Source of the DNA: Rhizophagus irregularis | Lineage: Eukaryota; Glomeromycota; Glomeromycetes; Glomerales; Glomeraceae | Reading direction: 5' to 3' | Assembly (NCBI RefSeq): GCF_026210795.1 | Contig: NC_089430.1 | Span: 4,836,001 to 4,900,000 of the forward strand | Length of the DNA stretch: 64,000 nucleotides | In this document: piece after piece, positions 1 to 64,000 of the stretch | How positions within the stretch are numbered: position 1 is the stretch's first letter | How the letters are laid out: every line of letters begins with the position of its first letter | Notes under the pieces: generated by a model | Told to the model about the DNA's origin: nothing | What the model saw: the letters and a program-made list of their open reading frames with translations, nothing else | Databases searched by the model: none | Program-made: the position numbers and the translations under genes

Positions 1-196
1 TTAATGGCCGACTGCCGATATTATATCATGTTTATTAATCAATTTATCAGATCATCACATGATAATTATTAGATTAGTGACCGCATGACCTTTATGATTG
101 TAACACAATCAACAAACTTAAAAAACAACATTTCCTTTTAAATTCTTTTAAATTAAAAAAATTTAAAACTTTTTTTCGTTATTTTTAAAAAAAACA

Positions 197-1648
197 ATGT
201 CTCAGCTTCCTGATGATTGCTTGAACGAGATTTTTGAACACTTAGAAGATGACAAATTTACTTTAAATTCATGCATATTAGTTAATCGTTATTGGTGTGA
301 TGCATCTGTGAGAATTTATTGGAGGAATGTTCAGAATTATAGTACTTCGAATTTTAGTACTTTAATTGCTTGCCTTCCAAAAGAATCAAAAGAAATTTTA
401 TATAATAATGGAATTGTTATTTCAACCCCAACTTTAAAATCTCCCATTTTCAATTATGCATCATTTTGTAAAATTCTATCAGTTAATCAAGTTTATAACA
501 AAATTGATAAACTTCTTAAAAATCAACAAAATATTTCACCACAAAATATTAAAAATTATAAACTTATAGTAGCGCAAGAAATATTTCAAATGTTCATGAA
601 AAAAATCTCTTCTTTAAAAAGTTTAACTTTTTATCAATTTCCAAATATGACTTTTAACTTTTATCCTGGAGCAAAAGATTGTTTTAAAAAACTCACAATA
701 TTATGTTGTAGTTCAGCGATTCCAACAGAATTATTTTATCAATTATCTCAAACATGTTATAATATACAATCACTTAATATAGAATTTGATGCAATTATTT
801 CTAATGGAATAGAAGATTTAATTTCTGTTCAAAGAAATTTGAAACTATTTGATATGACACTTTGTCGTGATCTTACATTTGGTGGACCGACAAGTATAAT
901 TTTATCATCATTAATGTCAAAAATTCCTAATACTTTAATTAAATTAAATGTTTATGGAAGAGATAATTATTTTTTATTATCATCTATCGCAAATTTCTCA
1001 AATTTACAAGAACTTAATTTATCATTTGATCATGATGAATATTTTATGAAGTTAGAATATGCCATTTTTCCACAATTAAAAGTTTTAATAATTCCAAAAG
1101 AATATCCAAGAAATGAGTCATTAATAAAATTCTTAGAAATTAATGGGAAAAATTTAAAAGAAATTTATATAAGTGAGGTTACAGGATATAATGATAATTC
1201 ATTAAATTTAGCTATTGCTAAGTTTTGTCCAAATCTTAAAAAACTTTCTGTTGGAATTGAATGTAAAGAATTGGAAACATTAAAAATAATTTTTAATAAT
1301 TGTAAAAATTTAGAAAGTATTAAAATTTGGTGTGGATGGAAATTCTTGAGCGAAAAAGAAGCGTTGGAAACATTTGCGAAATATTCACAAAATATTCATG
1401 AATTGATATTATATCATCAATTTAAAGAACGATTCGAATTACTTCCAGAAGAATTAGAATCTTTTTTTATAAAATGGATAGATCTTAAACCACAAAAATC
1501 ATTTTCATTAGTAGTTGTTAATTACGATGCAAATAGTTTAAATACAAATGATGAAAATATTGAAATAATTAACAAATATATTAAATTAGGCGTTATTAAG
1601 AAATTTAAAGTTACAGATTTCAAGGATAAAGAATATAATATATTTTAG
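197..1648 (+). CDS. F-box protein with irregular leucine-rich C-terminal region
   Basis: Intronless ORF of 483 codons starting at an ATG preceded by an A-rich leader. Residues 1-45 fit an F-box: LPDDCLNEIFEHL, then a hydrophobic helix with SCILVNRYWCD and IYW, the usual Skp1-binding pattern of fungal F-box proteins. The remaining ~440 residues hold spaced Leu/Ile/Asn segments such as NLKKLSVGI and NLESIKIW, resembling degenerate leucine-rich repeats used for substrate binding. By family knowledge it would be a substrate adaptor of an SCF ubiquitin ligase; the target cannot be read from sequence. No frameshift or internal stop is seen and codon use is AT-rich like its surroundings. It stands alone: the nearest other protein-like sequence is a kinase relic about 650 bp downstream. 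Confidence 0.85.
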   Translation: MSQLPDDCLNEIFEHLEDDKFTLNSCILVNRYWCDASVRIYWRNVQNYSTSNFSTLIACLPKESKEILYNNGIVISTPTLKSPIFNYASFCKILSVNQVYNKIDKLLKNQQNISPQNIKNYKLIVAQEIFQMFMKKISSLKSLTFYQFPNMTFNFYPGAKDCFKKLTILCCSSAIPTELFYQLSQTCYNIQSLNIEFDAIISNGIEDLISVQRNLKLFDMTLCRDLTFGGPTSIILSSLMSKIPNTLIKLNVYGRDNYFLLSSIANFSNLQELNLSFDHDEYFMKLEYAIFPQLKVLIIPKEYPRNESLIKFLEINGKNLKEIYISEVTGYNDNSLNLAIAKFCPNLKKLSVGIECKELETLKIIFNNCKNLESIKIWCGWKFLSEKEALETFAKYSQNIHELILYHQFKERFELLPEELESFFIKWIDLKPQKSFSLVVVNYDANSLNTNDENIEIINKYIKLGVIKKFKVTDFKDKEYNIF

Positions 1649-2743
1649 TTATTGGGTAGGTGGTTGAAATATTACTGAACTTCGAAGTTTCCTAATTTAG
1701 ATTTTGATCAATAAATTGATTATTTTCGAATAATTAATCTATGTCCAGTACCTAATAATTATGTTACTTTTATGTAGACACTCATGATCATGCTTTTATG
1801 CATCATGGTATTGTGAGAATAAATAAACTCATTAATAAATTATTTTAAACTATATTTTTTTCTCTGTCTCTTTTCTTATACTTATCGTTATATATTCAAA
1901 TAAAATGTCTCAAACGAAACAAAAAATTTAAAAAGTAAAAGAAATAAAGTACTACATGCCTTTAATTCATTTTATTTTATTTTGCGTTTTTTGGCCCTTT
2001 TAACATTATCTATATTTTATATTAGAATAACTTGAAAATGACTACTTTTATATGAAAATTGTAAAAAGTTAAAATACAGTCAATGCAACAAATACTTGGA
2101 TGGGTTTGCTAGAAAAGTTTCGAAATGAACAATTATTACACTTATTTTACTAATTAGTAGAATAAAATTGTTCCGATTATTCTGTCAACTCTGTTAAAGC
2201 TTTTTTTACAGCTATTAACCTCGCAAATATTGATTTGTATAATGACATTTATTTTAACGGTATAAGATAAATAGCAGATGGAAAGATAAAATATCTTTAT
2301 TACCCATTCTGCGCTATACACATTGCCAAACCGCCTTTGCTTATATGTGTGTTTAATAATTCTGCGCTTTCTATATATAAATATGATACTATTTATGAAA
2401 GAGATGACGGGACAATTAAAGATGTAATTATGATTCCATACATTTTGGCTAATTATAGTGTTAATAATGTATAGTACGGCATGATTTTCACAAAAATAAA
2501 AGAGATATGCAAAATGATCCTAAAAAAAAATTTGTAATTCTGGCCAGAATTAAAGCATGATTAATTATAATAGATAATTTTAAAAAAACGAGATGTAAAT
2601 ATTATCAAAATTTATCGTATAAAATAATCATATCACATTATTGATTTGCAAAAAAAAATATATTTAGACATTTAATTAATAAATAATTATTGATATAATT
2701 GATATTTTAACGGTTGTTGATTTTTTTCAATAATATTTAATAG
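1649..2743. other. Intergenic, AT-rich; possible poly(A) signal of the F-box gene
   Basis: No gene is supported. AATAAATAAA at 1819-1828 is a plausible polyadenylation signal for the F-box gene. A kinase N-lobe relic lies at 2300-2346. A short stretch at about 2350-2475 reads as protein-like for ~38 codons (plus strand) but has no start or partner exon. Confidence 0.5.
2300..2346 (-). pseudogene. Relic of a kinase glycine-rich loop exon
   Basis: The minus strand reads KGGLAMCIAQNG, which aligns with the loop of the plus-strand kinase at about 22925 (KGGFANVYSAEW) and with the minus-strand kinase at about 9200 (KGGFGKVYRANW). The nucleotide match is clear over ~40 bp and then fades. No adjacent kinase exon is intact, so this is a short decayed fragment. 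Confidence 0.5.
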
Positions 2744-2875
2744 TTATTCGGCACGAAGGGTAAATCAAGTTTGATTGGTTGATCCGGGTTCCGCAGGAGC
2801 CCGAGATCAACTGATCAAACTTGATTCCCAATATAACAAGCTACTTTTAGTTATTCGGTTCGAAGTGCCGAATAA
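2744..2875. mobile_element. Small palindromic MITE-like element
   Basis: Bounded by the 11-bp inverted repeats TTATTCGGCAC (2744-2754) and GTGCCGAATAA (2865-2875). An internal imperfect palindrome sits at 2766-2822 (TCAAGTTTGATTGGTTGATC against GATCAACTGATCAAACTTGA). No coding capacity and no clear target duplication. Confidence 0.45.
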
Positions 2876-2878
2876 GTG

Positions 2879-3028
2879 ATTTATCCGGTATCCCGTGATT
2901 TGATATTGCCTGATACACGAATTTTTGCCTGATACACGATTTTTTTTGCCTGATACACGAATTTTTCCTGATACACGATTTATTATAACCATTTTTAATT
3001 ATAAAAAATCACGTGATACCGGATAAAT
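2879..3028. repeat. Inverted repeat flanking four short tandem repeats
   Basis: Arms at 2879-2901 and 3006-3028 are 23 bp with one mismatch (core ATTTATCCGGTATC). Between them the motif CCTGATACACGA occurs four times with T-rich spacers, up to about 2979. It abuts the preceding small palindromic element. No ORF of credible origin. Confidence 0.5.
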
Positions 3029-3104
3029 ATAATTATCAAAAATTTGAAGAACAGTAAAATTTTACTTTATAAAATTACAAAATTCCTAAAATTTATATTA
3101 AACC

Positions 3105-3299
3105 TTATATATCTTCCAATTCTTCTATAAATTTTAATTTACTTTCAATGAACAAATCTTCATATTTTTGAATTTCAATATTATATAACTCGAATTCTTT
3201 CACTTCTTTCAATAAAGCCAATAATTCTTTATTACAATAGTTTTTATTTTTATTAACTAATTCACTGTTAATTGCATTAATAATAGTTAATAATAGCAA
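3105..3299 (-). pseudogene. Short coiled-coil-like coding fragment, unrecognised
   Basis: About 60 codons open on the minus strand, charged and heptad-like (KEVKEFELYNIEIQKYEDLF), ending in a stop after IEELEDI. There is no in-frame ATG, only a TTG. A possible splice acceptor (TTAACAG) precedes NSELVNK, so it could be a terminal exon of a lost gene. I do not recognise the family and would not call a function. Confidence 0.25.
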
Positions 3300-4821
3300 A
3301 ATATTTGATTTTTTCTTTCATAATATGTTCTTTATATAGGATAAAATGATATTTTGAGCTTCCTTATTATTACCTGCCCCCGTACAATCCGATATTAAGA
3401 AAAAAAATCTGTAAAGGTAGTAAAAAAAATTATGAATCTGTCTAGTGGTTAGGAGAATCTATTTAGACGATATTTACTACAAGTATTTTTTTAAAAAAAT
3501 ACAATACTTTACTATGGTTGAAAAAAATTCGGCGATGTTTAGATTACCCTCCTTGCATAAATAATTGAATTGTGTAACAAAAACGCGTGATGTGTCTGCA
3601 CCTGATCTAAATAGATGGTTAATAAATTTTGATTGGAAGATGTAAAAATAATTGTAAATGTGTTTTAATACGATGTAATCGATGTATGTATGTTTTAAAT
3701 AAATTATAATGCAAAATCTTTATAATGCTAATGAAAAAAAAAAGTTTATTTTCTTTTTAATCATCATTTTCGGCCATTCCTAGTATCCTCTTGAGATGAT
3801 GCAATCAGACGCAGCAGATCGCATTGCTAAAGTTATCCTTTTATTTTTCCTTTAAATACCTTTTCTTACTGGTAGTTCTTATAGACTAAATTTTTTTTAA
3901 AAAAATATTTTTTTATTCTTTCAGTTTTTTTTTAACCCGAAAAATTTTTTTTATTTCTTATTTCAATTTTTTTTGTCTAATACTAAAAAATTTTTTTTTA
4001 ATTCTTTTTTATTTTCAGTTTTTTATTTCAATACTAAAAAATAAACTTTTCAATTAATTATTATTATTTTTTTTTTGCTTCAAACCAAAAATTAAATTTT
4101 TCTTTAATCAATTTTTTTTTTCGGGTTTTTTAGTTCCAAAATAAATTTTTTTTAATCAATTATTTTTTTTTATTTTTGGTTTTTAGTTTAATAATCAAAT
4201 ACCAAAAAAATTTTTTTTTTAAATCATTTTTTTTATTTTGGATTGAGTTCAATAATTGGTTTTTTTTTATTTTTTTTTACTTTTCACTTATTGTTGAATT
4301 AGATTTTTATTATACATTTTGTTGAATAATGCCTTTTCAGTTTTTTGCTATTATTTTTTTTTATTGTTCATTCATTATTGTAATTTTTTTTAATTATAAA
4401 TTATAAATCAGGTATGTTTCGTATATTACGTATCAATTTTTCTTATAAATATAATGATAAGCTTTTGTTAATGCTGCAATCAAATGACCTTTTCAGGAAA
4501 TATTGTTAAGGTGCCTAAACGAACATAAAAAGTTTATATAAAGTAAGATAAGCCTAAAGGAAAAGGCCATAGGTATAAATTTTTTAGCTACAGCTAGTTA
4601 TTTTTAAATAAGTCAGAATCAAAATTGGACATTGACTTTTCGAAATTGACATAAAATTTGCTTTTTATAAGGTTATTGTCCGAAGCGTAAGCGTAGGACA
4701 CTCTCCAAACCATGCGTGTGTTGTCTGTCTGCACACGTGTATGACCAATAAAATCTTAGGATCAGGTGTAACCTTAGATTTGTTTATGTGTATAACACTT
4801 GTTGTTTATGTCCCCTGATTT
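3300..4821. other. Intergenic, T-rich low-complexity region
   Basis: No gene. A dispersed repeat copy lies at 3505-3578. From about 3880 to 4380 the plus strand is long T runs broken by short motifs such as AACCCGAAAAA and ACCAAAAA, similar in texture to 50930-51790, where other copies of the same repeat precede such sequence. Confidence 0.5.
3505..3578 (+). repeat. Dispersed repeat family R1, copy 1
   Basis: Carries the shared blocks GATGTTTAGATTACCCTC and AATTGAATTGTGTAAC. Related copies are at 15829-15891, 19013-19074, 50700-50744 and 51332-51399. A TATAAATAA-like block inside most copies resembles a TATA box. Confidence 0.55.
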
Positions 4822-4935
4822 AAAATATCTTTTTAAATACCAATACGCCTCAACAAACCAGTGACGAAAGTAGCGGCAGTTTATTATTTTATAGCTTTGT
4901 TCCTAATAAAATGGGCAGGAGCACATACACAATGT

Positions 4936-5334
4936 ATGATAGAAACATTACTTTTTCGTCAAAGAACTGCTGCGGTACAATATGAACAAATCAAAATGCA
5001 GAACGCAGAAATTTTGGAAAATTTCGAGGAGTTGAAAAAAAATATGGCAGAAACTAGTCTGACAAACGGTTTAGTGATACAAGACTTAGAAAATACAATC
5101 AGGAATTTAGAAGCAGACGTCACAGCAAAAGAACGAATAATATTGGAGAAAAGTGAGGCTAACAATATGTTATGGGAAAAAATAAAAGCGCTAGAAACAA
5201 AAGAGGAAAATTTAACGAGTCAAGCGACGAATATGGAAATAGATAACAAGACGCAGAAAAAGAAAAAACGCCCAACAAAAAGAGAAAAAAGGCGCGATCA
5301 ATTGCTAAAACTGGAACGATCACCGACATGGTGA
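4936..5334 (+). CDS. Coiled-coil ORF1-like protein, N-terminal part
   Basis: From the first in-frame ATG at 4936 the reading is ~132 codons. The central part is a long amphipathic helix rich in Glu, Lys and Leu (EILENFEELKKNMAETS onwards), followed by a basic Lys/Arg tail. Frame is open upstream to 4861 without ATG. Reading frame 3 becomes open from 5247 and runs directly into the next ORF with compatible basic sequence, so the two ORFs were probably one protein split by an indel in the A-rich stretch 5247-5300. Coiled coil plus RNA-binding domain is the usual layout of LINE ORF1 proteins. The basic tail would suit nucleic-acid binding. Confidence 0.5.
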   Translation: MIETLLFRQRTAAVQYEQIKMQNAEILENFEELKKNMAETSLTNGLVIQDLENTIRNLEADVTAKERIILEKSEANNMLWEKIKALETKEENLTSQATNMEIDNKTQKKKKRPTKREKRRDQLLKLERSPTW

Positions 5335-5813
5335 TCGACATAGGAGATAAAGATAAAGATCATTTGGAAAAACATTTTGCCGAAAAGTCACGTGATATTA
5401 CGTTTTACGACATACCTGCGTATTGGAGTGATGACGAGATTTTAGGATTATTAAACGCAAATGTGGGAGTAGTTGAATTTATTAGTTTTAAACGTTGTCA
5501 TAAGTATAAGACAGTTAGGACGACGCTGCGCTTCAGCAAAGCTTACGAAAAGATATACAAAGAGGGCGGCGTGAACGTGTCATTAACAAGAAACAACGAC
5601 AGAACATATTACATCAGGATGTTTGATTCACATTTACTATATAGAAAATTTAAGGAAAAGTTCCGTTGGCAAGCGATTAAAAGACTAGAAGACGACGTGC
5701 AGAACGATGATATATTGGTTATAAAAGATATGGTGAAAGCTTTTCACGCTTTCTTTGGAAAAATTATTAGAGTAAAAGGAAACGATTTATTATTTTATAT
5801 TTTAATAAGGTAA
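5328..5813 (+). CDS. ORF1-like protein, RRM-like C-terminal part
   Basis: 161 codons overlapping the previous ORF by 7 nt (ATGGTGA). Residues ~23-95 show an alternating strand/helix pattern that fits an RRM-like fold: ITFYDIP (RNP2-like strand), helix DDEILGLLNAN, strand VVEFISFKR, strand TVRTTLRF, helix, strand TYYIRMF. RRM-like domains are common in LINE ORF1 proteins; this assignment is by pattern only. The ORF ends within sequence that continues to look coding in other frames, so the C-terminus is likely truncated. Confidence 0.45.
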   Translation: MVIDIGDKDKDHLEKHFAEKSRDITFYDIPAYWSDDEILGLLNANVGVVEFISFKRCHKYKTVRTTLRFSKAYEKIYKEGGVNVSLTRNNDRTYYIRMFDSHLLYRKFKEKFRWQAIKRLEDDVQNDDILVIKDMVKAFHAFFGKIIRVKGNDLLFYILIR

Positions 5814-5821
5814 CAGATTTA

Positions 5822-6104
5822 ATGTCGGCAATTAATAAATCGATAGAGAAGTTCAATACAGAAAGTGGATTATGGATCAAGAAAGAAAATGATTACATCA
5901 ACGAAAAAGGTGAATTACAAGAAGTCGATAGAAGATATACCTACAAGAAAAACGTCTCAAGATCAAATGGTTTTCGTGGAGAGTGGGATCAACAAGGTTT
6001 TTCACATGTATATCCCGCTCGTTCTAGAAGACACAATCAAACGTATTAATATAAATGAGGTAGCGAAGATGTGGATAAAAAACTCCGAAATTGAAAAAAA
6101 ATAG
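5822..6104 (+). pseudogene. Broken downstream coding segment of the retroposed insert
   Basis: Two overlapping frames are open here: 5822-6049 (75 codons, INKSIEKFNTESGLW) and 5865-6104 (79 codons, ending NSEIEKK). Both look partly natural, which suggests one original frame disrupted by indels. No known domain is recognised. It lies 8 bp after the RRM-like ORF and before the non-coding 3' region. Confidence 0.3.
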
Positions 6105-6529
6105 TAAAAATATAAAAATATTAAAAATAGATAAATTTAAAAGAAAAGGTAACGTATGAGACAAGTAGTGGTGATAAATTTTTTTTTTTTATATAGATTT
6201 TTTTTAGCATCATAATAGTTTAGCAATAATATTTTGGCCGTTGTTAGTAAACGACGCAACAATGTAACTAGTCGTTTTTAAATAGCAATAGCCGTTACAA
6301 AGTATAATAGTTTAGTCTAATACATAGTTATAGTGATTTAGTGTTGAATTTCTTTGGTTACGCTTATCCTCGCCTTGGTTAGATAATCCAATGGCTTTGG
6401 TATGGAGAGGCTCATTGTCAGTAGACTTTGAGTTTCAATGTATAAATGTTACAATTTATTATGTATTATGATGCGTTATATTTACTAATAAAATGACTAA
6501 AATACGTTTACCAAAAAAAAAAAAAAAAA
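6105..6529 (+). other. 3' untranslated region and poly(A) tail of the retroposed insert
   Basis: Non-coding, less AT-rich than its flanks, with GGTATGGAGAGGCTCATTG near 6400. It ends TTACTAATAAAATGACTAAA, then ACGTTTACC and the A run. The last ~35 bp resemble the end of the small poly(A) insertion at 31955-32041 (ATTTACAGAAATAAAAATGC then GTTTATC), which suggests both came from one LINE family. Confidence 0.5.
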
Positions 6530-6545
6530 AAAATATCTTTTTAAA

Positions 6546-7952
6546 AAAAATTTTTACGCCATTTAATTTATAGTTTAATTTTTATGAGCATGTGATTTAT
6601 GACACTTCGGACGCATCAACGGTTACCGTTTCCTAGTATATACTATACTTTAAAATACACTTATTACTTAATTGGTTTTAACCAAAAATATCTACTTTAA
6701 AGAGATAATATTATAATATTTAATAACGAAATAATATTAATAGAAAATAGTTAAAAAATTCCTGAAAATGTAAAATACGATGGAAAAGATTAAGATGGGG
6801 ATCTTACGGAAAAGAAGTAACTATATATCAACCTCGATATAATTTTTAATCTAAAAGAATTCAACATGATTTATGATTTAAATTTTTTTTAAATTCGCAA
6901 TCATTAATTCCAGATGATGCTGATGATGTTGATTTTAATAAATAATAATCAAACATAGTACTTAACTTCCGAGGAGTTATCGCCGACCATGTGGTAACAA
7001 AATTTTTTTTTAAAAAAAAATGGATTACTCGTTGCGTTTCATTATCTGAGGTATTCTGTTCGTTTTCCTATTGGAAGCAGTGAGATAGCAAACTGAGTTA
7101 ACAGGTAGGTCAGCAGGTAGGTTTGCGTCCCTGGTTAGCAAATACTAGATTACCTTTTGTGCGTGCGAGTGAGCGAGCGAATGAGCGGATAATAACGGCC
7201 ATTTAAAATTAAAAAAAAAAGATTTCTCTATAATAAGCTGGAAAATGGAAATATTAACGGTGGATACACTTTGGGCGTAAAAGCATTTGTCAAAATGTAA
7301 TTAAATAAACAATTCTTATTTATTAGTTACAATCATGCATATAATGAAATTCGTATACATTTTTTTATATGGCCTGATTAGATAGGCTAATAAATCATAT
7401 AAAATCTGAAAATTATATCCTGCCATTATTTAACATGAATTTGCTATAAAATAATTTTAAAAGATTTCAAATTTTACCAAATTTTTAGAATCCTTACACG
7501 TTTTGTATTTGTTTAAAATATTAATAATTTATTTAGACAATAAAAATAAATAAATAAATATATAATTTAGATAACTGATCAATAAAATTTAAAACCCTAT
7601 TTAACGTAATTCTCACTAACTATAAAAAAAAAATTTCCCTTCTATTAGTGAAGTGAAACAAAAAAAAATACTCTATTTCAAAATATTTAACATTACTGTT
7701 TAAAAAAAACAACGTTAAACAGAGTTTTAAATTGTAATGATTTAATAAAAAAAAACAGTTTTCAAAAAAAAGTAATATCTATATATACTAATGATACAAA
7801 TTATTTACATTAGTATTTGTAATATTTGTAACTAACAACTAAAATTAGTTTATGATCTTTGTTCAAAACCTTTTCTGTGCTTATTAAATTCGATATTTTG
7901 AACCTAAAAAATAACAATACAGTATATTGAATATGAATAATAATAAGCAATA
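6546..7952. other. Intergenic, no gene seen
   Basis: AT-rich with several 8-10 nt A/T runs. A slightly GC-richer stretch at 7010-7200 includes AGGTAGGTCAGCAGGTAGG and a GAGTGAGCGAGCGAATGAGC tetramer-like repeat. No ORF or relic was recognised. Confidence 0.5.
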
Positions 7953-10900
7953 TTAATTATTAATCGTATTAATATTCAATTGAGACACATCAATATGTAA
8001 AGATTCTATTTAATAAGTAAAAATTTATTAGTATCTTTAAAACTAATTTACGTTTTAAATAATGAAATTATTAAACGGTACCTGAAAATTCCTTGCTAAT
8101 TATATTATCATTTTGATCATAATAACCGTCGGAATTTTTTGGTTCTGGAAGTTTATCAGGATTAAGTAGTTTACTTGTGTAAGTAGCTTCTGAATGTGTA
8201 TTATATGATATTCCTAAATTATTTGAAGTTATATCGCTATTTGGTGAATTATTGTTGATTTCATCTGCTTCCTTAATTTGTGCTTGTAATTCTATTGTTT
8301 GCTTATCATTTGGTTCATATTGCCATCTAAGTAAAATTTTGTATATGTCTTCTGCTATTGGTCGGTTTAACGGATTGGAATCTAAGCATCTTTTAATTAA
8401 GTGCACAATTAATTGTGGTACTTTAATGTTAAACATTGGTCTAAGTCCTTTACAAATTTTGATTCTTAAAATAATATCATGGCTTAAATCATGATATGGT
8501 GGCAATCCAGAAATTACTTCATACATTATTATGCCAAAACTATAAATATCAGCAGCCTTGGAATAATTTTCTCCTCTTAAAATTTCAGGAGCTACATAAG
8601 GTAAAACACCATATGTCTCATTTTTCGTATTTTCTGATGTATAAAAATTTGCAGGCTTACATAATCCCATATCAGTTATGGCCGTTTTATTTTTAAACTT
8701 TAATATATTTCCAATATGTAAATCTTGATGAATTAATCCCTTTTCATGAATACATTTAAGTCCAATAATAGTATAATGTAAATATTTAAACATTTCAATC
8801 CAATTAAGCCTATTATATCCTTTATCTAAATAATTTCGTAAACTTCCATCTTCTGCATATTCTAGGACAATTATATAATTTTTCGTTTTTGGATCCTGAG
8901 TTATTCCATAGAATCTGACAATTGCATTATTATCCATTTTCACTTTATTATGCTGCATGATCTATGATGTAAATACAAAATATATTAATAAAACCAATAA
9001 TCTAGGTATTATGACCAAAAATAATAAATAAATTAATCAAATTATACCTCATTCATAAATCCTAATGTAACATTTTTTGAATTGTCTAAACTTTTCAGAG
9101 CTACAAATATATCTTTATTATATCTTTTCCAATTTTGGTTACTATCATCATCCCAATCAGTTAGATAACCACCAATCCAATTTGCTCTATACACTTTGCC
9201 AAACCCACCTTTTGCAATATATATAATATCATAAAAACTATCATAAGGTATCCATTCTAAAGCATTTGTAAGTAGTTCAATTTTATTATGTATTGATAGC
9301 TGACTGTCTTGAATAAATATATCAATATTATCATTACCACTAGTCCAATTTTCAAAATTTTGTTGAAAATGCATTGCATAACATGTATAATTACATTTTT
9401 CACATATAGTATTATTCAAAACTATCATATAACTTTTTGTTTCTGGATCTTGAGTTATTCCAAAAGGTGTATTGACCTACAAATACAAATATATTAGTAG
9501 AAATTAAAAGCTTCAAAATTTTATTAGTATTTAATTTATTATATATACCTTATCCATAATAAATTTTATTCTAATATTTTTTAAATTACTTAAACTTTTC
9601 AAGATTACACCTTTACTTCCATATCTTTTCCAATTTTTATTTTCATTATCCCAATACTCTAATGTTCCATCAATCCAATTTGCTTTATGCACTTTGCCAA
9701 ACTTATTTATTGTAATATCACACAGTCTATCATAAGGTATCCATTCTAATGCATTTGATATTTCGCTATCTTTATGAGCTGATAACTGAGTATCTTGAAT
9801 AAATTTATCAATATCATTATTACCACTAGTCCAATCTATGAATTTATGTTGAAAGTGTATTGTGTTACATATACTATTACACTCTTTACATTTATTATTC
9901 AAAACCATCATATAATTTTTTGATTCTGGATCTTGAGTTATTCCATAAAATTCATATTCTATTTTAATCTACAAAATGTATTAAATAATACTTAATAAAA
10001 ATTATAATATTTATATTTTACTAAATAAGTTTACCATACCTTGTTTGTAAATTCTATTGTAATATTTTCTGAATTATTTAAACTCTTTAAATTCACAAAT
10101 ATATAACGACCTTCTCTTTCCCAATCTTGATTTTTACTATTCCAATTAGTTATATATCCATCAATCCAATTTGCTCTATACACTTTGCTAAATTCATCAT
10201 CTGCAATATATTTAATATTATATAATCTATCATAAGGTATCCATTCTAACACTTCTTTTACATCTTTATGAGATGATAGTTGAGTATTTTGAATAAGTTT
10301 ATCAACATCATTACTACCACTAGTCCAATCTATGAATTTATACTGAAAGTATATTGTATTACATATACTATTACACTTTTTACAATTATAATTCAAAACC
10401 ATAATGTAATCTTTTGTTTCTGGATCTTGAGTTATTTCAAAAGGTATATTGATCTACAAGTACAAATATATTAGTAAAATTAAAAACTTCAAAATCTTAT
10501 TGGTATTTAATTTATTATACCTCATTTGTAAATTTTATTGTAATATTTTTTGAATTACATAGACTTTTCAGAATTACATCTCCACTTTCACATCTCATCC
10601 AATTTTGATTTGTATTATTCAATTTGTATATTTCTCCATCAATCCAATTTGCTTTATATACTTTACTAAACTTATTTTTTGAAATATCATTCAATCTATC
10701 ATAAGGCATCTGTTCTAATGCATGTTCTTCCAAGTTATAAGTATGTTCTGATAACTCAGTATCTTGAATAAATTTATCAATATCATCATTATCACTAGCC
10801 CAATTTTCAAAATTTTGTTGAAAATGTATTGAATTGCATAGTGCATTACACTTTTTACATTTATTATTCAAAACCATCATATAATTTTTTGTTTCTGGAT

Positions 10901-13900
10901 CTCGAGTTATTCCATAAAATTCATATTCTATTTTAATCTACAAAATGTATTAAATAATACTTAGTAAATTAAAATATTTAAAAATTTTGCTATATAAGTT
11001 TACCATACCTTATTCATAAATTTTATTGTCATATTTTTTGAATTATTTAAACTCTTCAAATTCACAAACATATTACAACCTTCTCTTTTCCAATTTTGAT
11101 ATTTATAATCCCAACCACTTATATTTCCATCAATCCAATTTGATCTATACATTTTGCAAAATTCAACATCTGCAATATATTCAATATTATATAGTCTATC
11201 ATAAGGTATCCATTCTAACATTTCTTTTAAATCTTTATGAGCTGATAACTGAGTATTTTGAATAAATTTATCAATATCATTATTACCACTAGTCCAATCT
11301 ATGAATTTATGTTGAAAGTATATTGCATTACACATTTTACTATCATTACACTTTTCACATTTATTATTCAAAATCATTAAATAACTTTTCGTTTCTGGAT
11401 CTTGAGTTATTCCATAAATTTCATATTTTATTTTAATCTATAAATGCAATAATACTTAGTAGAATTAAAATATTCAAATTTTGCTAAATAAATTTATCAT
11501 ACCTTGTTTGTAAATTCTATTGTAATATTTTCTGAATTATTTAAACTCTTTAAATTCACAAACATATTATGACCTTTTCTTTTCCAATCTTGATTTTTAC
11601 TATTCCAATTAGTTATATATCCATCAATCCAATTTGCTCTATACACTTTGCCAACTTCATCACCTGCAATACTATATTTAATATTATATAATCTATCATA
11701 AGGTATCCATTCTAATACTTCTTTTAAATCATTATGAGATAATAACTGAGTATTTTGAATAAATTTATCAATATCATCATTACCACTAGCCCAATTTATG
11801 AATTTATGTTGAAAGTATATTGTTTTACATATACTATTATTACACTCTTTACATTTATTATTGAAAACCATTACATATTTTTTTGTTTCTGGATCTTGAG
11901 TTATTCCATAAATTTCATATTTTATTTTAATCTACAAAATGTATTAAATACTTAATAAAAATTATAATATTTAAAATTTTACTAAATAAGTTTATCATAC
12001 CTTGTTTGTAAATTCTATTGTAATATTTTCTGAATTATTTAAACTCTTTAAATTCACAAACATATTATGACCTTCTCTTTTCCAATCTTGATATTCAATA
12101 TTCCGATAACTAAAAATATTATATTCCCGATCATCTATATCACTTATTATATATCCATCAATCCAATTTGCTCTATACACTTTGCCAAATTCATCTTCTG
12201 CAATATATTTAATATTATATAATCTATCATAAGGTATCCATTCTAACACTTCTTTTACATCTTTATGAGATGATAGTTGAGTATTTTGAATAAATTTATC
12301 AACATCATTATTACCACTAGTCCAATCTATGAATTTATATTGAAAGTGTATTGTATTACATATACCATTGCACTTTTTACAATTATAATCCAAAACCTTA
12401 ATATAACTTTTTGTTTCTGGATCTTGAGTTATTCCAAAAGGTATATTGACCTATAAATACAAATATGTTAATAGAAATTAAAAACTTCAAAATTTTATTG
12501 GTATTAAATTTATTAATTATTATACCTCATTTGTAAATTCTATTGCAATGTTTTTTAAATTACTTAAACGTTTCAGAATTACACTTTTAATTCCATATCT
12601 TTTCCAATTTTTATTTTCATAATCCCAACTCTCTATTTTTCCATCAATCCAAATTGCTTTATGCACTTTACCAAACTTATCTTTTGCAAAATACTCCAGT
12701 TTATCATAAGGTATCCATTCTAATGCATTTGATATTTCACTGTCTTTATGAGATGATAACTGAGTATCTTGAATAAATTTATCAATATCATTATTACCAC
12801 TAGTCCAATCTATGAATTTATGTTGAAAGTATATTGTATTACACATTTTACTATTACACTTTTCACATTTATTATTCAAAATCATTAAATAATTTTTCGT
12901 TTCTGGATCTTGGGTTATTCCATAAAATTCATATTCTATTTTAATCTATAAATGTAATAATACTTAGTAGAAATTAAAATAATCAGAATTTTGCTAAATA
13001 AATTTATCATACCTTGTTTGTAAATTCTATTGTAATATTTTCTGAATTATTTAAACTCTTTAAATTCACAAACATATTATGACCTTTTCTTTTCCAATCT
13101 TGATTTTTACTATTCCAATTAGTTATATATCCATCAATCCAATTTGCTCTATACACTTTGGCAAATTCATCATCTGCAATATATTTAATATTATATAATC
13201 TATCATAAGGTATCCATTCTAACACTTCTTTTAAATCTTTATGAGATGATATCTGAATATCTTGAATAAATTCATCAATATCATCATTACCACTGGTCCA
13301 ATTTTCAAAATTTTGTTGAAAATATATTGAATTGCATATTTTATTACACTTTTTACATTTTTCGCATTCATTTTTCAAAACTATCATATAATTATCTGTT
13401 TCTGGATCTTGAGTTATTCCAAAAGGTATATTGACCTATAAATACAAATATATTAGTAGAAATTAAAAAATTTCAAAATTTTATTGGTATTAAATTTATT
13501 ATACCTCATTTGTAAATTTTGTTCTAATATTTTTTAAATTACTTGAACTTTTTAGAATTACATCCTTACTTCTATATCTTATCCAATTGTTATTTTTATT
13601 ATCCCAATATTTTATTTCTCCATCGATCCAATTTGCTTTATACACTTTACCAAACTTATTTTTTGCAAAATCATCCAGTCTATCATAAGGTATCCATTCT
13701 AATGCATTTGATATTTCACTATCTTTATGAGCTGATAACTGAGTATCTTGAATAAATTTATCAATATCATTATTACCACTAGTCCAATCTATAAATTTAT
13801 GTTGAAAATGAATTGCATTACATATTTCATTACACGTTTTACATTTATAATTCAAAGCTATCATATAATTTTTTGTTTCTGGATCCTGAGTTATTCCAAG

Positions 13901-14383
13901 AGGTATACTGATCTACAAATACAAATATATTAGTAAAAATTAAAAACAATAAAATTATATTGTATAATATATTTATTATACCTTATTTATGAATCCTGAT
14001 ATAAAATTATTTGAAGTACTTAAACTTTTCAGAACAATAAATGCATTATGACCTCCTCTTTCCCAATTTTTATTTTTATCATCCCAATAACATATATTTC
14101 CATCAATCCAATTTGCTCTATACATTTCACCAAGTTCATCTTTTGCAATATACTTAATATCATATAATCTATCATAAGGTATCCATTCCAATGCTTCTTC
14201 TATATTATCATGAGCTAATAACTGAGTATTTTGAATAAATTTATCAATATTATCATTACTACTAGTCCAATTTTTGAAATTTCGCTGAAAATGTATTGCG
14301 TAACATGTATTATTACATTTTTTACATCTCTCGACATGTGATAACGTAGTTATCTTCTTAATACTTTTAATAAAAGAATCCAT
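7953..14383 (-). CDS. Giant protein-kinase-like gene with 11 tandem N-lobe exons and one C-lobe
   Basis: Predicted minus-strand exons: 14383-13982, 13912-13505, 13435-13013, 12945-12526, 12450-12001, 11931-11503, 11437-11009, 10937-10521, 10453-10040, 9968-9549, 9476-9048, 8961-8082, 8005-7953. The first eleven are multiples of 3 and all joins are in frame, giving ~1,857 aa. Each of the eleven ends in a kinase N-lobe (LEWIPYDRLY, loop, KVYRANWIDG, LKSL) preceded by a Cys block (CEKCN, WTSGN, DIDKFIQ). Only the last N-lobe has a proper loop (KGGFGKVYRA) and VALK lysine. The C-lobe exon has LIHQDLHIGNIL (Arg of HRD changed to Gln), TDMG in place of DFG, APE and DIYSFGIIMYE. Exon 1 starts MDSFIKSIKK. 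Introns are ~60-90 nt with GTATAA/GTATGA donors. The last short exon is conserved in the two paralogues. Kinase activity is uncertain; a scaffold or sensor role is equally possible. Confidence 0.75.
9048..13912 (-). repeat. Tandem array of ten duplicated exon-intron units (~490 bp each)
   Basis: Exons 2-11 of the kinase gene repeat with a period of 430-510 bp, introns included. Each exon starts with the kinase beta4-beta5 segment (GITQDPETKNYMMVL) and then switches to the Cys block and N-lobe. Two subtypes recur: NKFGKV/VILKSL (units 2, 4, 8, 10) and DEF-KVYRA/FVNLKSL (units 3, 5, 6, 7, 9). Unit 5 is longer through a ~10-residue insert. Both exon ends are phase 0, so any number of units keeps the frame. 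Confidence 0.85.
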
Positions 14384-16719
14384 CGACTTTTTTTAAGTTA
14401 TTACTCATGAATTCAGGTTTATAGGATATCTAAAGAATATAAAAAAAGCGAATGAATGAAATTTTTTTAAACTTAATAAATATGCGGAATTTTTCGGATG
14501 TACATTAATTAACGAATTATGCAATGATGCATTGTGCGACAAAGTCTTTTTTGTTTACGGATGTCTATCAAACACTTATTAGTTTTAGGAATATTCATTG
14601 TACCACTATGTAGATCACGTCAAACCTATTGTCTCACTATGTAGATCGTGTCTAACCTATTGTCCCAGTCTATGATCTGCCAATAGTCAATAAGCACATA
14701 ATCTTTAATTTTTATATTTATTGGCTGTTATTTATTAAAGTCACTTTAATTGATCAATCAATGAATTTGATTTTGGATAAGGCCGGCAAAAAAAATTTTT
14801 AGATTCTCGTTGTAATGCCGTAATATACAGTACCTAGTGAATTTATTAATTATAGGGCGCAGTATTATATTTAAATTTAGTGTATAAAAATTTAGTATTT
14901 TAAAATAGTGTAACGTTATAAATTTAGCGTCCGAGATGACGTTAAACTAATGATTTATTAAGTCAAGTGATTCAGATGAGTATGTAGATCATGACGTTAA
15001 TGGTGAAATGATTGGTTTCACAATTAAGGAGTTAATTATTTTGTGGAAAATTGTAAAAGTACGAAATAATTTGTGGGAGTTTACAAATATTTTGTGGAAA
15101 TAATATTTGTAGGAATAATTTATTTTAAGATATTACGCAGTATCCACAATTTAAATTATGAACTTGACATGATCGTCACTCCTTTAAATAGAGGTAATAT
15201 TTTGACTTCCCCAAAATAATTCTGAAGTTACGAATTTTGAAAAATATTAGAAAATGGCTGAGTATTATAACTTATACATAATAATAATATTAATTCGATT
15301 CTTTTAGCATTTTTTATATGATGAAAAATTGCCACATTAAATAAATTAATGGGATTAAAGGATACTAATATGGGAAAACTATTTAGGTATTACATCGTGA
15401 CATAAAATTTAAAAATGACCCGGCCAGCCAGCATTTTTTTTTATATATGTAAAATTTTTTCATATGTAAAATTTTTTTACGCACATTGGCCAAAAAACTT
15501 AAAATCACGTGATGAAATTTTTTACTATAAAAAAAAATTTCCATTTTTCGAAAAATTGACCCGGCCGTCACGACAATCTAATTTTTTTTTTTTTGCCCGG
15601 CCTAACAAAGAACTAATTTTGTGAATTCAAATTTGGAAAATAGTTAACACTAACAAATGGTCCAATCGGGATATCTTAAAATTTTGAACTAGTTTTCTTT
15701 AAGACAAGCAATGTTAGTTTTTATAGTAATAAACAATTTTTTACTGTATATTGTGAACATTTATTATTCAAAAATGTTTTTAGCTATTACAGTTTTACAC
15801 ACAAAATTTATAAAAAAAGGTCCTATATTCTATATAACAACGTCCGTCACATCTAAACTACCCTCTGTATAAATAATTTGAATTGTGTAACGCATTGTGT
15901 TTGCGCCTGACCTATAGATTTTTGTTCTCTATTTATTATTATGGTTAAAGTAATTTGATCGGTAATAACATAAATTCCAATCATCTCTATTTTTCACCAA
16001 AATTTAACATGATTGAAGGTCCCAATTCATGTGACTCTTTGGGCAAATTAATCAGGTTGAGGTTGGGTCAGTTAATTATTGATGATCCAAAAGTTAGTTT
16101 TTTAAAATTATATGCGTTTATTCATTGTTTTATTTGTTTTTAAATTTTTTACCTATTTATTTTTAGTAAGATTTTTTTTTGTGGGTATTGCTAAATCTCA
16201 TCACTTAATTCCGGCCAAAAATTAAAAATTGGCCAGAGTTATAAAATGCCGGTTTATAATTTTGGCCAGTGTCACAAAATACTGATCGCAAAATTTTACT
16301 TTAAATAATGAATATGTTAATAAAATTTGATTTGATGTTAACCATGACAAAATTTTGAAATTTTTGTCAAAAAAAAAAAACTTTTAGTAAAGTGAAAAAT
16401 TAAAAAATCAAAACTTTACATTTTTCTCGAAAATTATCTGAAAAAAGCCTTTTTGACCTTAGCGTTAGACAAATCGCTTCTTCTTGTAAATTTACATATA
16501 AAATAACTGTTTAATATGTGTAGTTGATTATTTAATTTAATATTAATCTTATAAAATTCAAAAAATCGGACTGGTGAAAACCGCCAGGTGATGACAATCA
16601 CCACTGCGCTGGTGACTCTCAAGATTTTTTTTATATAACAATAAGAATTTTGAGATTTTTTTTTATGATAGATTGGTATAAAAAAATTATCTGAAATTTT
16701 TTTTTAATAACAATAAAAT
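14384..16719. other. Intergenic upstream of the giant kinase gene
   Basis: No gene. The first ~160 bp (14384-14560) is duplicated at about 16860-17030 together with exon 1. At 14595-14680 the motif ACTATGTAGATC occurs twice with similar flanks. At 15417, 15560 and 15592 GACCCGGCC or TGCCCGGCC stands out as GC-rich in T/A runs, bounding ~190 bp of possible unrecognised repeat. TGGCCAGA-type motifs occur at 16205-16290. A small GC-richer hairpin-prone stretch is at 16570-16620. Confidence 0.45.
15829..15891 (+). repeat. Dispersed repeat family R1, copy 2
   Basis: Contains CTAAACTACCCTCTGTATAA, then AATAATTTGAATTGTGTAAC, matching the copies at 3505, 50700 and 51332. Followed by GCGCCTGACCTAT, also shared in degenerate form. 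Confidence 0.55.
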
Positions 16720-17030
16720 AAATTTATCAATATTATCATTACCGCTAGTCCAATTTTTGAAGTTTTGTTAAAACATATCGCGTAATATATGCGGTTACAT
16801 TTTCCACATTTCTTAACATGTGACATTTCTTAATACTTTTGATAAAAGAATAATCCATCAACCTTTTTTAAAAAATTACAATTAATTCTGTATTTAAAGA
16901 TATAAAAAAAAATGACCAAAAAAGATTTATTTTTTAAAACTCGGAAATGTTAATAAATGCTTAATAAATATACAGAATTTTTCGGTACGAATTAATCGAA
17001 TTATGCAATGATGCATTGTGTAACAATAAT
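16720..17030 (-). pseudogene. Relic copy of the kinase gene 5' end (exon 1 start and upstream region)
   Basis: Matches 14240-14560: the same minus-strand start region (ATGGATTATTCTTTTAT, read from about 16858), Cys-block remains and WTSGN-like stretch, then the upstream sequence including GAATTATGCAATGATGCATT. Frame is lost within the first ~40 codons and only ~130 bp of exon 1 remain. It is a local duplication of the promoter-proximal part of the gene. Confidence 0.65.
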
Positions 17031-17134
17031 TTTCAGATGTTGATCAAAATCAATTGTTAATTAGATTTTCGTTTGTGAATCCAAATTTGTTTACTTTTTG
17101 CATCACTTCGCCGCGCAAGTTATTTCATTAGTTA

Positions 17135-17318
17135 GCTAGGACCCCAGAGCTATACATAGAAAGGTCAGGTCCTGGTTATTTGCTCAGAATGAGCAAAAAA
17201 ATCATGTAGACCGCTTCCATTTGTGGCATTTGTGGATAATGCCGACCAGCATTACATGCGTAGAGCTAATAGTAAATGTGTGCCGATTTCCCCGACTTAT
17301 ATATAACTGGGGTCCTAG
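17135..17318. mobile_element. MITE with 12-bp perfect TIRs
   Basis: CTAGGACCCCAG at 17136-17147 and CTGGGGTCCTAG at 17307-17318 are exact reverse complements. Flanks read TTAGTTA on both sides (17128-17134 and 17319-17325), or alternatively a TA target within CTAGG/CCTAG. The interior is GC-richer than its surroundings and has no ORF. A diverged relative in opposite orientation is at 26100-26206. The superfamily is undecided (7-8 bp target or Tc1-like TA). Confidence 0.7.
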
Positions 17319-17325
17319 TTAGTTA

Positions 17326-20300
17326 TGCGAATATTAACATAATCATGCATATAACGGTATTTATATAAAACCATACGAAAGTTTTAAAAAGAAATATTAG
17401 TTGTTAATGATATTAACAAATTATTATTAAGTATAATTACGTTATTAGTATTAATTCCTAAAAATAGTCACATTAGATTAATAGCAGATAAAGAAATTAA
17501 AATATTAATCAAGAATTTATAAGAGAAAATGGCGTGAGAAAGGAAATGGATTATAGTAATCATTCCTGTCTCAATTATTTAGCAGCCTGGACCAAAGAAA
17601 ACAATATTAACTTATTTAGAGGACGAAGAATAACAATATAAATTAAATAAAAGAATGATGATGATATAGATAACACATCAATAACGATTTAATACATTGC
17701 TAAACTTGACTATAGTTATGATTTTAAAAAATTTCCTTGATAGTTTCTTTGAATAAAAAAGCATTTGTTGCCAATATTAACTTGGTCAATTGAGATAGAT
17801 GTAATATTTAGTCTAATTTTGCGAAACGGACACACTATAATACTTCAAGTTCGATAATGACGAAATTTTTTAAAACTTTAACGTCAAATCATACTTACTT
17901 TGTTTTTGCAAATTATCCATTAAGATATTTCTTCAAATAGCTTTCTAATAATTTAAATGTCTTTAAGAAGCTTACCATGTTCAAAAAATTGAACCAGTAT
18001 AAATATTAGTTGCACAGCCTGATTATGTACTGCTGTTTATAATAAGAATTAATTTTTGGGTTTAAATAATACTGTGAACTTGCGGAATAAATATTAAATA
18101 ATTTTGTTTCAAAACCAACCTGTAATAATCATACTTTCCATTTTTTTTTAAAAAAAAATTATTTACCTAATGTATCGTGAAAAAAATAGTATATATGTAC
18201 AGTATATATGATACTTTATTATATTAAAAAGTCACAAAAATTTAATGTATTTTTCGAAAATAATTAATCTTATTTTTTTTCAGGTGAGTCATGATATATA
18301 AATACTAGCTGAACAAATTTTGTCGCTATGGTGTAAAGACATTAAAATTCTTATATACACTTTATAATGACTAATGACTTCGGACTATGCGAAAATAAAT
18401 TTAAAATTGTCCCGTTTGTGATAACGTTTCTATATCAATTATTGCAAGATGAGAAAAGTAAATTATAAAAGATTCGAGAAATTCTATCGCAAGTCCTGCA
18501 TGTGATCTTCTTTAGCAAAGTCATGTGATACTGAAGACCGTCTGATGCATGTCGAAAAATTCCTATTACTGTACATAAAATAAACTTTATAATGTACTAT
18601 AATCTGTAAAAACATTAGATCTTCCATATTATTTACTATAAATTATCTCAATCCTTCGTTATCTATATACTTCAAAATGGTCATATAAATCATTATTATG
18701 TGCAATCTACTGTACATATATAATTTTATGGGATGATAAAAAAATGTATTAAGATTTTTTTTCTAAACTATAAATGATACAGACTAGTAGAATAAAAAGA
18801 TTGGTACATTATCAATAAAATAATATATATAAATATATTTTTTCAGCTTGATAAAATTATGTGCACTCATCTGTATATTTGTATATTTACACATCATTCA
18901 AAAAATAAATTCTATCTTTTTATTAGTTACTTAAAAAAATAATGAATTAAAATCTTACTAAAAAAATACAATTGTGGTTTTCAGAAAATTTTTGTAATTC
19001 ATGTACTAATTTAACTTACTATGGTTGAAATATTACGTCTATATAACAAAAAAATTCGACGATGTTTAGATTATTATTGATTGACAATTATTCATATCAG
19101 TCATTTGAATAAAAGTTATTCATGCAAAAAAAAATTACACACAATCTTAATGTGGGATTTGTCATGAAATATAACGTAAATAATATAAATATGTCCCAGT
19201 TTCGGGTCTCTCTTATAATAAAAGCGGCAAGTGAGTAAAGAACGGAAAGTAAGTAAAAAAGAAATAATTTTTTTCAACTTGACTTTTTTTTCGGCTTGGG
19301 ATACTAGAAAGTAAAAAAATTGGTTCAGTTTTTTATATTAACAAACATTAGTTTTTTCTTCTTTTTATTAGGCGTCTCACTGAAGTCTGTTTTCTCTTCT
19401 CTTCTCTTTTCTTTAGGTCTTCTTTTGCTTTTCGACTAAATAATCTTGAACGTTGAATAATTCTTTGATAAGTAACTCTCCAGATGAAACTAATAAACAA
19501 AGAATATCTTCACCTGATAGGTCTTCTCTTTTCTTTAAGTCATCTTTTATTAGGTCCCTTTTTTACATCATGTAGGGTTGGGAGTGTGAGTTGTGTATGG
19601 GTTGGTGGGTATCATCGTTTACCTCTTTTTTTTTTTTCTCTTTCCCTTCTCTCAATGGCGCAATACTTGACTGACCTTACATAAAAGTTCTTTTTCTGGA
19701 ATAAATTGATTTCTATTTACTTAAATTTTTTCGATTTTAAGCCTAGTTCAGTAGTTAAAATCATTTATTTAAGTAAAATATTTTCTCAATCGTTATAATT
19801 TAATTTATGAAAAAAATAATCATAATAAATCTAACATTATTTAAATATTGTATTTATTTAAACGGTTATGTACAAATAGACTTTTATTTTGTTTTATTGT
19901 TACCAAGTAGTAAAGCAAATGATACAAGTTTAGTTATATAAAAAAACGTGTTCTTAATCGAGATTCCTAATAATATAACGGCGACGATAACTATGACTAG
20001 CATCTTCTGTCTTAATTTCAACGACCATAAAATTTTTATCTTGAAAAGAAGATATTTAAAGGATTTTAGATTGAAACTTTTTTTTTTGAAATTCATACCA
20101 CATTTTCATTTCATATTACTTGTATATATAGATAATTTTCTGAAATAGACCCGGTTTAAGAAAATTATACTGTGAGCTTTCTTTCAAGGCAACGTTTAGA
20201 ATGTGATTTAGGAAAAAAATTCTTCAACACCTGCTGGCAATTAGGGTAATAATTGGATATTTCATATTTATTTTTTAACTATTTTATGTTTAATACTTGA

Positions 20301-21314
20301 CTCGTGCATTTGATATTAGACTTTAAATTAAGCTATTTCTTAGTTAATTAAATTAATAAACATCAAATTAAAAATATTTATAATAAAAAAAAAATATATA
20401 TAATAATAAGTAAGATTGAAATTATTATCTGTTATACATTAATTAAAAAGTATGCAATTGTTATGAACATTACACTTAATCGAAGATTTTAATATAACAC
20501 TAATATTCACATTACGCTGGTAATTATAACGAGTTGAATATTTCAGCAAAAAATTATAATTTTATAGTAAAAAGTTTTCAACATTTTAATTTATTAACAA
20601 TTTAGTGATTTTTATTAAAATTTAAAAAATCCAAAGTTGCTACAGAATGCAAAAAATCGAAATTATTTTGATGAAAAAAAAAAGTATTTAAGAGAAATTA
20701 CAAATAGATAAATTTTTGTGAAATTAGTATCAATTAACAAAAGTCATATTAGATACTTCAGTTGACAAACAACTTGTCTTTCTTCATTATTAATTAATTA
20801 ATTGATTAATTGCAGCATTATTTTCAACAATAGAATTTCATATGTACCGTTTGGGTCAAAATTGCAATATTTTTATTTCCAAATTTTGATTTTTTGATTT
20901 TTCGTATGATTATTTGCCTCTATATAAATTACCAGATTTGAATATTAATTACCGAAATTTCTATATTTATAAAAAATGATATCAAATTTATGTAAGCCTT
21001 TTCATAAACAAAAACGTAATTTATATCCCAAATGGTAACTGATTCAAATAATGAAAAATGATTTTCATATTGCATGATACAAAACAACATGTAGATTCTT
21101 CCTTTTTTGAATCAGGCGGCATTATGTAATTTTGGCTCTGATCTTTTGTTACCTAATTATATATTATTCAGGTTTACCTTACGTCCTTACGCAGAGAAAA
21201 TTGACTTCCATTTATATAACCTTGGGCGAAGTTTTTTTTTTTTCCTAATTCAAAATTTATTTTTATTTTTTAAAAAAATTTCTTACATTCTTTTACATAA
21301 AGCAAAAAGCTTCA
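17326..21314. other. Long intergenic region between the divergent kinase genes
   Basis: About 4 kb of AT-rich sequence without supportable genes. A truncated R1 repeat copy is at 19013-19074. The stretch 19370-19690 is pyrimidine-rich with an open frame of 66 codons from an ATG at 19484, low in complexity and not credible as a gene. A TTAATTAATTAATTG tract is at 20790-20810. Confidence 0.45.
19013..19074 (+). repeat. Dispersed repeat family R1, copy 3 (truncated)
   Basis: TTACTATGGTTGAAA and TTCGACGATGTTTAGATTA match copy 1 (3505-3578); the downstream GAATTGTGTAAC block is missing. Confidence 0.45.
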
Positions 21315-24202
21315 ATGGAATTGAAGTTAATTAATCATGATATTTCTGCTATTAAAAATAATATAAAATGTTTTAAGAGTAGTGATTTATTTATTCATCT
21401 ATCAACACATAGTAAATATGAAGCAATATTTAGAAGAAAATTGGAATGGATTCCTTATAATAAATTTTGTGATGTTAAATATATTGTAGTAGACATGTTT
21501 AAAAAAATGTATAGAGCAAAGTGGATTAATAAAAGAAACAGTGTGTTTCTAAAAAGTTTAGATGATCCAAATAACGTTACACCGGAGTTCGTAACAAGTG
21601 TATGTTTGAATTTATTATTTAATGAAATTTTTTCAAACAATCTTATTTATATTAACGTAATTTATTATTATCATAGATTACAGTACTACATGAAATTTAT
21701 GGAATAACTCAAGTCCCAAAAACAAAAACTTTTATGTTAGTTTTGAATGAAATGTGTGAAAAATGTAATATTATATGTAGTGCGATGCATTATCAACAAA
21801 ATTTTGAAAATTGGACTAGCGGTAATAATGATATTGACAAATATATTCAAAATACGCAGCTATTAGCACATGTTGGTCATAAAAATTCATTGGAATGGAT
21901 ACCTTATGATAGATTCTATGATTTTAAATATGTTGCAGAAGGCAAGTTTGGCAAGACGTATAAAGCAAATTGGACTGATGGAAATATAAGATATTGGTAT
22001 AGTAATAATTGGATAAGAGAAAATCCAAATATGCTTGTATTTCTGAAAAGCTTGAAAAATTTAAAAGATATTACATTGGAACTTAATGAGGTATAATATG
22101 AATTTGTATTATAATATATAATTGAGAACTCAATTTCACTAAATACTAATGTATTGTTTTTGTAGATTACGGTACCTCATAAATTCTATGGAATAACTCA
22201 AGATCCAAAAACAAATACTTATATGGCAGTTTTGAGTGAAACATGCGAAAATTGTGATAGTATATGTAATGCAATACATTTTCAACGAAATTTTGAAAAT
22301 TGGACTAGCGGTAATAAAAATATTGATAAACTTATTCAAGACACCCAGCTATCAGTACATAGTAAATATGCATCAGTAATTAAAAAAATATTAGAATGGG
22401 TACCTTATAATAGACTTTATAATATTAAATATATCTCAGAAAGCAATTATAAAGCAACTTGGATTGATGGATGTATAGATAAATGGGATCATCATAATAA
22501 TAAAACTTGGAAAAGAAAAGAACAGAATTTGATTGTATTTCTGAAAAGTTTAGATAATCCAAATAATATTACGTCAGAATACATAAATGAGGTATATTAA
22601 ATTTATTATTTAATGTATGAAATTTTTTTTTTAATTTTGATTTTTACTATGTTTATATTTGTAGATTTCAAAACATTATGAAGTTTACGGAATAACTCAA
22701 GATCCAGAAACAAAGAATTATATGATGATTTATAATGAAGTATGTGGAAAATGTAAATATATATGTAGTGCAATACATTTTCAACGAAATTTTAAAAATT
22801 GGACTAGTGGTAACATAAATGTTGATAAATTTATTCAAGATATTCAGTTGTCAGTTCATAAAGACACTAATATAAGAAACGTATTAGAATGGATACCTTA
22901 TGATAAATTTAACAATATTAAATACATTGGGAAAGGTGGATTTGCTAATGTGTATAGTGCAGAGTGGGCAATAAATGGTCAACATAATAAATTGGTCGCT
23001 CTAAAAAGTTTAAATAATTCAAAAAATATTACATTAGAATTTATGAATGAGGTATGATTATTTTATTTTATTTATTAAGAATTTCGAAATTTTGCTTTTT
23101 TGTAATATTTATTATATTTATTAATATTTCTTTTATATATATATATAGATTGCTTTACATAACAAAATAGGAAATTCTTTTTCTATTATTGATTTTCATG
23201 GTATAACTCAAGATCCAAAAACAAAAAATTATATGATGGTTTTGGAATATGCAAAGGAAGGAAGTTTACGAAATTATTTAGATAAAAATTATAATGAATT
23301 AAGTTGGGATGATAAATTACTTCATTTATATTATATTTCATCTGGACTTGTATCTATTCATAAAAATGGTTTAGTTCATCGAGATTTTCATATAAGCAAC
23401 ATATTGGTATCCAACTACACAAAAATAACTGATATGGGATTATGTAAACCTGTAAATTATGATGCATCAGAAAATACAAAAAAATGTATATATGGTGTTT
23501 TGCCTTATATTGCTCCTGAGATTTTACAAGGTCAAAGTTATACCAAAGCTGCGGATATTTATAGTTTTGGTATTATTATGTATGAAGTAATTTCTGGGTT
23601 ACCACCATATCATGATGTAAGTCATGATAAAAATTTAGCGATAAAAATTTGTCAAGGGCTTAGACCAAAGTTTAACATTAAGGTACCACAATTAATCGTG
23701 CATTTAATTAAAAAATGCTTAGAAGCAAATCCATTAAATCGACCAACAGCAGATGAAATTGAAAAAATTTTATGTAGTTGGCGTGATAATCGTGTAGTAG
23801 AATTACAAAAACAAATTAAAGAAGCAGAAGAAATGAATAATAAATTACTAGCTGGTGGTATACATTCAACCAATTTAAGAGTATCATATAGGACACATTC
23901 TGAAGCTATTTATACAAGTAGATTACTTAATTTTGATAATCTTCCCAAACCAAAAAATTCTGATTATTATTATGAAAAGAAGGATACTAGTATGAATAGC
24001 ATTGAATCTTCAGGTACTGTGCGTTTAATAAAAAAAAAAAAATATTTAAAACAATTATAATAAATGCTAACTAAAACTTTATTTATTTTAATTAGCGCCA
24101 TTGTCTTTACAAATTGATGTTTCAAAATTGAATATTAACTACAATAATAATCCCGCCAAATCGAAAAATTCTGGTGCTTATTATAAACAAAGGATATTAT
24201 AA
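21315..24202 (+). CDS. Protein-kinase-like gene with four N-lobe exons and one C-lobe
   Basis: Predicted exons 21315-21599, 21677-22090, 22166-22591, 22665-23051, 23149-24013, 24096-24202; the total is divisible by 3 (~827 aa). Exon 1 lacks the Cys block and has a poor loop. Exons 2-4 have the Cys block (CEKCN, CENCD, CGKCK), WTSGN and an N-lobe. Exon 3 has lost the glycine loop (ISESNYKATW). Exon 4, next to the C-lobe, has the best loop (GKGGFANVYSAEW) and VALK. The C-lobe shows LVHRDFHISNIL (HRD and Asn present), TDMG for DFG, an APE segment, DIYSFG and a helical tail (LQKQIKEAEEMN). The final exon (LSLQIDVSKLNIN) is shared with both paralogues. It lies head-to-head with the giant kinase gene 6.9 kb away. 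HRD is intact, so activity is more likely than in the giant gene. Confidence 0.78.
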
Positions 24203-26099
24203 ATAATACGAGACCTTCAGGTATTGATAAAAAATGTTTAAAATAATTACAAAATAAAAAATTTACTGATAAGACATTTTATTTATTAAATAGTGTCATT
24301 ATTACCTTTACAAATTAATGTCTCTTAAATTAAATATTGGTTGGAATGGTAAATTTTAACTTTTATTATATTAACACTTGATATTATTAATTCTTAAATT
24401 CAATAATCTCTTTAATTTAGGTCAAAATAGCAAATTTAAGGATTTAAGGCCAAATATAAGTCTAGGACTAATCATAAATAAGTGATTTCCATTGGTCATA
24501 GAAATTGAAAGAATTTTTAATTTGTTGGATCGAATAATGTGTAAATATTTTTTCGCCATTATAAAATATAATTACGTTTGGAGTTCACTATTCCTAAAAA
24601 CAAAGTGAAAGTGTACGAGAAATATTTTTTAAGACAAAACCATTTAAGAAAGTAAAGAAGGGCGGGAAAAAATAGTGATATTCTAGAAAAAAAACTTTGA
24701 ATAGAAATTACAATATTTCCTTTTTATTCCAGTTTTTAAAATGATAATACCGATAAGAATATGATAGATTATCAAATTTAATATTTATTGATTAAATAAA
24801 TCCACTAAACTTTTAATTATACTAATATAGACTTTATTGCGCACATAATTTGATCCTAATACATAAAAAATTTATGTTAAATGAAAAAAGTTTTTAATAA
24901 TAATATTATACATCTCATGAAAATATCGTTTATTAATTGCAAGAGCGAAATATAAAGTACAGGACGTGTGAAGATTAATGATTCCGGCCGATATCTATAA
25001 AATTGTAGGCCATTCTAGAAGTTGGAGTTAATCGGTCAATCAGTTAAGGTTAATTGGTTTTTGGTCAGTTCCAACCTCTAGGTCATTTTTATACAAATTG
25101 TATTCTTTATCTGTTATTAAATTATACAGTATCAAATTTTAATTTTAATTATTTTCATTTCTAATATTTCTACTAATACACTGCAAAAAAATTTAATAAA
25201 ACGTTCAGTTTATAAAGTTTATAACAACGCTCCATGACTCAGCAACTAACCCTGTAAAAAATTTTATCCGTTATTTCTGTAAAAACTCCATAAAAATGAG
25301 CCTTTCACGGATCCATTCATGGAAATTATAAATAATTCGATAAATCCGTATTAATTCCGGAATATGAGCCTTTTACGGAAAAAAGATGGAATATAAAAAA
25401 CGGATCGACTTTTTTATAGAGTCAGATTTTTAATATGACTGACAATATAATGGCGAAAATAATTCTTCATCATAAATGACATAAATGACTTTGTGATACG
25501 ATTTCATACCTTTTTATCCGAGATTTAATTCATCGATCGAAAAAACTCTATATCTCGAAAGAAAATGACTTTTTAACTAAATTATGTCTTGAAGTGAAAA
25601 TAAAATTCTAGAAAATCAGAGTCATGTTTTATTATTTCATCCCGTACAATTAAGATCATTTCAGCTAAACCCCTGATTCTAGGCAAATTCTATCACACTA
25701 TCATTTGATCATTCCGGGCACTTCTTTTTCCCTACTACAAAAGTGATATATAAACTGATTATCATTTTTAGTCCTTTATACTATTTTAAGTTTTTTAAAT
25801 TACTATCGAATTAAAAAAAATATGCAAAACCTTAACGTTAAATAAAAAAAAAAGATATATATATTTAACATTATTGTAATGACAATTTCCTTTTATTTAA
25901 AGAATTCGAAAGGATAAAATAGTTAAAATTAAATAAAAAGAATATATTTTTTTGGTTAAATAGTATAATTTAAATAATTCACAAATTAAATAGTAATTTT
26001 AGTTTATCTCATCACTTTTTTAGTTCAAAAGTTTAATTAAAAATAACTAAAATCTCAATCAAAATTCAACTACTAAAATTTACTCATTTTCTACGCATC
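24203..26099. other. Intergenic; contains a segment shared with 38.5-39.1 kb
   Basis: No gene. 24230-24330 has remains that may be an extra 3' exon copy. From about 25000 to 25800 the sequence matches 38500-39130 in the same orientation. At 25013-25078 a small inverted repeat (TAGAAGTTGGA and TCCAACCTCTA) may be a tiny MITE. At 25250-25430 ACGGA-containing motifs repeat (TCACGGATCC, TTTACGGAAAA, AAACGGATCG). Confidence 0.45.
25000..25800 (+). repeat. Diverged segmental duplicate of 38500-39130
   Basis: Shared blocks in the same order: GTCATTTTTATACAAATTGT against GCCATTTTTACACAACTCGT, TTGTGATACGATTT, ATCTCGAAAGAAAAT, TTTTTAACTAAA and AGTGATATATAAACT against AGTGTCATATAAACT. One copy is downstream of the plus-strand kinase gene, the other upstream of the decayed minus-strand kinase. 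Confidence 0.6.
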
Positions 26100-26206
26100 T
26101 AGACCAGAATCATGTAATGCCGCCTGGCATTATCCAAAAAAGGGAGATCTACACGTTACTTGGTTACTCTACGCAAAACTCCGTATTTGTGTATTTCTTG
26201 GGTCTA
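26100..26206. mobile_element. Diverged relative of the 17135-17318 MITE
   Basis: The interior CATGTAATGCCGCCTGGCAT then TATCC is the reverse complement (with a few changes) of 17230-17260. Ends read TAGACC (26100-26105) and GGTCTA (26201-26206). Shorter than its relative and without a clear target duplication. Confidence 0.45.
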
Positions 26207-26303
26207 AACTGGAAATGATTTCTATTTGATCACAAGGTGGTACAATGCAGTTGCATTTTACATAAGGTTTCAGCCATTAAAATTGGTAACCAATTTTTTA
26301 ACA

Positions 26304-29300
26304 ATGTTAAAAGAAACGAAAGAAACCGACCCTAAAGAATCAAATTATTATGTCGATTGGTTAGACAAATCGATTGCAAATGAATACTTCAATTATTATG
26401 AATTTTCGGAATTTAAAAATTTAGAACTTATAGGAAGTGGTTCATATGGAAGTGTCATTCGTGCTAATTGGAAAAATATTGAAAATTTTTTCGCTTTAAA
26501 AACTTTTAAAAATTATGACAATATAATGTTAAAAGAACTTGTTAATGAGGTAATTAATCTCGGCTATCTTCATAAATTTTACAAATTGAAATTAAAATAT
26601 GATTTCTTTTCCAGATAAAATTACAAAAAAGAGTTGATTTTCACGAGAATATTATACGGTTTTATGGCATCACGAAAGTGGAAGCTGGTAAGATTCAAGT
26701 GCTAGCATGTGTTACATTAACGTTTTGGTTTAACACACTCTTTTTTATCTAGAAAAATATTCGTTAGTCTTAGAATACGCCGACAATGGTACACTAAAAA
26801 CTTATTTAAATAATCATTTTAATGGACTTAATTGGATTGATAAATATCAGTTGGCATTTCAACTAGCTAATGCAGTAGAATGTTTACATGATTGTAATAT
26901 TATACATCGTGATCTGGTAATAACAAATTACTAACTTATAATTTGCTATTTTAATTATAATCGTATCGTACTAAGGTTTTCATTTATAATAATAGCATGC
27001 AGATAATATACTTGTACATGGGAAAAAGATAAAGTTAACAGACTTTGGTTTATCAAAAAAAATTTCTGAAGCATCAAGCAAAACATCAAAAATATTTGGT
27101 GTAATACCTTTTATCGATTCAAAAAAATTATATGATCAAGGTTACAAATTAAACAAGAAATCTGATGTATATAGCGTCGGAGTTTTGATGTGGCAAATTT
27201 CAAGTGGCCGTCAACCTTTTTCTGATTATAATTATGATGCAATTTTATCCTTGTCCATAGCAAATGGCAAGCGAGAAGAAATTATTGACGGTACTCCTAA
27301 AGAATATTGTGACTTATTTGCAGGTAATGAATATGATTATAAATATTTTTAATTCATTAATTCATTTATTAATGTGATTTATTTTAACCAGAATGTTGGA
27401 AAGATGATCCAGATGAACGTCCAAATATACAAAATGTCGTTTCTATTCTTTATGAAATAATATTTCCCAAACAAGAAGGTATAACTATTACTGATAATGT
27501 TAATAAAGAAAAAGAAAATAACCAACTGAAAAAATTTGAACCAATTTCTAAATCAATCGAAACCATGGAATTAAATAATGAATTGATATCATATAATGGA
27601 TTAAATATAAGTTGTGAAAATAATTTATCAAGTTCATCAATTCAAACAAATATATCAAAAATTTCATATGGGTCAACATTTGATAAGACTAATAATATAA
27701 TTGTTCAAAAGTTAATTAAGGTTATAAATAGAAAACATGATAAGGAAAGTATTAATTTTCGAGATTTTCAACAATTTATCAATCAACAAGTATTTGAATT
27801 AAATCTAAGTTCAAATAATCTTATTAAATGGCTAACTAAACAAGTAAATCCACAATATAATTATTTACTTGGACTACTTTATTATTATAACATCTGTACA
27901 GAAGAAAATAGTACAAAGCATTGGAATTATTCTTGAAAGCATCTAAAGACAATTATTTGACTGCACAAGTTTATCTTGGAAAATGTTATAATGATGGATA
28001 TGGAATTAAATGTAATAAAAATTTGGCATTTGATTGGTATCGAAAATCTGCGGAGAATGACAGTATAATTGGACAATTTTATTTGGGAAATTGTTATGAA
28101 TTTGGCATTGGAACTGCAAAAGATTTTATAAAATCAGTACATTGGTATAAAAAAGCGGCAAAAAGAGGAAATACAAGTGCAAAACTAAATCTTGCAAACT
28201 GTTATAGATTAGGAAAAGGTGTTGAAAAAGATGAAATTAAAGCGTTCATGTATTATAAAATTTTAGCCAAACAAGAAATTTCAGATGCTCAATGTCAACT
28301 GGGAGATTGTTATTATAATGGGATTGGAACGAAAATAGATGAAATACAAGCTAAATGTTGGTATGAAAAGGCAACAAAAAATGGAAACATTGTTGCAAAA
28401 GATAATCTTTTAAAGTACTATGATAAAAGACAAAAGTTAAAAATAAGTAATATTAAGGAAATTAAATTTCAAAAAAGATTAAGTTTTAAAGGTTTCAAAT
28501 ACTTTATGACTAAATTTACAAAAATTAATCAAGAAAATATATTTAGCATAGTTCAAATAGTGGCAGAAAATAAAAATAAAGGGTTGCCATTTGATTTAAT
28601 TAATCACTATAAAAAAGATAAAGGTGTAAGAAAAGATGGAAGAAAAGCTTTTGAATTCCATAGACTTTTAGCTGAACAAGGATATATAAATGCAAAATTT
28701 CAACTTGGATATTGTTATGATGAAGGAATTGGAATTGATATTAGTAAAGTAAAAGCATTTGAATTATATAAAGTAGCAGCAGAAAAAGGAAATAATGAAG
28801 CACAATATAATTTGAGTATTTTATATGAATTAGGAGAAGGAGTTGATAAAAATGAGGAAAAAGCATTTGAAATAATTAAAAAATTAGCAGAAAAAGGAGA
28901 TCCGGATGCAAATTATAAACTTGCTTACTACTATAATAAAGGAATCGGAACTGAAATTAATAAATCAAAAGCATATGAATCATATAATATAGCAGCTGAA
29001 ACAGGAAACAATGAAGCACGATTTAATTTAGCCATATTATATCAATTTGGAGTTAGTGATGATAAGAAGAAAGCATTTAAATTAATGAAAGATTTAGCGG
29101 AAAAAGATGATGTAAATGCTCAATTCAAACTTGGATATTATTATGATGAAGGAATTGGAACTAAAATTAATAAATCAAAGGCATTTGAATTATATAATAT
29201 AGCAGCTGAAAAGGGGAGCAATGAAGCACGATTTAATTTATTTAATTTAGCCATATTATATCAGCTTGGAGATGGAGTTAATGAAGATAAGAAGAAAGCA

Positions 29301-30542
29301 TTTGAATTAATGAAAGGTTTAGCAAAAAAAGATGATGTAAATGCTCAATTCAAACTTGGATATTATTATAATGAAGGAATTGGTACTGAAATTAATAAAT
29401 CAAAAGCGTTTGAATTATATAGTATAGCAGCTGAAAAAGGCATTAAGGCACAATATAATTTGGCCATTTTATATCAATATGGAGAAGGTATTAATAAAGA
29501 TGAAAAGAAAGCGTTTGAATTAATAGAAAACCTAGCCGCCGAAAATGATTTAGATGCTCAATTACAGCTTGGATATTATTATTATGAAGGAATTGGAACT
29601 GAAATTAATAAATCAAAAGCATTTGAATTGTCTAAAGTAGCAGCAGAAAAAGGAAATACTGATGCACAATTTATTTTAGGTACATTATATCAAATTGGAG
29701 AAGGAGTTGCTAAAAATGAGAAAAAAGCATTTGAATTAATAAAAGATTTAGCTGAAACAGATTATTCAGATGCTCAATTTCAACTTGGATATTATTATAA
29801 CGAAGGAATTGGGATCAAAAGAGATCTTAAAAATTCCTTTTACTGGCACCAAAAAGCAGCAGAAAATGGCAATAAAACCGCACAGTATGATATAGGTGAA
29901 AGCTATGAATTAGGAATTGGGACTGATAAAGATTTAATTAAAGCATTTTATTTTTATGCAAAATCGGCTGAAAATGGAGATATTTGTGCAAAATTTCAAC
30001 TTGGATACTGCTATATAAATGGTATTGGAACGGAAATTAATAAAGTAAAAGGATTTGAATTATATAATGAGGCGGCTGGCACTAATATCCAAATTAACCT
30101 TATTGAAAATGATGAAGAAATAGTAAATGATTTAGACAAAGTTAATTATTAGTATCACAAAGCTGCAGAAAATGACAGTAAACTTGCATTATATAAATTA
30201 GGTGAATTTTATGAAGCGGGCATAGGTGTTTGTAAAAATGAAACACGGGCTTTTGAATTCTATAAGGAATCAGCTGATCAAGGGTATATAGATGCTCAAT
30301 ACAAAGTTGGGTATATTTATAATTATGGAACCCAAATTGATATTGATAAAGAAAAAGCATTTAATCACATTAAGATTGCTGCAAAAGGAGGAAATGTTGA
30401 TGCACAATACAGCCTCGCATCTTTATATGAACAAGGAGTAGGAACTGAAAAAAATACCGAGAATGCCATTTATTGGTACAAGAAAGCCGCAGAAAATGGA
30501 TGCCAGGAAGCTGAAAAAGGTTTAAACTTATTATTAAAATAA
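26304..30542 (+). pseudogene. Kinase-Sel1 repeat fusion gene with one frameshift and one nonsense codon
   Basis: Exons 26304-26549, 26615-26687, 26753-26916, 26996-27323, then 27392 onwards. The start is the ATG of MLKETKE. Kinase domain: loop [17 protein letters not shown] lysine, HRDL split by an intron from [13 protein letters not shown], and FGVIPFID in place of APE, then [11 protein letters not shown]. All catalytic motifs are present. After a Ser/Asn-rich linker come ~18 Sel1 repeats of ~36 aa ([25 protein letters not shown] type), which form helical solenoids that bind partners. The frame breaks near 27917, where one A seems missing in ACAAAGCA, and a TAG at 30150-30152 sits where repeats usually have Trp. 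Sel1 coding continues in the same frame for ~130 codons to 30542. The breaks could be real decay or sequencing errors. Confidence 0.7.
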
Positions 30543-30829
30543 ATAAATAATCATAAATCCTAAAAAATTTTATCTTTTCGTAAAATTTCGGTTAGTTGCT
30601 TATTATTATTAAAGAAAACACAATAAAAAAAAGATCAATTTTCAATAGATTATTAATAATAACTATGGTTATGTGTCATATTTGTATTGTTCGTTTTACT
30701 ATTTAATATAAAAATTTATGCCATTTTCAAAAATATTTTATTTTTGTTATTATTTTTATTATCAACGTGGACGAAGCCAGTAAATAGGAAATGATAAAAT
30801 AACAACAAAAATTCTCTATGGTGACGTAA
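30543..30829. other. Short intergenic spacer
   Basis: AT-rich spacer between the Sel1 gene and the decayed LINE. No feature recognised apart from AATAAA-like motifs near 30540-30550 and 30620. Confidence 0.4.
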
Positions 30830-33252
30830 TGAAACAAGAAATATTATAAAAAAGAAGTCAGACGCGTGACAGTATCGCGGGAAGAAGTAGAAGGATCATG
30901 ACGTGATTGCTTTTTAAAGTAGTGATGGTATCTTTTCTTTTTTTTTAGTGATATTGTGTGAAAGTTCCCAGAGTTTAAACTGGGCGGAACGTTCTGACCA
31001 GGTAGCGCGACCAAGGTCTTGAGTTAAGTTCTGTAGGTAAGTGATGAGTAATAGATCTCGGATAGAACGTTTGCCTATATAATTATAAAATAAACTAGAT
31101 AGTTCTGACGGACCAATATGATGAATAAGAAGTATGCAAGGATGCGTTGCTGGTAAAGAGATTGATATTTAATCGTTTGATGGGAGTGTAAATGGAGGTG
31201 ATGCGTTGATGCGATCAGCGATGTCAAATATGAATCCTGAAGCTTTATCCGTTGAGGTTGAGATCAGAATTTCTTTGTGTTTCAAAAGTATTGTTTTGAT
31301 ATTAGAGTAATGTCAGAGACATAACCCGACATGCATATTGGAATCGGTCAAGGACGCACATTCGACGCTCATTATTTGATGGGTAGAGTTTGGTATAAAA
31401 TATCTGTAGTTGGGTATAAGAAGTTCGACTTTTGATTTTAGAACCTTGTATTCTTGACAGTTTTTCGCTGGTGGAAAAAAAAGAATGTTATGTACAAGTG
31501 AGAAAAAAAACTAAAATTGTACCAATACTTAATATAGAAATTTATTAATCATACCGCGTTTTTTTTTTTGATTTTAAATCTTTATGCATGACTAATATAC
31601 TCACAATGTATAGGGGAGTCCGTTGGGTTATGACTTAACCATAGTTTAGTGTAAGACCAGTCTATTTGCTCGTCGAGTATGTATTGCTCTATGGGTTTAA
31701 GAGATGTTTTGTTTAATAAAGAATTAAAGGTACGTACTTGTATGAGAGTATTACTCCATTGATTTGATAAATCCTAAAGATGAGACATTGAAAATTTAAA
31801 GTTAACTATGATTGGGTCTTTCAAGTTAGATCCGACTGAAGCGATTCTGTCCGCTTCTTCATTAAATTTGCGCTTTGGCCTTTTTAAGGATGAGATGAAT
31901 AGTTCGGTTCTCTATGATCCAAAAAGTGAGGTCCCAAATTAAGTAGTTGTTTTGCTAATTTCAATATATTTTTTGTATTTAACATGTAACTTGTTCTTCT
32001 ACATTTACAGAAATAAAAATGCGTTTATCAATTAAAAAAAAAAGTAGTTGTTTTGTTTAAGTTTCGTCTGGGGCTAAGCGTTTGTGATTTTAATCTTTTT
32101 TCGTAAACGGAGATGCAGTTTGAAGAGTCGGTGAAAATGGTACAGGTACTATTGAATGACAGAGTAATCAAAGATGTCAAAATTCCCGTCGCTTCACTTT
32201 TAGTTTGCGAAGGGAAAAAAACTGTTTATTATTTCGAACTTATTTTACTCGTAATATTCTTTATTATCTCTTCATATTCCTTTTCATCCATTCCTAATTT
32301 TAATTCTGTCCTCACTTCTTTCGTATAATTTTAACCTTTATTTATAATAATATTTTCTCCCATTATTTATTATTCTCATTAACTCTGTAAAAACTTTTCC
32401 TTGTTCTATCGCTTCTTTTATCTGATTATTTATCCAATTTCCATTGGATCCTTTAAAGGAAAGTTTTGGTGTGGAGGATGAGCTTGAATCCAGCCGTAGC
32501 CGCTAGTGCATTGTCTAGTTCCTATCTGTTTAACCGATTCGTCTGTGTAAAAATGGAAATTGTTGTATTTAAAAAAGTTCAACGTGATTCTGATTGATAG
32601 CATCTTTGCAAATTAAGGCTGATCCGATTAGTTGAGTGATGTGATATATAGTTTTGGATATATCGTGATCCGATGAAATTGAAGGAAGTGTATGAAAGGG
32701 AGTTTTGTTATTCAAAAGAAGAAAATTTTCGTATGCTAAATGTTTTAAAGTTTAGTAGCAATAAAGAATTTTGTTTTGATGCTTCGATGTTCAGCTGATT
32801 TGAGAAGGTGAACTTTAAAGAGTAATAGTCCTAAAATGTCGAAATTGTGTGTGATGAAATAGTTGGTTATGTGTGTTTTTTTAGTGTTTAATGGATATTG
32901 ATCGTGATGTAGTCTATATAGTACTCGTATGGAGTGTTATTATTGATTATTTCAATGTTGGTTATGTGTTCTTCGTTAGTTATATGATTTGTTTGTCGAT
33001 TATATTCAGTTTATGATTATTGTGGTTTGTGTAATTTTGTGGCGTTTCTTTCAATTTTTTGTTTGTTCTATGTTATCATGTGTTATGTCACGGGATATTG
33101 TGTTATTATCATTATCGATAACAGATGGATAGTGTGATAATGTTGTTTCTATGTGATCAAGCATTTGTTCATCTTGTTTGTCATAAGCGTCACGTTTTCG
33201 GGGTATAGTAGTACCAGTAAAATCGTTATTCCTTGTAGTTGTGTCCATCATA
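30830..33252 (-). mobile_element. Decayed LINE-type retrotransposon with RNase H remains
   Basis: Read on the minus strand, many frames in series give protein-like text. 33252-33051 is an intact N-terminal piece (MMDTTTRNND start). About 32700-32500 reads TPFHTLPSISSDHD and then FHFYTDESV with SGYGWIQ, the first RNase H strand with its Asp. About 32240-32110 reads SQTKSEATGILTSL and TIFTDSSNCI, the Glu and second Asp motifs. About 31900-31600 reads NEEADRIASVG and LSNQWSN, a typical post-RNase H region. About 31000 reads RSAQFKLWELSHNI. Frameshifts and stops are frequent and no reverse transcriptase domain is visible, so the element is internally deleted and dead. Confidence 0.6.
31955..32041 (+). 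mobile_element. 87-bp poly(A)-tailed insertion with 14-bp TSD
   Basis: AAGTAGTTGTTTTG is at 31941-31954 and 32042-32055. The insert ends in an A run and carries GAAATAAAAATGCG, a poly(A) signal, ~25 bp before the end. It interrupts the RNase H remains of the surrounding dead LINE and is opposite in orientation. It looks like a severely 5'-truncated LINE copy. Confidence 0.75.
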
Positions 33253-36200
33253 AAAAAAAAATAAAATAAATAAAATTGTACGATGTATATTAAAAACAAA
33301 AGTTGGGTTTTAAATGAAAGGGGTTTCCATGAAGTAATCAGATGAAATAAAATATTGATATATATATTATATTTATTGCCAGATTCCGAGGACTCTACCT
33401 ACTGAAGAGTATCTGGTGTTACATGATTGTGGGTTCAGCCGTGTTAGAGCCTTAGAGGTATTATCCGATGTAGTTTAGTCGATTTGGGTGAATTAGTTAG
33501 TGTATGATTCAAAGAATTCTTGGAAATTTGAATCTTATGGTTCGGAAACTATTTGGGAGTCGCATTTTTTGAAAATTAATGACGCGTTTCCTCATGTTGC
33601 CATTTTCAAAAAAAAAAGAGATCTTGTAATTGTTTTGTAAATAACTCTTATCCATTTGACACTCATGTGACTATACATTAACCACTATAATGACTATAAA
33701 TATGAAGCACGTAATAAAAGCAATCTAGTAATTGTTGAAAACAGAAAGTGTTTGGGCTGAACCGTTTGAGTCATTTGAAAGTACTAATGAAGAATTATTA
33801 GCTAATTGAAATATTCTTTCCTAGTCATACTTAAAAATTAATGTTATATTGTGCCCAGATAAGGATTCTTTAACGTCTAAAAAAAATCTTTCTTCTATTT
33901 TCATAATTTATTATATTCAATTATGAAATTTTTTTCAATGAACCAATGTTTTGCAAGTATTATTAGTTATTATATAAAAGAAATTCATTTAAACTATATT
34001 TGGCTTACCAGTACTAAATTTTAACTGATGCAGTATTTGGAATTTTAGATTCGAATTTGTATTCCTAATTTAATTATTCTTAAGTTTTGATTTTAAGTGA
34101 TATAATTATTGGCAATTATATTTATAAATTCCAATTACTTGTACTAGTATATTTAGGTCATAATATATCTGAACCTCAACTAATTAAAATCCATAAAGGA
34201 CTCATTTTTAAATTGATATGATTTAATTTAGAAATTGTTAAAAAAAATATAAATCTTACTACTGCCCCTCCCTTCTTTCCTTTTCATTTTTAATAAAGAA
34301 ATGAATCATGTGTAAAATCAAATAAACATTAAACATGGTAGAGAGCTTAAAATATTAATAAATAGTAAAATTTTCAGTATTATAATTAGGAGTTATGAAA
34401 ATATTTGATGTTTTGGAAAAAAAAAATATTAAATTAATTTTTAAATTCATCTTGTATTTATTTATATATGTCAATAAAAATAATAGAATTAGTATTAAAT
34501 ACTCTAAAATTGAAAAAGGTCTTAAACTTTCACGATTTCAATCATGTAACATACTAAACCGTTAGATTTAATTTGACATAGAAGGTATTCTTGTCGATTT
34601 TTATTTCATTGTTATAAAAAATTTATATTAATTAATATTCCAATTTTAAGCGTAGAAATGTTATGGATTTTCCCGTTATGCAATTCAAATTATTTCAGAA
34701 GAATTTACTGATATTGTAATATTATAAAATTTATTTATGAAACTTTCCATCATTCTTATAACTAATTATATAAATAACTTACACAGTACGAAATGATTTT
34801 AATGAAAATTTCATATAATCATCTAAGTTATTGGTCTATAGTTACAATAAAAGCCCCAATTTCTTCAATTATAAAAGTATTACCTTCTTTGTAAATTATT
34901 TTCATATAACGATTATAAGTATATAAATTTTGAACTTCCATATATAATGAATCCCAACCAAAATTAAAACCGGTACTAATATTATCTAATGTAGCTTTAG
35001 AATTATTTACCACACGACTAATTTCATATTTTCATATCTTCATTATTTTCAAATGAAAAGATTTTATCAGATTGTTGAATTTAATTAAAACTAGACTAAC
35101 TACTTGACCTTTACATTTATTCTTAAATGAATTAATATCAAATCGATAAATAAGGTAATTTACATACTTTCAGTACGAATAAATAAAGGATTTTTTTATC
35201 AATCCAATTGGAAATTATATTCACAAATCACAAGTTACAATTTGAATAACACTATATAATTTAGGTTGATCAACTAAATAATACGTCATGATATTTTCAT
35301 AATGTCGTTAGGAATAAGCCTTAAGAATAACGATACTGTAATCATCGGCATGATTTTATTTTACCGAAAAAAGGCAAAAGGTCGATAAAGTTCATGTGCT
35401 CGAATGCGCGAATAATTTTTTGGTTAAAATTCATGTCAATCAATGACCTATGGCTTCTGAAAACACGCACATAAGCACGATCAACATTTTTCTGATTTTT
35501 GTTTGTTCAAAGACTTCATGACGTCATAATAATATTATTTGATCATATGATATCATTTATCAGAGAAATATTTTTCATATTTTAAACTATTATTAAAGTT
35601 TATTCATACCACCTACATTCATTTAACTTTCAGAATGAGACTGAATTTCCAAGATATTGTGTAAAAAAATAAAAGCACATTAATAAATAAAAATCATGGC
35701 TGATAAGTTGTATATCGAACATATTGGACCTTTAATAAGTTTCTGTTAAGATCGTTTTGCTTAAATAATTTTTTTTTTTTAATGATCATTTAATTTACTT
35801 TTCACCAAGTATTTTTTTAACTGTGGTGTAGTTATTCTGTTATTATATATAATTATGTATAAAGGAAATCAGGAAATCAGAAAATTAAATCAAAAATTAA
35901 ATCAACAATCAAAATTAAGCTCAAAATTTAAACTATTTTTACCGTTTTTGCCAAAATTGTATTACAGGTTAAACACAAAGTTCACAAATATTGCTAATAA
36001 TTTTATTGAAGATATATTGTATTATATATATGCCATTTCAAATCCTCACTATATACTGACAGCATGTTAAACCAATTTTATATATAAAAGCCTTTAGATT
36101 TTCATAAAAATATCGAAATTAGGTTTATTTACTGACTGTTCCTGGTAGGCTGTAGCGACTATATTTATCAGAAAATCTGGCAAATCACATGGATTTTCCA

Positions 36201-36954
36201 TGATTTTGTAATACTACACCTTTTGATAACGAATATTTGAATTTACCTTTTATTGTAAAATTATCAATATCGTCATGTTTAAATAAGTCGTGCACTAATT
36301 ACATATAAGGATTATTTACTTATTTAAAGATCCGGATACAATGTGGTCTGGAGATGTATTTGAAAATGGTTTGTTGTATTCACTGTTTACGTTTTAAAAA
36401 CAGATTTCTAAAAATGGCTCCAGTTAAGCCATAGCTGACAGTCGATGATTTGAAGTTAAGGAGAAGTCAAGTTTTTTTAATGGATTCTTTTCTAAATTTT
36501 GATGGACGTCATTCTACAAAATTGGATACAAAGAACATACAATTTTCTCTTTTATTTTATATAACTTAATGCTTAAGTATATAAAAAAAATTTATTAAAA
36601 TCCATGTTTATTGAAAATTAATAATTCGTTATACCAAAAATACTTTCAAAATAAAAATTTCGAAATAATATAATCGTGAAAATAAAGTGGTTGTAAAACT
36701 TATTTCAATTTAACATAATATGATGCTAAATTTTTATCGAATTATCCTATCAATCAATGACATTATAGAATTTTAATTGTACAATAATAAACAAAGAGAT
36801 AATATAATGTTGAGTAAAAGTATATAAAGTTGATTTAACGTAATTTGAATAAATAAAACCAAAGGTATGATAATCAACTAATTTAATAAACTAAATAATC
36901 TTTGATTTGCCTGTAATATAAGAGATAAAATGAGTTAACTATTAAAATTATTTC
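33253..36954. other. Intergenic, mostly featureless
   Basis: About 3.7 kb without supportable genes. 33370-33560 is less AT-rich and may be the decayed 5' end of the LINE. An open frame at 34828-35013 is listed separately. An ATG frame of 71 codons at 35855-36070 is Lys/Asn/Leu-rich and not convincing. Confidence 0.45.
34828..35013 (-). pseudogene. Unrecognised coding fragment
   Basis: 61 codons with balanced composition (DNISTGFNFGWDSLYMEVQ, NRYMKIIYKEGNTFI) ending at a proper stop. The start codon is a GTG and the upstream frame (SRVVNNSK) is open only a few codons further. Composition looks like real protein rather than random AT-rich ORF, but no family is recognised and no partner exon is seen. 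Confidence 0.3.
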
Positions 36955-38270
36955 TTAAAAAATAAATTGAAATATATACGTACCAACATTATCTTTAATT
37001 GTTAATTGAGAAATATCAATTTGTAAAGATTCTATTATTTTAATGAAATAAGATATATTAGTATTTTTCACATTTAATTCATACAAAATTATTACAGTAT
37101 TTACCTGAAAAATTTTCACTAATTATATTATCATTTTGTTCATCATAATAATCATCTGAATTTTTTGGTACTGAAAGATTATTAAAACTAAGTAATCTAC
37201 TTGTATAAACAGCTTTGGAATGTGTTTTGTATGATAAATTAATTAAAGGTATACTGCCAGTTGGTAGATTATTGTTGATTTCTTCTGCTTCCCTAATTTG
37301 TTTTTGTAATGCTGTTAATTCTGTTTCATTATCAATATGTCCAGATTCTAAATCACCGGATTCATAATACCAATGATATAAAACTTTTTCGACTTCATTT
37401 GCCGTAGGTCGATTTAATGGATTTGCATCCAAGCATCTTTTGATTAAATTCACAATTAATTGAGGTACTTTAATATTAATAAATCTTGGTCTAAGTCCTT
37501 GACAAATTTTTATTGCTAAATTTTTGTCATGGCTTACATCATGGTATGGAGGTAATCCAGAAATTACTTCATACATAATTATACCAAAACTATAAATATC
37601 AGCAGCTTTAGTATAATTTTGTCCTCTTAAAACTTCAGGAGCAATATAAGGTAAAACACCATATATACTATTTTTTGTATTTTCCGATGCATTATAATCT
37701 GCAGGTTTACATAATCCCATATCAGTTACTGTAACTTGAGATCCAAAACTAAGTATATTTCCAATATGTAAATCTCGATGAATTAGTTCTTTTTCATGAA
37801 TACTCTTAAGTCCTAGTGTAATATGCCATAAATTTACTAGCTTAGCACTCCAAGTTAATTCATAACGATTTTTATCCAAATAAGTTCTTAAACTTCCATT
37901 CTCTGCATATTCCAAAACCATCATGTAATTTTTTGTTTCTGGGTCATGTGTAATTCCATAAACTTTAGCAACCGAAATTTCTTCATCTCCAATAGTTTTA
38001 CAATGCATTGTTATCTAAATATACATTTAAAAAATCCGTTAGTAAAAATCGCATTTAAAATTAGAAATTAAGTATTACCTCATTAATGTAACGTTTTCTG
38101 AATTATTTAGACTTTCCAGTGCTACAAATGACGTCGTTTCCAATTTTCATTTATGTTATCCCAACCTCCATCAGTCCATTTGCTCTATACACTTTTCCAA
38201 AACCGCCTTTTGCAACATATTCAATATCACATAATTTTATTTTAAGGTATCCACCCTAATATTTGCTAAT
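36955..38270 (-). pseudogene. Third kinase copy: intact C-lobe exon, decayed N-lobe
   Basis: C-lobe exon 38014-37105 is fully open (303 codons plus one base) with HRDLHIGNIL, TDMGLCKP, APE, DIYSFGIIMYE and the helical tail; the last exon is 37031-36955 (LQIDISQLTIK). Upstream, 38262-38079 still reads VAKGGFGKVYRAN and VALES, but has at least two frameshifts and a stop near the WIP motif, and the ATP-binding Lys codon has become Glu (VALE for VALK). No Cys block or start exon is found beyond 38270. C-lobe sequence is closest in style to the plus-strand gene at 21315. It is probably a pseudogene with recent loss, since the C-lobe shows no stops. Confidence 0.7.
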
Positions 38271-40003
38271 AAAGCTGATCAAAATTGATGCTGATCATAT
38301 AACACAAAATTATTTCTCATTTTTATAAATCGAATGATATGATTGATATTACAAAAATATCAAAAAATATCAAAAATGAATTTATTAACAATATTATACA
38401 GTAATAGGCAATTTGTTATCATTTTATTTAATGAAAAATTATAACCAGTCCCAGTCCTAGTCCTCAAATCTTGGATCGAAGACCGTAAAGATTGCCTTTC
38501 TAGGAACGATCTAAATTGGTTTTTAATCGGTTAGTTTTTTTTTATTTTTAGGCCATTTTTACACAACTCGTATACTTTATTAAATTATATCAAACAATTT
38601 AATTATTTTTTAATATATTCAGTTCTTAAAATTCAAAACATATTTGATGTAAAAATAAAGTTTGTGACACATACCCTTCTATTTTGTATTCTTGTGATAC
38701 GATTTATATTTTGTTTTTAGATTTTAATTCAACGATCAAATTAAACTTTTTATCTCGAAAGAAAATATTTTTTTAACTAAACTATATTTTGAAAATTTTT
38801 TAGAAATCCTGAACCACATTTTATTTTCATCATTATATTCCTTACTAATGTACGATCTTATACAGTATAACCTTAGTAATATTATTTCAATTAAAATCCC
38901 AGATTAATATTATATATATTTAAATAACTGTCATTTTGATAAAAGCTTATGGTTTGTTTAAAAATTATTAAAACCTTTTTACATAAAGAGGATTATTCCT
39001 TCATTTTTTATAACCAAAAAATCTCGTATTTTCTTTTTTTTGAGATCTCGAAATTCTATGTTTTCTAAAAAAAAAAAAAGTGTCATATAAACTTTATTAA
39101 AAAAATAATCATCTGTGTCTGTTTTAATACTAGTTTAATAGTGTTTTAATTCCTTAAAAAATGATTTAATTTATTACAATCAAACAAAAATAGAAAACAC
39201 AAATCACAAAACATTTTTATTTAAAAGGATATTTTATAATTATTTATAAAAGAAATGAAAAGTGTAAATTATTAAAGATTGAAAATTTTTTAAATTTTAT
39301 GATTTGAATTTAATCGAGATCTTAATGATTTATTGATTAAATTTTTTAAACCCGTAATAAAGGATAATGGATATTTTTATTGATACTTTAAATCTGCCAG
39401 AAATTTGTCTTTTAACCAATCAAAAAAAATATCATATTTAGTTTATTAAAATATTCTAATAAAAAAAAAAGAAACAAAAATTTATGCAGTAATTTTAAGT
39501 TGTTACTCAATAACGAGTACTAAAGTGCGAATAATGACGAACTCGATAAATGATTGGTTCTGTCACTACACGATTATCTTTTATTACGTGGTCAATAATA
39601 AACTACAATGGCATTATTAACAATGGTTTCCATTCTTTGGTATTATTTGATAAGAAATAAGAAAATTTATTCAAGCAAAATTTGTTAAATGCAATTTAAT
39701 AAAGAATACTATAAAAGAAATAGAAGTATAATCAGAAAATAACAACAACAATAATAATGTGAAATCTAAATAAATAATATATTAATAAAATAAAAAGTAA
39801 TGAACAAAATTTTTGTAAATAAACAAAAAGAATTGTATTTAATTAAAAAAATGTGTCACGAACATTACTATAACTATTATGACATGCAACAACTATGAAT
39901 TATTAAATTTCAAGTATTACACGAATACTACTTATCAAGTACAGAATAATGCGAAATAAAAAAAAAGTGTTAAGCAAAAAATTACGGACAAGAACAAACT
40001 ATT
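38271..40003. other. Intergenic; contains the second copy of the 25.0-25.8 kb segment
   Basis: No gene. 38446-38475 (CCAGTCCCAGTCCTAGTCC) resembles the subterminal motif of the hAT at 59729 and may be a relic terminus. 38500-39130 is the duplicate of 25000-25800. The rest is AT-rich. Confidence 0.45.
38500..39130 (+). repeat. Diverged segmental duplicate of 25000-25800
   Basis: Same ordered blocks as listed for 25000-25800, with many indels. It sits upstream of the third kinase copy. Confidence 0.6.
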
Positions 40004-40011
40004 TCTAGATG

Positions 40012-41356
40012 TAGTGTTTCGATCCGGATAAAACCTCAAATATTTTAACGTGGGATTATGATTAAAAAAGGTTACAAATTTCGACTTTGAGTGGACTATA
40101 ATTTCGGCCAGAATTAAAATAATATTATTCCATAAATTTTTATTAATTTTGGTGGCCCAACCTAAATTAACCGAGCCGGTGTAAACGGTCGAATATCAAG
40201 CATGAAAAGATGATAAAATTCAACTACTAAACGTAATTGCCAAATGTTAAGAATGAACAAATTAATTATGAATTGGCGTAGATGGATAAATAATTAGCCG
40301 AAAAGGATAAACATTTAGGAAGAGTAATGGGAATCCCATAATTTTTATGAACTCGAATTTTTAGTGATATATAAACTAAATGATATCTATAATGTTGATA
40401 AACATTTAGGAAGAGTAATGATCTACATGATGTAATATTTATTGAATGATTGACAAAGAACCAATAGAATAATTAGAGTCGATCAATTGCGGCTTAGCAA
40501 TCTTTAACAATAAGAACAATTAGAAAGAATAATTATAAGCCACAAAAGATAGATTATAAGCAAAATACATAAAGCGAATTAAAAGAACATATAAAATAAT
40601 GTCGGAAAGATTAAAGAACATAAAATAATATAAAAGGTAATATAAAAAGATAGTATAAAGATGGAACATAAAAGATAACATATTAAAAAGAACATATATA
40701 AAAAGATAGCATATTAGAAAGATAGTTCAAAGATAATATGTAAAAAGAACATAAAAGATAGTATATAGATAGAATAGAAAGTAGTGTAAATTTGTATAAA
40801 TAGAGAACGGAATTCAAAGTAATTCCACAGTTCTCATCCACAGAACTCAATAAAAATATAAGTTTCATTTAATTATTTGTTAGTGAAGTTTAATATTAAT
40901 TAAAGGTAATAGGTTCGCCCTAAACTTTAATTAATGTTTGCTTAATTAATTTTAATTGAATAAAATGAAGATGAATTAAATATACGTTTTTGAAAAGTAA
41001 TAATTCGTAGCGAGAGCTATCGAAGTTTGAAATTAAAGGTAAAAGTGGATATAATTTGGGGAAAATTTAGAGAAGTTAAATTTTATTTTATATCGTTCGA
41101 CGTTTTATATTACTAACGCTATTTATGTTGTGAACCAAGAATGTTGTTGTTATATGTTATTGTATGTTGTTTGTTAATTATGCTGTTGATTATTTGCTTG
41201 TTCGTTTAATTGTTCGTTCGTTCGATTATTCGTTCGTTTGACCATGAGAATGCCCGTTCGATGTGGCAACTCTGTAAATTTATGACAGAAGGAATTGGGG
41301 GATCTTACCGGTATCCGGATAAAAACTGGATAAAACCGCTACGGATCGAAACTCTA
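40012..41356. mobile_element. Non-autonomous hAT-type element, 8-bp TSD TCTAGATG
   Basis: TSD at 40004-40011 and 41357-41364. TIRs are TAGTGTTTCGATCC (40012-40025) and GGATCGAAACTCTA (41343-41356), one mismatch. Subterminal CCGGATAAAA motifs repeat near both ends. The termini resemble those of the transposase-bearing element at 57630 (TAGTGTTTGGATCC), so that family could mobilise it. The interior is non-coding: degenerate AAGATA/AACATA purine repeats at 40520-40790 and TTCG repeats at 41200-41235. Confidence 0.8.
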
Positions 41357-41364
41357 TCTAGATG

Positions 41365-42064
41365 TAGTAACAAACGTCTAAAAATAAGCCAAGAAAATTA
41401 GATTCTCTATTCTTTATTATTGTTGTTAACCATTTTTTTCTTTCTTGCACTATTAAATAATTTCATTGCCAAAAAACCAAATTTATTTTTTTTTTTTAAA
41501 ATCCAAAATTAAATTTCCCATGATTACTAGGAAACTTAAGCTTCTATATTAGTAAATTTATTTAAATCGTCAAATTTGAACATTAATCACTAAAAATTTC
41601 TATAAAAGGAATTTTCTATAAAATACTTGGATAAGACTTGCATAAGCAAAATTAATGAATTAATTTCACTTTTTGGCAACTGTAAAAATTTTAATATGAA
41701 TGTAGAGTTACAGCCCATTACCTGTTCAACTTGGGGTTATGGAATAGAAATTTTGCCAAAGTTAACATGTTAACTCTGGTCAGAACTTTAATGCCGCCCA
41801 AATTAAAGTTATATGGATTTTTGCTTGGCCACATATGGCTAACTTGATGGTCGACTTTCTGATCATCAAGTGAGCCATATATGAAATTTTTATTAAATCT
41901 GGCCAAAATTATAATATTCAGCCAGAATTAAGTGGTGTGTTGACGGTCACTACTGATAACCTTTGATAATCTTTTTAAACAATGTCAGTTTTTTTAAATT
42001 TTATAGATATCTTGATCTGTATATTTATCGAGAAAAAGAATTTGATATTTATCCTGAGTATAAA
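41365..42064. other. Spacer with a hairpin and TGGCCAGAATTA-like motifs
   Basis: At 41757-41935 variants of TCTGGCCAAAATTA and GCCAGAATTAAG bracket an inverted repeat centred near 41855 (CATATGGCTAACTTGATG against CATCAAGTGAGCCATAT). It may be a small MITE. Nothing else is recognised. Confidence 0.4.
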
Positions 42065-42072
42065 CGGGTAAT

Positions 42073-43258
42073 TAAAGCTCTGAACGGTTCCGGTTTGAAC
42101 CGGAAACTGATCCGGAACCGGCAAAAAATTCGGTTCAGTTCTCGGTTCGGTTTTGGACTTGGAACCGTCCGGTTCAGTTCGGTTCTATCCGAAATTAAGA
42201 AAAAATGCGAAAAAATGAATAACGACTATCCAGTGATCGTACAAGGACGAGCCATAGCTCGTTGGAATCCTCTCATCGAGACGCGTCGAATGGTGGTAAA
42301 ATCAAGTCTATAGCATCGATAGATCACGAGATAGCACATGGTGAGTGTTTCTTAAAAAATTTGCATTAGAAAACTATCCAATGATGCTAGAGACATGAAT
42401 TTACCACCATTCGACGCATCTCGACGAGACGAATCTAATGAGCTATAATTCGTCTTTTTACAATTACTGGATAGTCTTGTATTCGTTTTTTCGCATTTTT
42501 TTTAAATTTTCGAACGTCAAAAATTAAAATTCGATACAAGCGATTAAACGCCATCTATTGATCACATAAAGACGAATTTTAGCTCATTGGATTCGTCTCA
42601 CTGAGACGAGTCGAATGGTGGTAAAATCAAGTCACTAGCATCGATAGATCGTTTTCTAATGCGAATTGTTTAAGAAACACTCACCATGGGCTATCTCACG
42701 ATCTATCGATGCTAGAGACTTGATTTTACCACCATTCGACTCGTCTCAGTGAGACGAATCCAATGAGCTAAAATTCGTCTTTATGTGATCAATAGATGGC
42801 GTTTAATCGCTTGTATCGGAATTTTAATTTTTGACGTTCGAAAATTTAAAAAAAAATGCGAAAAAACGAATACACGACTATCCAGTGATTGTAAAAAGAC
42901 GAATTATAGCTCATTAGATTCGTCTCGTCGAGATGCGTCGAATGGTGGTAAATTCATGTCTCTAGCATCAATGGATCGTTTTCTAATGCAAATTTTTTAA
43001 GAAACACTCACCATGTTCTATCTCGTGATCTATCGATGCTAGAGACTTGAATTTACCACCATTCGACGCGTCTCGATGAGAGGATTCCAACGAGCTATGG
43101 CTCGTCCTTGTACGATCACTGGATTGTCATATATTCGTTTTTTCGCATTTTTTCTTAATTTCGGATAGAACTGAACCGAACTGGACGGTTCCATTTCGGT
43201 TTTCGGTTCTACCCAAACCGCAAAAAAACCGAACCGAACCAACCCGTTTGGAGCTTTA
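42073..43258. mobile_element. Giant fold-back (palindromic) hAT-type element, TSD CGGGTAAT
   Basis: TSD CGGGTAAT at 42065-42072 and 43259-43266. Ends are TAAAGCTCTGAACGG and, inverted, TAAAGCTCCAAACGG. Nearly the whole 1,186 bp is one inverted repeat centred near 42665, and inside it a ~240-bp motif (with GAATGGTGGTAAA and GCATCGATAGATC) occurs four times in alternating orientation. Termini carry GGTTCGG/CCGAACC subterminal motifs. ORFs of 71-116 codons here are artefacts of the palindrome. The flank at 43267-43340 (GGGTAATACCC, GGGTATGACCC) may be the end of an older element it landed in. Confidence 0.85.
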
Positions 43259-43470
43259 CGGGTAATACCCAATATGGAGTTGGGTAGTCGGGTAATACTT
43301 TTTTTGATTTGGGTATGACCCAGATCCAGACACCCCAGCCAAATGATCAACATAGTTTCTAAGCTAAGTGGGCGTGCACTACATCATAGCTTATAAACTG
43401 CCCATGGGCCAGATTAGCCCACGAGATCTGATTGGTCCAAACAACTTACCAACATTTAATTACAAATAAG

Positions 43471-45191
43471 TAAGGATGGTGCCGCAAATATGTAATTGCG
43501 GAATAATTGCGATTTACGGTATTGCGGAACATTGCAGATTTTTAAATCTAAAAATCCGCAAATCTGCAAATCCGCAATTATCCGCAATCCCACAAATATT
43601 CCGCAAAAAAAACTTTCTTTTTTTTAATAAAATATAATTACTACTAAAAAAAAAAAATATTTCTATTTATTATTAATAATAAAAGAAATTATTTTACATA
43701 AAAAAAAATTAAAAAAAACGCTGGAACCTATAGTTCTGGCGTTTTAATTAAAAAAAATTTAAAAGAAACCGCCGGAACCTATAGTTCCAGCGTTTTTACA
43801 TAAAAAAAAATTAAAAGAAACCGCCAGAACTTATAGTTCCAGCGTTTTAATTAAAAAAAATTTAAAGAAAACGCCAGAACCTATAGTTCTGGCGTTTTTA
43901 TTAAAAAAAATTTAAAGAAAACGCTGGAACTCATAGTTCCGGCGTTTTTACATAATAAAATTAAAAGAAAACGCCGGAACCTTAGTTCCGGCGTTTTTAT
44001 TAAAAAAATTAAAAAGAAAACGCCAGAACCTTAGTTCCGGCGTTTTTATTAAAAAAAAAATTAAAAGAAAACGCCGGAACCTTAGTTCTGGCGTTTTTAT
44101 TAAAAAAAAATTAAAAGAAAATGCCGGAACCTTAGTTCTGGCATTTTTATTAAAAAAAAACTAAAAGAAAACGCCGGAACCTTAGTTCCGGCGTTTTTAT
44201 ATAAAAAATCAAAAGAAAACGCTGGAACCTATAGTTCCGGCATTTTTACATAAAAAAATTCAAAAGAAAACGCCAGAACCTATAGTTCCGGCGTTTTTAC
44301 ATAAAAAAATTCAAAAGAAAATGCCGGAACCTATAGTTCCGGCGTTTTTACATAAAAAAATTTAAAGAAAACGCCGGAACCTATAGTTCGGCGTTTTTAC
44401 ATAAAAAAATTCAAAGAAAATGCCAGAACCTATAGTTCCGGCGTTTTTACATAAAAAAATTAAAGAAAACGCCAGAACCCATAGTTCTGGCGTTTTTATA
44501 TAAATAAATTAAAAGAAAACGCCGGAACCTTAGTTCCGGCGTTTTTACATAAAAAAATCAAAAGAAAACGCCGGAACCTATAGTTCCGGCGTTTTTATAT
44601 AAAATAATTAAAGAAAACGCCGGAACCTTAGTTCCGGCATTTTTATTAAAAAAAAATTTAAAGAAAACGCCGGAACCTTAGTTCCAGCGTTTTTACATAA
44701 AAAAATCAAAAGAAAACGCCAGAACCTATAGTTCCAACGTTTTTACATAAAAAAAATCAAAAGAAAACGCCGGAACCTATAGTTCCGGCGTTTTTTACAT
44801 AAAAAAATTCAAAAGAAAACGCCGGAACCTATAGTTCCGGCGTTTTTACATAAAAAAAATCAAAAGAAAACGCCGGAACCCATAGTTCCGGCGTTTTATA
44901 TAAATAAATTAAAAGAAAATGCCAGAACCTATAGTTCCGGCATTTTTATATAAAATAATTAAAAGAAAACGCCGGAACCCATAGTTCTGGCGTTTTTATT
45001 AAAAAAAATTAAAAAATATGCCGGAAGCAATAGTTCCAGCATTTTTGTATAAAAAACCTATTAGTTCTGGTGTTTTTTGTATGTAAGAAAATACCAAAAC
45101 TGAATTGCGGAATTACGGGCTACTAACCGCAATTCAACTTCAAAATCCGCAATATTGCGGAATTTGAAAATCATTTGCGGACCCATCCTTA
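43471..45191. mobile_element. Non-autonomous hAT-type element packed with hairpins, TSD CAAATAAG
   Basis: TSD CAAATAAG at 43463-43470 and 45192-45199. TIRs TAAGGATGGTGCCGCAAAT (43471-43489) and ATTTGCGGACCCATCCTTA (45173-45191) match at 17 of 19. Subterminal TTGCGGA/TCCGCAA motifs repeat at both ends (43495-43610, 45110-45180). The interior from 43708 is a tandem hairpin array. No ORF. Confidence 0.85.
43708..45070. repeat. Tandem array of ~27 short hairpins, ~50-bp period
   Basis: Each unit has a 22-24 bp palindrome of the type CGCCGGAACC-TATA-GGTTCCGGCG shortened at the loop (typically GCCGGAACC then TATAGTTCCGGC), separated by ~27 bp of TTTTTACATAAAAAAATT-like spacer. Stems vary between G-C and G-T-type changes that keep pairing (CCGGAA/TTCTGG, GCTGGAA/TTCCAGC), with several compensatory or wobble-compatible pairs. 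27 full copies and one partial copy near 45055 were counted by eye. Confidence 0.85.
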
Positions 45192-45199
45192 CAAATAAG

Positions 45200-45805
45200 G
45201 CAATTTTATAACTTTTGACCGGATATTTACTTATAATATAAACTCATGGTCAAGGATTGCATTAATGTACATTTTGTACCACCTTGTAACTATAAAAAAG
45301 GCAAAAATTTTTCAAGGTTACACATTAATTTGGCCAGAATTAAGATAATTTCGCCCAGCAAAATTTGGCCGGAATTATAAAACGGACATAAATGTCCGTT
45401 TGCAAATTTGGCCAGAATTATAAAAACGGACATAAATTTGGCCAGCATTATGAATGTAAATATTTTAACTAATTATTCAATAATCATAAATAAATAAATT
45501 ATATTTTATTGGCTTTGTCTCATCAAAATATGCTAAATAGTGGTAATTTCATATTTCTATTATCAATAAATAAAAGTTATTAGCATTTATAAATATTTAA
45601 AAATATAAAAAATTATTTCAAAAAAATGTTAATATGATTTTATTATTTATTTATTAATCCTAAAGGTATAAAACTGCTACCATTTAAAATATCTCAAAAA
45701 AACAATCCAACAAGCTATATATATTTTATCTTTCTATTTGTAATTACTTGATTTCAAGCTAAAGCAGTTTAGCTTTTAGCAATTTAATGTAAATATTTAA
45801 TCAGA
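45200..45805. other. Spacer with dispersed TGGCCAGAATTA motifs
   Basis: Between 45331 and 45455 TTGGCCAGAATTA-like motifs occur four times, with AACGGACATAAATG and its inverse CATTTATGTCCG next to each other. The rest is AT-rich and without gene. Confidence 0.45.
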
Positions 45806-46054
45806 TAACACTAGTCGAAATAAGGCAAATTGGAAATAAGGCAAATCGTCCTTATTTTGGCTAAATTTCGGCTAATAATTAACGATCGTCTGTATATCAG
45901 GTGACATTCGGCATAGCCGATTTCCGATTTCACTAGTCGAAAAAGGCCGGCCTATATTCAATTAAAAATTCGACCATGATCTACGATTAGACATTGGTCG
46001 AATAGTCTAATTAAACGTCATGCATTACGCGTATCAAAGTTTAAAAAAGGATCT

Positions 46055-46230
46055 TTTTTAAACTTTCCCCTTTCATCCCTTCCTTTCACGCACTTCACTT
46101 CATCCTTACTTTCCCTGTCCTTTCGTCCTTCCCCTCCCTTCCCCTATTGTCCTTTCCTTTCCCTTTCGTCCTTTCCTTGCTTCCCCTTTCTCTCTCCCCC
46201 TTTTCTCACACCTTTCTTCCGCCTTTTTTT
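46055..46230 (+). other. Polypyrimidine (CT-rich) tract
   Basis: About 170 nt with almost only C and T on the plus strand (CCTTTCC, CCCTCCC runs). In fungi such tracts often precede transcription starts, and they can form triplex DNA. It lies directly upstream of the first GTAAGT donor-like site of the element (46243), so it could be a promoter-leader for a transcript across the array. That is inference. Confidence 0.5.
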
Positions 46231-46239
46231 CTTGGAAGT

Positions 46240-46545
46240 AATGTAAGTTTCGTTTCAAAACTTACATATTTTTTTTTAATTTTTTTTTTTAATTTAAGAA
46301 ACGAATTTCTTTTCATTGTTTTTTTTTGTAGGACGCCAGCTTTAACACGAAACTAGACTTTAAGGTAAAAAACGGGAAAGTGAAGTTTTGTTAATTTAAG
46401 AAACAAACTAACGTTTCTTTTCATTATTTTTTTTTTGTAGGACGCATAGGAGGACGCCGGCTTTAACACGAAACTGGACTTTAAGGTAAAAAATAGGGAA
46501 AAGGGAAAGGAGAAGGGGATTTAGAACCAAGATTCTTAAGAATCT
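46240..46545 (+). repeat. Two exon-like units ahead of the main array
   Basis: After GTAAGT at 46243, TTTTTTGTAG at about 46323-46332 precedes a 33-nt GACGCCAGC-starting segment that ends in TTTAAG before GTAAAA. The next unit (acceptor at 46431-46440, with CTAAC branch-like motif at 46408) carries a 45-nt related segment. Both exon-like segments are multiples of three and share AACACGAAACT and GGACTTTAAG. Confidence 0.5.
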
Positions 46546-46556
46546 TGGTTTTTATT

Positions 46557-49255
46557 TTTTTTAATATTTCGGAACGGTTACTAACCGTTCCTTTCTTTTT
46601 TATAGGTTTCGGGCAGGCTTCCTGGTTTTGAAGAATGGAAAAGAACCAAAATTCATAAGTAAACGAATCTTGGTTTAATTTTTTTTGTTTTTTTTTTGTA
46701 ATATTAACGAACGGTTACTAATAACCATTTTTTCTTTATTATTTTAGGATCGGGTTGGCTTCCGAATTCCGAAGAACAGAAAGAACTAAGTTTCGTAAGT
46801 ACGAGTATGAAACTTGGTTTATTTTTTATTTTTTTTTTTTCCTATTATATGAATGGTTACTAACCATTCCTTTCTTTTTCTTATAGGTTCGGCTCGCCTG
46901 CCATGAGTTTTCCGAAGAACGGAAAAAAACTAAGATTCTGTACTACAAATCTTAGTTTTTTTTTTCTTTTTTAATATTTGGAACGGTTATTACTAACCGT
47001 TCTTTTTCTTTTATTTTTTATAGGTTCGGTGTCTCAGGAGAGGCTTCCGAGTTCTGAAGAACGAAAAAAAAACCAAGATTCGTAAGTATATACGAATCAT
47101 GGTTTTAATTTTGTTTTTTTTTTAATTTTATTAATGAACAGTTACTAATAACCGTTCTTTCTTTTTTTAGGTTCACGAGTTCTGAAGAATAGAAAAGAAC
47201 TAAGATTCGTAAGTATATACGAATCTTGGTTTTAATTTTTTTGTTTTGTTTAATTTTATTAATGAACGGTTACTAATAACCGTTCTTTTCTTTTTTTAGA
47301 TTCGGATGGGCTTCCGATCTTTGGAAAAAGTGGAACCAAGATTTATAAGTAAGTACAAATCTTGGTTTAATTTTTTTTTATTATTATTATTACGAACGGT
47401 TACTAATAACCGTTCTTTTCTTTTTTTTTAGGATTGGGTGGATTTCCGAATTCCAAACAACGGAAAATTAAGATTCATAAGTAACTACTAATTACGAATC
47501 TTGATTTTTTTTCTTTTTTTTAATATTATTAATGAACGGTTACTAATAACCGTTCTTTTTTTTTTCTTTTCTTTTTTTTTAGAATCGGGTGGATTTCTGA
47601 ATTCCGAAGAACAGAAAATCAAGATTCGTAAGTAACTACTAATTACGAATCTTGATTTTTTTTTCTTTTTTTTTTAATATTATTAATGAACGGTTACTAA
47701 TAACCGTTCTTTTCTTTTTTTTTTAGGATCGGGTGGATTTCCGAATTCCAAAGAATGGAAAATCAAGATTCGTAAGTAACTACTAATTACGAATCTTGAT
47801 TTTTTTTTCTTTTTTTTTAATATTATTAATGAACGGTTACTAATAACCGTTCTTTTCTTTTTAGGATCGGGTGGATTTCCGAATTCTGAAGAACGGAAAA
47901 TCAAGATTCGTAAGTAACTACTAATTACGAATCTTGATTTTTTTTTCTTTTTTTTTTAATATTATGAATGAACGGTTACTAATAACCATTCTTTTCTTTT
48001 TTTTTAGGATCGGGTGGATTTTTGAATTCCGAAGTACAGAAAAGAACCAAGATTTGTAAGTATATACGAATCTTGGTTTTGTTTTTGTTTTTTTTTATTA
48101 TTTGGAACGGTTTACTAACCGTTCCTTTCTTTTATTTTTTAGGTTTCGGGTTGACTTCTGAAGATCAAAAGAAAAGGAACCAAGATTCGTAAGTAAGTAC
48201 GAATCTTGGTTTATTTTTTATTTTTATTTTTTATTATTTTGGAGCGGGTACTAACTGTTCCTTTCTTTTATTTTATAGGTTCGGGTGGGCTTCCAAGTTC
48301 CGGAGAATGGAAAAAGATCAAGATTTGTAGTAGAGCTCCGAATGGGTCAGGTCAGGTCAGGTTAATTGATAAACCTGACCTGAAATTTTTTTTCAGGTCA
48401 GATCAGGTCAGGTTATATCAGGTTGTCTGTTTGACCTGACCTGACCTGAAACCTGAAAAATTTCAGGACTATTTTTATTAAGTATTGAAAAAAAACGGTA
48501 CAAAACGTTTTTTTTTTAATATAACATTATGAAAAAAATGTTTTCGCAACGTTTTTTTCTCGAAATATTGCGATTCAACATTTTTATATTAAAATCATAT
48601 AAAAAAGTGAATCCCAATACTGCAATTCACGTTTTTTATATAGAATTAATATAAAAAAAGTGAGTTGCGGTATTGCGATTCACTTTTTTATATAGATTCT
48701 ATATAAAAAAAGAGAGTTGCGGTATTGCGATTCACTTTTTTATATTGATTTCATATAATAAAAGTGAGTTGCGGTATTGCGATTCACTTTTTTATATAGA
48801 TTCTATATAAAAAAGTGAATCGCAATATCGCAACTCTCTTTTATTATATGAAATCAATATAAAAAAGTGAATCGCAATACCGCAACTCACTTTTTTTATA
48901 TAGAATCTATATAAAAAAGTGAATCGCAATACTGCAACTCACTTTTATTATAAAGTAGAATCAATAGGTTCAGGTCAACAGGTCAATCAGGTCAGGTCAA
49001 TCTTCATACCTGACCTGAATTTTTTTTAAAAATCTCATACCTGACCTGAATTTCAGGTCAGGTCAGGTCAGGTTACCTGAATTTGGCTGACCTGTTCAGA
49101 GCTCTAATTTGTAGGTATATACGAATCTTGGTTAAATTTTTTTTATTAATATTAATGAATGGTTACTAATAACCGTTCTTTTCTTTTTTTATAGGTTTGG
49201 GTGGATTTCCGACGAATGGATGAACCAAAACCAAGATTCGTAAGTACGAATCATG
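46557..49255 (+). repeat. Tandem array of ~14 units, each resembling a mini exon plus intron
   Basis: Units of ~125-150 bp. Each has a polypyrimidine stretch ending TTTAG or TATAG, a 45-58 nt segment of the GATCGGGTGGATTTCCGAAT type, then ATTC-GTAAGT. Acceptors end at about 46605, 46747, 46886, 47023, 47170, 47299, 47432, 47582, 47726, 47854, 48007, 48142, 48279 and 49194. The donor sits in the loop of a palindrome (CAAGATTCG / CGAATCTTG) and a TACTAAT or TACTAAC branch-like motif sits in the loop of a second one (GAACGGTTA / TAACCGTTC). Seven units from 47432 on are nearly identical. A hAT-type element interrupts unit 13. Confidence 0.8.
48331..49106. mobile_element. Non-autonomous hAT-type element H1 (copy A), TSD ATTTGTAG
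   Basis: TSD ATTTGTAG at 48323-48330 and 49107-49114. TIRs begin TAGAGCTCCGAATGGGTCAG on the left and TAGAGCTCTGAACAGGTCAG when the right end is inverted. Subterminal arrays of TCAGG/CCTGA repeats fill ~90 bp at each end. The middle (48598-48960) alternates palindromic blocks of GTGAATCGCAATACCGCAAC and its complement with AT spacers. It landed in the CACTA tandem array exactly at a donor-like site. A second, much-interrupted copy is at 52360. Confidence 0.85.
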
Positions 49256-50699
49256 GTTTATTTTATTATTATTATTTTATTATAATTTTGAATTAGCAAT
49301 ATTTATTTGTAATTTAGATAGATGCTAATAATAATAATATAATTATAAAGTTTTTAAGCATTTAATTAATAAATACATTTAATAAATTTGATAATAAAAA
49401 TTGAAATAAATTCAGAAAAAAATAGTCCGATTTTTGTCCGATTTAAGTTCTGAAGTACATCTGATCACAGGTCAAAAAGTGAAAAATCAGGCACCAATTG
49501 GTGACTGATTGATGCCTGATTTTTCACTTTTCGACCTGTGGATTGACTGTCCAAATTTAGTATGATTTAGTTCTGATTTATGTCCGATTTAAGTTCCGAA
49601 GTACATCTGATTGGCAGTCAATCGAATAACAATCGGAATATATTTTTTTTGTAAAAATCAGACATATTTCAGCTGTAATTCGACCTAAAATAAGATATCT
49701 GATTTTTAGCCGATTTGCCTTATTTCGACTAGTGTAATAGACATTTGTTTTTTTTTTAAATCAGAATACTAGATATTATTGTTTTATTATTTATTTAATA
49801 TATAAAAGTTATATGAACATTGTGTTTTATAAATATTATACAAAAATTTTGTAAAGAAAATTTACAAAAATTTATAATTGATATAATTAATTAATAATTT
49901 AATTTATTATTCTAATTGTTATAAAATAATACATCACATGCTATTTATGAAAGTTTACTTTAATATAATATATATATATTACATTAAGAATATATAAATA
50001 ATTATTTAATTATCCAATTTATTATATACTATTTTTGTAGATAATGTTATATAAATATACTATTTATTTACTATTCGGCATTTAAAAAATGGTTTATTGA
50101 GAAAATATTGACTTTTTGGTTTTTTTATTTTTAAAATTGCCAAAAAATTGGATCTTTCAACTATTAGTATATTAAATATATGTGGAAGTTACATATATAA
50201 ATATACCTAGTATTTAGTAGTAAATTAAATATATGTGAAAGTTACATAAACATATTGGTATTTAATATTTAAAATTATTTTATTAATTAAAATATTTTTT
50301 TTATTATTAGATGCAAATTATTTTAAAAATTGTCAAAAAATTAGATTCTTTAATTATTAGTACATTACATATGCAATTTAGCAATTGAAAAATTATTTTA
50401 TTAATAGGCCATTGATTTTATTTTAGTTTTATTCTTTTTTTTAATTAGATATAATTTATTTTAGAAAATTAAATGATTTGATTCTTTTAATTATTAGTAT
50501 ATTATTATATCTATAGAAGTTGAATAAACATATCTATTTAATGGAATTTAATATTTAAATTATTTTATTAATATAAAACTTAATTTTTGTTTTGTTTTTA
50601 TTTACAGTATTTATTATTTATTTATTTTTTATTAGATACAAATTATTTTAAATATTGTTAGAAATTGGATCAACAAAATCTATCTAATTAAAAAATTTT

Positions 50700-50744
50700 T
50701 GTCATATTTAGATTACCCTGTATAAATAATTTGAATTGTGTAAC
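50700..50744 (+). repeat. Dispersed repeat family R1, copy 4
   Basis: TTTAGATTACCCTGTATAAA then TAATTTGAATTGTGTAAC, followed by GTTCGATCTATTT. A near match to copy 2. Confidence 0.55.
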
Positions 50745-51331
50745 ATTGAAAGTGTGCGTTCGATCTATTTCGTAATTATCATATCATAATTATATCATAA
50801 TTTAAACTAATACATTTACAGTTAATTAAAATTTTAACTGTATTTTTTTTTTATTCTGGTGAATTAATTACTAACAAAAAAAAGTATAATTTCTCTTATA
50901 CATTTATTTGTTGGTCATTTCCGCTCTCTTAGTTACCATGAACCATTTCTTTAATAATAATTTTTTTCAGTTTTTACCAAAAAACTGAAACTACCTTTTT
51001 AGTCTTTTTTTATTATCATTATTGTTTCTTTTGGTTAACTTAACCAAAATTTTTTTATTCTTATTGGATTTTTTTTCAGGGGATTTTTTTTTAATCAGAA
51101 TTTATCAAAATTTTGGATTTTTTTTTTAACCCAAAAAATAGGCTATTCTTTTTTTTTGGTTTGGGTTAAGACTATAGAACTATATCCTATGGCTTTTTGT
51201 GGGATTTTTTTTAGTTAATGATATTGTTTCTAACTAATAAATTCATTTTTTTTTAGTGAGAATTTTTTTGATTATATAGATATTTTGTAATTAAATCAAT
51301 AAATTTTTTGATAAATCTATATAACTAAAAA

Positions 51332-51399
51332 ACTATATAACTTAAAAAATTTGTCTGACGTTTGGATTAGTCTCTGCATAATAATTTGAATTGTGTAAC
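51332..51399 (+). repeat. Dispersed repeat family R1, copy 5
   Basis: CTATATAAC, GTCTGACGTTTGGATTAG, CTCTGCATAATAATTTGAAT then TGTGTAAC, followed by CTGATCTATTTATCC. The TATA-like block is altered here. Confidence 0.5.
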
Positions 51400-52900
51400 T
51401 TGAAATCCATGCCATATAATTAAAACCCGTGACATACCTCCGTCTGATCTATTTATCCGTGTACATTCCAATCAACTAATATAATTTCATTTTACCTTCA
51501 AACTGAAAAAAATTTTTTCTTCCTTTCTTCTTTCGGTTTAGTTTTTTTTTCAAACCGAAAATTTGATTTTTCTCATTCTTTTCCCATTTAGGTTTAATTT
51601 TTTTCCCAAACTGAAAATTATTTTTTTTTTCGAATTATTGCAAAATTTTTTTCGATACTTATTTTTTTCAGATTCCTTTTTTTTCAGAAATTTCCCTTTT
51701 TTTTGAACCAATTTCTTTCTTTATCCTTTTTCTTTCCCCCAAATTTATTTTTAATTTTTTTTTTCTTTTAATTTTTTTTTAAAAAATCACGCTGGATAAA
51801 TAGTTTGATTTTCAAATTCATAAAAATCAAAAAAAAAATTGATATTTTTACAATATTTTATAATTAATTAATTGAAGAAATTGTTGATTTAATAATAGAC
51901 TATTATAACCAAATCCATATCCAAAATTCTCTAAATAATCACCAGATTTTTGATTAAAAATTTTAATTCAAATGGTTTAGTTAAATTAATAATTTATCGA
52001 ATAAAATGAGTATCAAAATAATAATAAATGAAATGAACAGATTTCTAATACATTTAAATGTTCAAATATTTTTCCTAAGTTGGTTATAAGTTTAAGATTG
52101 ACGTAATAAAAATAAGAAATAATTAATTAATATACATATTAATATTTGTAGTATTTTCATAATATTTAAGTTTTTTCAATAAAAATTAATTTTTTAGAAG
52201 TATTCTTGATAATTATTTTTTCACAATTCCTAATTAATCCGAATTTCACTCTACGCTCAAACATCAAATCATTAATACATTATTCTAAAAAAAATGTATA
52301 AGAAATAGCAACACGAAAATAAAAATAATTTATTATTTATATCATTCTAATATTATAAATAGAGCTCCGAATGGGTCAGGTTAGGTCAGGTTTAAGGTTG
52401 CTTGCCGAAACCTGTTTGGCCTAATGCCGAAAGGTGAAACCTCTTATATAGTGCCGAAACGCCGAAACGCCAAAACGCCGAAACCTGTCAAAATTGCGAA
52501 ACTGCCGAAACATGCCGAAACCTCTATAATAGGTTTCTCTGTAGTTTCGGCATAGTTGATCATAAGATTTGCATATAGTTACGCCAAGTTACACCAATTA
52601 ATAATATAATTTAGATGATCAAATAATCTACAAATAAAAGATTAAACTTCAATATTTTACTGTCGTCTTAGTTCTTTTAAGCTTTATCTAGTGTTAGAAT
52701 TTTCATTTCTAACTCCCATATTAATATTATGATATTACACGTTTTTACAGTTTTTTTTTAAGGGGCTTATATTCATTAAAGGAAAATGCGTAACATGCAT
52801 TTAATAAACCCAATTCCGTCATCTCCTTTAACACTGAACTAAAGTTTCTTTTACTTTCTTCCATTTTCTTAATAATAATATTAATAATAAACTGTTTCAA

Positions 52901-55201
52901 ATGACTGATCACATAGAAGATTCACCCATTAAAATGAAAAATAGAGGAGGTCGGCCACCTAATAGCATTTGGGAAGATATTAATAAAGGAGAAGCTGTTG
53001 GTTCTGGCAAATTTGCCGCCTCCTGCAAGTACTGTAAGAATACATGGTCACGCGGTGAAGTTTCAAAGCTCGAAGAGCATCTTTCAAACCATTGTCCAGA
53101 TGCGCCAGCAGCAGTTGTTAGAAGGTATATGACTAAAGTAATAGAACGGCAAGATAAGTCCAAGTCATCCAAAAAAGAAAAATACTCTGAAGGTCAAAGT
53201 AACATGGATGATTACCATGATTCAACAGAGCTTAACGAACAAAGATGTACACGAATTAATCGTGCATTAGTTAAATTTTTTATTGCGTGCGGAATTGCGT
53301 TTAGAGTAGTGGAACATCCCTTTTTCATCAATTTTATAAAAGAGCTTAATGCCGGGTACAATACACCAACAAGGGAAGTATTAGTAAATCAACTACTTGA
53401 ACGTGAATTAGCTCAAGTGAACTTCAAAGTTAATTCTGAGCTTGAAAAGGAAACGAATTTAACGTTAGGTTTGTTAAATTAAATAGGCTATCATACGTCA
53501 TTTTTATTTAATCTTACTTACTATATAATATTAATTTATAATTTAGCCTTTGATGGTTGGACGTCTGGTACACATCGTTCAATTTGGAACTTCATTGTAA
53601 TGACTCCGTCGCGTAAAGAATATCTTTATCAACTTTCTGATTTGTCTGAAAATTCGCACACTGCAGAATATCTAGTTACAGTAATTGAAAAGGTTATAGA
53701 AGGTATTGGAGAAGATCGAATATGTGCTGTAGTTTCCGATAATGCGGCCAATGTTCGTAATGCACGAAAAATTATACATGAGAATCATCCAAAGATTGAG
53801 AATGTGCGATGCGTTGCACATTCTATCAATTTAATTGCATGCGACATCGTCAAGGAGAAGTTTGGGGAACGTTTATTAAAACGTGTTAATATTTTGACAA
53901 CCTTTTTTAGAAGTTCTCATCAGGCTAATGCAAAACTTGCTCAAATAATTAAAGAAAAAGGAATTAGTGGAGGAGGATTAAAATTATATTGCAAGACACG
54001 CTGGACTACTGCTAGTGAATCCGTAAATTCAGTAATAAATTTGGAATCAGCACTAGAAGAAATGGCCAGCGATCACGATAAAGTGCTAACAAATGATAAA
54101 ATAAAACCGATTATTCAATCGAGAAATTTTTTTTCAAATTTACGAGTTCTTGGGTTTGTTCTGGATCCTCTAAGAAAAGCGGTACTTTCATTAGAATCGA
54201 GAAGAGCTACACTTGCAGATTGTTTCCTGAGCTTGGCAAGACTTGCAGCTACATTAAAAAAGTTACCCAAATCATTAAATCCTGCATTCCGAAGTCATTG
54301 TATCAAAGTAATAAATGAAAGATTTGATGAATTCGATGATGATAAGTATATTACTTGTTTTTTTATGGATCCCAGATTTAGAAACGCGCCACTTAAAAAA
54401 TGCGCCCTCATGAGAATTATCAAATGTGCAGCTTCAATCGGGAAAAATTTAGGTTTCGACCGTTACGAAGCTGAAACTTTATGTGATCAAATACAGAAAT
54501 ATATTAATGAGCAAGAGCCATTTGACCTAGATATCGGTTTTGCTAAAGATAATCCTGTGAATTGGTGGAAATATATTAATACCGAACCAGAACCAGATGT
54601 CCTGCCAAGAATTGCAAGTTATCTATTTGCAATATGTCCTAACTCAGCAACTTGCGAACGTGGATTTTCGACTTTAGGATGGCTATTTCATAAACGTCGC
54701 TTAAATCTTAATGTGGATAAACTAGAATCCATGTGCAAATTAATTTTGTATTGGAAATCCAATTCAAAAACTGAACTTGGATTTTATGGAATTGATCAAA
54801 AAAAGAATACTCGTCTTAGTGATGATGAGATCAATATACGTATTGCAGAAGCTTTTGCAGAAGATGACGATGAGGAATATAATGAGGAGCAAGCTTCTAC
54901 TCAGAGATTAACTACAAGCGGCGAAACAATACCCGAAGACAATTGCCGTGTAGTAATCGAAAGTCTATGGATTGATCAATTTGTTAATTTATCGCATGAT
55001 TCAATTACTAGTGAAATCGGCGATATTCCAAGAGATATATTGGATGATTCAGATGAAAATAATGCGGAAGATGATGAAGTTGATGATAGTGGTAATAACA
55101 AGAGACCCGGAGAAGGTGACTATGATTATGATATAGATGATGTATTAGGTATGGATGACGGTGATAATAATGACGATAATTATGATGATAATGAGGAATA
55201 A
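52901..55201 (+). CDS. hAT-family transposase (BED zinc finger, DUF659-like core)
   Basis: Two exons, 52901-53468 and 53547-55201 (phase 1 join, donor GGTTTG, acceptor TTTAG), giving ~740 aa without stops. The N-terminus has a BED-type zinc finger (CKYC, then EEHLSNHC). The core begins AFDGWTSGTHRSIW, with the first catalytic Asp region; VVSDNAANVRNA and VRCVAHSINLI follow, matching the second Asp and the C-x2-H motif of hAT transposases. The dimerisation region has ATCERGFSTLGWL and KLESMCKLI. A ~130-aa acidic tail ends in DDNYDDNEE, longer than usual. The enzyme would cut and join DNA at the element's TIRs in the nucleus. The two-exon frame is intact, so it is potentially functional. Confidence 0.85.
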
Positions 55202-55870
55202 TAATAATGAGAAATAATTACAATAGTTAATCCAATGAGAATTAATTCTAATATCATGTGATTTAAATAATGATACTATTTAGGAAATAAATGATGTAAT
55301 TATGCAGGGCAAAATATTCACGATCAAAGTCCAGTTAACATATAATTATGCAGGCAATGCAGGCAATTGTAATTTTATATTATATTTTAAAACATTGCAA
55401 TTTAATTAAGGAATAAGGATAAGCATATTATATTTTAAAAATAGTGCAATTTAATTAAGGAATAAGGATAAGCATATTATATTTTAAAAATAGTGCAATT
55501 TAATTAAGGAATAAGGATAAGCATATTATATTAGAATCAATAAGTTTTAAGGACTTCGTTAATTAAATTTATTACATTAGATCAATAAATTTTAAGAACT
55601 GCGTTACAAAAAAAAATTTAGAACTGCGTTAATTAAATTTATTACATTAGAATCAAAACTGTGTTTATTTTGTTACAAATACTTTAATTATGTAGAATGT
55701 TATTATGTTCATCAGTTCATGTTTTAAACATTATAACGAATTTTAAAATTATTATAAATATTATGAAATTTGAATTTTTTTTTCGCAATTCAAAACCAAA
55801 TTGTATTTTAATTTTCAAATTGTATTTAATTTTCAAATTTCAAGTTACGAAAAAATCATAAAAATAAAAA
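55202..55870. other. Spacer between the two hAT genes
   Basis: AT-rich and non-coding, with a tandem repeat at 55397-55543. AATAAA-like motifs follow the transposase stop (55285, 55410). The region before 55871 probably serves as promoter of the second gene. Confidence 0.4.
55397..55543 (+). repeat. Three tandem copies of a 49-bp unit
   Basis: CAATTTAATTAAGGAATAAG starts at 55398, 55447 and 55496, with nearly identical downstream sequence (GATAAGCATATTATATT). Copies are almost identical, which suggests recent duplication. Confidence 0.75.
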
Positions 55871-56545
55871 ATGGCAGCATTAGTACCTTTTGTCCCACCG
55901 CCACCACCAGTATTCCAATGGACGATTAACGCAGCTAGGCAATTAATCGCGAAGCGGAGAAACTTACATCAGCAATTTGAAAGAATTGCAAACCGTCATC
56001 ATGTAAATGCATGGACAATAATAGCAAATAGGGTGTTCGTTGCAACGGGATTTGCAGCGACACCCAGGCAATGCCAAACAAAATGGAATGCCCTCAAACG
56101 AGGTTATGAAAACCTCAGTAGGATAATAAATAATAATGATGACGACATTCCTATTATAAGCCCAAATAGTTTCGATAGAGCGTGTTTTGCTGATATGAAC
56201 GATGAATTCTGGTTACAAACCGGTAATTATTATTAATTATTATTTTAAATTAATTTTATTTAGGCAATTCATTCAATTCATTAATATTTTTATTGGATTT
56301 TAGATCTGTTTAGACGAGAGTATCGACGGCAGCATGCTGCGCATGATCGACATCGATATGAATATAGATTGCGAAGGGAAAGAAGAAGGTCGCGATCTAG
56401 GTCTCGATCAAGAAGTAGATCAAAAAGTAGAGATAGAAGACGAGATAGAAGTAGAGATAGAAGACGAGATAGAAGTAGAGATAGAAGACGGGACAGAAGT
56501 AGAGATAGAAGAAGAGGTAGAAGCAGGTCCCCACATAGAAGATAA
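55871..56545 (+). CDS. Myb/SANT-like DNA-binding protein with Arg/Ser-rich tail, encoded by a hAT element
   Basis: Exon 1 55871-56222, exon 2 56304-56545 (donor GGTAATT, acceptor TTTTAG, phase 1), ~197 aa. Residues ~15-100 have the spacing of a trihelix/Myb-SANT-like domain: FQWTINAARQLI, WTIIANRVF, TPRQCQTKWNALKRGY. Such domains bind DNA. Exon 2, read in the correct frame, is an RS domain: RRERRRSRSRSRS and repeated RDRRRDRS, ending SPHRR. RS domains mediate nuclear speckle localisation and splicing-factor contacts. The other open frame of the same DNA is acidic (EIEVEIEDE) and is a by-product. It lies 670 bp after the transposase in the same orientation, inside the TIRs. A role in TIR recognition or RNA processing of the element is inferred only. 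Confidence 0.72.
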
Positions 56546-56872
56546 AGATATTATTAAATTTTAATTTTTATTATATTTTTAATCGTGTATTTTATTAGTT
56601 TAATATTAAATATTATAAAATAAATATTTACATACAAAAAATCATATTGTCTTTAATCTTTATTCTTATAAATTGTTTAAATGCCGAAACTCTAATTAAA
56701 TCATATAGAAAGTATTGCCGAAACGCCGAAACAGTTTTGGCAAGTTACGGCAGTTTCACGATTTTGATAGGTTTCGCAGTTTCGGCATTTCTTGATGATT
56801 TCGTGAAACTAGTTTCGGCAGTTTCGCGTACGCCATTCTGCCGAAACCCTCTAGTTTCGGCAAGCAACCTTA
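56546..56872. other. 3' subterminal region of the two-gene hAT
   Basis: Non-coding, with the GCCGAAAC/GTTTCGGC motif repeated about ten times in both orientations between 56690 and 56865, mirroring 52405-52530. These are candidate transposase or accessory protein binding sites. Confidence 0.6.
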
Positions 56873-57239
56873 GTCAGGTTAATTGATAAATCTGACCTGA
56901 AATTTTTTTTCAGGTCAGGTCAGGTCAGGTTATATCAGGTTGTCTGTTTGACCTGACCTGACCTGAAACCTGAAAAATTTCAGGACTATTTTTATTAAAG
57001 TATTGAAAAAAAATGGTACAAAACTTTTTTTTTTAATATAATATTATGAAAAAAAACGTTTTTGCAACGTTTTTTATTAAAATATTGAAAAAAAATATTG
57101 CAAAACGTTTTTTTTAATATAACATTATGAAAAAATGTTTTCGCAACATTATTATTGAAATATCAAAAAAAAACGTTACGAAACATTTTTTAATATAATA
57201 TTATAAAAAAACGTTTTCGCAACATTTTTTCTCGAAATA

Positions 57240-57580
57240 TTGCGATTCAACATTTTTATATTAAAATCATATAAAAAGTGAATCCCAATACTGCAATTCA
57301 CTTTTTTTATATAGAATTAATATAAAAAAAGTGAGTTGCGGTATTGCAATTCACTTTTTTTATATAGAATTAATATAAAAAGTGAATCGCAATATCGCAA
57401 CTCACTTTTATTATATAAAATCAATATAAAAAAGTAAATCGCAATACTGCAACTCACTTTTTTTATATAGAATCAATATAAAAAAGTAAATCGCAATACT
57501 GCAACTCACTTTTATTATATAAAATCAATATAAAAAAGTGAATCGCAATACTGCAACTCACTTTTATTATATAGTAGAAT
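57240..57580. repeat. Alternating palindromic blocks inside host element H1 copy B
   Basis: Blocks of GTGAATCGCAATACTGCAAC and complement repeat about seven times with TTTTTATATAGAATCAATA-like spacers, matching 48598-48960 in copy A. Single strands could fold into long imperfect hairpins. Confidence 0.7.
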
Positions 57581-57786
57581 CAATAGTTTCAGGTCAACAG
57601 GTCAATCAGGTCAGGTCAATCTTCATACCTAGTGTTTGGATCCAGATAGAAACCGTCATCCGGATAAAATAAAAAAATTATCCGGTTTTTATCCAGGTTA
57701 TCCGTTTCGGATAAAAATCCGGATATATCTGGATAAAAACCGAAATCCGGATAAATTTATATTAAAATTTTTTTTGTAGATCGGTT

Positions 57787-58215
57787 TTAACAGATAATTT
57801 TGTGGAACCTAATAAATAAATTTCGTGGTACTTATTTGTGGCTTTTAATTAAATTCGTGGCAATTATTTAATTAATCATAAAAACAATAGCATTTATTAG
57901 TTAAAATCGTGGCATTTATTTAATTAAAATCATGGCATTATTTGATTAAATTGATGGCTTTAATTTGTGGCTTTATTTAAATTAAATTCGTGGCATTTAT
58001 ATGATTAAGTTCATAGCATTTATTTGTTTAAATTCGTGGCATTTATTTGATTAATTATGGCTTTAAATTTGTGCAAGGCTTTATTTAAATTAAATTCATA
58101 GCATTTATGTGATTAAATTCGTGGCATTTATATGATTAAATTCATGGCATTTATATGATTAAATTCGTGGCATTTATGTGATTAAATTTGTGGCATTTAT
58201 TTGATTGAAATTTAT
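57787..58215 (+). repeat. Degenerate ~20-22 bp tandem repeat in the 5' region of the hAT
   Basis: Variants of GATTAAATTCGTGGCATTTA are repeated about 15-18 times between the 5' subterminal region and the transposase start. Regular spacing suggests binding sites or a minisatellite. Confidence 0.65.
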
Positions 58216-59728
58216 GCACATTTGTGCCAATTAAAATTTGCAAAATTTTATTAATTAAATTTTGATTTATGAATTATTTATTTTTTATCAAAATTAATCT
58301 AGCTCTAAGCCTTAATTGAAATAAATAAATAGTGCATTTATTTTCCATCTTTCTGGATTTTTTTTTATAATTTCATTTATTGAATAAATAAAATAATTCA
58401 TAAAATTATGGAAAATCAAAATTATATTGTCTTAAGCGAAAATGAAGGTTCTAGTGATGAAATTGCAGAAATTACTCCAATACCATCAAGAAGAGGACGC
58501 CCTGCAAAATCATCTAAAACATTTGGAAAACAAAAAATGGCAAGTACTAGTGAAAAATCAGATCAAGAATCATTAACTGCATTTGAATCAACAAGTCAAA
58601 TATCAAATGATTCAAATCCCTTTAAGCAAACTACTTCAAAAATCAAGCCACAAACAAAAGTAAGTTGGGTATGGGATTATTTTGTTAAAAAGCAAAATGA
58701 AAGTGGAGAAGTACGTGCATATTGTCAGTTTATATTAGAAAATGGGGAAAAATGTTCAAAACACTATAAATATGATGGATCTACAGGAAATCTTAGTTAC
58801 CATGCTATTAAACATGGAATTACACCACCTACAGAAAGTATTACATCTGAAAATAAATCAATGCCAACTCAATCTACTATGTCCAATATTAATGGACAAA
58901 AAGAAAAAGAATTATCTACATTACGATGGATTCTTTTAACAACCCAACCACTTTCTACTGTAACTAATAAGGCCTATATTGAGCATATGCATATTATTGA
59001 TCCAATATTCACAGTTCCTGGAGCAAAAAAAATAAGAATGATGATTGCTCGTAGTTATGGGTATAATAGAGATAAATTAAAGCTACTTTTAAAAACTGCT
59101 CAATCAATATCTTTAACTACTGATTTATGGTCTTCTCGTTCAAAACATGGATATTTGGGTTTAACAGCAACTTGGATCAATAAAGATTTTGAAATAATGG
59201 ATGTTTTGCTTGAAATTTCTTATTTTCCAACCCCACATACTGCACAAGCAATTACTGAAGTAATCAAAAAAGCTATTCAAAAATGGGAAATTGAAAGCCA
59301 GGTTATATCAATAATAGCAGATAATGGAGCTAATATAGTAGCTGCCATTCGAGATTTAGAACCAATTAAAAGACTCTCTTGTGCTGCCCATACCTTACAA
59401 TTGGCAATTAATAAAGGTTTAAAGGTTGTAGAAGATTTGGTATCACGTGTAAAACAATTAATCAATTTTTTTTCCACTCAAAAACAAATTGAAAGACTGA
59501 TTAACGTTCAAAAAGACATTGGTTATAAAGAAACATACCATTTAATACAAGATATATCTACTAGGTAAATTTTTTACATTTAATTAATTACTATTCAATT
59601 AAATTTTAATATTTTATTATTATAATTTTAATTAAAATTTGATGTAATTTTATTTGATTATTTAAGGTGGAACTCTTCTTATTTAGCATGGGATAGGCTT
59701 ATTTTTCTTCAATATGCAGTACTTCAAC

Positions 59729-62424
59729 TAGGGTATGGAAGAGTTCAGGTCCAGGACTTTAGGACTGAGTCTTTGAACTCAGTCTTGGTAAGACCTAGTC
59801 CTAATTTTGGGACTTAATTTGGACGGTCCCAAATCGGTTTTTATAATAAACAATATAAATAAATTTAGAGATTAATTTCGCAGATCTTTACTGCAATTTA
59901 ATAAGTCATGTGAAATATGTAAATCATGACACGTCTCTTACCGTCAAAATTTTCGCGTTTTGCATTTTACTTTACTTCACTCTTCCCATTGTTTTTTCCT
60001 TCCCATTAAATTTTTCAGTAAAAATGTCTTATTCGAATTATGATTTTGAAGATTTTAACAATTTTGATGAATTTGAACCTTTTGAACAAGATGCACCTCC
60101 TATAGAAGATGAAGAAAATGATGATAATGATGACAGTGAAGAAGAAACCTCACCTCAATCTCGCCGAACTTCACCAACATGGAAGTATTTTAACGAACAA
60201 ACAACTCAACATCCAGGATATCCAGTTTGTTGCAAATGTCAATGTGTTTTTGGAAAAAAAACTGGAATTTCAACTTTAAAACGACACTTAGAATCTATAC
60301 ATAAAATAAAGATAGGAAATGTCAAAAATACAGGAAAGAATCAAAGTATTTTGAATTTTAGGCAAACTGATCCTTGGCCTGAAAAAGAAAAAAATGAACG
60401 AGATATTGCAGTAGTAGAGTGGGTAATTGGAGATGCACAACCCTTCCGTTCTGTTGAAAATTTGCGATTTAAAATTATGATCAATAAATTTGATTCTCGA
60501 TATCAAATTCCAGATGAAAAAACAGTAAAAACTTTGGTAGTTGATTATTTTAAAGAAAAACGTAAAAATATACAAGAAGATCTAAATGCAATTCCGGGCA
60601 AATTATCTTTAACAGCCGATATGTGGACTTCAACATGTAATAATGATGCATTTCTTGGCCTGACAATTCATTATGTTGACAATAATTGGAACCTAAAAAA
60701 CTTTTTATTAGATATTATTTCTTTTACTACCCGTCATACTGGAAATAATATAGCAAATGCAATAAAATCAGTTTTAACAGAATTTAATCTACTTGAAAAA
60801 ACTTTGGCTTTAACTACTGATAATGAATCGGCGATGGTAGTTTGTGGAAGAATAATTGCAGAAGAACTTACAAAAGAACTTAATGATCAGTCTTTTCGAC
60901 ATTATAGGTGCTCTGCACATATTTTAAATTTGGCCGCGCAGCAAGGAATTAAAATTATTGATGATGAGGTTGTTAAAATTCGTGAGTTAATGAAAAAAAT
61001 TAAACACTCAACTCTAAGGTGTGATAGATTACGAGAATTGTGTTCAATAGAAAATTTAACATATTACAAACCACAATTAGATGTTGAGACCAGGTGGAAT
61101 AGCACCTATTACATGATTGTAAAATTCCAAAAAATGTTGCGACCTATTGAAATGTTAGCTGCAACAGATCAAGACATTAAAAAATTCGTACCGGACGCGC
61201 AAGGATGGATAAAAATAAATGTAAGTGTTAGCTATTCTTCATTAATAACGATATTAACATTAATTAATAACATAACTAATCCAAAAAATAAACTACATTA
61301 TGACTAATTTACAATATAAATAGGATACACTTACGTTACTGGAACCATTAGAAAAAGCAACAGTATTGCTTTCAGCTTCCTCCTATCCCACCATTTCTGA
61401 TGTAAGGTTTTTGTTTCTTGGAATCCAACAACATCTAAACGATTATATTGGAAAAGAAGAATTTAGTCAAAGTGAAGTAGCATCATCAATACTTCAAAAA
61501 ATTGATCAGTATTGGGAAGTAGTGGATTCATCTACCTTAGCGTCTACGGTACTAGATCCACGCACAAAACTTACTTTGTTTTCTGCTGGAGAAGAATCAA
61601 CAAATGCAATTAATGCAGTAAAAAGGCGTTTTTCTGAATATCATACACCAATGTCTCAACCAGCTGTAATTAATCATGATAATGGTGAAATAGCAAGCAC
61701 TCGTGATTACTTTCATCAATTAAAGAGGAGGCGATTAAATAATAGTACCGCATTAAATATTACAAGACCATCAACTGGAATTTATGAGGAGATTGACCGG
61801 TATCTTGCTTTGCCATGTGATGATAATGTTGCGCCATTGCTATGGTGGCAGGTTCATTTTCGAGAGTTTCCAGCATTAGGTGCAATGGCACGAGACTATT
61901 TATCCATTCAGGCTACTAGTGTTGCGTGTGAGCAAGCATTTTCTGTGGCGAGTAATACTATAACTCGCACAAGAAATAGATTGCAACCAGATACGTCTCG
62001 TGCATTATTGTGTTCAAAAAGTTGGCTTGAAAAAGGAATAGGAAAGAAAAGAAATTAAGAGTAATGGGTAACGTTTAATTGTTTATAGTAATATAATCAC
62101 TGTATATACTTTTATTAATCAAGTTCAGAAAAATTTTTTTCAACTTACAAAATAAAAAATGTGGCTTTGGTGGGAATTATTACAACGCCATTACTTAAAT
62201 GGTTAGCATTTTGATTATCGACGAATTAATAAATTTTTTTTGTAGCTCGTAATAAATAAATTATTTAAGTATTTTTTGTTTAAAATTAACCAATCAATTC
62301 AATCGGGACTAAGTCCTAACTTAAGTCCTAGTTTCGGTCCTTAAACTGGGTCCGGTCTGTCCATGTGCCAGGACCTGTAAGTCTTGGGACTTTAACCGGA
62401 CTGTAACGGACTTTCCATTCCCTA
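59729..62424 (+). mobile_element. hAT element nested in another hAT, TSD ACTTCAAC
   Basis: TSD ACTTCAAC at 59721-59728 and 62425-62432. TIRs TAGGGTATGGAA (59729-59740) and TTCCATTCCCTA (62413-62424), one mismatch. Subterminal AGGACT/AGTCC motifs repeat at both ends (59745-59830, 62300-62410). The single gene inside is intact (60024-62058). An identical TSD and intact gene suggest recent transposition. Confidence 0.9.
60024..62058 (+). CDS. hAT-family transposase, intact, two exons
   Basis: Exons 60024-61220 and 61324-62058 joined in phase 0 (donor GTAAGT, acceptor AATAG), ~643 aa, no stops. The start is the ATG of MSYSNYDFEDF; the frame is open further upstream but only from a GTG. Acidic N-terminus (~65 aa), then a BED zinc finger (SPTWKYFN, CCKCQCVF, LKRHLESIH). 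Catalytic core: LSLTADMWTSTCNNDAF with the first Asp, LALTTDNESAMVV with the second, CSAHILNLA, DVETRWNSTYYMI. C-terminal dimerisation region: LLWWQVHFREFPALG, IQATSVACEQAFSVASN and TRTRNRLQPD. Of the three transposases here it is the least damaged together with the one at 52901. It would act on the TIRs at 59729 and 62413. Confidence 0.88.
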
Positions 62425-64000
62425 ACTTCAACTAAATATAAATTTGTCATGTTCTCTCAAACCTGAAGAAAAAGCTGATGGTAATAGATTAAAAAAACTT
62501 GTGTTAAAGGATAATGAATGGGAATTATTGGATGAATTATGTAATATATTAGCACCATTTGAAAAAGCTACACGAGATTTTTCTGGAAGTACCTATATAA
62601 CATTAAGTCAAATGTTCCCCATCATTACAAATCTTACAAATTCCTTAAAACCAGTTGATAATTTACATGAGGAATATGAAGAACCTGATGATAATACCAT
62701 TATATCTGATACAGAAGAGAATTTAACTAACCAGTCAACTGGAATAGATTATAATAATATTTCAGAAGTTATAAAAAATGTAAAAAAATATATATATATA
62801 GGCTTTAAAACACTACTGGTCAATGCCAGATGAGTTTGGCATTATGGCAGCACTTTTAGACCCACGATATAAAGATCTTAATTTTATATCTGATGAAAAT
62901 ATAAAAGTAAAAATTCATTCAAGTTTACAGATACAATATGATCAGTTGAAAAGAGAAATGCAACAACAAATTAGTACTCCACCATCACCCACAATTACAC
63001 CAATTTCAACAATTTCAGCTGATACTAGTAGAAGTTCAACTCCCAGTACAAAATCTTTACATGAGTATAGAGAGATGCGTGAAAAATCAATAAGAAAAGT
63101 ATTTCAAACAACAGAAAAATCTACTGCATCATCAACAATAGCTGATGAAATTACTACTTATTTTCTCTTGCCAGTTGTTAGAGAAAATAAAAATCCATTA
63201 AATTGGTGGAAGACTAAAAAAGAAAATTTTCCAATTCTTTCTATTATAGCACAAAAATACTTAGGAATTCCTGCTACTTCTGTAGCTTCTGAGCGACTTT
63301 TTTCTGATGCAGGGAATTACATTACGGCAAAAAGAAGTTTATTGGATCCTAATTTAGTAGGAAAAATGGTATTTTTAAAACGCAACATGCAAACTATGGA
63401 TCATATTAATGTATTTCCACCAGATTTAGAAGTGGAAAATAATGATTTTGTGGAGGATGAGGATGTATTAGAATAATTGATATTAAATTTATTTTTGTTA
63501 GTGTCTTATTTTTATTATGTAAATGTTTTTAAATAAAGTGAATTTTACTTTTATTAAATAAAATGATAAATCTTTTAGTAAGTTATATTTTTTTACTCTT
63601 TTATTGAATAATTCTATTCTAACAGTATAAGATTTATTGTATTATATAAAATAAATTCTAAATCATGATAAAATAATTTTATTAGACAAATAAATCTTTT
63701 TTTATTAATAAATCAATGATACAAATAGAATATTTTACAAATGAAATGAAAATTAAAAGGATAAAATTAAAATCAAAAAAAAATTTTTTTTTATCCGGAT
63801 TCTGGGTCAACCTGGATAATTTTTAACCGGTTTCTTATCCGGGTAAAAACCGCAATTATCTGGATATCCGAAAAAAAAATTATCCGGATATATCTGGTTG
63901 AATCCGGTTACGGATCCAAACACTATTCATACCTGACCTGAATTTTTTTTAAAAATCTCATACCTGACCTGAATTTCAGGTCAGGTCAGGTCAGGTTACC

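Follow-up and report, generated by a model that had tools for sequence, protein, structure and literature searches.

A predicted kinase gene of Rhizophagus irregularis with ten loop-less N-lobe beads before one complete kinase domain

The window, that is, the whole stretch of 64,000 nucleotides of the Rhizophagus irregularis genome that was analysed, contains on its minus strand a gene that runs from an ATG at position 14383 down to 7953. When the gene model was rebuilt, 13 exons joined in phase into 1,857 amino acids without a stop; the first-pass annotation had proposed 13 exons with all frames kept and about 1,857 amino acids, and the rebuilt model has the same coordinates (7953-14383) and the same length. 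Eleven of the exons are tandem units of 402–450 bp, each of a length that is a multiple of 3, and the 11 unit introns are short (65–86 bp), with GTAT donors and TAG acceptors; a 76-bp intron separates the C-lobe exon (8961-8082) from the tail exon (8005-7953). All introns are of the GT..AG type, and the phase is 0 at 11 of 11 unit junctions. The units are of two types, which follow one another from 5' to 3' as A B A B A A A B A B A (assigned by eye). A second array gene lies on the plus strand. The features are the following:

13982-14383, minus strand: unit exon 1, type A; starts with MDSFIKSIKK, then Cys block and beta1-alphaC; the loop reads KDELGEMY, with IVLK
13505-13912, minus strand: unit exon 2, type B; opens with beta4-beta5 of bead 1 and continues with bead 2 from Cys block to alphaC
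13013-13435, minus strand: unit exon 3, type A
12526-12945, minus strand: unit exon 4, type B
12001-12450, minus strand: unit exon 5, type A; has an insert 3' of WIDGYI
11503-11931, minus strand: unit exon 6, type A
11009-11437, minus strand: unit exon 7, type A
10521-10937, minus strand: unit exon 8, type B; its nearest relative is unit 12 of 14 in the sister array L001
10040-10453, minus strand: unit exon 9, type A
9549-9968, minus strand: unit exon 10, type B
9048-9476, minus strand: unit exon 11, the terminal one; opens with beta4-beta5 of bead 10, followed by the Cys block and an intact N-lobe (IAKGGFGKVY, VALK, alphaC Glu)
8082-8961, minus strand: C-lobe exon; remainder of alphaC, beta4-beta5, hinge, HQDLHIGN, DMG, APE
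7953-8005, minus strand: tail exon; ESLHIDVSQLNINTINN, stop
21249-24057, plus strand: second array gene, with 3–4 units; a degenerate one that has no recognised Cys block comes first, followed by two internal units, a terminal unit (GKGGFANVY, VALK) and a C-lobe

Unit exon 1 has no beta4-beta5 at its start. The window exons that follow it begin with a version of GITQDPETKNYMMVL, which corresponds to kinase beta4-beta5, and continue with the Cys block and beta1 to alphaC (these names are taken from the analogy with known kinases, not from a structure). Exon and bead are not the same thing, because the beta4-beta5 strands of each bead open the next exon; after splicing, the predicted repeating bead consists of the Cys block, beta1-beta3, alphaC and beta4-beta5, which is a whole N-lobe. 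The ten internal beads align to residues 3 to 153-155 of the terminal kinase, from the N-lobe to the hinge, with 48–56% identity; they end after beta5, where the next Cys block begins, and do not have the full bilobal fold of a pseudokinase domain. We deduce the fold of the beads only from their homology to the terminal N-lobe: Pfam detected no kinase N-lobe in the five single unit exons scanned and did not recognise the three beads scanned as kinase, and AlphaFold2, run on the terminal unit exon with an alignment of the window's eleven units, gave a pLDDT of only 39.6. The shift of register between exon and bead, a shortened alphaC-beta4 stretch (see below), the two alternating unit types and the second array gene in the window are features that the first-pass annotation did not include.

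The terminal bead joined to the C-lobe scores 137.6 bits against PF07714 in Pfam (the cut-off is 23.1), over positions 7-257 of the 258 of the profile. Its translation reads VALK, FMNE, HQDLHIGN, DMG and APE, so that the expected Lys, Glu, Asp, Asn, Asp of DxG and APE are all present. It departs from the usual motifs in that HRD reads HQD, DFG reads DMG and the first glycine of the loop is an alanine. This part of the protein is thus predicted to be a kinase of the TKL type (PF07714), which looks active.

The same build is found elsewhere in the genome. A search with a unit-like query, in which the best 150 of 4,461 candidates were scored, gave at least 150 unit matches, none with inner stops, in 57 clusters; among these best 150 of 4,461, 31 of the 57 clusters have at least two matches. 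Because 150 was also the number scored, it is a lower bound, biased to good copies, and 6 of the window's own 11 units are among them. Two samples of loci were then considered. The first consists of 15 loci chosen because matches clustered there. The second, which is less biased, was obtained by taking every eighth of 89 family-type C-lobe matches, picked from 139; this gave eleven matches, one of which (L014) had already been selected. At the sampled loci, units were identified with a profile of the window's units (E up to 1e-6) over about 5 kb upstream, a procedure that may miss distant units. In the less biased sample, at least two units are present at 4 of the 11 loci (L014, L022, L023, L025), and at least eight at 2 of 11.

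Altogether, 17 arrays have six pieces or more, and all of them (15 were chosen for their clustered matches) combine a terminal unit with an intact loop and internal units with a defective one. Since this arrangement is common to 17 of 17 arrays and few neutral survivors are expected (see below), the pattern goes beyond chance. The largest number of internal copies is 14, in L003 and L010. The first unit has no beta4-beta5 start in 15 of the 17 arrays; in L008 and L014, the first visible unit is at the edge of the extracted stretch. Among the 17 C-lobes, 16 have the catalytic loop HxDxHxxN in this form, and in L006 the loop is longer by one residue. The L005 C-lobe shifts frame after residue 154, and that of L007 is cut by the edge of the extracted stretch. 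Smaller members of the family also occur: L025 has two units, the terminal one being itself in two frames, and the single-unit genes L017, L018 and L024 have the same layout, with Cys block, N-lobe and C-lobe in two exons. As a separate observation, L022 (3371-4894, minus strand) belongs to a divergent subfamily (YGISQNPDTKDY) and has three units, of which only the last has its loop in the form GKGGFSTV. The fact that L022 shows this build suggests that the latter may reach beyond one clade.

Assembly errors often arise in tandem repeats, and the first-pass annotation had named an assembly artefact as one of the findings that would undo its reading. We reject this explanation, whose probability we consider negligible: within the window array, the ten internal units are distinct from one another (amino acid identity 49–85%, median 62%), and arrays with other sets of units are present at many loci. 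The first-pass proposal of a string of pseudo-N-lobes before one C-lobe is supported, and the recurrence of the build in other genes of the genome suggests that the predicted protein represents a genuine type and did not arise by accident.

What distinguishes the internal units from the terminal one can be specified by comparing them over the 17 arrays, the window gene included (17 terminal and 145 internal units; only full units are counted, and 8 partial pieces, making up 4 units, in L006, L010 and L014 are excluded). The GG pair of the loop is present in 17/17 terminal units against 2/145 internal ones (both in L005), and the alanine of xAxK in 17/17 against 0/145. The glutamate of alphaC is found in 17/17 terminal units against 34/145 internal ones, 24 of the 145 being unaligned at this position, and the third glycine of the loop in 15/17 against 103/145. 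The second glycine remains in 7/145 internal units (L004, L005). The GG pair is mostly replaced by Asp-Glu, with D in 102/145 and E in 92/145. On the contrary, the beta3 lysine is there in 17/17 terminal and 137/145 internal units, and in all 11 units of the window gene, which leads us to reject the idea that this lysine was lost. The first-pass claim that only the last unit has a glycine loop and the VALK lysine is therefore right for the GG pair and the alanine and wrong for the lysine (VxLK is found in 11/11 units); its other statement, that the ten remaining units have lost the loop glycines without acquiring stops, was confirmed in the rebuilt gene.

Other positions are nearly invariant in the internal units. 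The three cysteines and one histidine (profile columns 23, 26 and 30 for Cys, 61 for His) are kept in 142/143, 143/143, 143/145 and 142/145 units; this Cys3-His set is a candidate metal site, as far as sequence can tell. The single-unit relative L024 has CEECNQ..WCHTCN. In the motifs WTSGN, EWIPY, ANW and LK, every position is conserved in at least 93% of the internal units, except the G of WTSGN, and the beta4-beta5 start of the internal exons has G in 128/130, I in 122/130 and T in 124/130.

In a tree of the units (n=173, quick method), terminal and internal units do not form one split: 11 changes are needed, against a mean of 22 when labels are shuffled, and at least 4 of them are forced by starred branches. 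On this tree, the loop may have been lost in one event or in several. In L005 (2389-3800, plus strand), three internal units have the second glycine of the loop, and two of them the GG pair; these appear to be either a half-way state of the loss or a converted copy.

The internal beads are also cut short between alphaC and beta4. Between the start of an exon and GIT lie the residues that complete the preceding alphaC; they number at most 9 in 137/138 internal junctions, against 16–18 in 20/20 C-lobe exons; in the window gene, about ten residues between alphaC and beta4 are missing from the internal beads. This bears on the idea that the beads act as decoy or dominant-negative N-lobes, which would pair with a C-lobe in cis or in trans and keep kinases inactive. 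It is so that the beads align to a whole N-lobe and have kept the lysine of beta3 in most cases (the 137/145 above). The end of alphaC and the alphaC-beta4 stretch are a main contact region between the lobes of a kinase, and this is precisely what is shortened in nearly all internal junctions, which argues against the pairing of a bead with a C-lobe. We consider this decoy function very improbable.

Two different views can be taken of how the exons are used. In the first, they are a menu for cassette or alternative splicing: transcripts would contain one or a few of them, and long strings would rarely be made. All 11 unit exons of the window gene have lengths divisible by 3 and are in phase 0, so that skipping any of them preserves the frame. 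The same holds in the family: over 20 multi-unit genes, the donor is in phase 0 in 154/158 junctions, the acceptor in 154/158, and the frame is kept in 150/158 (6 further junctions were not scorable; acceptors were chosen by distance, not by phase). Dscam is a known example of homologous tandem exons of one phase, a property that the window array shares. The difference is that the units considered here are not interchangeable: the GG pair and VALK are only in the terminal unit in 17 of 17 arrays, so that the units are not equivalent choices of a kinase. Moreover, the conserved beta4-beta5 start of an exon makes up a complete N-lobe only when spliced to the unit before it. We find the menu unlikely. 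In the second view, towards which we lean, a single transcript would run through all the phase-0 exons, as is suggested by their conservation.

The arrays change in length and content. Units are more similar within an array than between arrays (median amino acid identities are 71.3% in the same array and 60.6% in other arrays), the median identity being 65–85% in the other 16 arrays, several of which include single pairs above 85%. The sister array L001 has 14 units, against 11 in the window array. The terminal units of the two arrays are 95% identical, window unit 8 and L001 unit 12 are 91% identical, and most of the remaining units have no clear one-to-one partner. Different numbers of units, mostly unpaired, are the pattern that unequal exchange gives. 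We infer that, in the simplest and likely origin, sequence immediately following beta5 became joined to sequence immediately preceding the Cys block; unequal exchange of the repeats, of about 490 bp, would then have multiplied the units. No relative of the unit was found in IMG/VR, where 47 matches to the pattern were obtained and none was confirmed by tblastn. The divergence of introns looks lower than the dS of exons in some arrays (L002, L004 and L010), a comparison based on introns of 40–140 bp only, which probably misses many of those of L010; we draw no conclusion from it.

The question then is whether the internal units are maintained. Since the way in which full units were identified excludes stops, the fair figure is the number of broken units. 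There are 3 of them among 149 internal units (two in L010, whose pieces do not share a frame, and one in L006, interrupted by an in-frame stop); the rest of the 149 are the 145 full units and, in L014, one unit that has a deletion but is open. Under neutrality, simulated with an intron spectrum, only 3.6 (star tree) or 0.8 (per-array trees) of 145 units are expected to be open. A search of the three gaps longer than 220 bases, and of the sense strand preceding the arrays as far as the extracted stretches reach, detected no decayed unit; it disregarded weak antisense matches that lie upstream of L006.

The substitutions indicate that the constraint is loose. Compared within arrays, the internal units have a pooled NG86 dN/dS of 0.66; for terminal units, compared between arrays, it is 0.43. 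In individual arrays, the values for internal units range from 0.45 to 1.15; they are under the simulated neutral 95% range in 14/17 arrays and inside it in L010 (0.84), L015 (0.72) and L023 (1.15). The tree-based omega for internal units is 0.72, against simulated neutrality. The lowest regional value (0.34) is in columns 41-59; omega is 0.50–0.65 in beta4-beta5, beta3, EWIPYDR, ANWIDG and the Cys block. It is higher around the loop (0.77), in columns 60-66 (1.06) and in alphaC (1.16). In the beta2-beta3 insert (columns 99-116) of the internal units, omega reaches 1.37 (N 625, S 79, compared to 665 and 116 under neutrality), and over columns 93-116 it is 0.52 in terminal units against 1.25 in internal ones. 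The excess, computed over the insert as a whole, is no more than suggestive, the model used having no recombination between units. The internal units are coding and constrained, but loosely (omega about 0.7).

It could be argued from this looseness that the string is a tolerated by-product, in which a recombination-prone exon was duplicated in tandem under relaxed selection and the beads have no function. An overall omega of about 0.7, three arrays within the neutral range (L010, L015, L023), copy numbers that vary between sister arrays (11 and 14 units) and damaged genes in the family (L005, L025) are what one would expect in that case. On the other side, about 141–144 of 145 units should be broken under neutrality, while 3 of 149 are; the splice phase is kept, the pattern of loss is identical in every array examined, and the structural positions are nearly invariant. 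A functionless string seems to us quite improbable.

The reading towards which we lean, with moderate confidence, is that the gene encodes one long protein in which non-catalytic N-lobe beads form a putative binding or assembly array for a single TKL-type kinase. An ancestral TKL-type kinase, with one exon for the Cys block and N-lobe and another for the C-lobe, would have gained a string of extra N-lobes; the product would consist of ten beads, whose nucleotide loop is unusable and whose alphaC-beta4 stretch is shortened, followed by one complete kinase. The beads cannot be kinases, because they have no C-lobe of their own, and they also lack the glycine pair and part of alphaC; this makes a repeated binding or assembly surface their most likely role. 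Such a non-catalytic surface may draw partners, or further copies of the kinase, to the active-looking domain, and the variable beta2-beta3 insert would be the best candidate for the contact surface.

A more specific proposal, which we find rather unlikely, is that N-lobes serve here as a repeat domain for recognition (of self and nonself, of a partner or of a host signal) and are permanently coupled to a single kinase, probably in tens of genes of this plant-symbiotic fungus: an array that is loop-less, recombining and of variable length, with a fast beta2-beta3 insert, would then be used much like the WD or ANK arrays of fungal NLRs.

We found no description of strings of kinase N-lobes before one C-lobe in the open-access papers searched, in agreement with the first-pass remark that the architecture had not been described. 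The closest ideas are the following. JAK and plant tandem kinase proteins contain one or two copies of a dead module that is a complete, bilobal kinase domain. The likeness is that a dead module derived from a kinase lies beside an active-looking kinase in one chain; the difference is that the family of the window multiplies the N-lobe alone, in up to 14 internal copies. The repeats of high internal conservation in fungal NLRs are described in PMC4986451 as more than 85% identical over at least 100 amino acids. The window array, with a median of 62% and a maximum of 85%, lies below that threshold. There are likenesses with what that paper reports, in that the length of the array varies among relatives, units of the same gene are more alike, and there is a fast-evolving patch (PMC4986451); on the contrary, the repeat is a half-domain of a kinase in the family of the window, and Pfam found no NACHT, NB-ARC or NOD domain and no WD, ANK or TPR repeat in 6 of the 12 large exons, the joined terminal kinase and three beads.

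Kinases are numerous in R. irregularis: 2,533 kinase genes are given in PMC10234402, and PF07714 is the most frequent motif among the expanded kinase genes according to PMC6123716. Long-read cDNA data of R. irregularis DAOM197198 are also reported in PMC10234402. The expanded kinases and the family of the window have in common a domain of the PF07714 kind, and L017, L018 and L024 share the two-exon layout. In the parts of PMC6123716 and PMC10234402 available to us, domains are counted and classified, with no mention of N-lobe strings. Judging from its sequence, the kinase belongs to the known PF07714 expansion, while the repeated half kinase domain sets it apart from the nearest known ideas, pseudokinase-kinase tandems and the repeats of fungal NLRs.

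As a rule, the kinase N-lobe is regarded as one of the two halves of a bilobal enzyme. If the family is real, then the N-lobe alone can exist as a separate repeat module, and, if the reading given above is true, it would provide a handle on the purpose of part of the very large set of kinase genes in such fungi. Since the copy number differs between sister arrays (11 and 14), isolates can be compared directly.

Last, we note some other features of the window. A C-lobe exon of the same family as the window gene is present at 37082-38014 (minus strand), with no unit-like frame in the 2.6 kb upstream; it is perhaps an orphan C-lobe. The region 26208-30539 (plus strand) contains pieces that match the C-lobe profile, with DFG, at 26.7–27.3 kb, and then long open frames which resemble, by eye, Sel1 repeats. 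Long open frames at 52838-55198 and 58384-63473 (both on the plus strand) resemble, again by eye, zinc-finger or hAT-type transposase genes.

Follow-up and report, generated by a model that had tools for sequence, protein, structure and literature searches.

A non-autonomous CACTA-type transposon of Rhizophagus irregularis carrying a tandem array of predicted introns and mini-exons framed by hairpins

The window is a 64,000-nucleotide stretch of Rhizophagus irregularis DNA (contig NC_089430.1; C2:4836001-4900000), and the genome searched with it comprised 146.7 Mb in 32 contigs. Positions 45809-49734 of the window (3926 bp) were occupied by a non-autonomous CACTA element, whose features are listed in Table 1. 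The two termini (TIR1) were alike in 22 of 22 bases and TAA flanked the element on both sides, which bore out the identification as a CACTA element made in the first-pass annotation. The motif CCGATTT occurred two and four times near the two ends and 0 times mid-element; the middle of L081, a large sibling with TIR1 ends, also held two copies. The short palindrome and the CT-rich leader upstream of the array are presumed to represent a putative promoter and the first exon, and the 3' part of the element, downstream of the array, was AT-rich. The donor hairpin of unit 16 was interrupted by a nested insert of 776 bp, which had been overlooked in the earlier reading of this DNA. The insert is probably hAT-like, its superfamily being judged from the 8-bp duplication alone.

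Other repeats and frames were found around the element. At 43703-45056, 0.75 kb before the element, a 50-bp unit organised around the palindrome GCCGGAACCT(AT)AGTTCCGGC was repeated about 27 times, and two arrays with a common 52-bp palindromic unit (GTGAATCGCAATACTGCAACTCAC) were located at 48560-48952, within the nested insert, and at 57256-57573. Pieces of hAT-type transposase (DUF659, Dimer_Tnp_hAT, zf-BED) were present near the element at 52838-55201 and 59859-63476. The window also contained a 494-bp tandem repeat of about 10.7 copies (9044-14327), kinase-like frames (23149-24060), and a 746-aa frame with 13 Sel1 stretches (27912-30152); kinase-like frames and frames with Sel1 stretches are typical of this R. 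irregularis genome. Rfam gave 0 matches at the gathering score anywhere in the window.

Table 1. Features of the CACTA element and its predicted intron array (window positions).
Feature	Position	Strand	Basis
Target-site duplication TAA, left copy	45806..45808	.	sequence
Left terminal inverted repeat CACTAGTCGAAATAAGGCAAAT (TIR1)	45809..45830	+	genome-wide matches to pattern
Inner second CACTA terminus CACTAGTCGAAAAAGG (TIR2)	45931..45946	+	122 bp inside TIR1
Short palindrome, then CT-rich leader	46040..46240	+	sequence; similar leader in at least 42 genomic places
First predicted intron, donor GTAAGT, branch motif degraded in the window copy	46243..46331	+	acceptor by eye
Units 1-2: predicted exons 46332-46364 and 46441-46485; donors GTAAAA	46332..46485	+	sequence, splice model
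Main array, predicted introns 3-15	46486..48326	+	splice model, hairpin search
Main-array predicted mini-exons, first seven	46606-46654, 46748-46794, 46887-46939, 47024-47081, 47171-47208, 47300-47348, 47432-47476	+	
Main-array predicted mini-exons, last six	47583-47627, 47727-47771, 47865-47909, 48008-48055, 48143-48188, 48279-48326	+	
Main-array hairpins: branch GAACGGTTACTAATAACCGTTC and kin; donor AACCAAGATTCGTAAGT...GAATCTTGGTT and kin	46486..48326	+	
Nested insert, 776 bp	48331..49106	.	termini TAGAGCTC/GAGCTCTA, 8-bp duplication ATTTGTAG
Rest of predicted intron 16 (GTAGGT 49111, branch 49164) and mini-exon 49195-49239	49107..49239	+	sequence
Last predicted intron; predicted terminal exon from 49319	49240..49318	+	analogy with L061
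Right terminal inverted repeat (TIR1)	49713..49734	-	sequence
Target-site duplication TAA, right copy	49735..49737	.	sequence

The array at 46243-49318 comprised 17 predicted introns, which enclosed 16 mini-exons of 33-58 nt; all lay on a single strand. Introns 2-15 were supplied by the splice model; because its calls for the first acceptor (46298) and the 16th intron were poor, the first acceptor (46331) and introns 16-17 were placed by eye, from the sequence and from the sibling L061. The 17 donors read GTAAGT (11), GTAAAA (2), ATAAGT (2), and GTACTA (1), and the remaining one was interrupted, with GTAGTA before the nested insert and GTAGGT after it. In 14 of the 17 introns TACTAAC/T preceded a T-rich tract and an AG, and four further TACTAA occurred inside donor loops of the array. 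Intron scoring at a threshold of 12 gave nine introns in the 3.3-kb array; its minus strand had 0, and so did either strand of the remaining 59.6 kb (0 + 0). When the threshold was lowered to its loosest value, 9, the array had 15, vs one on its minus strand and 17 + 17 elsewhere in the window, so that under this one scoring scheme the contrast between array and window shrinks at loose thresholds. The series of predicted introns in the window is not due to chance.

Hairpins in the window were sought by self-complementarity only, and the content of the loops was scored afterwards. A donor or branch motif stood at the loop in 19 of 30 array hairpins, compared with 4 of 58 hairpins elsewhere in the window and 0 of 29 when the minus strand of the array was read. 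Nine of the 30 belonged to the nested insert, including one counted as "donor"; without these nine, 18 of 21 had a donor or branch motif at the loop. Donor hairpins pair the exon end with the intron start, and part of GTAAGT falls within the stem. The predicted fold of the window RNA showed two hairpins per unit, with the branch core in a 4-nt loop and z scores of -7.5 to -8.7 in three units; a non-array flank of the window also folded better than shuffles (z -5.6), and AT-rich flanks can therefore likewise out-fold shuffles. Among 244 array introns from 38 loci, which are mutually related, donor stems of at least 7 bp were present in 190 and branch stems of at least 6 bp in 156, vs 4 and 7, respectively, of 34 control introns, which are unverified predictions from the rest of the window at a lower threshold. 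The array introns had 64 distinct donor stems and 28 distinct branch stems, and the number of donor stems indicates that pairing persists despite changes of letter. The later introns of locus L055 had quite different arms, yet the same GTAAGT and CTAA core.

The first-pass annotation had described about 14-16 directional exon-intron-like units, each with every splice signal and with donor and branch motif in the loops of palindromes. The directional units were confirmed by the one-sided predicted introns and hairpins, and the lengths of 33-58 nt held, with the count now at 17 introns and 16 mini-exons. A full set of signals in every unit was too strong a claim, GTAAGT and TACTAAC/T being limited to 11 and 14 of the 17 introns. 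The palindromes were likewise present, with GTAAGT partly in the stem.

Genome-wide search for TIR1 gave 55 + 57 matches within three mismatches (reversed-pattern control, 0), and 34 pairs were assembled among the matches listed. Among these pairs, at least 12 contained a tnp2 (PF02992) match and at least 11 an array unit; no pair had both and no array element contained tnp2 among the matches listed. Both counts are lower bounds because the typing took in 29 of the about 150 tnp2 matches listed and 39 unit places. A tnp2 match was present in at least 10 of the 14 TIR1 pairs of 6.6-7.2 kb, and also in two longer pairs. L081, the only large sibling inspected, had a 786-aa open frame matching PF02992 (E = 1.4e-14) and no array hairpin when both strands were searched. 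The 3-bp duplications were exact in 14 of 18 TIR1 elements with both ends, and two of the other four had the same three bases offset by one.

The inner terminus, TIR2, had 66 + 43 matches genome-wide (control, 1). All 14 TIR2 pairs, which were 2.0-4.3 kb long and lay in C2-C13, contained at least one exact branch palindrome. Among the matches listed, a TIR2 end lay exactly 122 bp inside TIR1 in 14 of 17 array- or remnant-bearing TIR1 pairs. The simplest history would be that an array element with TIR2 ends once acquired TIR1 ends and then spread.

The array unit had at least 231 matches in the genome, and the donor-hairpin pattern AAGATTCGTAAGT-N0-14-GAATCTT had 728 exact matches (control, 0), with double counting of a few palindromic matches (4 pairs in the 100 listed). 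The first 100 of these matches, all in C1-C4, formed 27 clusters. The count of 588 for the pattern with one mismatch was inflated, the pattern being one base off its own reverse complement and both strands being counted. Loci without TIR1 had been considered as a host gene family, and this was rejected, L082 proving to be a CACTA element with TIR2 ends; at 1-1257 of that locus, the array element was inserted in another tnp2-type transposase gene in the opposite orientation. No host parent gene of the array was found outside transposons at the loci covered, the ends of several loci without TIR1, among them L029 and L053-L060, not being reached. L054, L057, L059, and L060 (L057 and L059 as reverse complement) were near-identical dispersed loci, and the left part of three of the four consisted of a long row of palindromes (AACGAAACGTTT..AACGTTTCG, CGGAACGTTGGCTAACGTTCCG) with no clear exons. 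Locus L074 had lost the leader and had a perfect duplication; transcription of the array may therefore not matter for movement.

Change among recent copies was counted in an alignment of 185 extended units from 17 loci (L045 and 16 loci that had one or both TIR1 ends), with columns touched by CpG left out. Changed cells numbered 0/179 in the donor GT, 9/714 in donor positions +3 to +6, 6/1250 in the branch heptamer, 3/358 in the AG, 50/4207 in the spacer, and 139/5077 in the exon body. The exon body changed faster than the spacer (p = 8e-8). The pooled splice signals (18/2501) showed no significant extra conservation relative to the spacer (p = 0.077), and the earlier expectation that splice signals would stay in place as the remaining bases drifted was thus only weakly borne out in recent copies. 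These copies decayed almost neutrally, as is usual for non-autonomous elements, and constraint, if any, would be visible in the deeper comparison between unit types. In the CpG columns, 341 of 2703 cells had changed, and 331 of the 341 changes were transitions, as expected if the copies were methylated; 5mC at transposons is reported for R. irregularis in the accessible text of PMC8647823.

The explanation favoured here, which is held to be moderately probable, is that the locus is a non-autonomous CACTA element, mobilised by tnp2, with a spliced, non-coding tandem intron array as its sole cargo. An alternative, unlikely although it deserves weighing, is that the palindromes act or arise at the level of DNA, through cruciforms, template switching that perfects hairpins, or repeat expansion, and that the splice-like letters are carried along and seldom used. 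Such an origin would suit the perfect arms of many different sequences, the further palindromic tandem arrays nearby in the window, the weak short-term constraint on splice letters, and the neutral-looking decay at CpG, but it fits poorly with loops whose donor and branch motifs are confined to one strand (19/30 vs 0/29), with a T-rich tract and AG that follow at appropriate spacing in 14 of 17 introns, and with donor hairpins of unrelated sequence in L055 that keep GTAAGT.

Comparison with annotated proteins showed that the hand-joined translation of the L074 array matched 68 of 260 candidate proteins at E <= 0.01, the named matches being from R. irregularis, plus one protein of R. diaphanus. 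A second array query had 131 protein matches, and the 120 listed were from R. irregularis together with the same R. diaphanus protein. Gene models OCT59_016755 (13 introns) and OCT59_026297 (11 introns) mapped exactly onto L065b and L069, respectively; relative to the splice model, they had equal acceptors in 18 of 24 cases and equal donors in 9 of 24, and several of the differing junctions look as if chosen to keep the frame open. Two further annotated proteins did not map onto L066. Array-matching models with isoforms were RIR_jg17074, RIR_jg29739, and RIR_jg8231. According to the accessible part of PMC10234402, the assembly was annotated by BRAKER with aligned RNA-seq as input, Nanopore reads were used to refine the models, and genes carrying transposon domains were discarded. 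Because the annotation drew on RNA-seq and Nanopore reads, transcription of the array is likely; in the annotation as described there, junctions backed by reads are not identified. Models P0003, P0040, and P0057 were apparently fusions of array-matching sequence with an unrelated protein, as if host genes took up array exons.

It is quite improbable that the array is a genuine gene for a basic repeat protein, either the element's own or captured by the host. These protein matches would agree with such a gene, as would stop-free runs above the 95% level of base-shuffled exons at 21 of 29 loci, the joined exons of L074, in which the splice choice of the model left one frame open through the array but for a single stop, and the 112 of 241 lengths that are multiples of 3 in the redundant exon set. 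Exon lengths and indels, however, ignored the frame. The lengths of 52 non-redundant exons modulo 3 were 0, 1, and 2 in 20, 19, and 13 cases, L082 had six consecutive exons of 46 nt, each turning the frame, the number of these frame-shifting 46-nt exons varied from 1 to 3 among siblings, and the same exon measured 38, 39, 39, and 41 nt in four near-identical loci. Stops were not depleted beyond dinucleotide content, with 72 in the non-redundant exons vs 79.8 in dinucleotide shuffles, and the antisense was more depleted (41 vs 66.5). Exon bodies also changed faster than introns, and the matches had almost no Pfam domain (19 array-matching proteins inspected), P0040 looking like an array fused to a host protein. 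Protein coding was thus not favoured by exon phase, stops, shuffles, or substitution by column modulo 3, and the stop-free runs lean the opposite way. The disregard of exon lengths for the frame and the greater variation of exon bodies relative to introns make a spliced non-coding array the favoured reading.

The units had also been suggested, as the duller option, to be transposase-binding repeats like those in subterminal regions of plant CACTA elements. This is very unlikely: subterminal repeats are known in CACTA elements, as the accessible text of PMC4219821 indicates, and the array was present in 14 of 14 TIR2 pairs, but it occupies the middle of the element in one orientation, and L081 has the same ends and a transposase with no array hairpin. 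The first-pass annotation also proposed that the array serves to sponge up splicing factors or gives rise to circular RNAs; this is highly improbable, even though a single transcript would hold many identical donors and branch sites.

If the array is a spliced, non-coding cargo, the array element would be moved by the tnp2 transposase encoded in larger elements that share its ends, and the cargo would be one transcription unit consisting of the CT-rich leader and tandem spliceosomal introns and mini-exons. Transcription would run rightwards along the array, splicing would be at least partial, and the product would not be a conserved protein. Hairpins would form on the emerging RNA and bind each donor and branch site to its own unit among near-identical sites; judging from the modelled pairing, donor hairpins could tie donors to their own unit, or could slow or block splicing, part of GUAAGU being paired. 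The benefit, as a best guess, might then be that the intron-rich transcript is taken for that of a host gene. Resistance of such a transcript to small-RNA silencing is doubtful; PMC5554785, as far as its accessible part goes, deals with introns as a barrier to nuclear RNAi. It is slightly more doubtful still that the array is an evolved splicing device, with non-coding tandem introns whose donor and branch sites each sit in a hairpin, kept because a transcript rich in introns and efficiently processed would shield the element from small-RNA and methylation silencing. The weak conservation of splice letters, the pairing of GUAAGU, the two ATAAGT donors, the long stop-free runs, the redundant exons with lengths divisible by 3, the mapped gene models that agree with the splice model in only 9 of 24 donors and 18 of 24 acceptors, the two proteins that did not map, and L074 speak against the favoured reading of a spliced, non-coding array.

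If spliced, the array would offer a natural test bed for the choice of partners by the spliceosome, with dozens of near-identical introns per transcript, and would allow testing of whether donor and branch hairpins favour or impede splicing and whether transposons are protected from silencing by introns. Transposon arrays may account for many gene models in R. irregularis, the two queries having matched 68 and 131 annotated or predicted proteins, and the array may supply host genes with ready-made introns and exons.

In the open-access literature, to the extent of the texts accessible, no tandem intron arrays were described in CACTA elements or in Rhizophagus; most subscription papers lay outside the search. 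SP7-like effectors of R. irregularis (PMC11333574, accessible part) resemble the array in being repeat-built predicted proteins of the same fungus; a link to them was rejected, no frame of the joined exons containing their signature Y[KR]Rx[AP]x[AP]. The element resembles the fungal Plavaka group of CACTA (CMC/EnSpm) transposons in its CACTA ends, 3-bp duplications, and tnp2 (PF02992) partner, the transposase having been scored with PF02992. Plavaka elements are prevalent in R. irregularis according to the accessible text of PMC11075540; known members differ in that intron arrays are not described for them in the sources available. Tgm-Express1, a soybean CACTA element (PMC1947982, in the part accessible), is similarly non-autonomous with cargo exons and introns used by the spliceosome, but its cargo is five unrelated fragments of host genes, whereas the array here repeats one hairpin-framed unit tens of times. 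Introners and fungal introner-like elements, in the available portions of PMC9860276 and PMC4457414, are repeated introns tied to DNA transposons, and the fungal ones have inverted repeats or stable structure as quoted in PMC8469720 (accessible part); they are single introns scattered over host genes, whereas the introns here stand in tandem within one transposon. The symmetrical stwintrons of Hypoxylaceae, as described in the same accessible part of PMC8469720, are also spreading fungal introns with strong internal symmetry. In stwintrons, however, one symmetry covers the whole intron and there are no target duplications, whereas the array described here has two short hairpins per predicted intron and is carried by a CACTA element.
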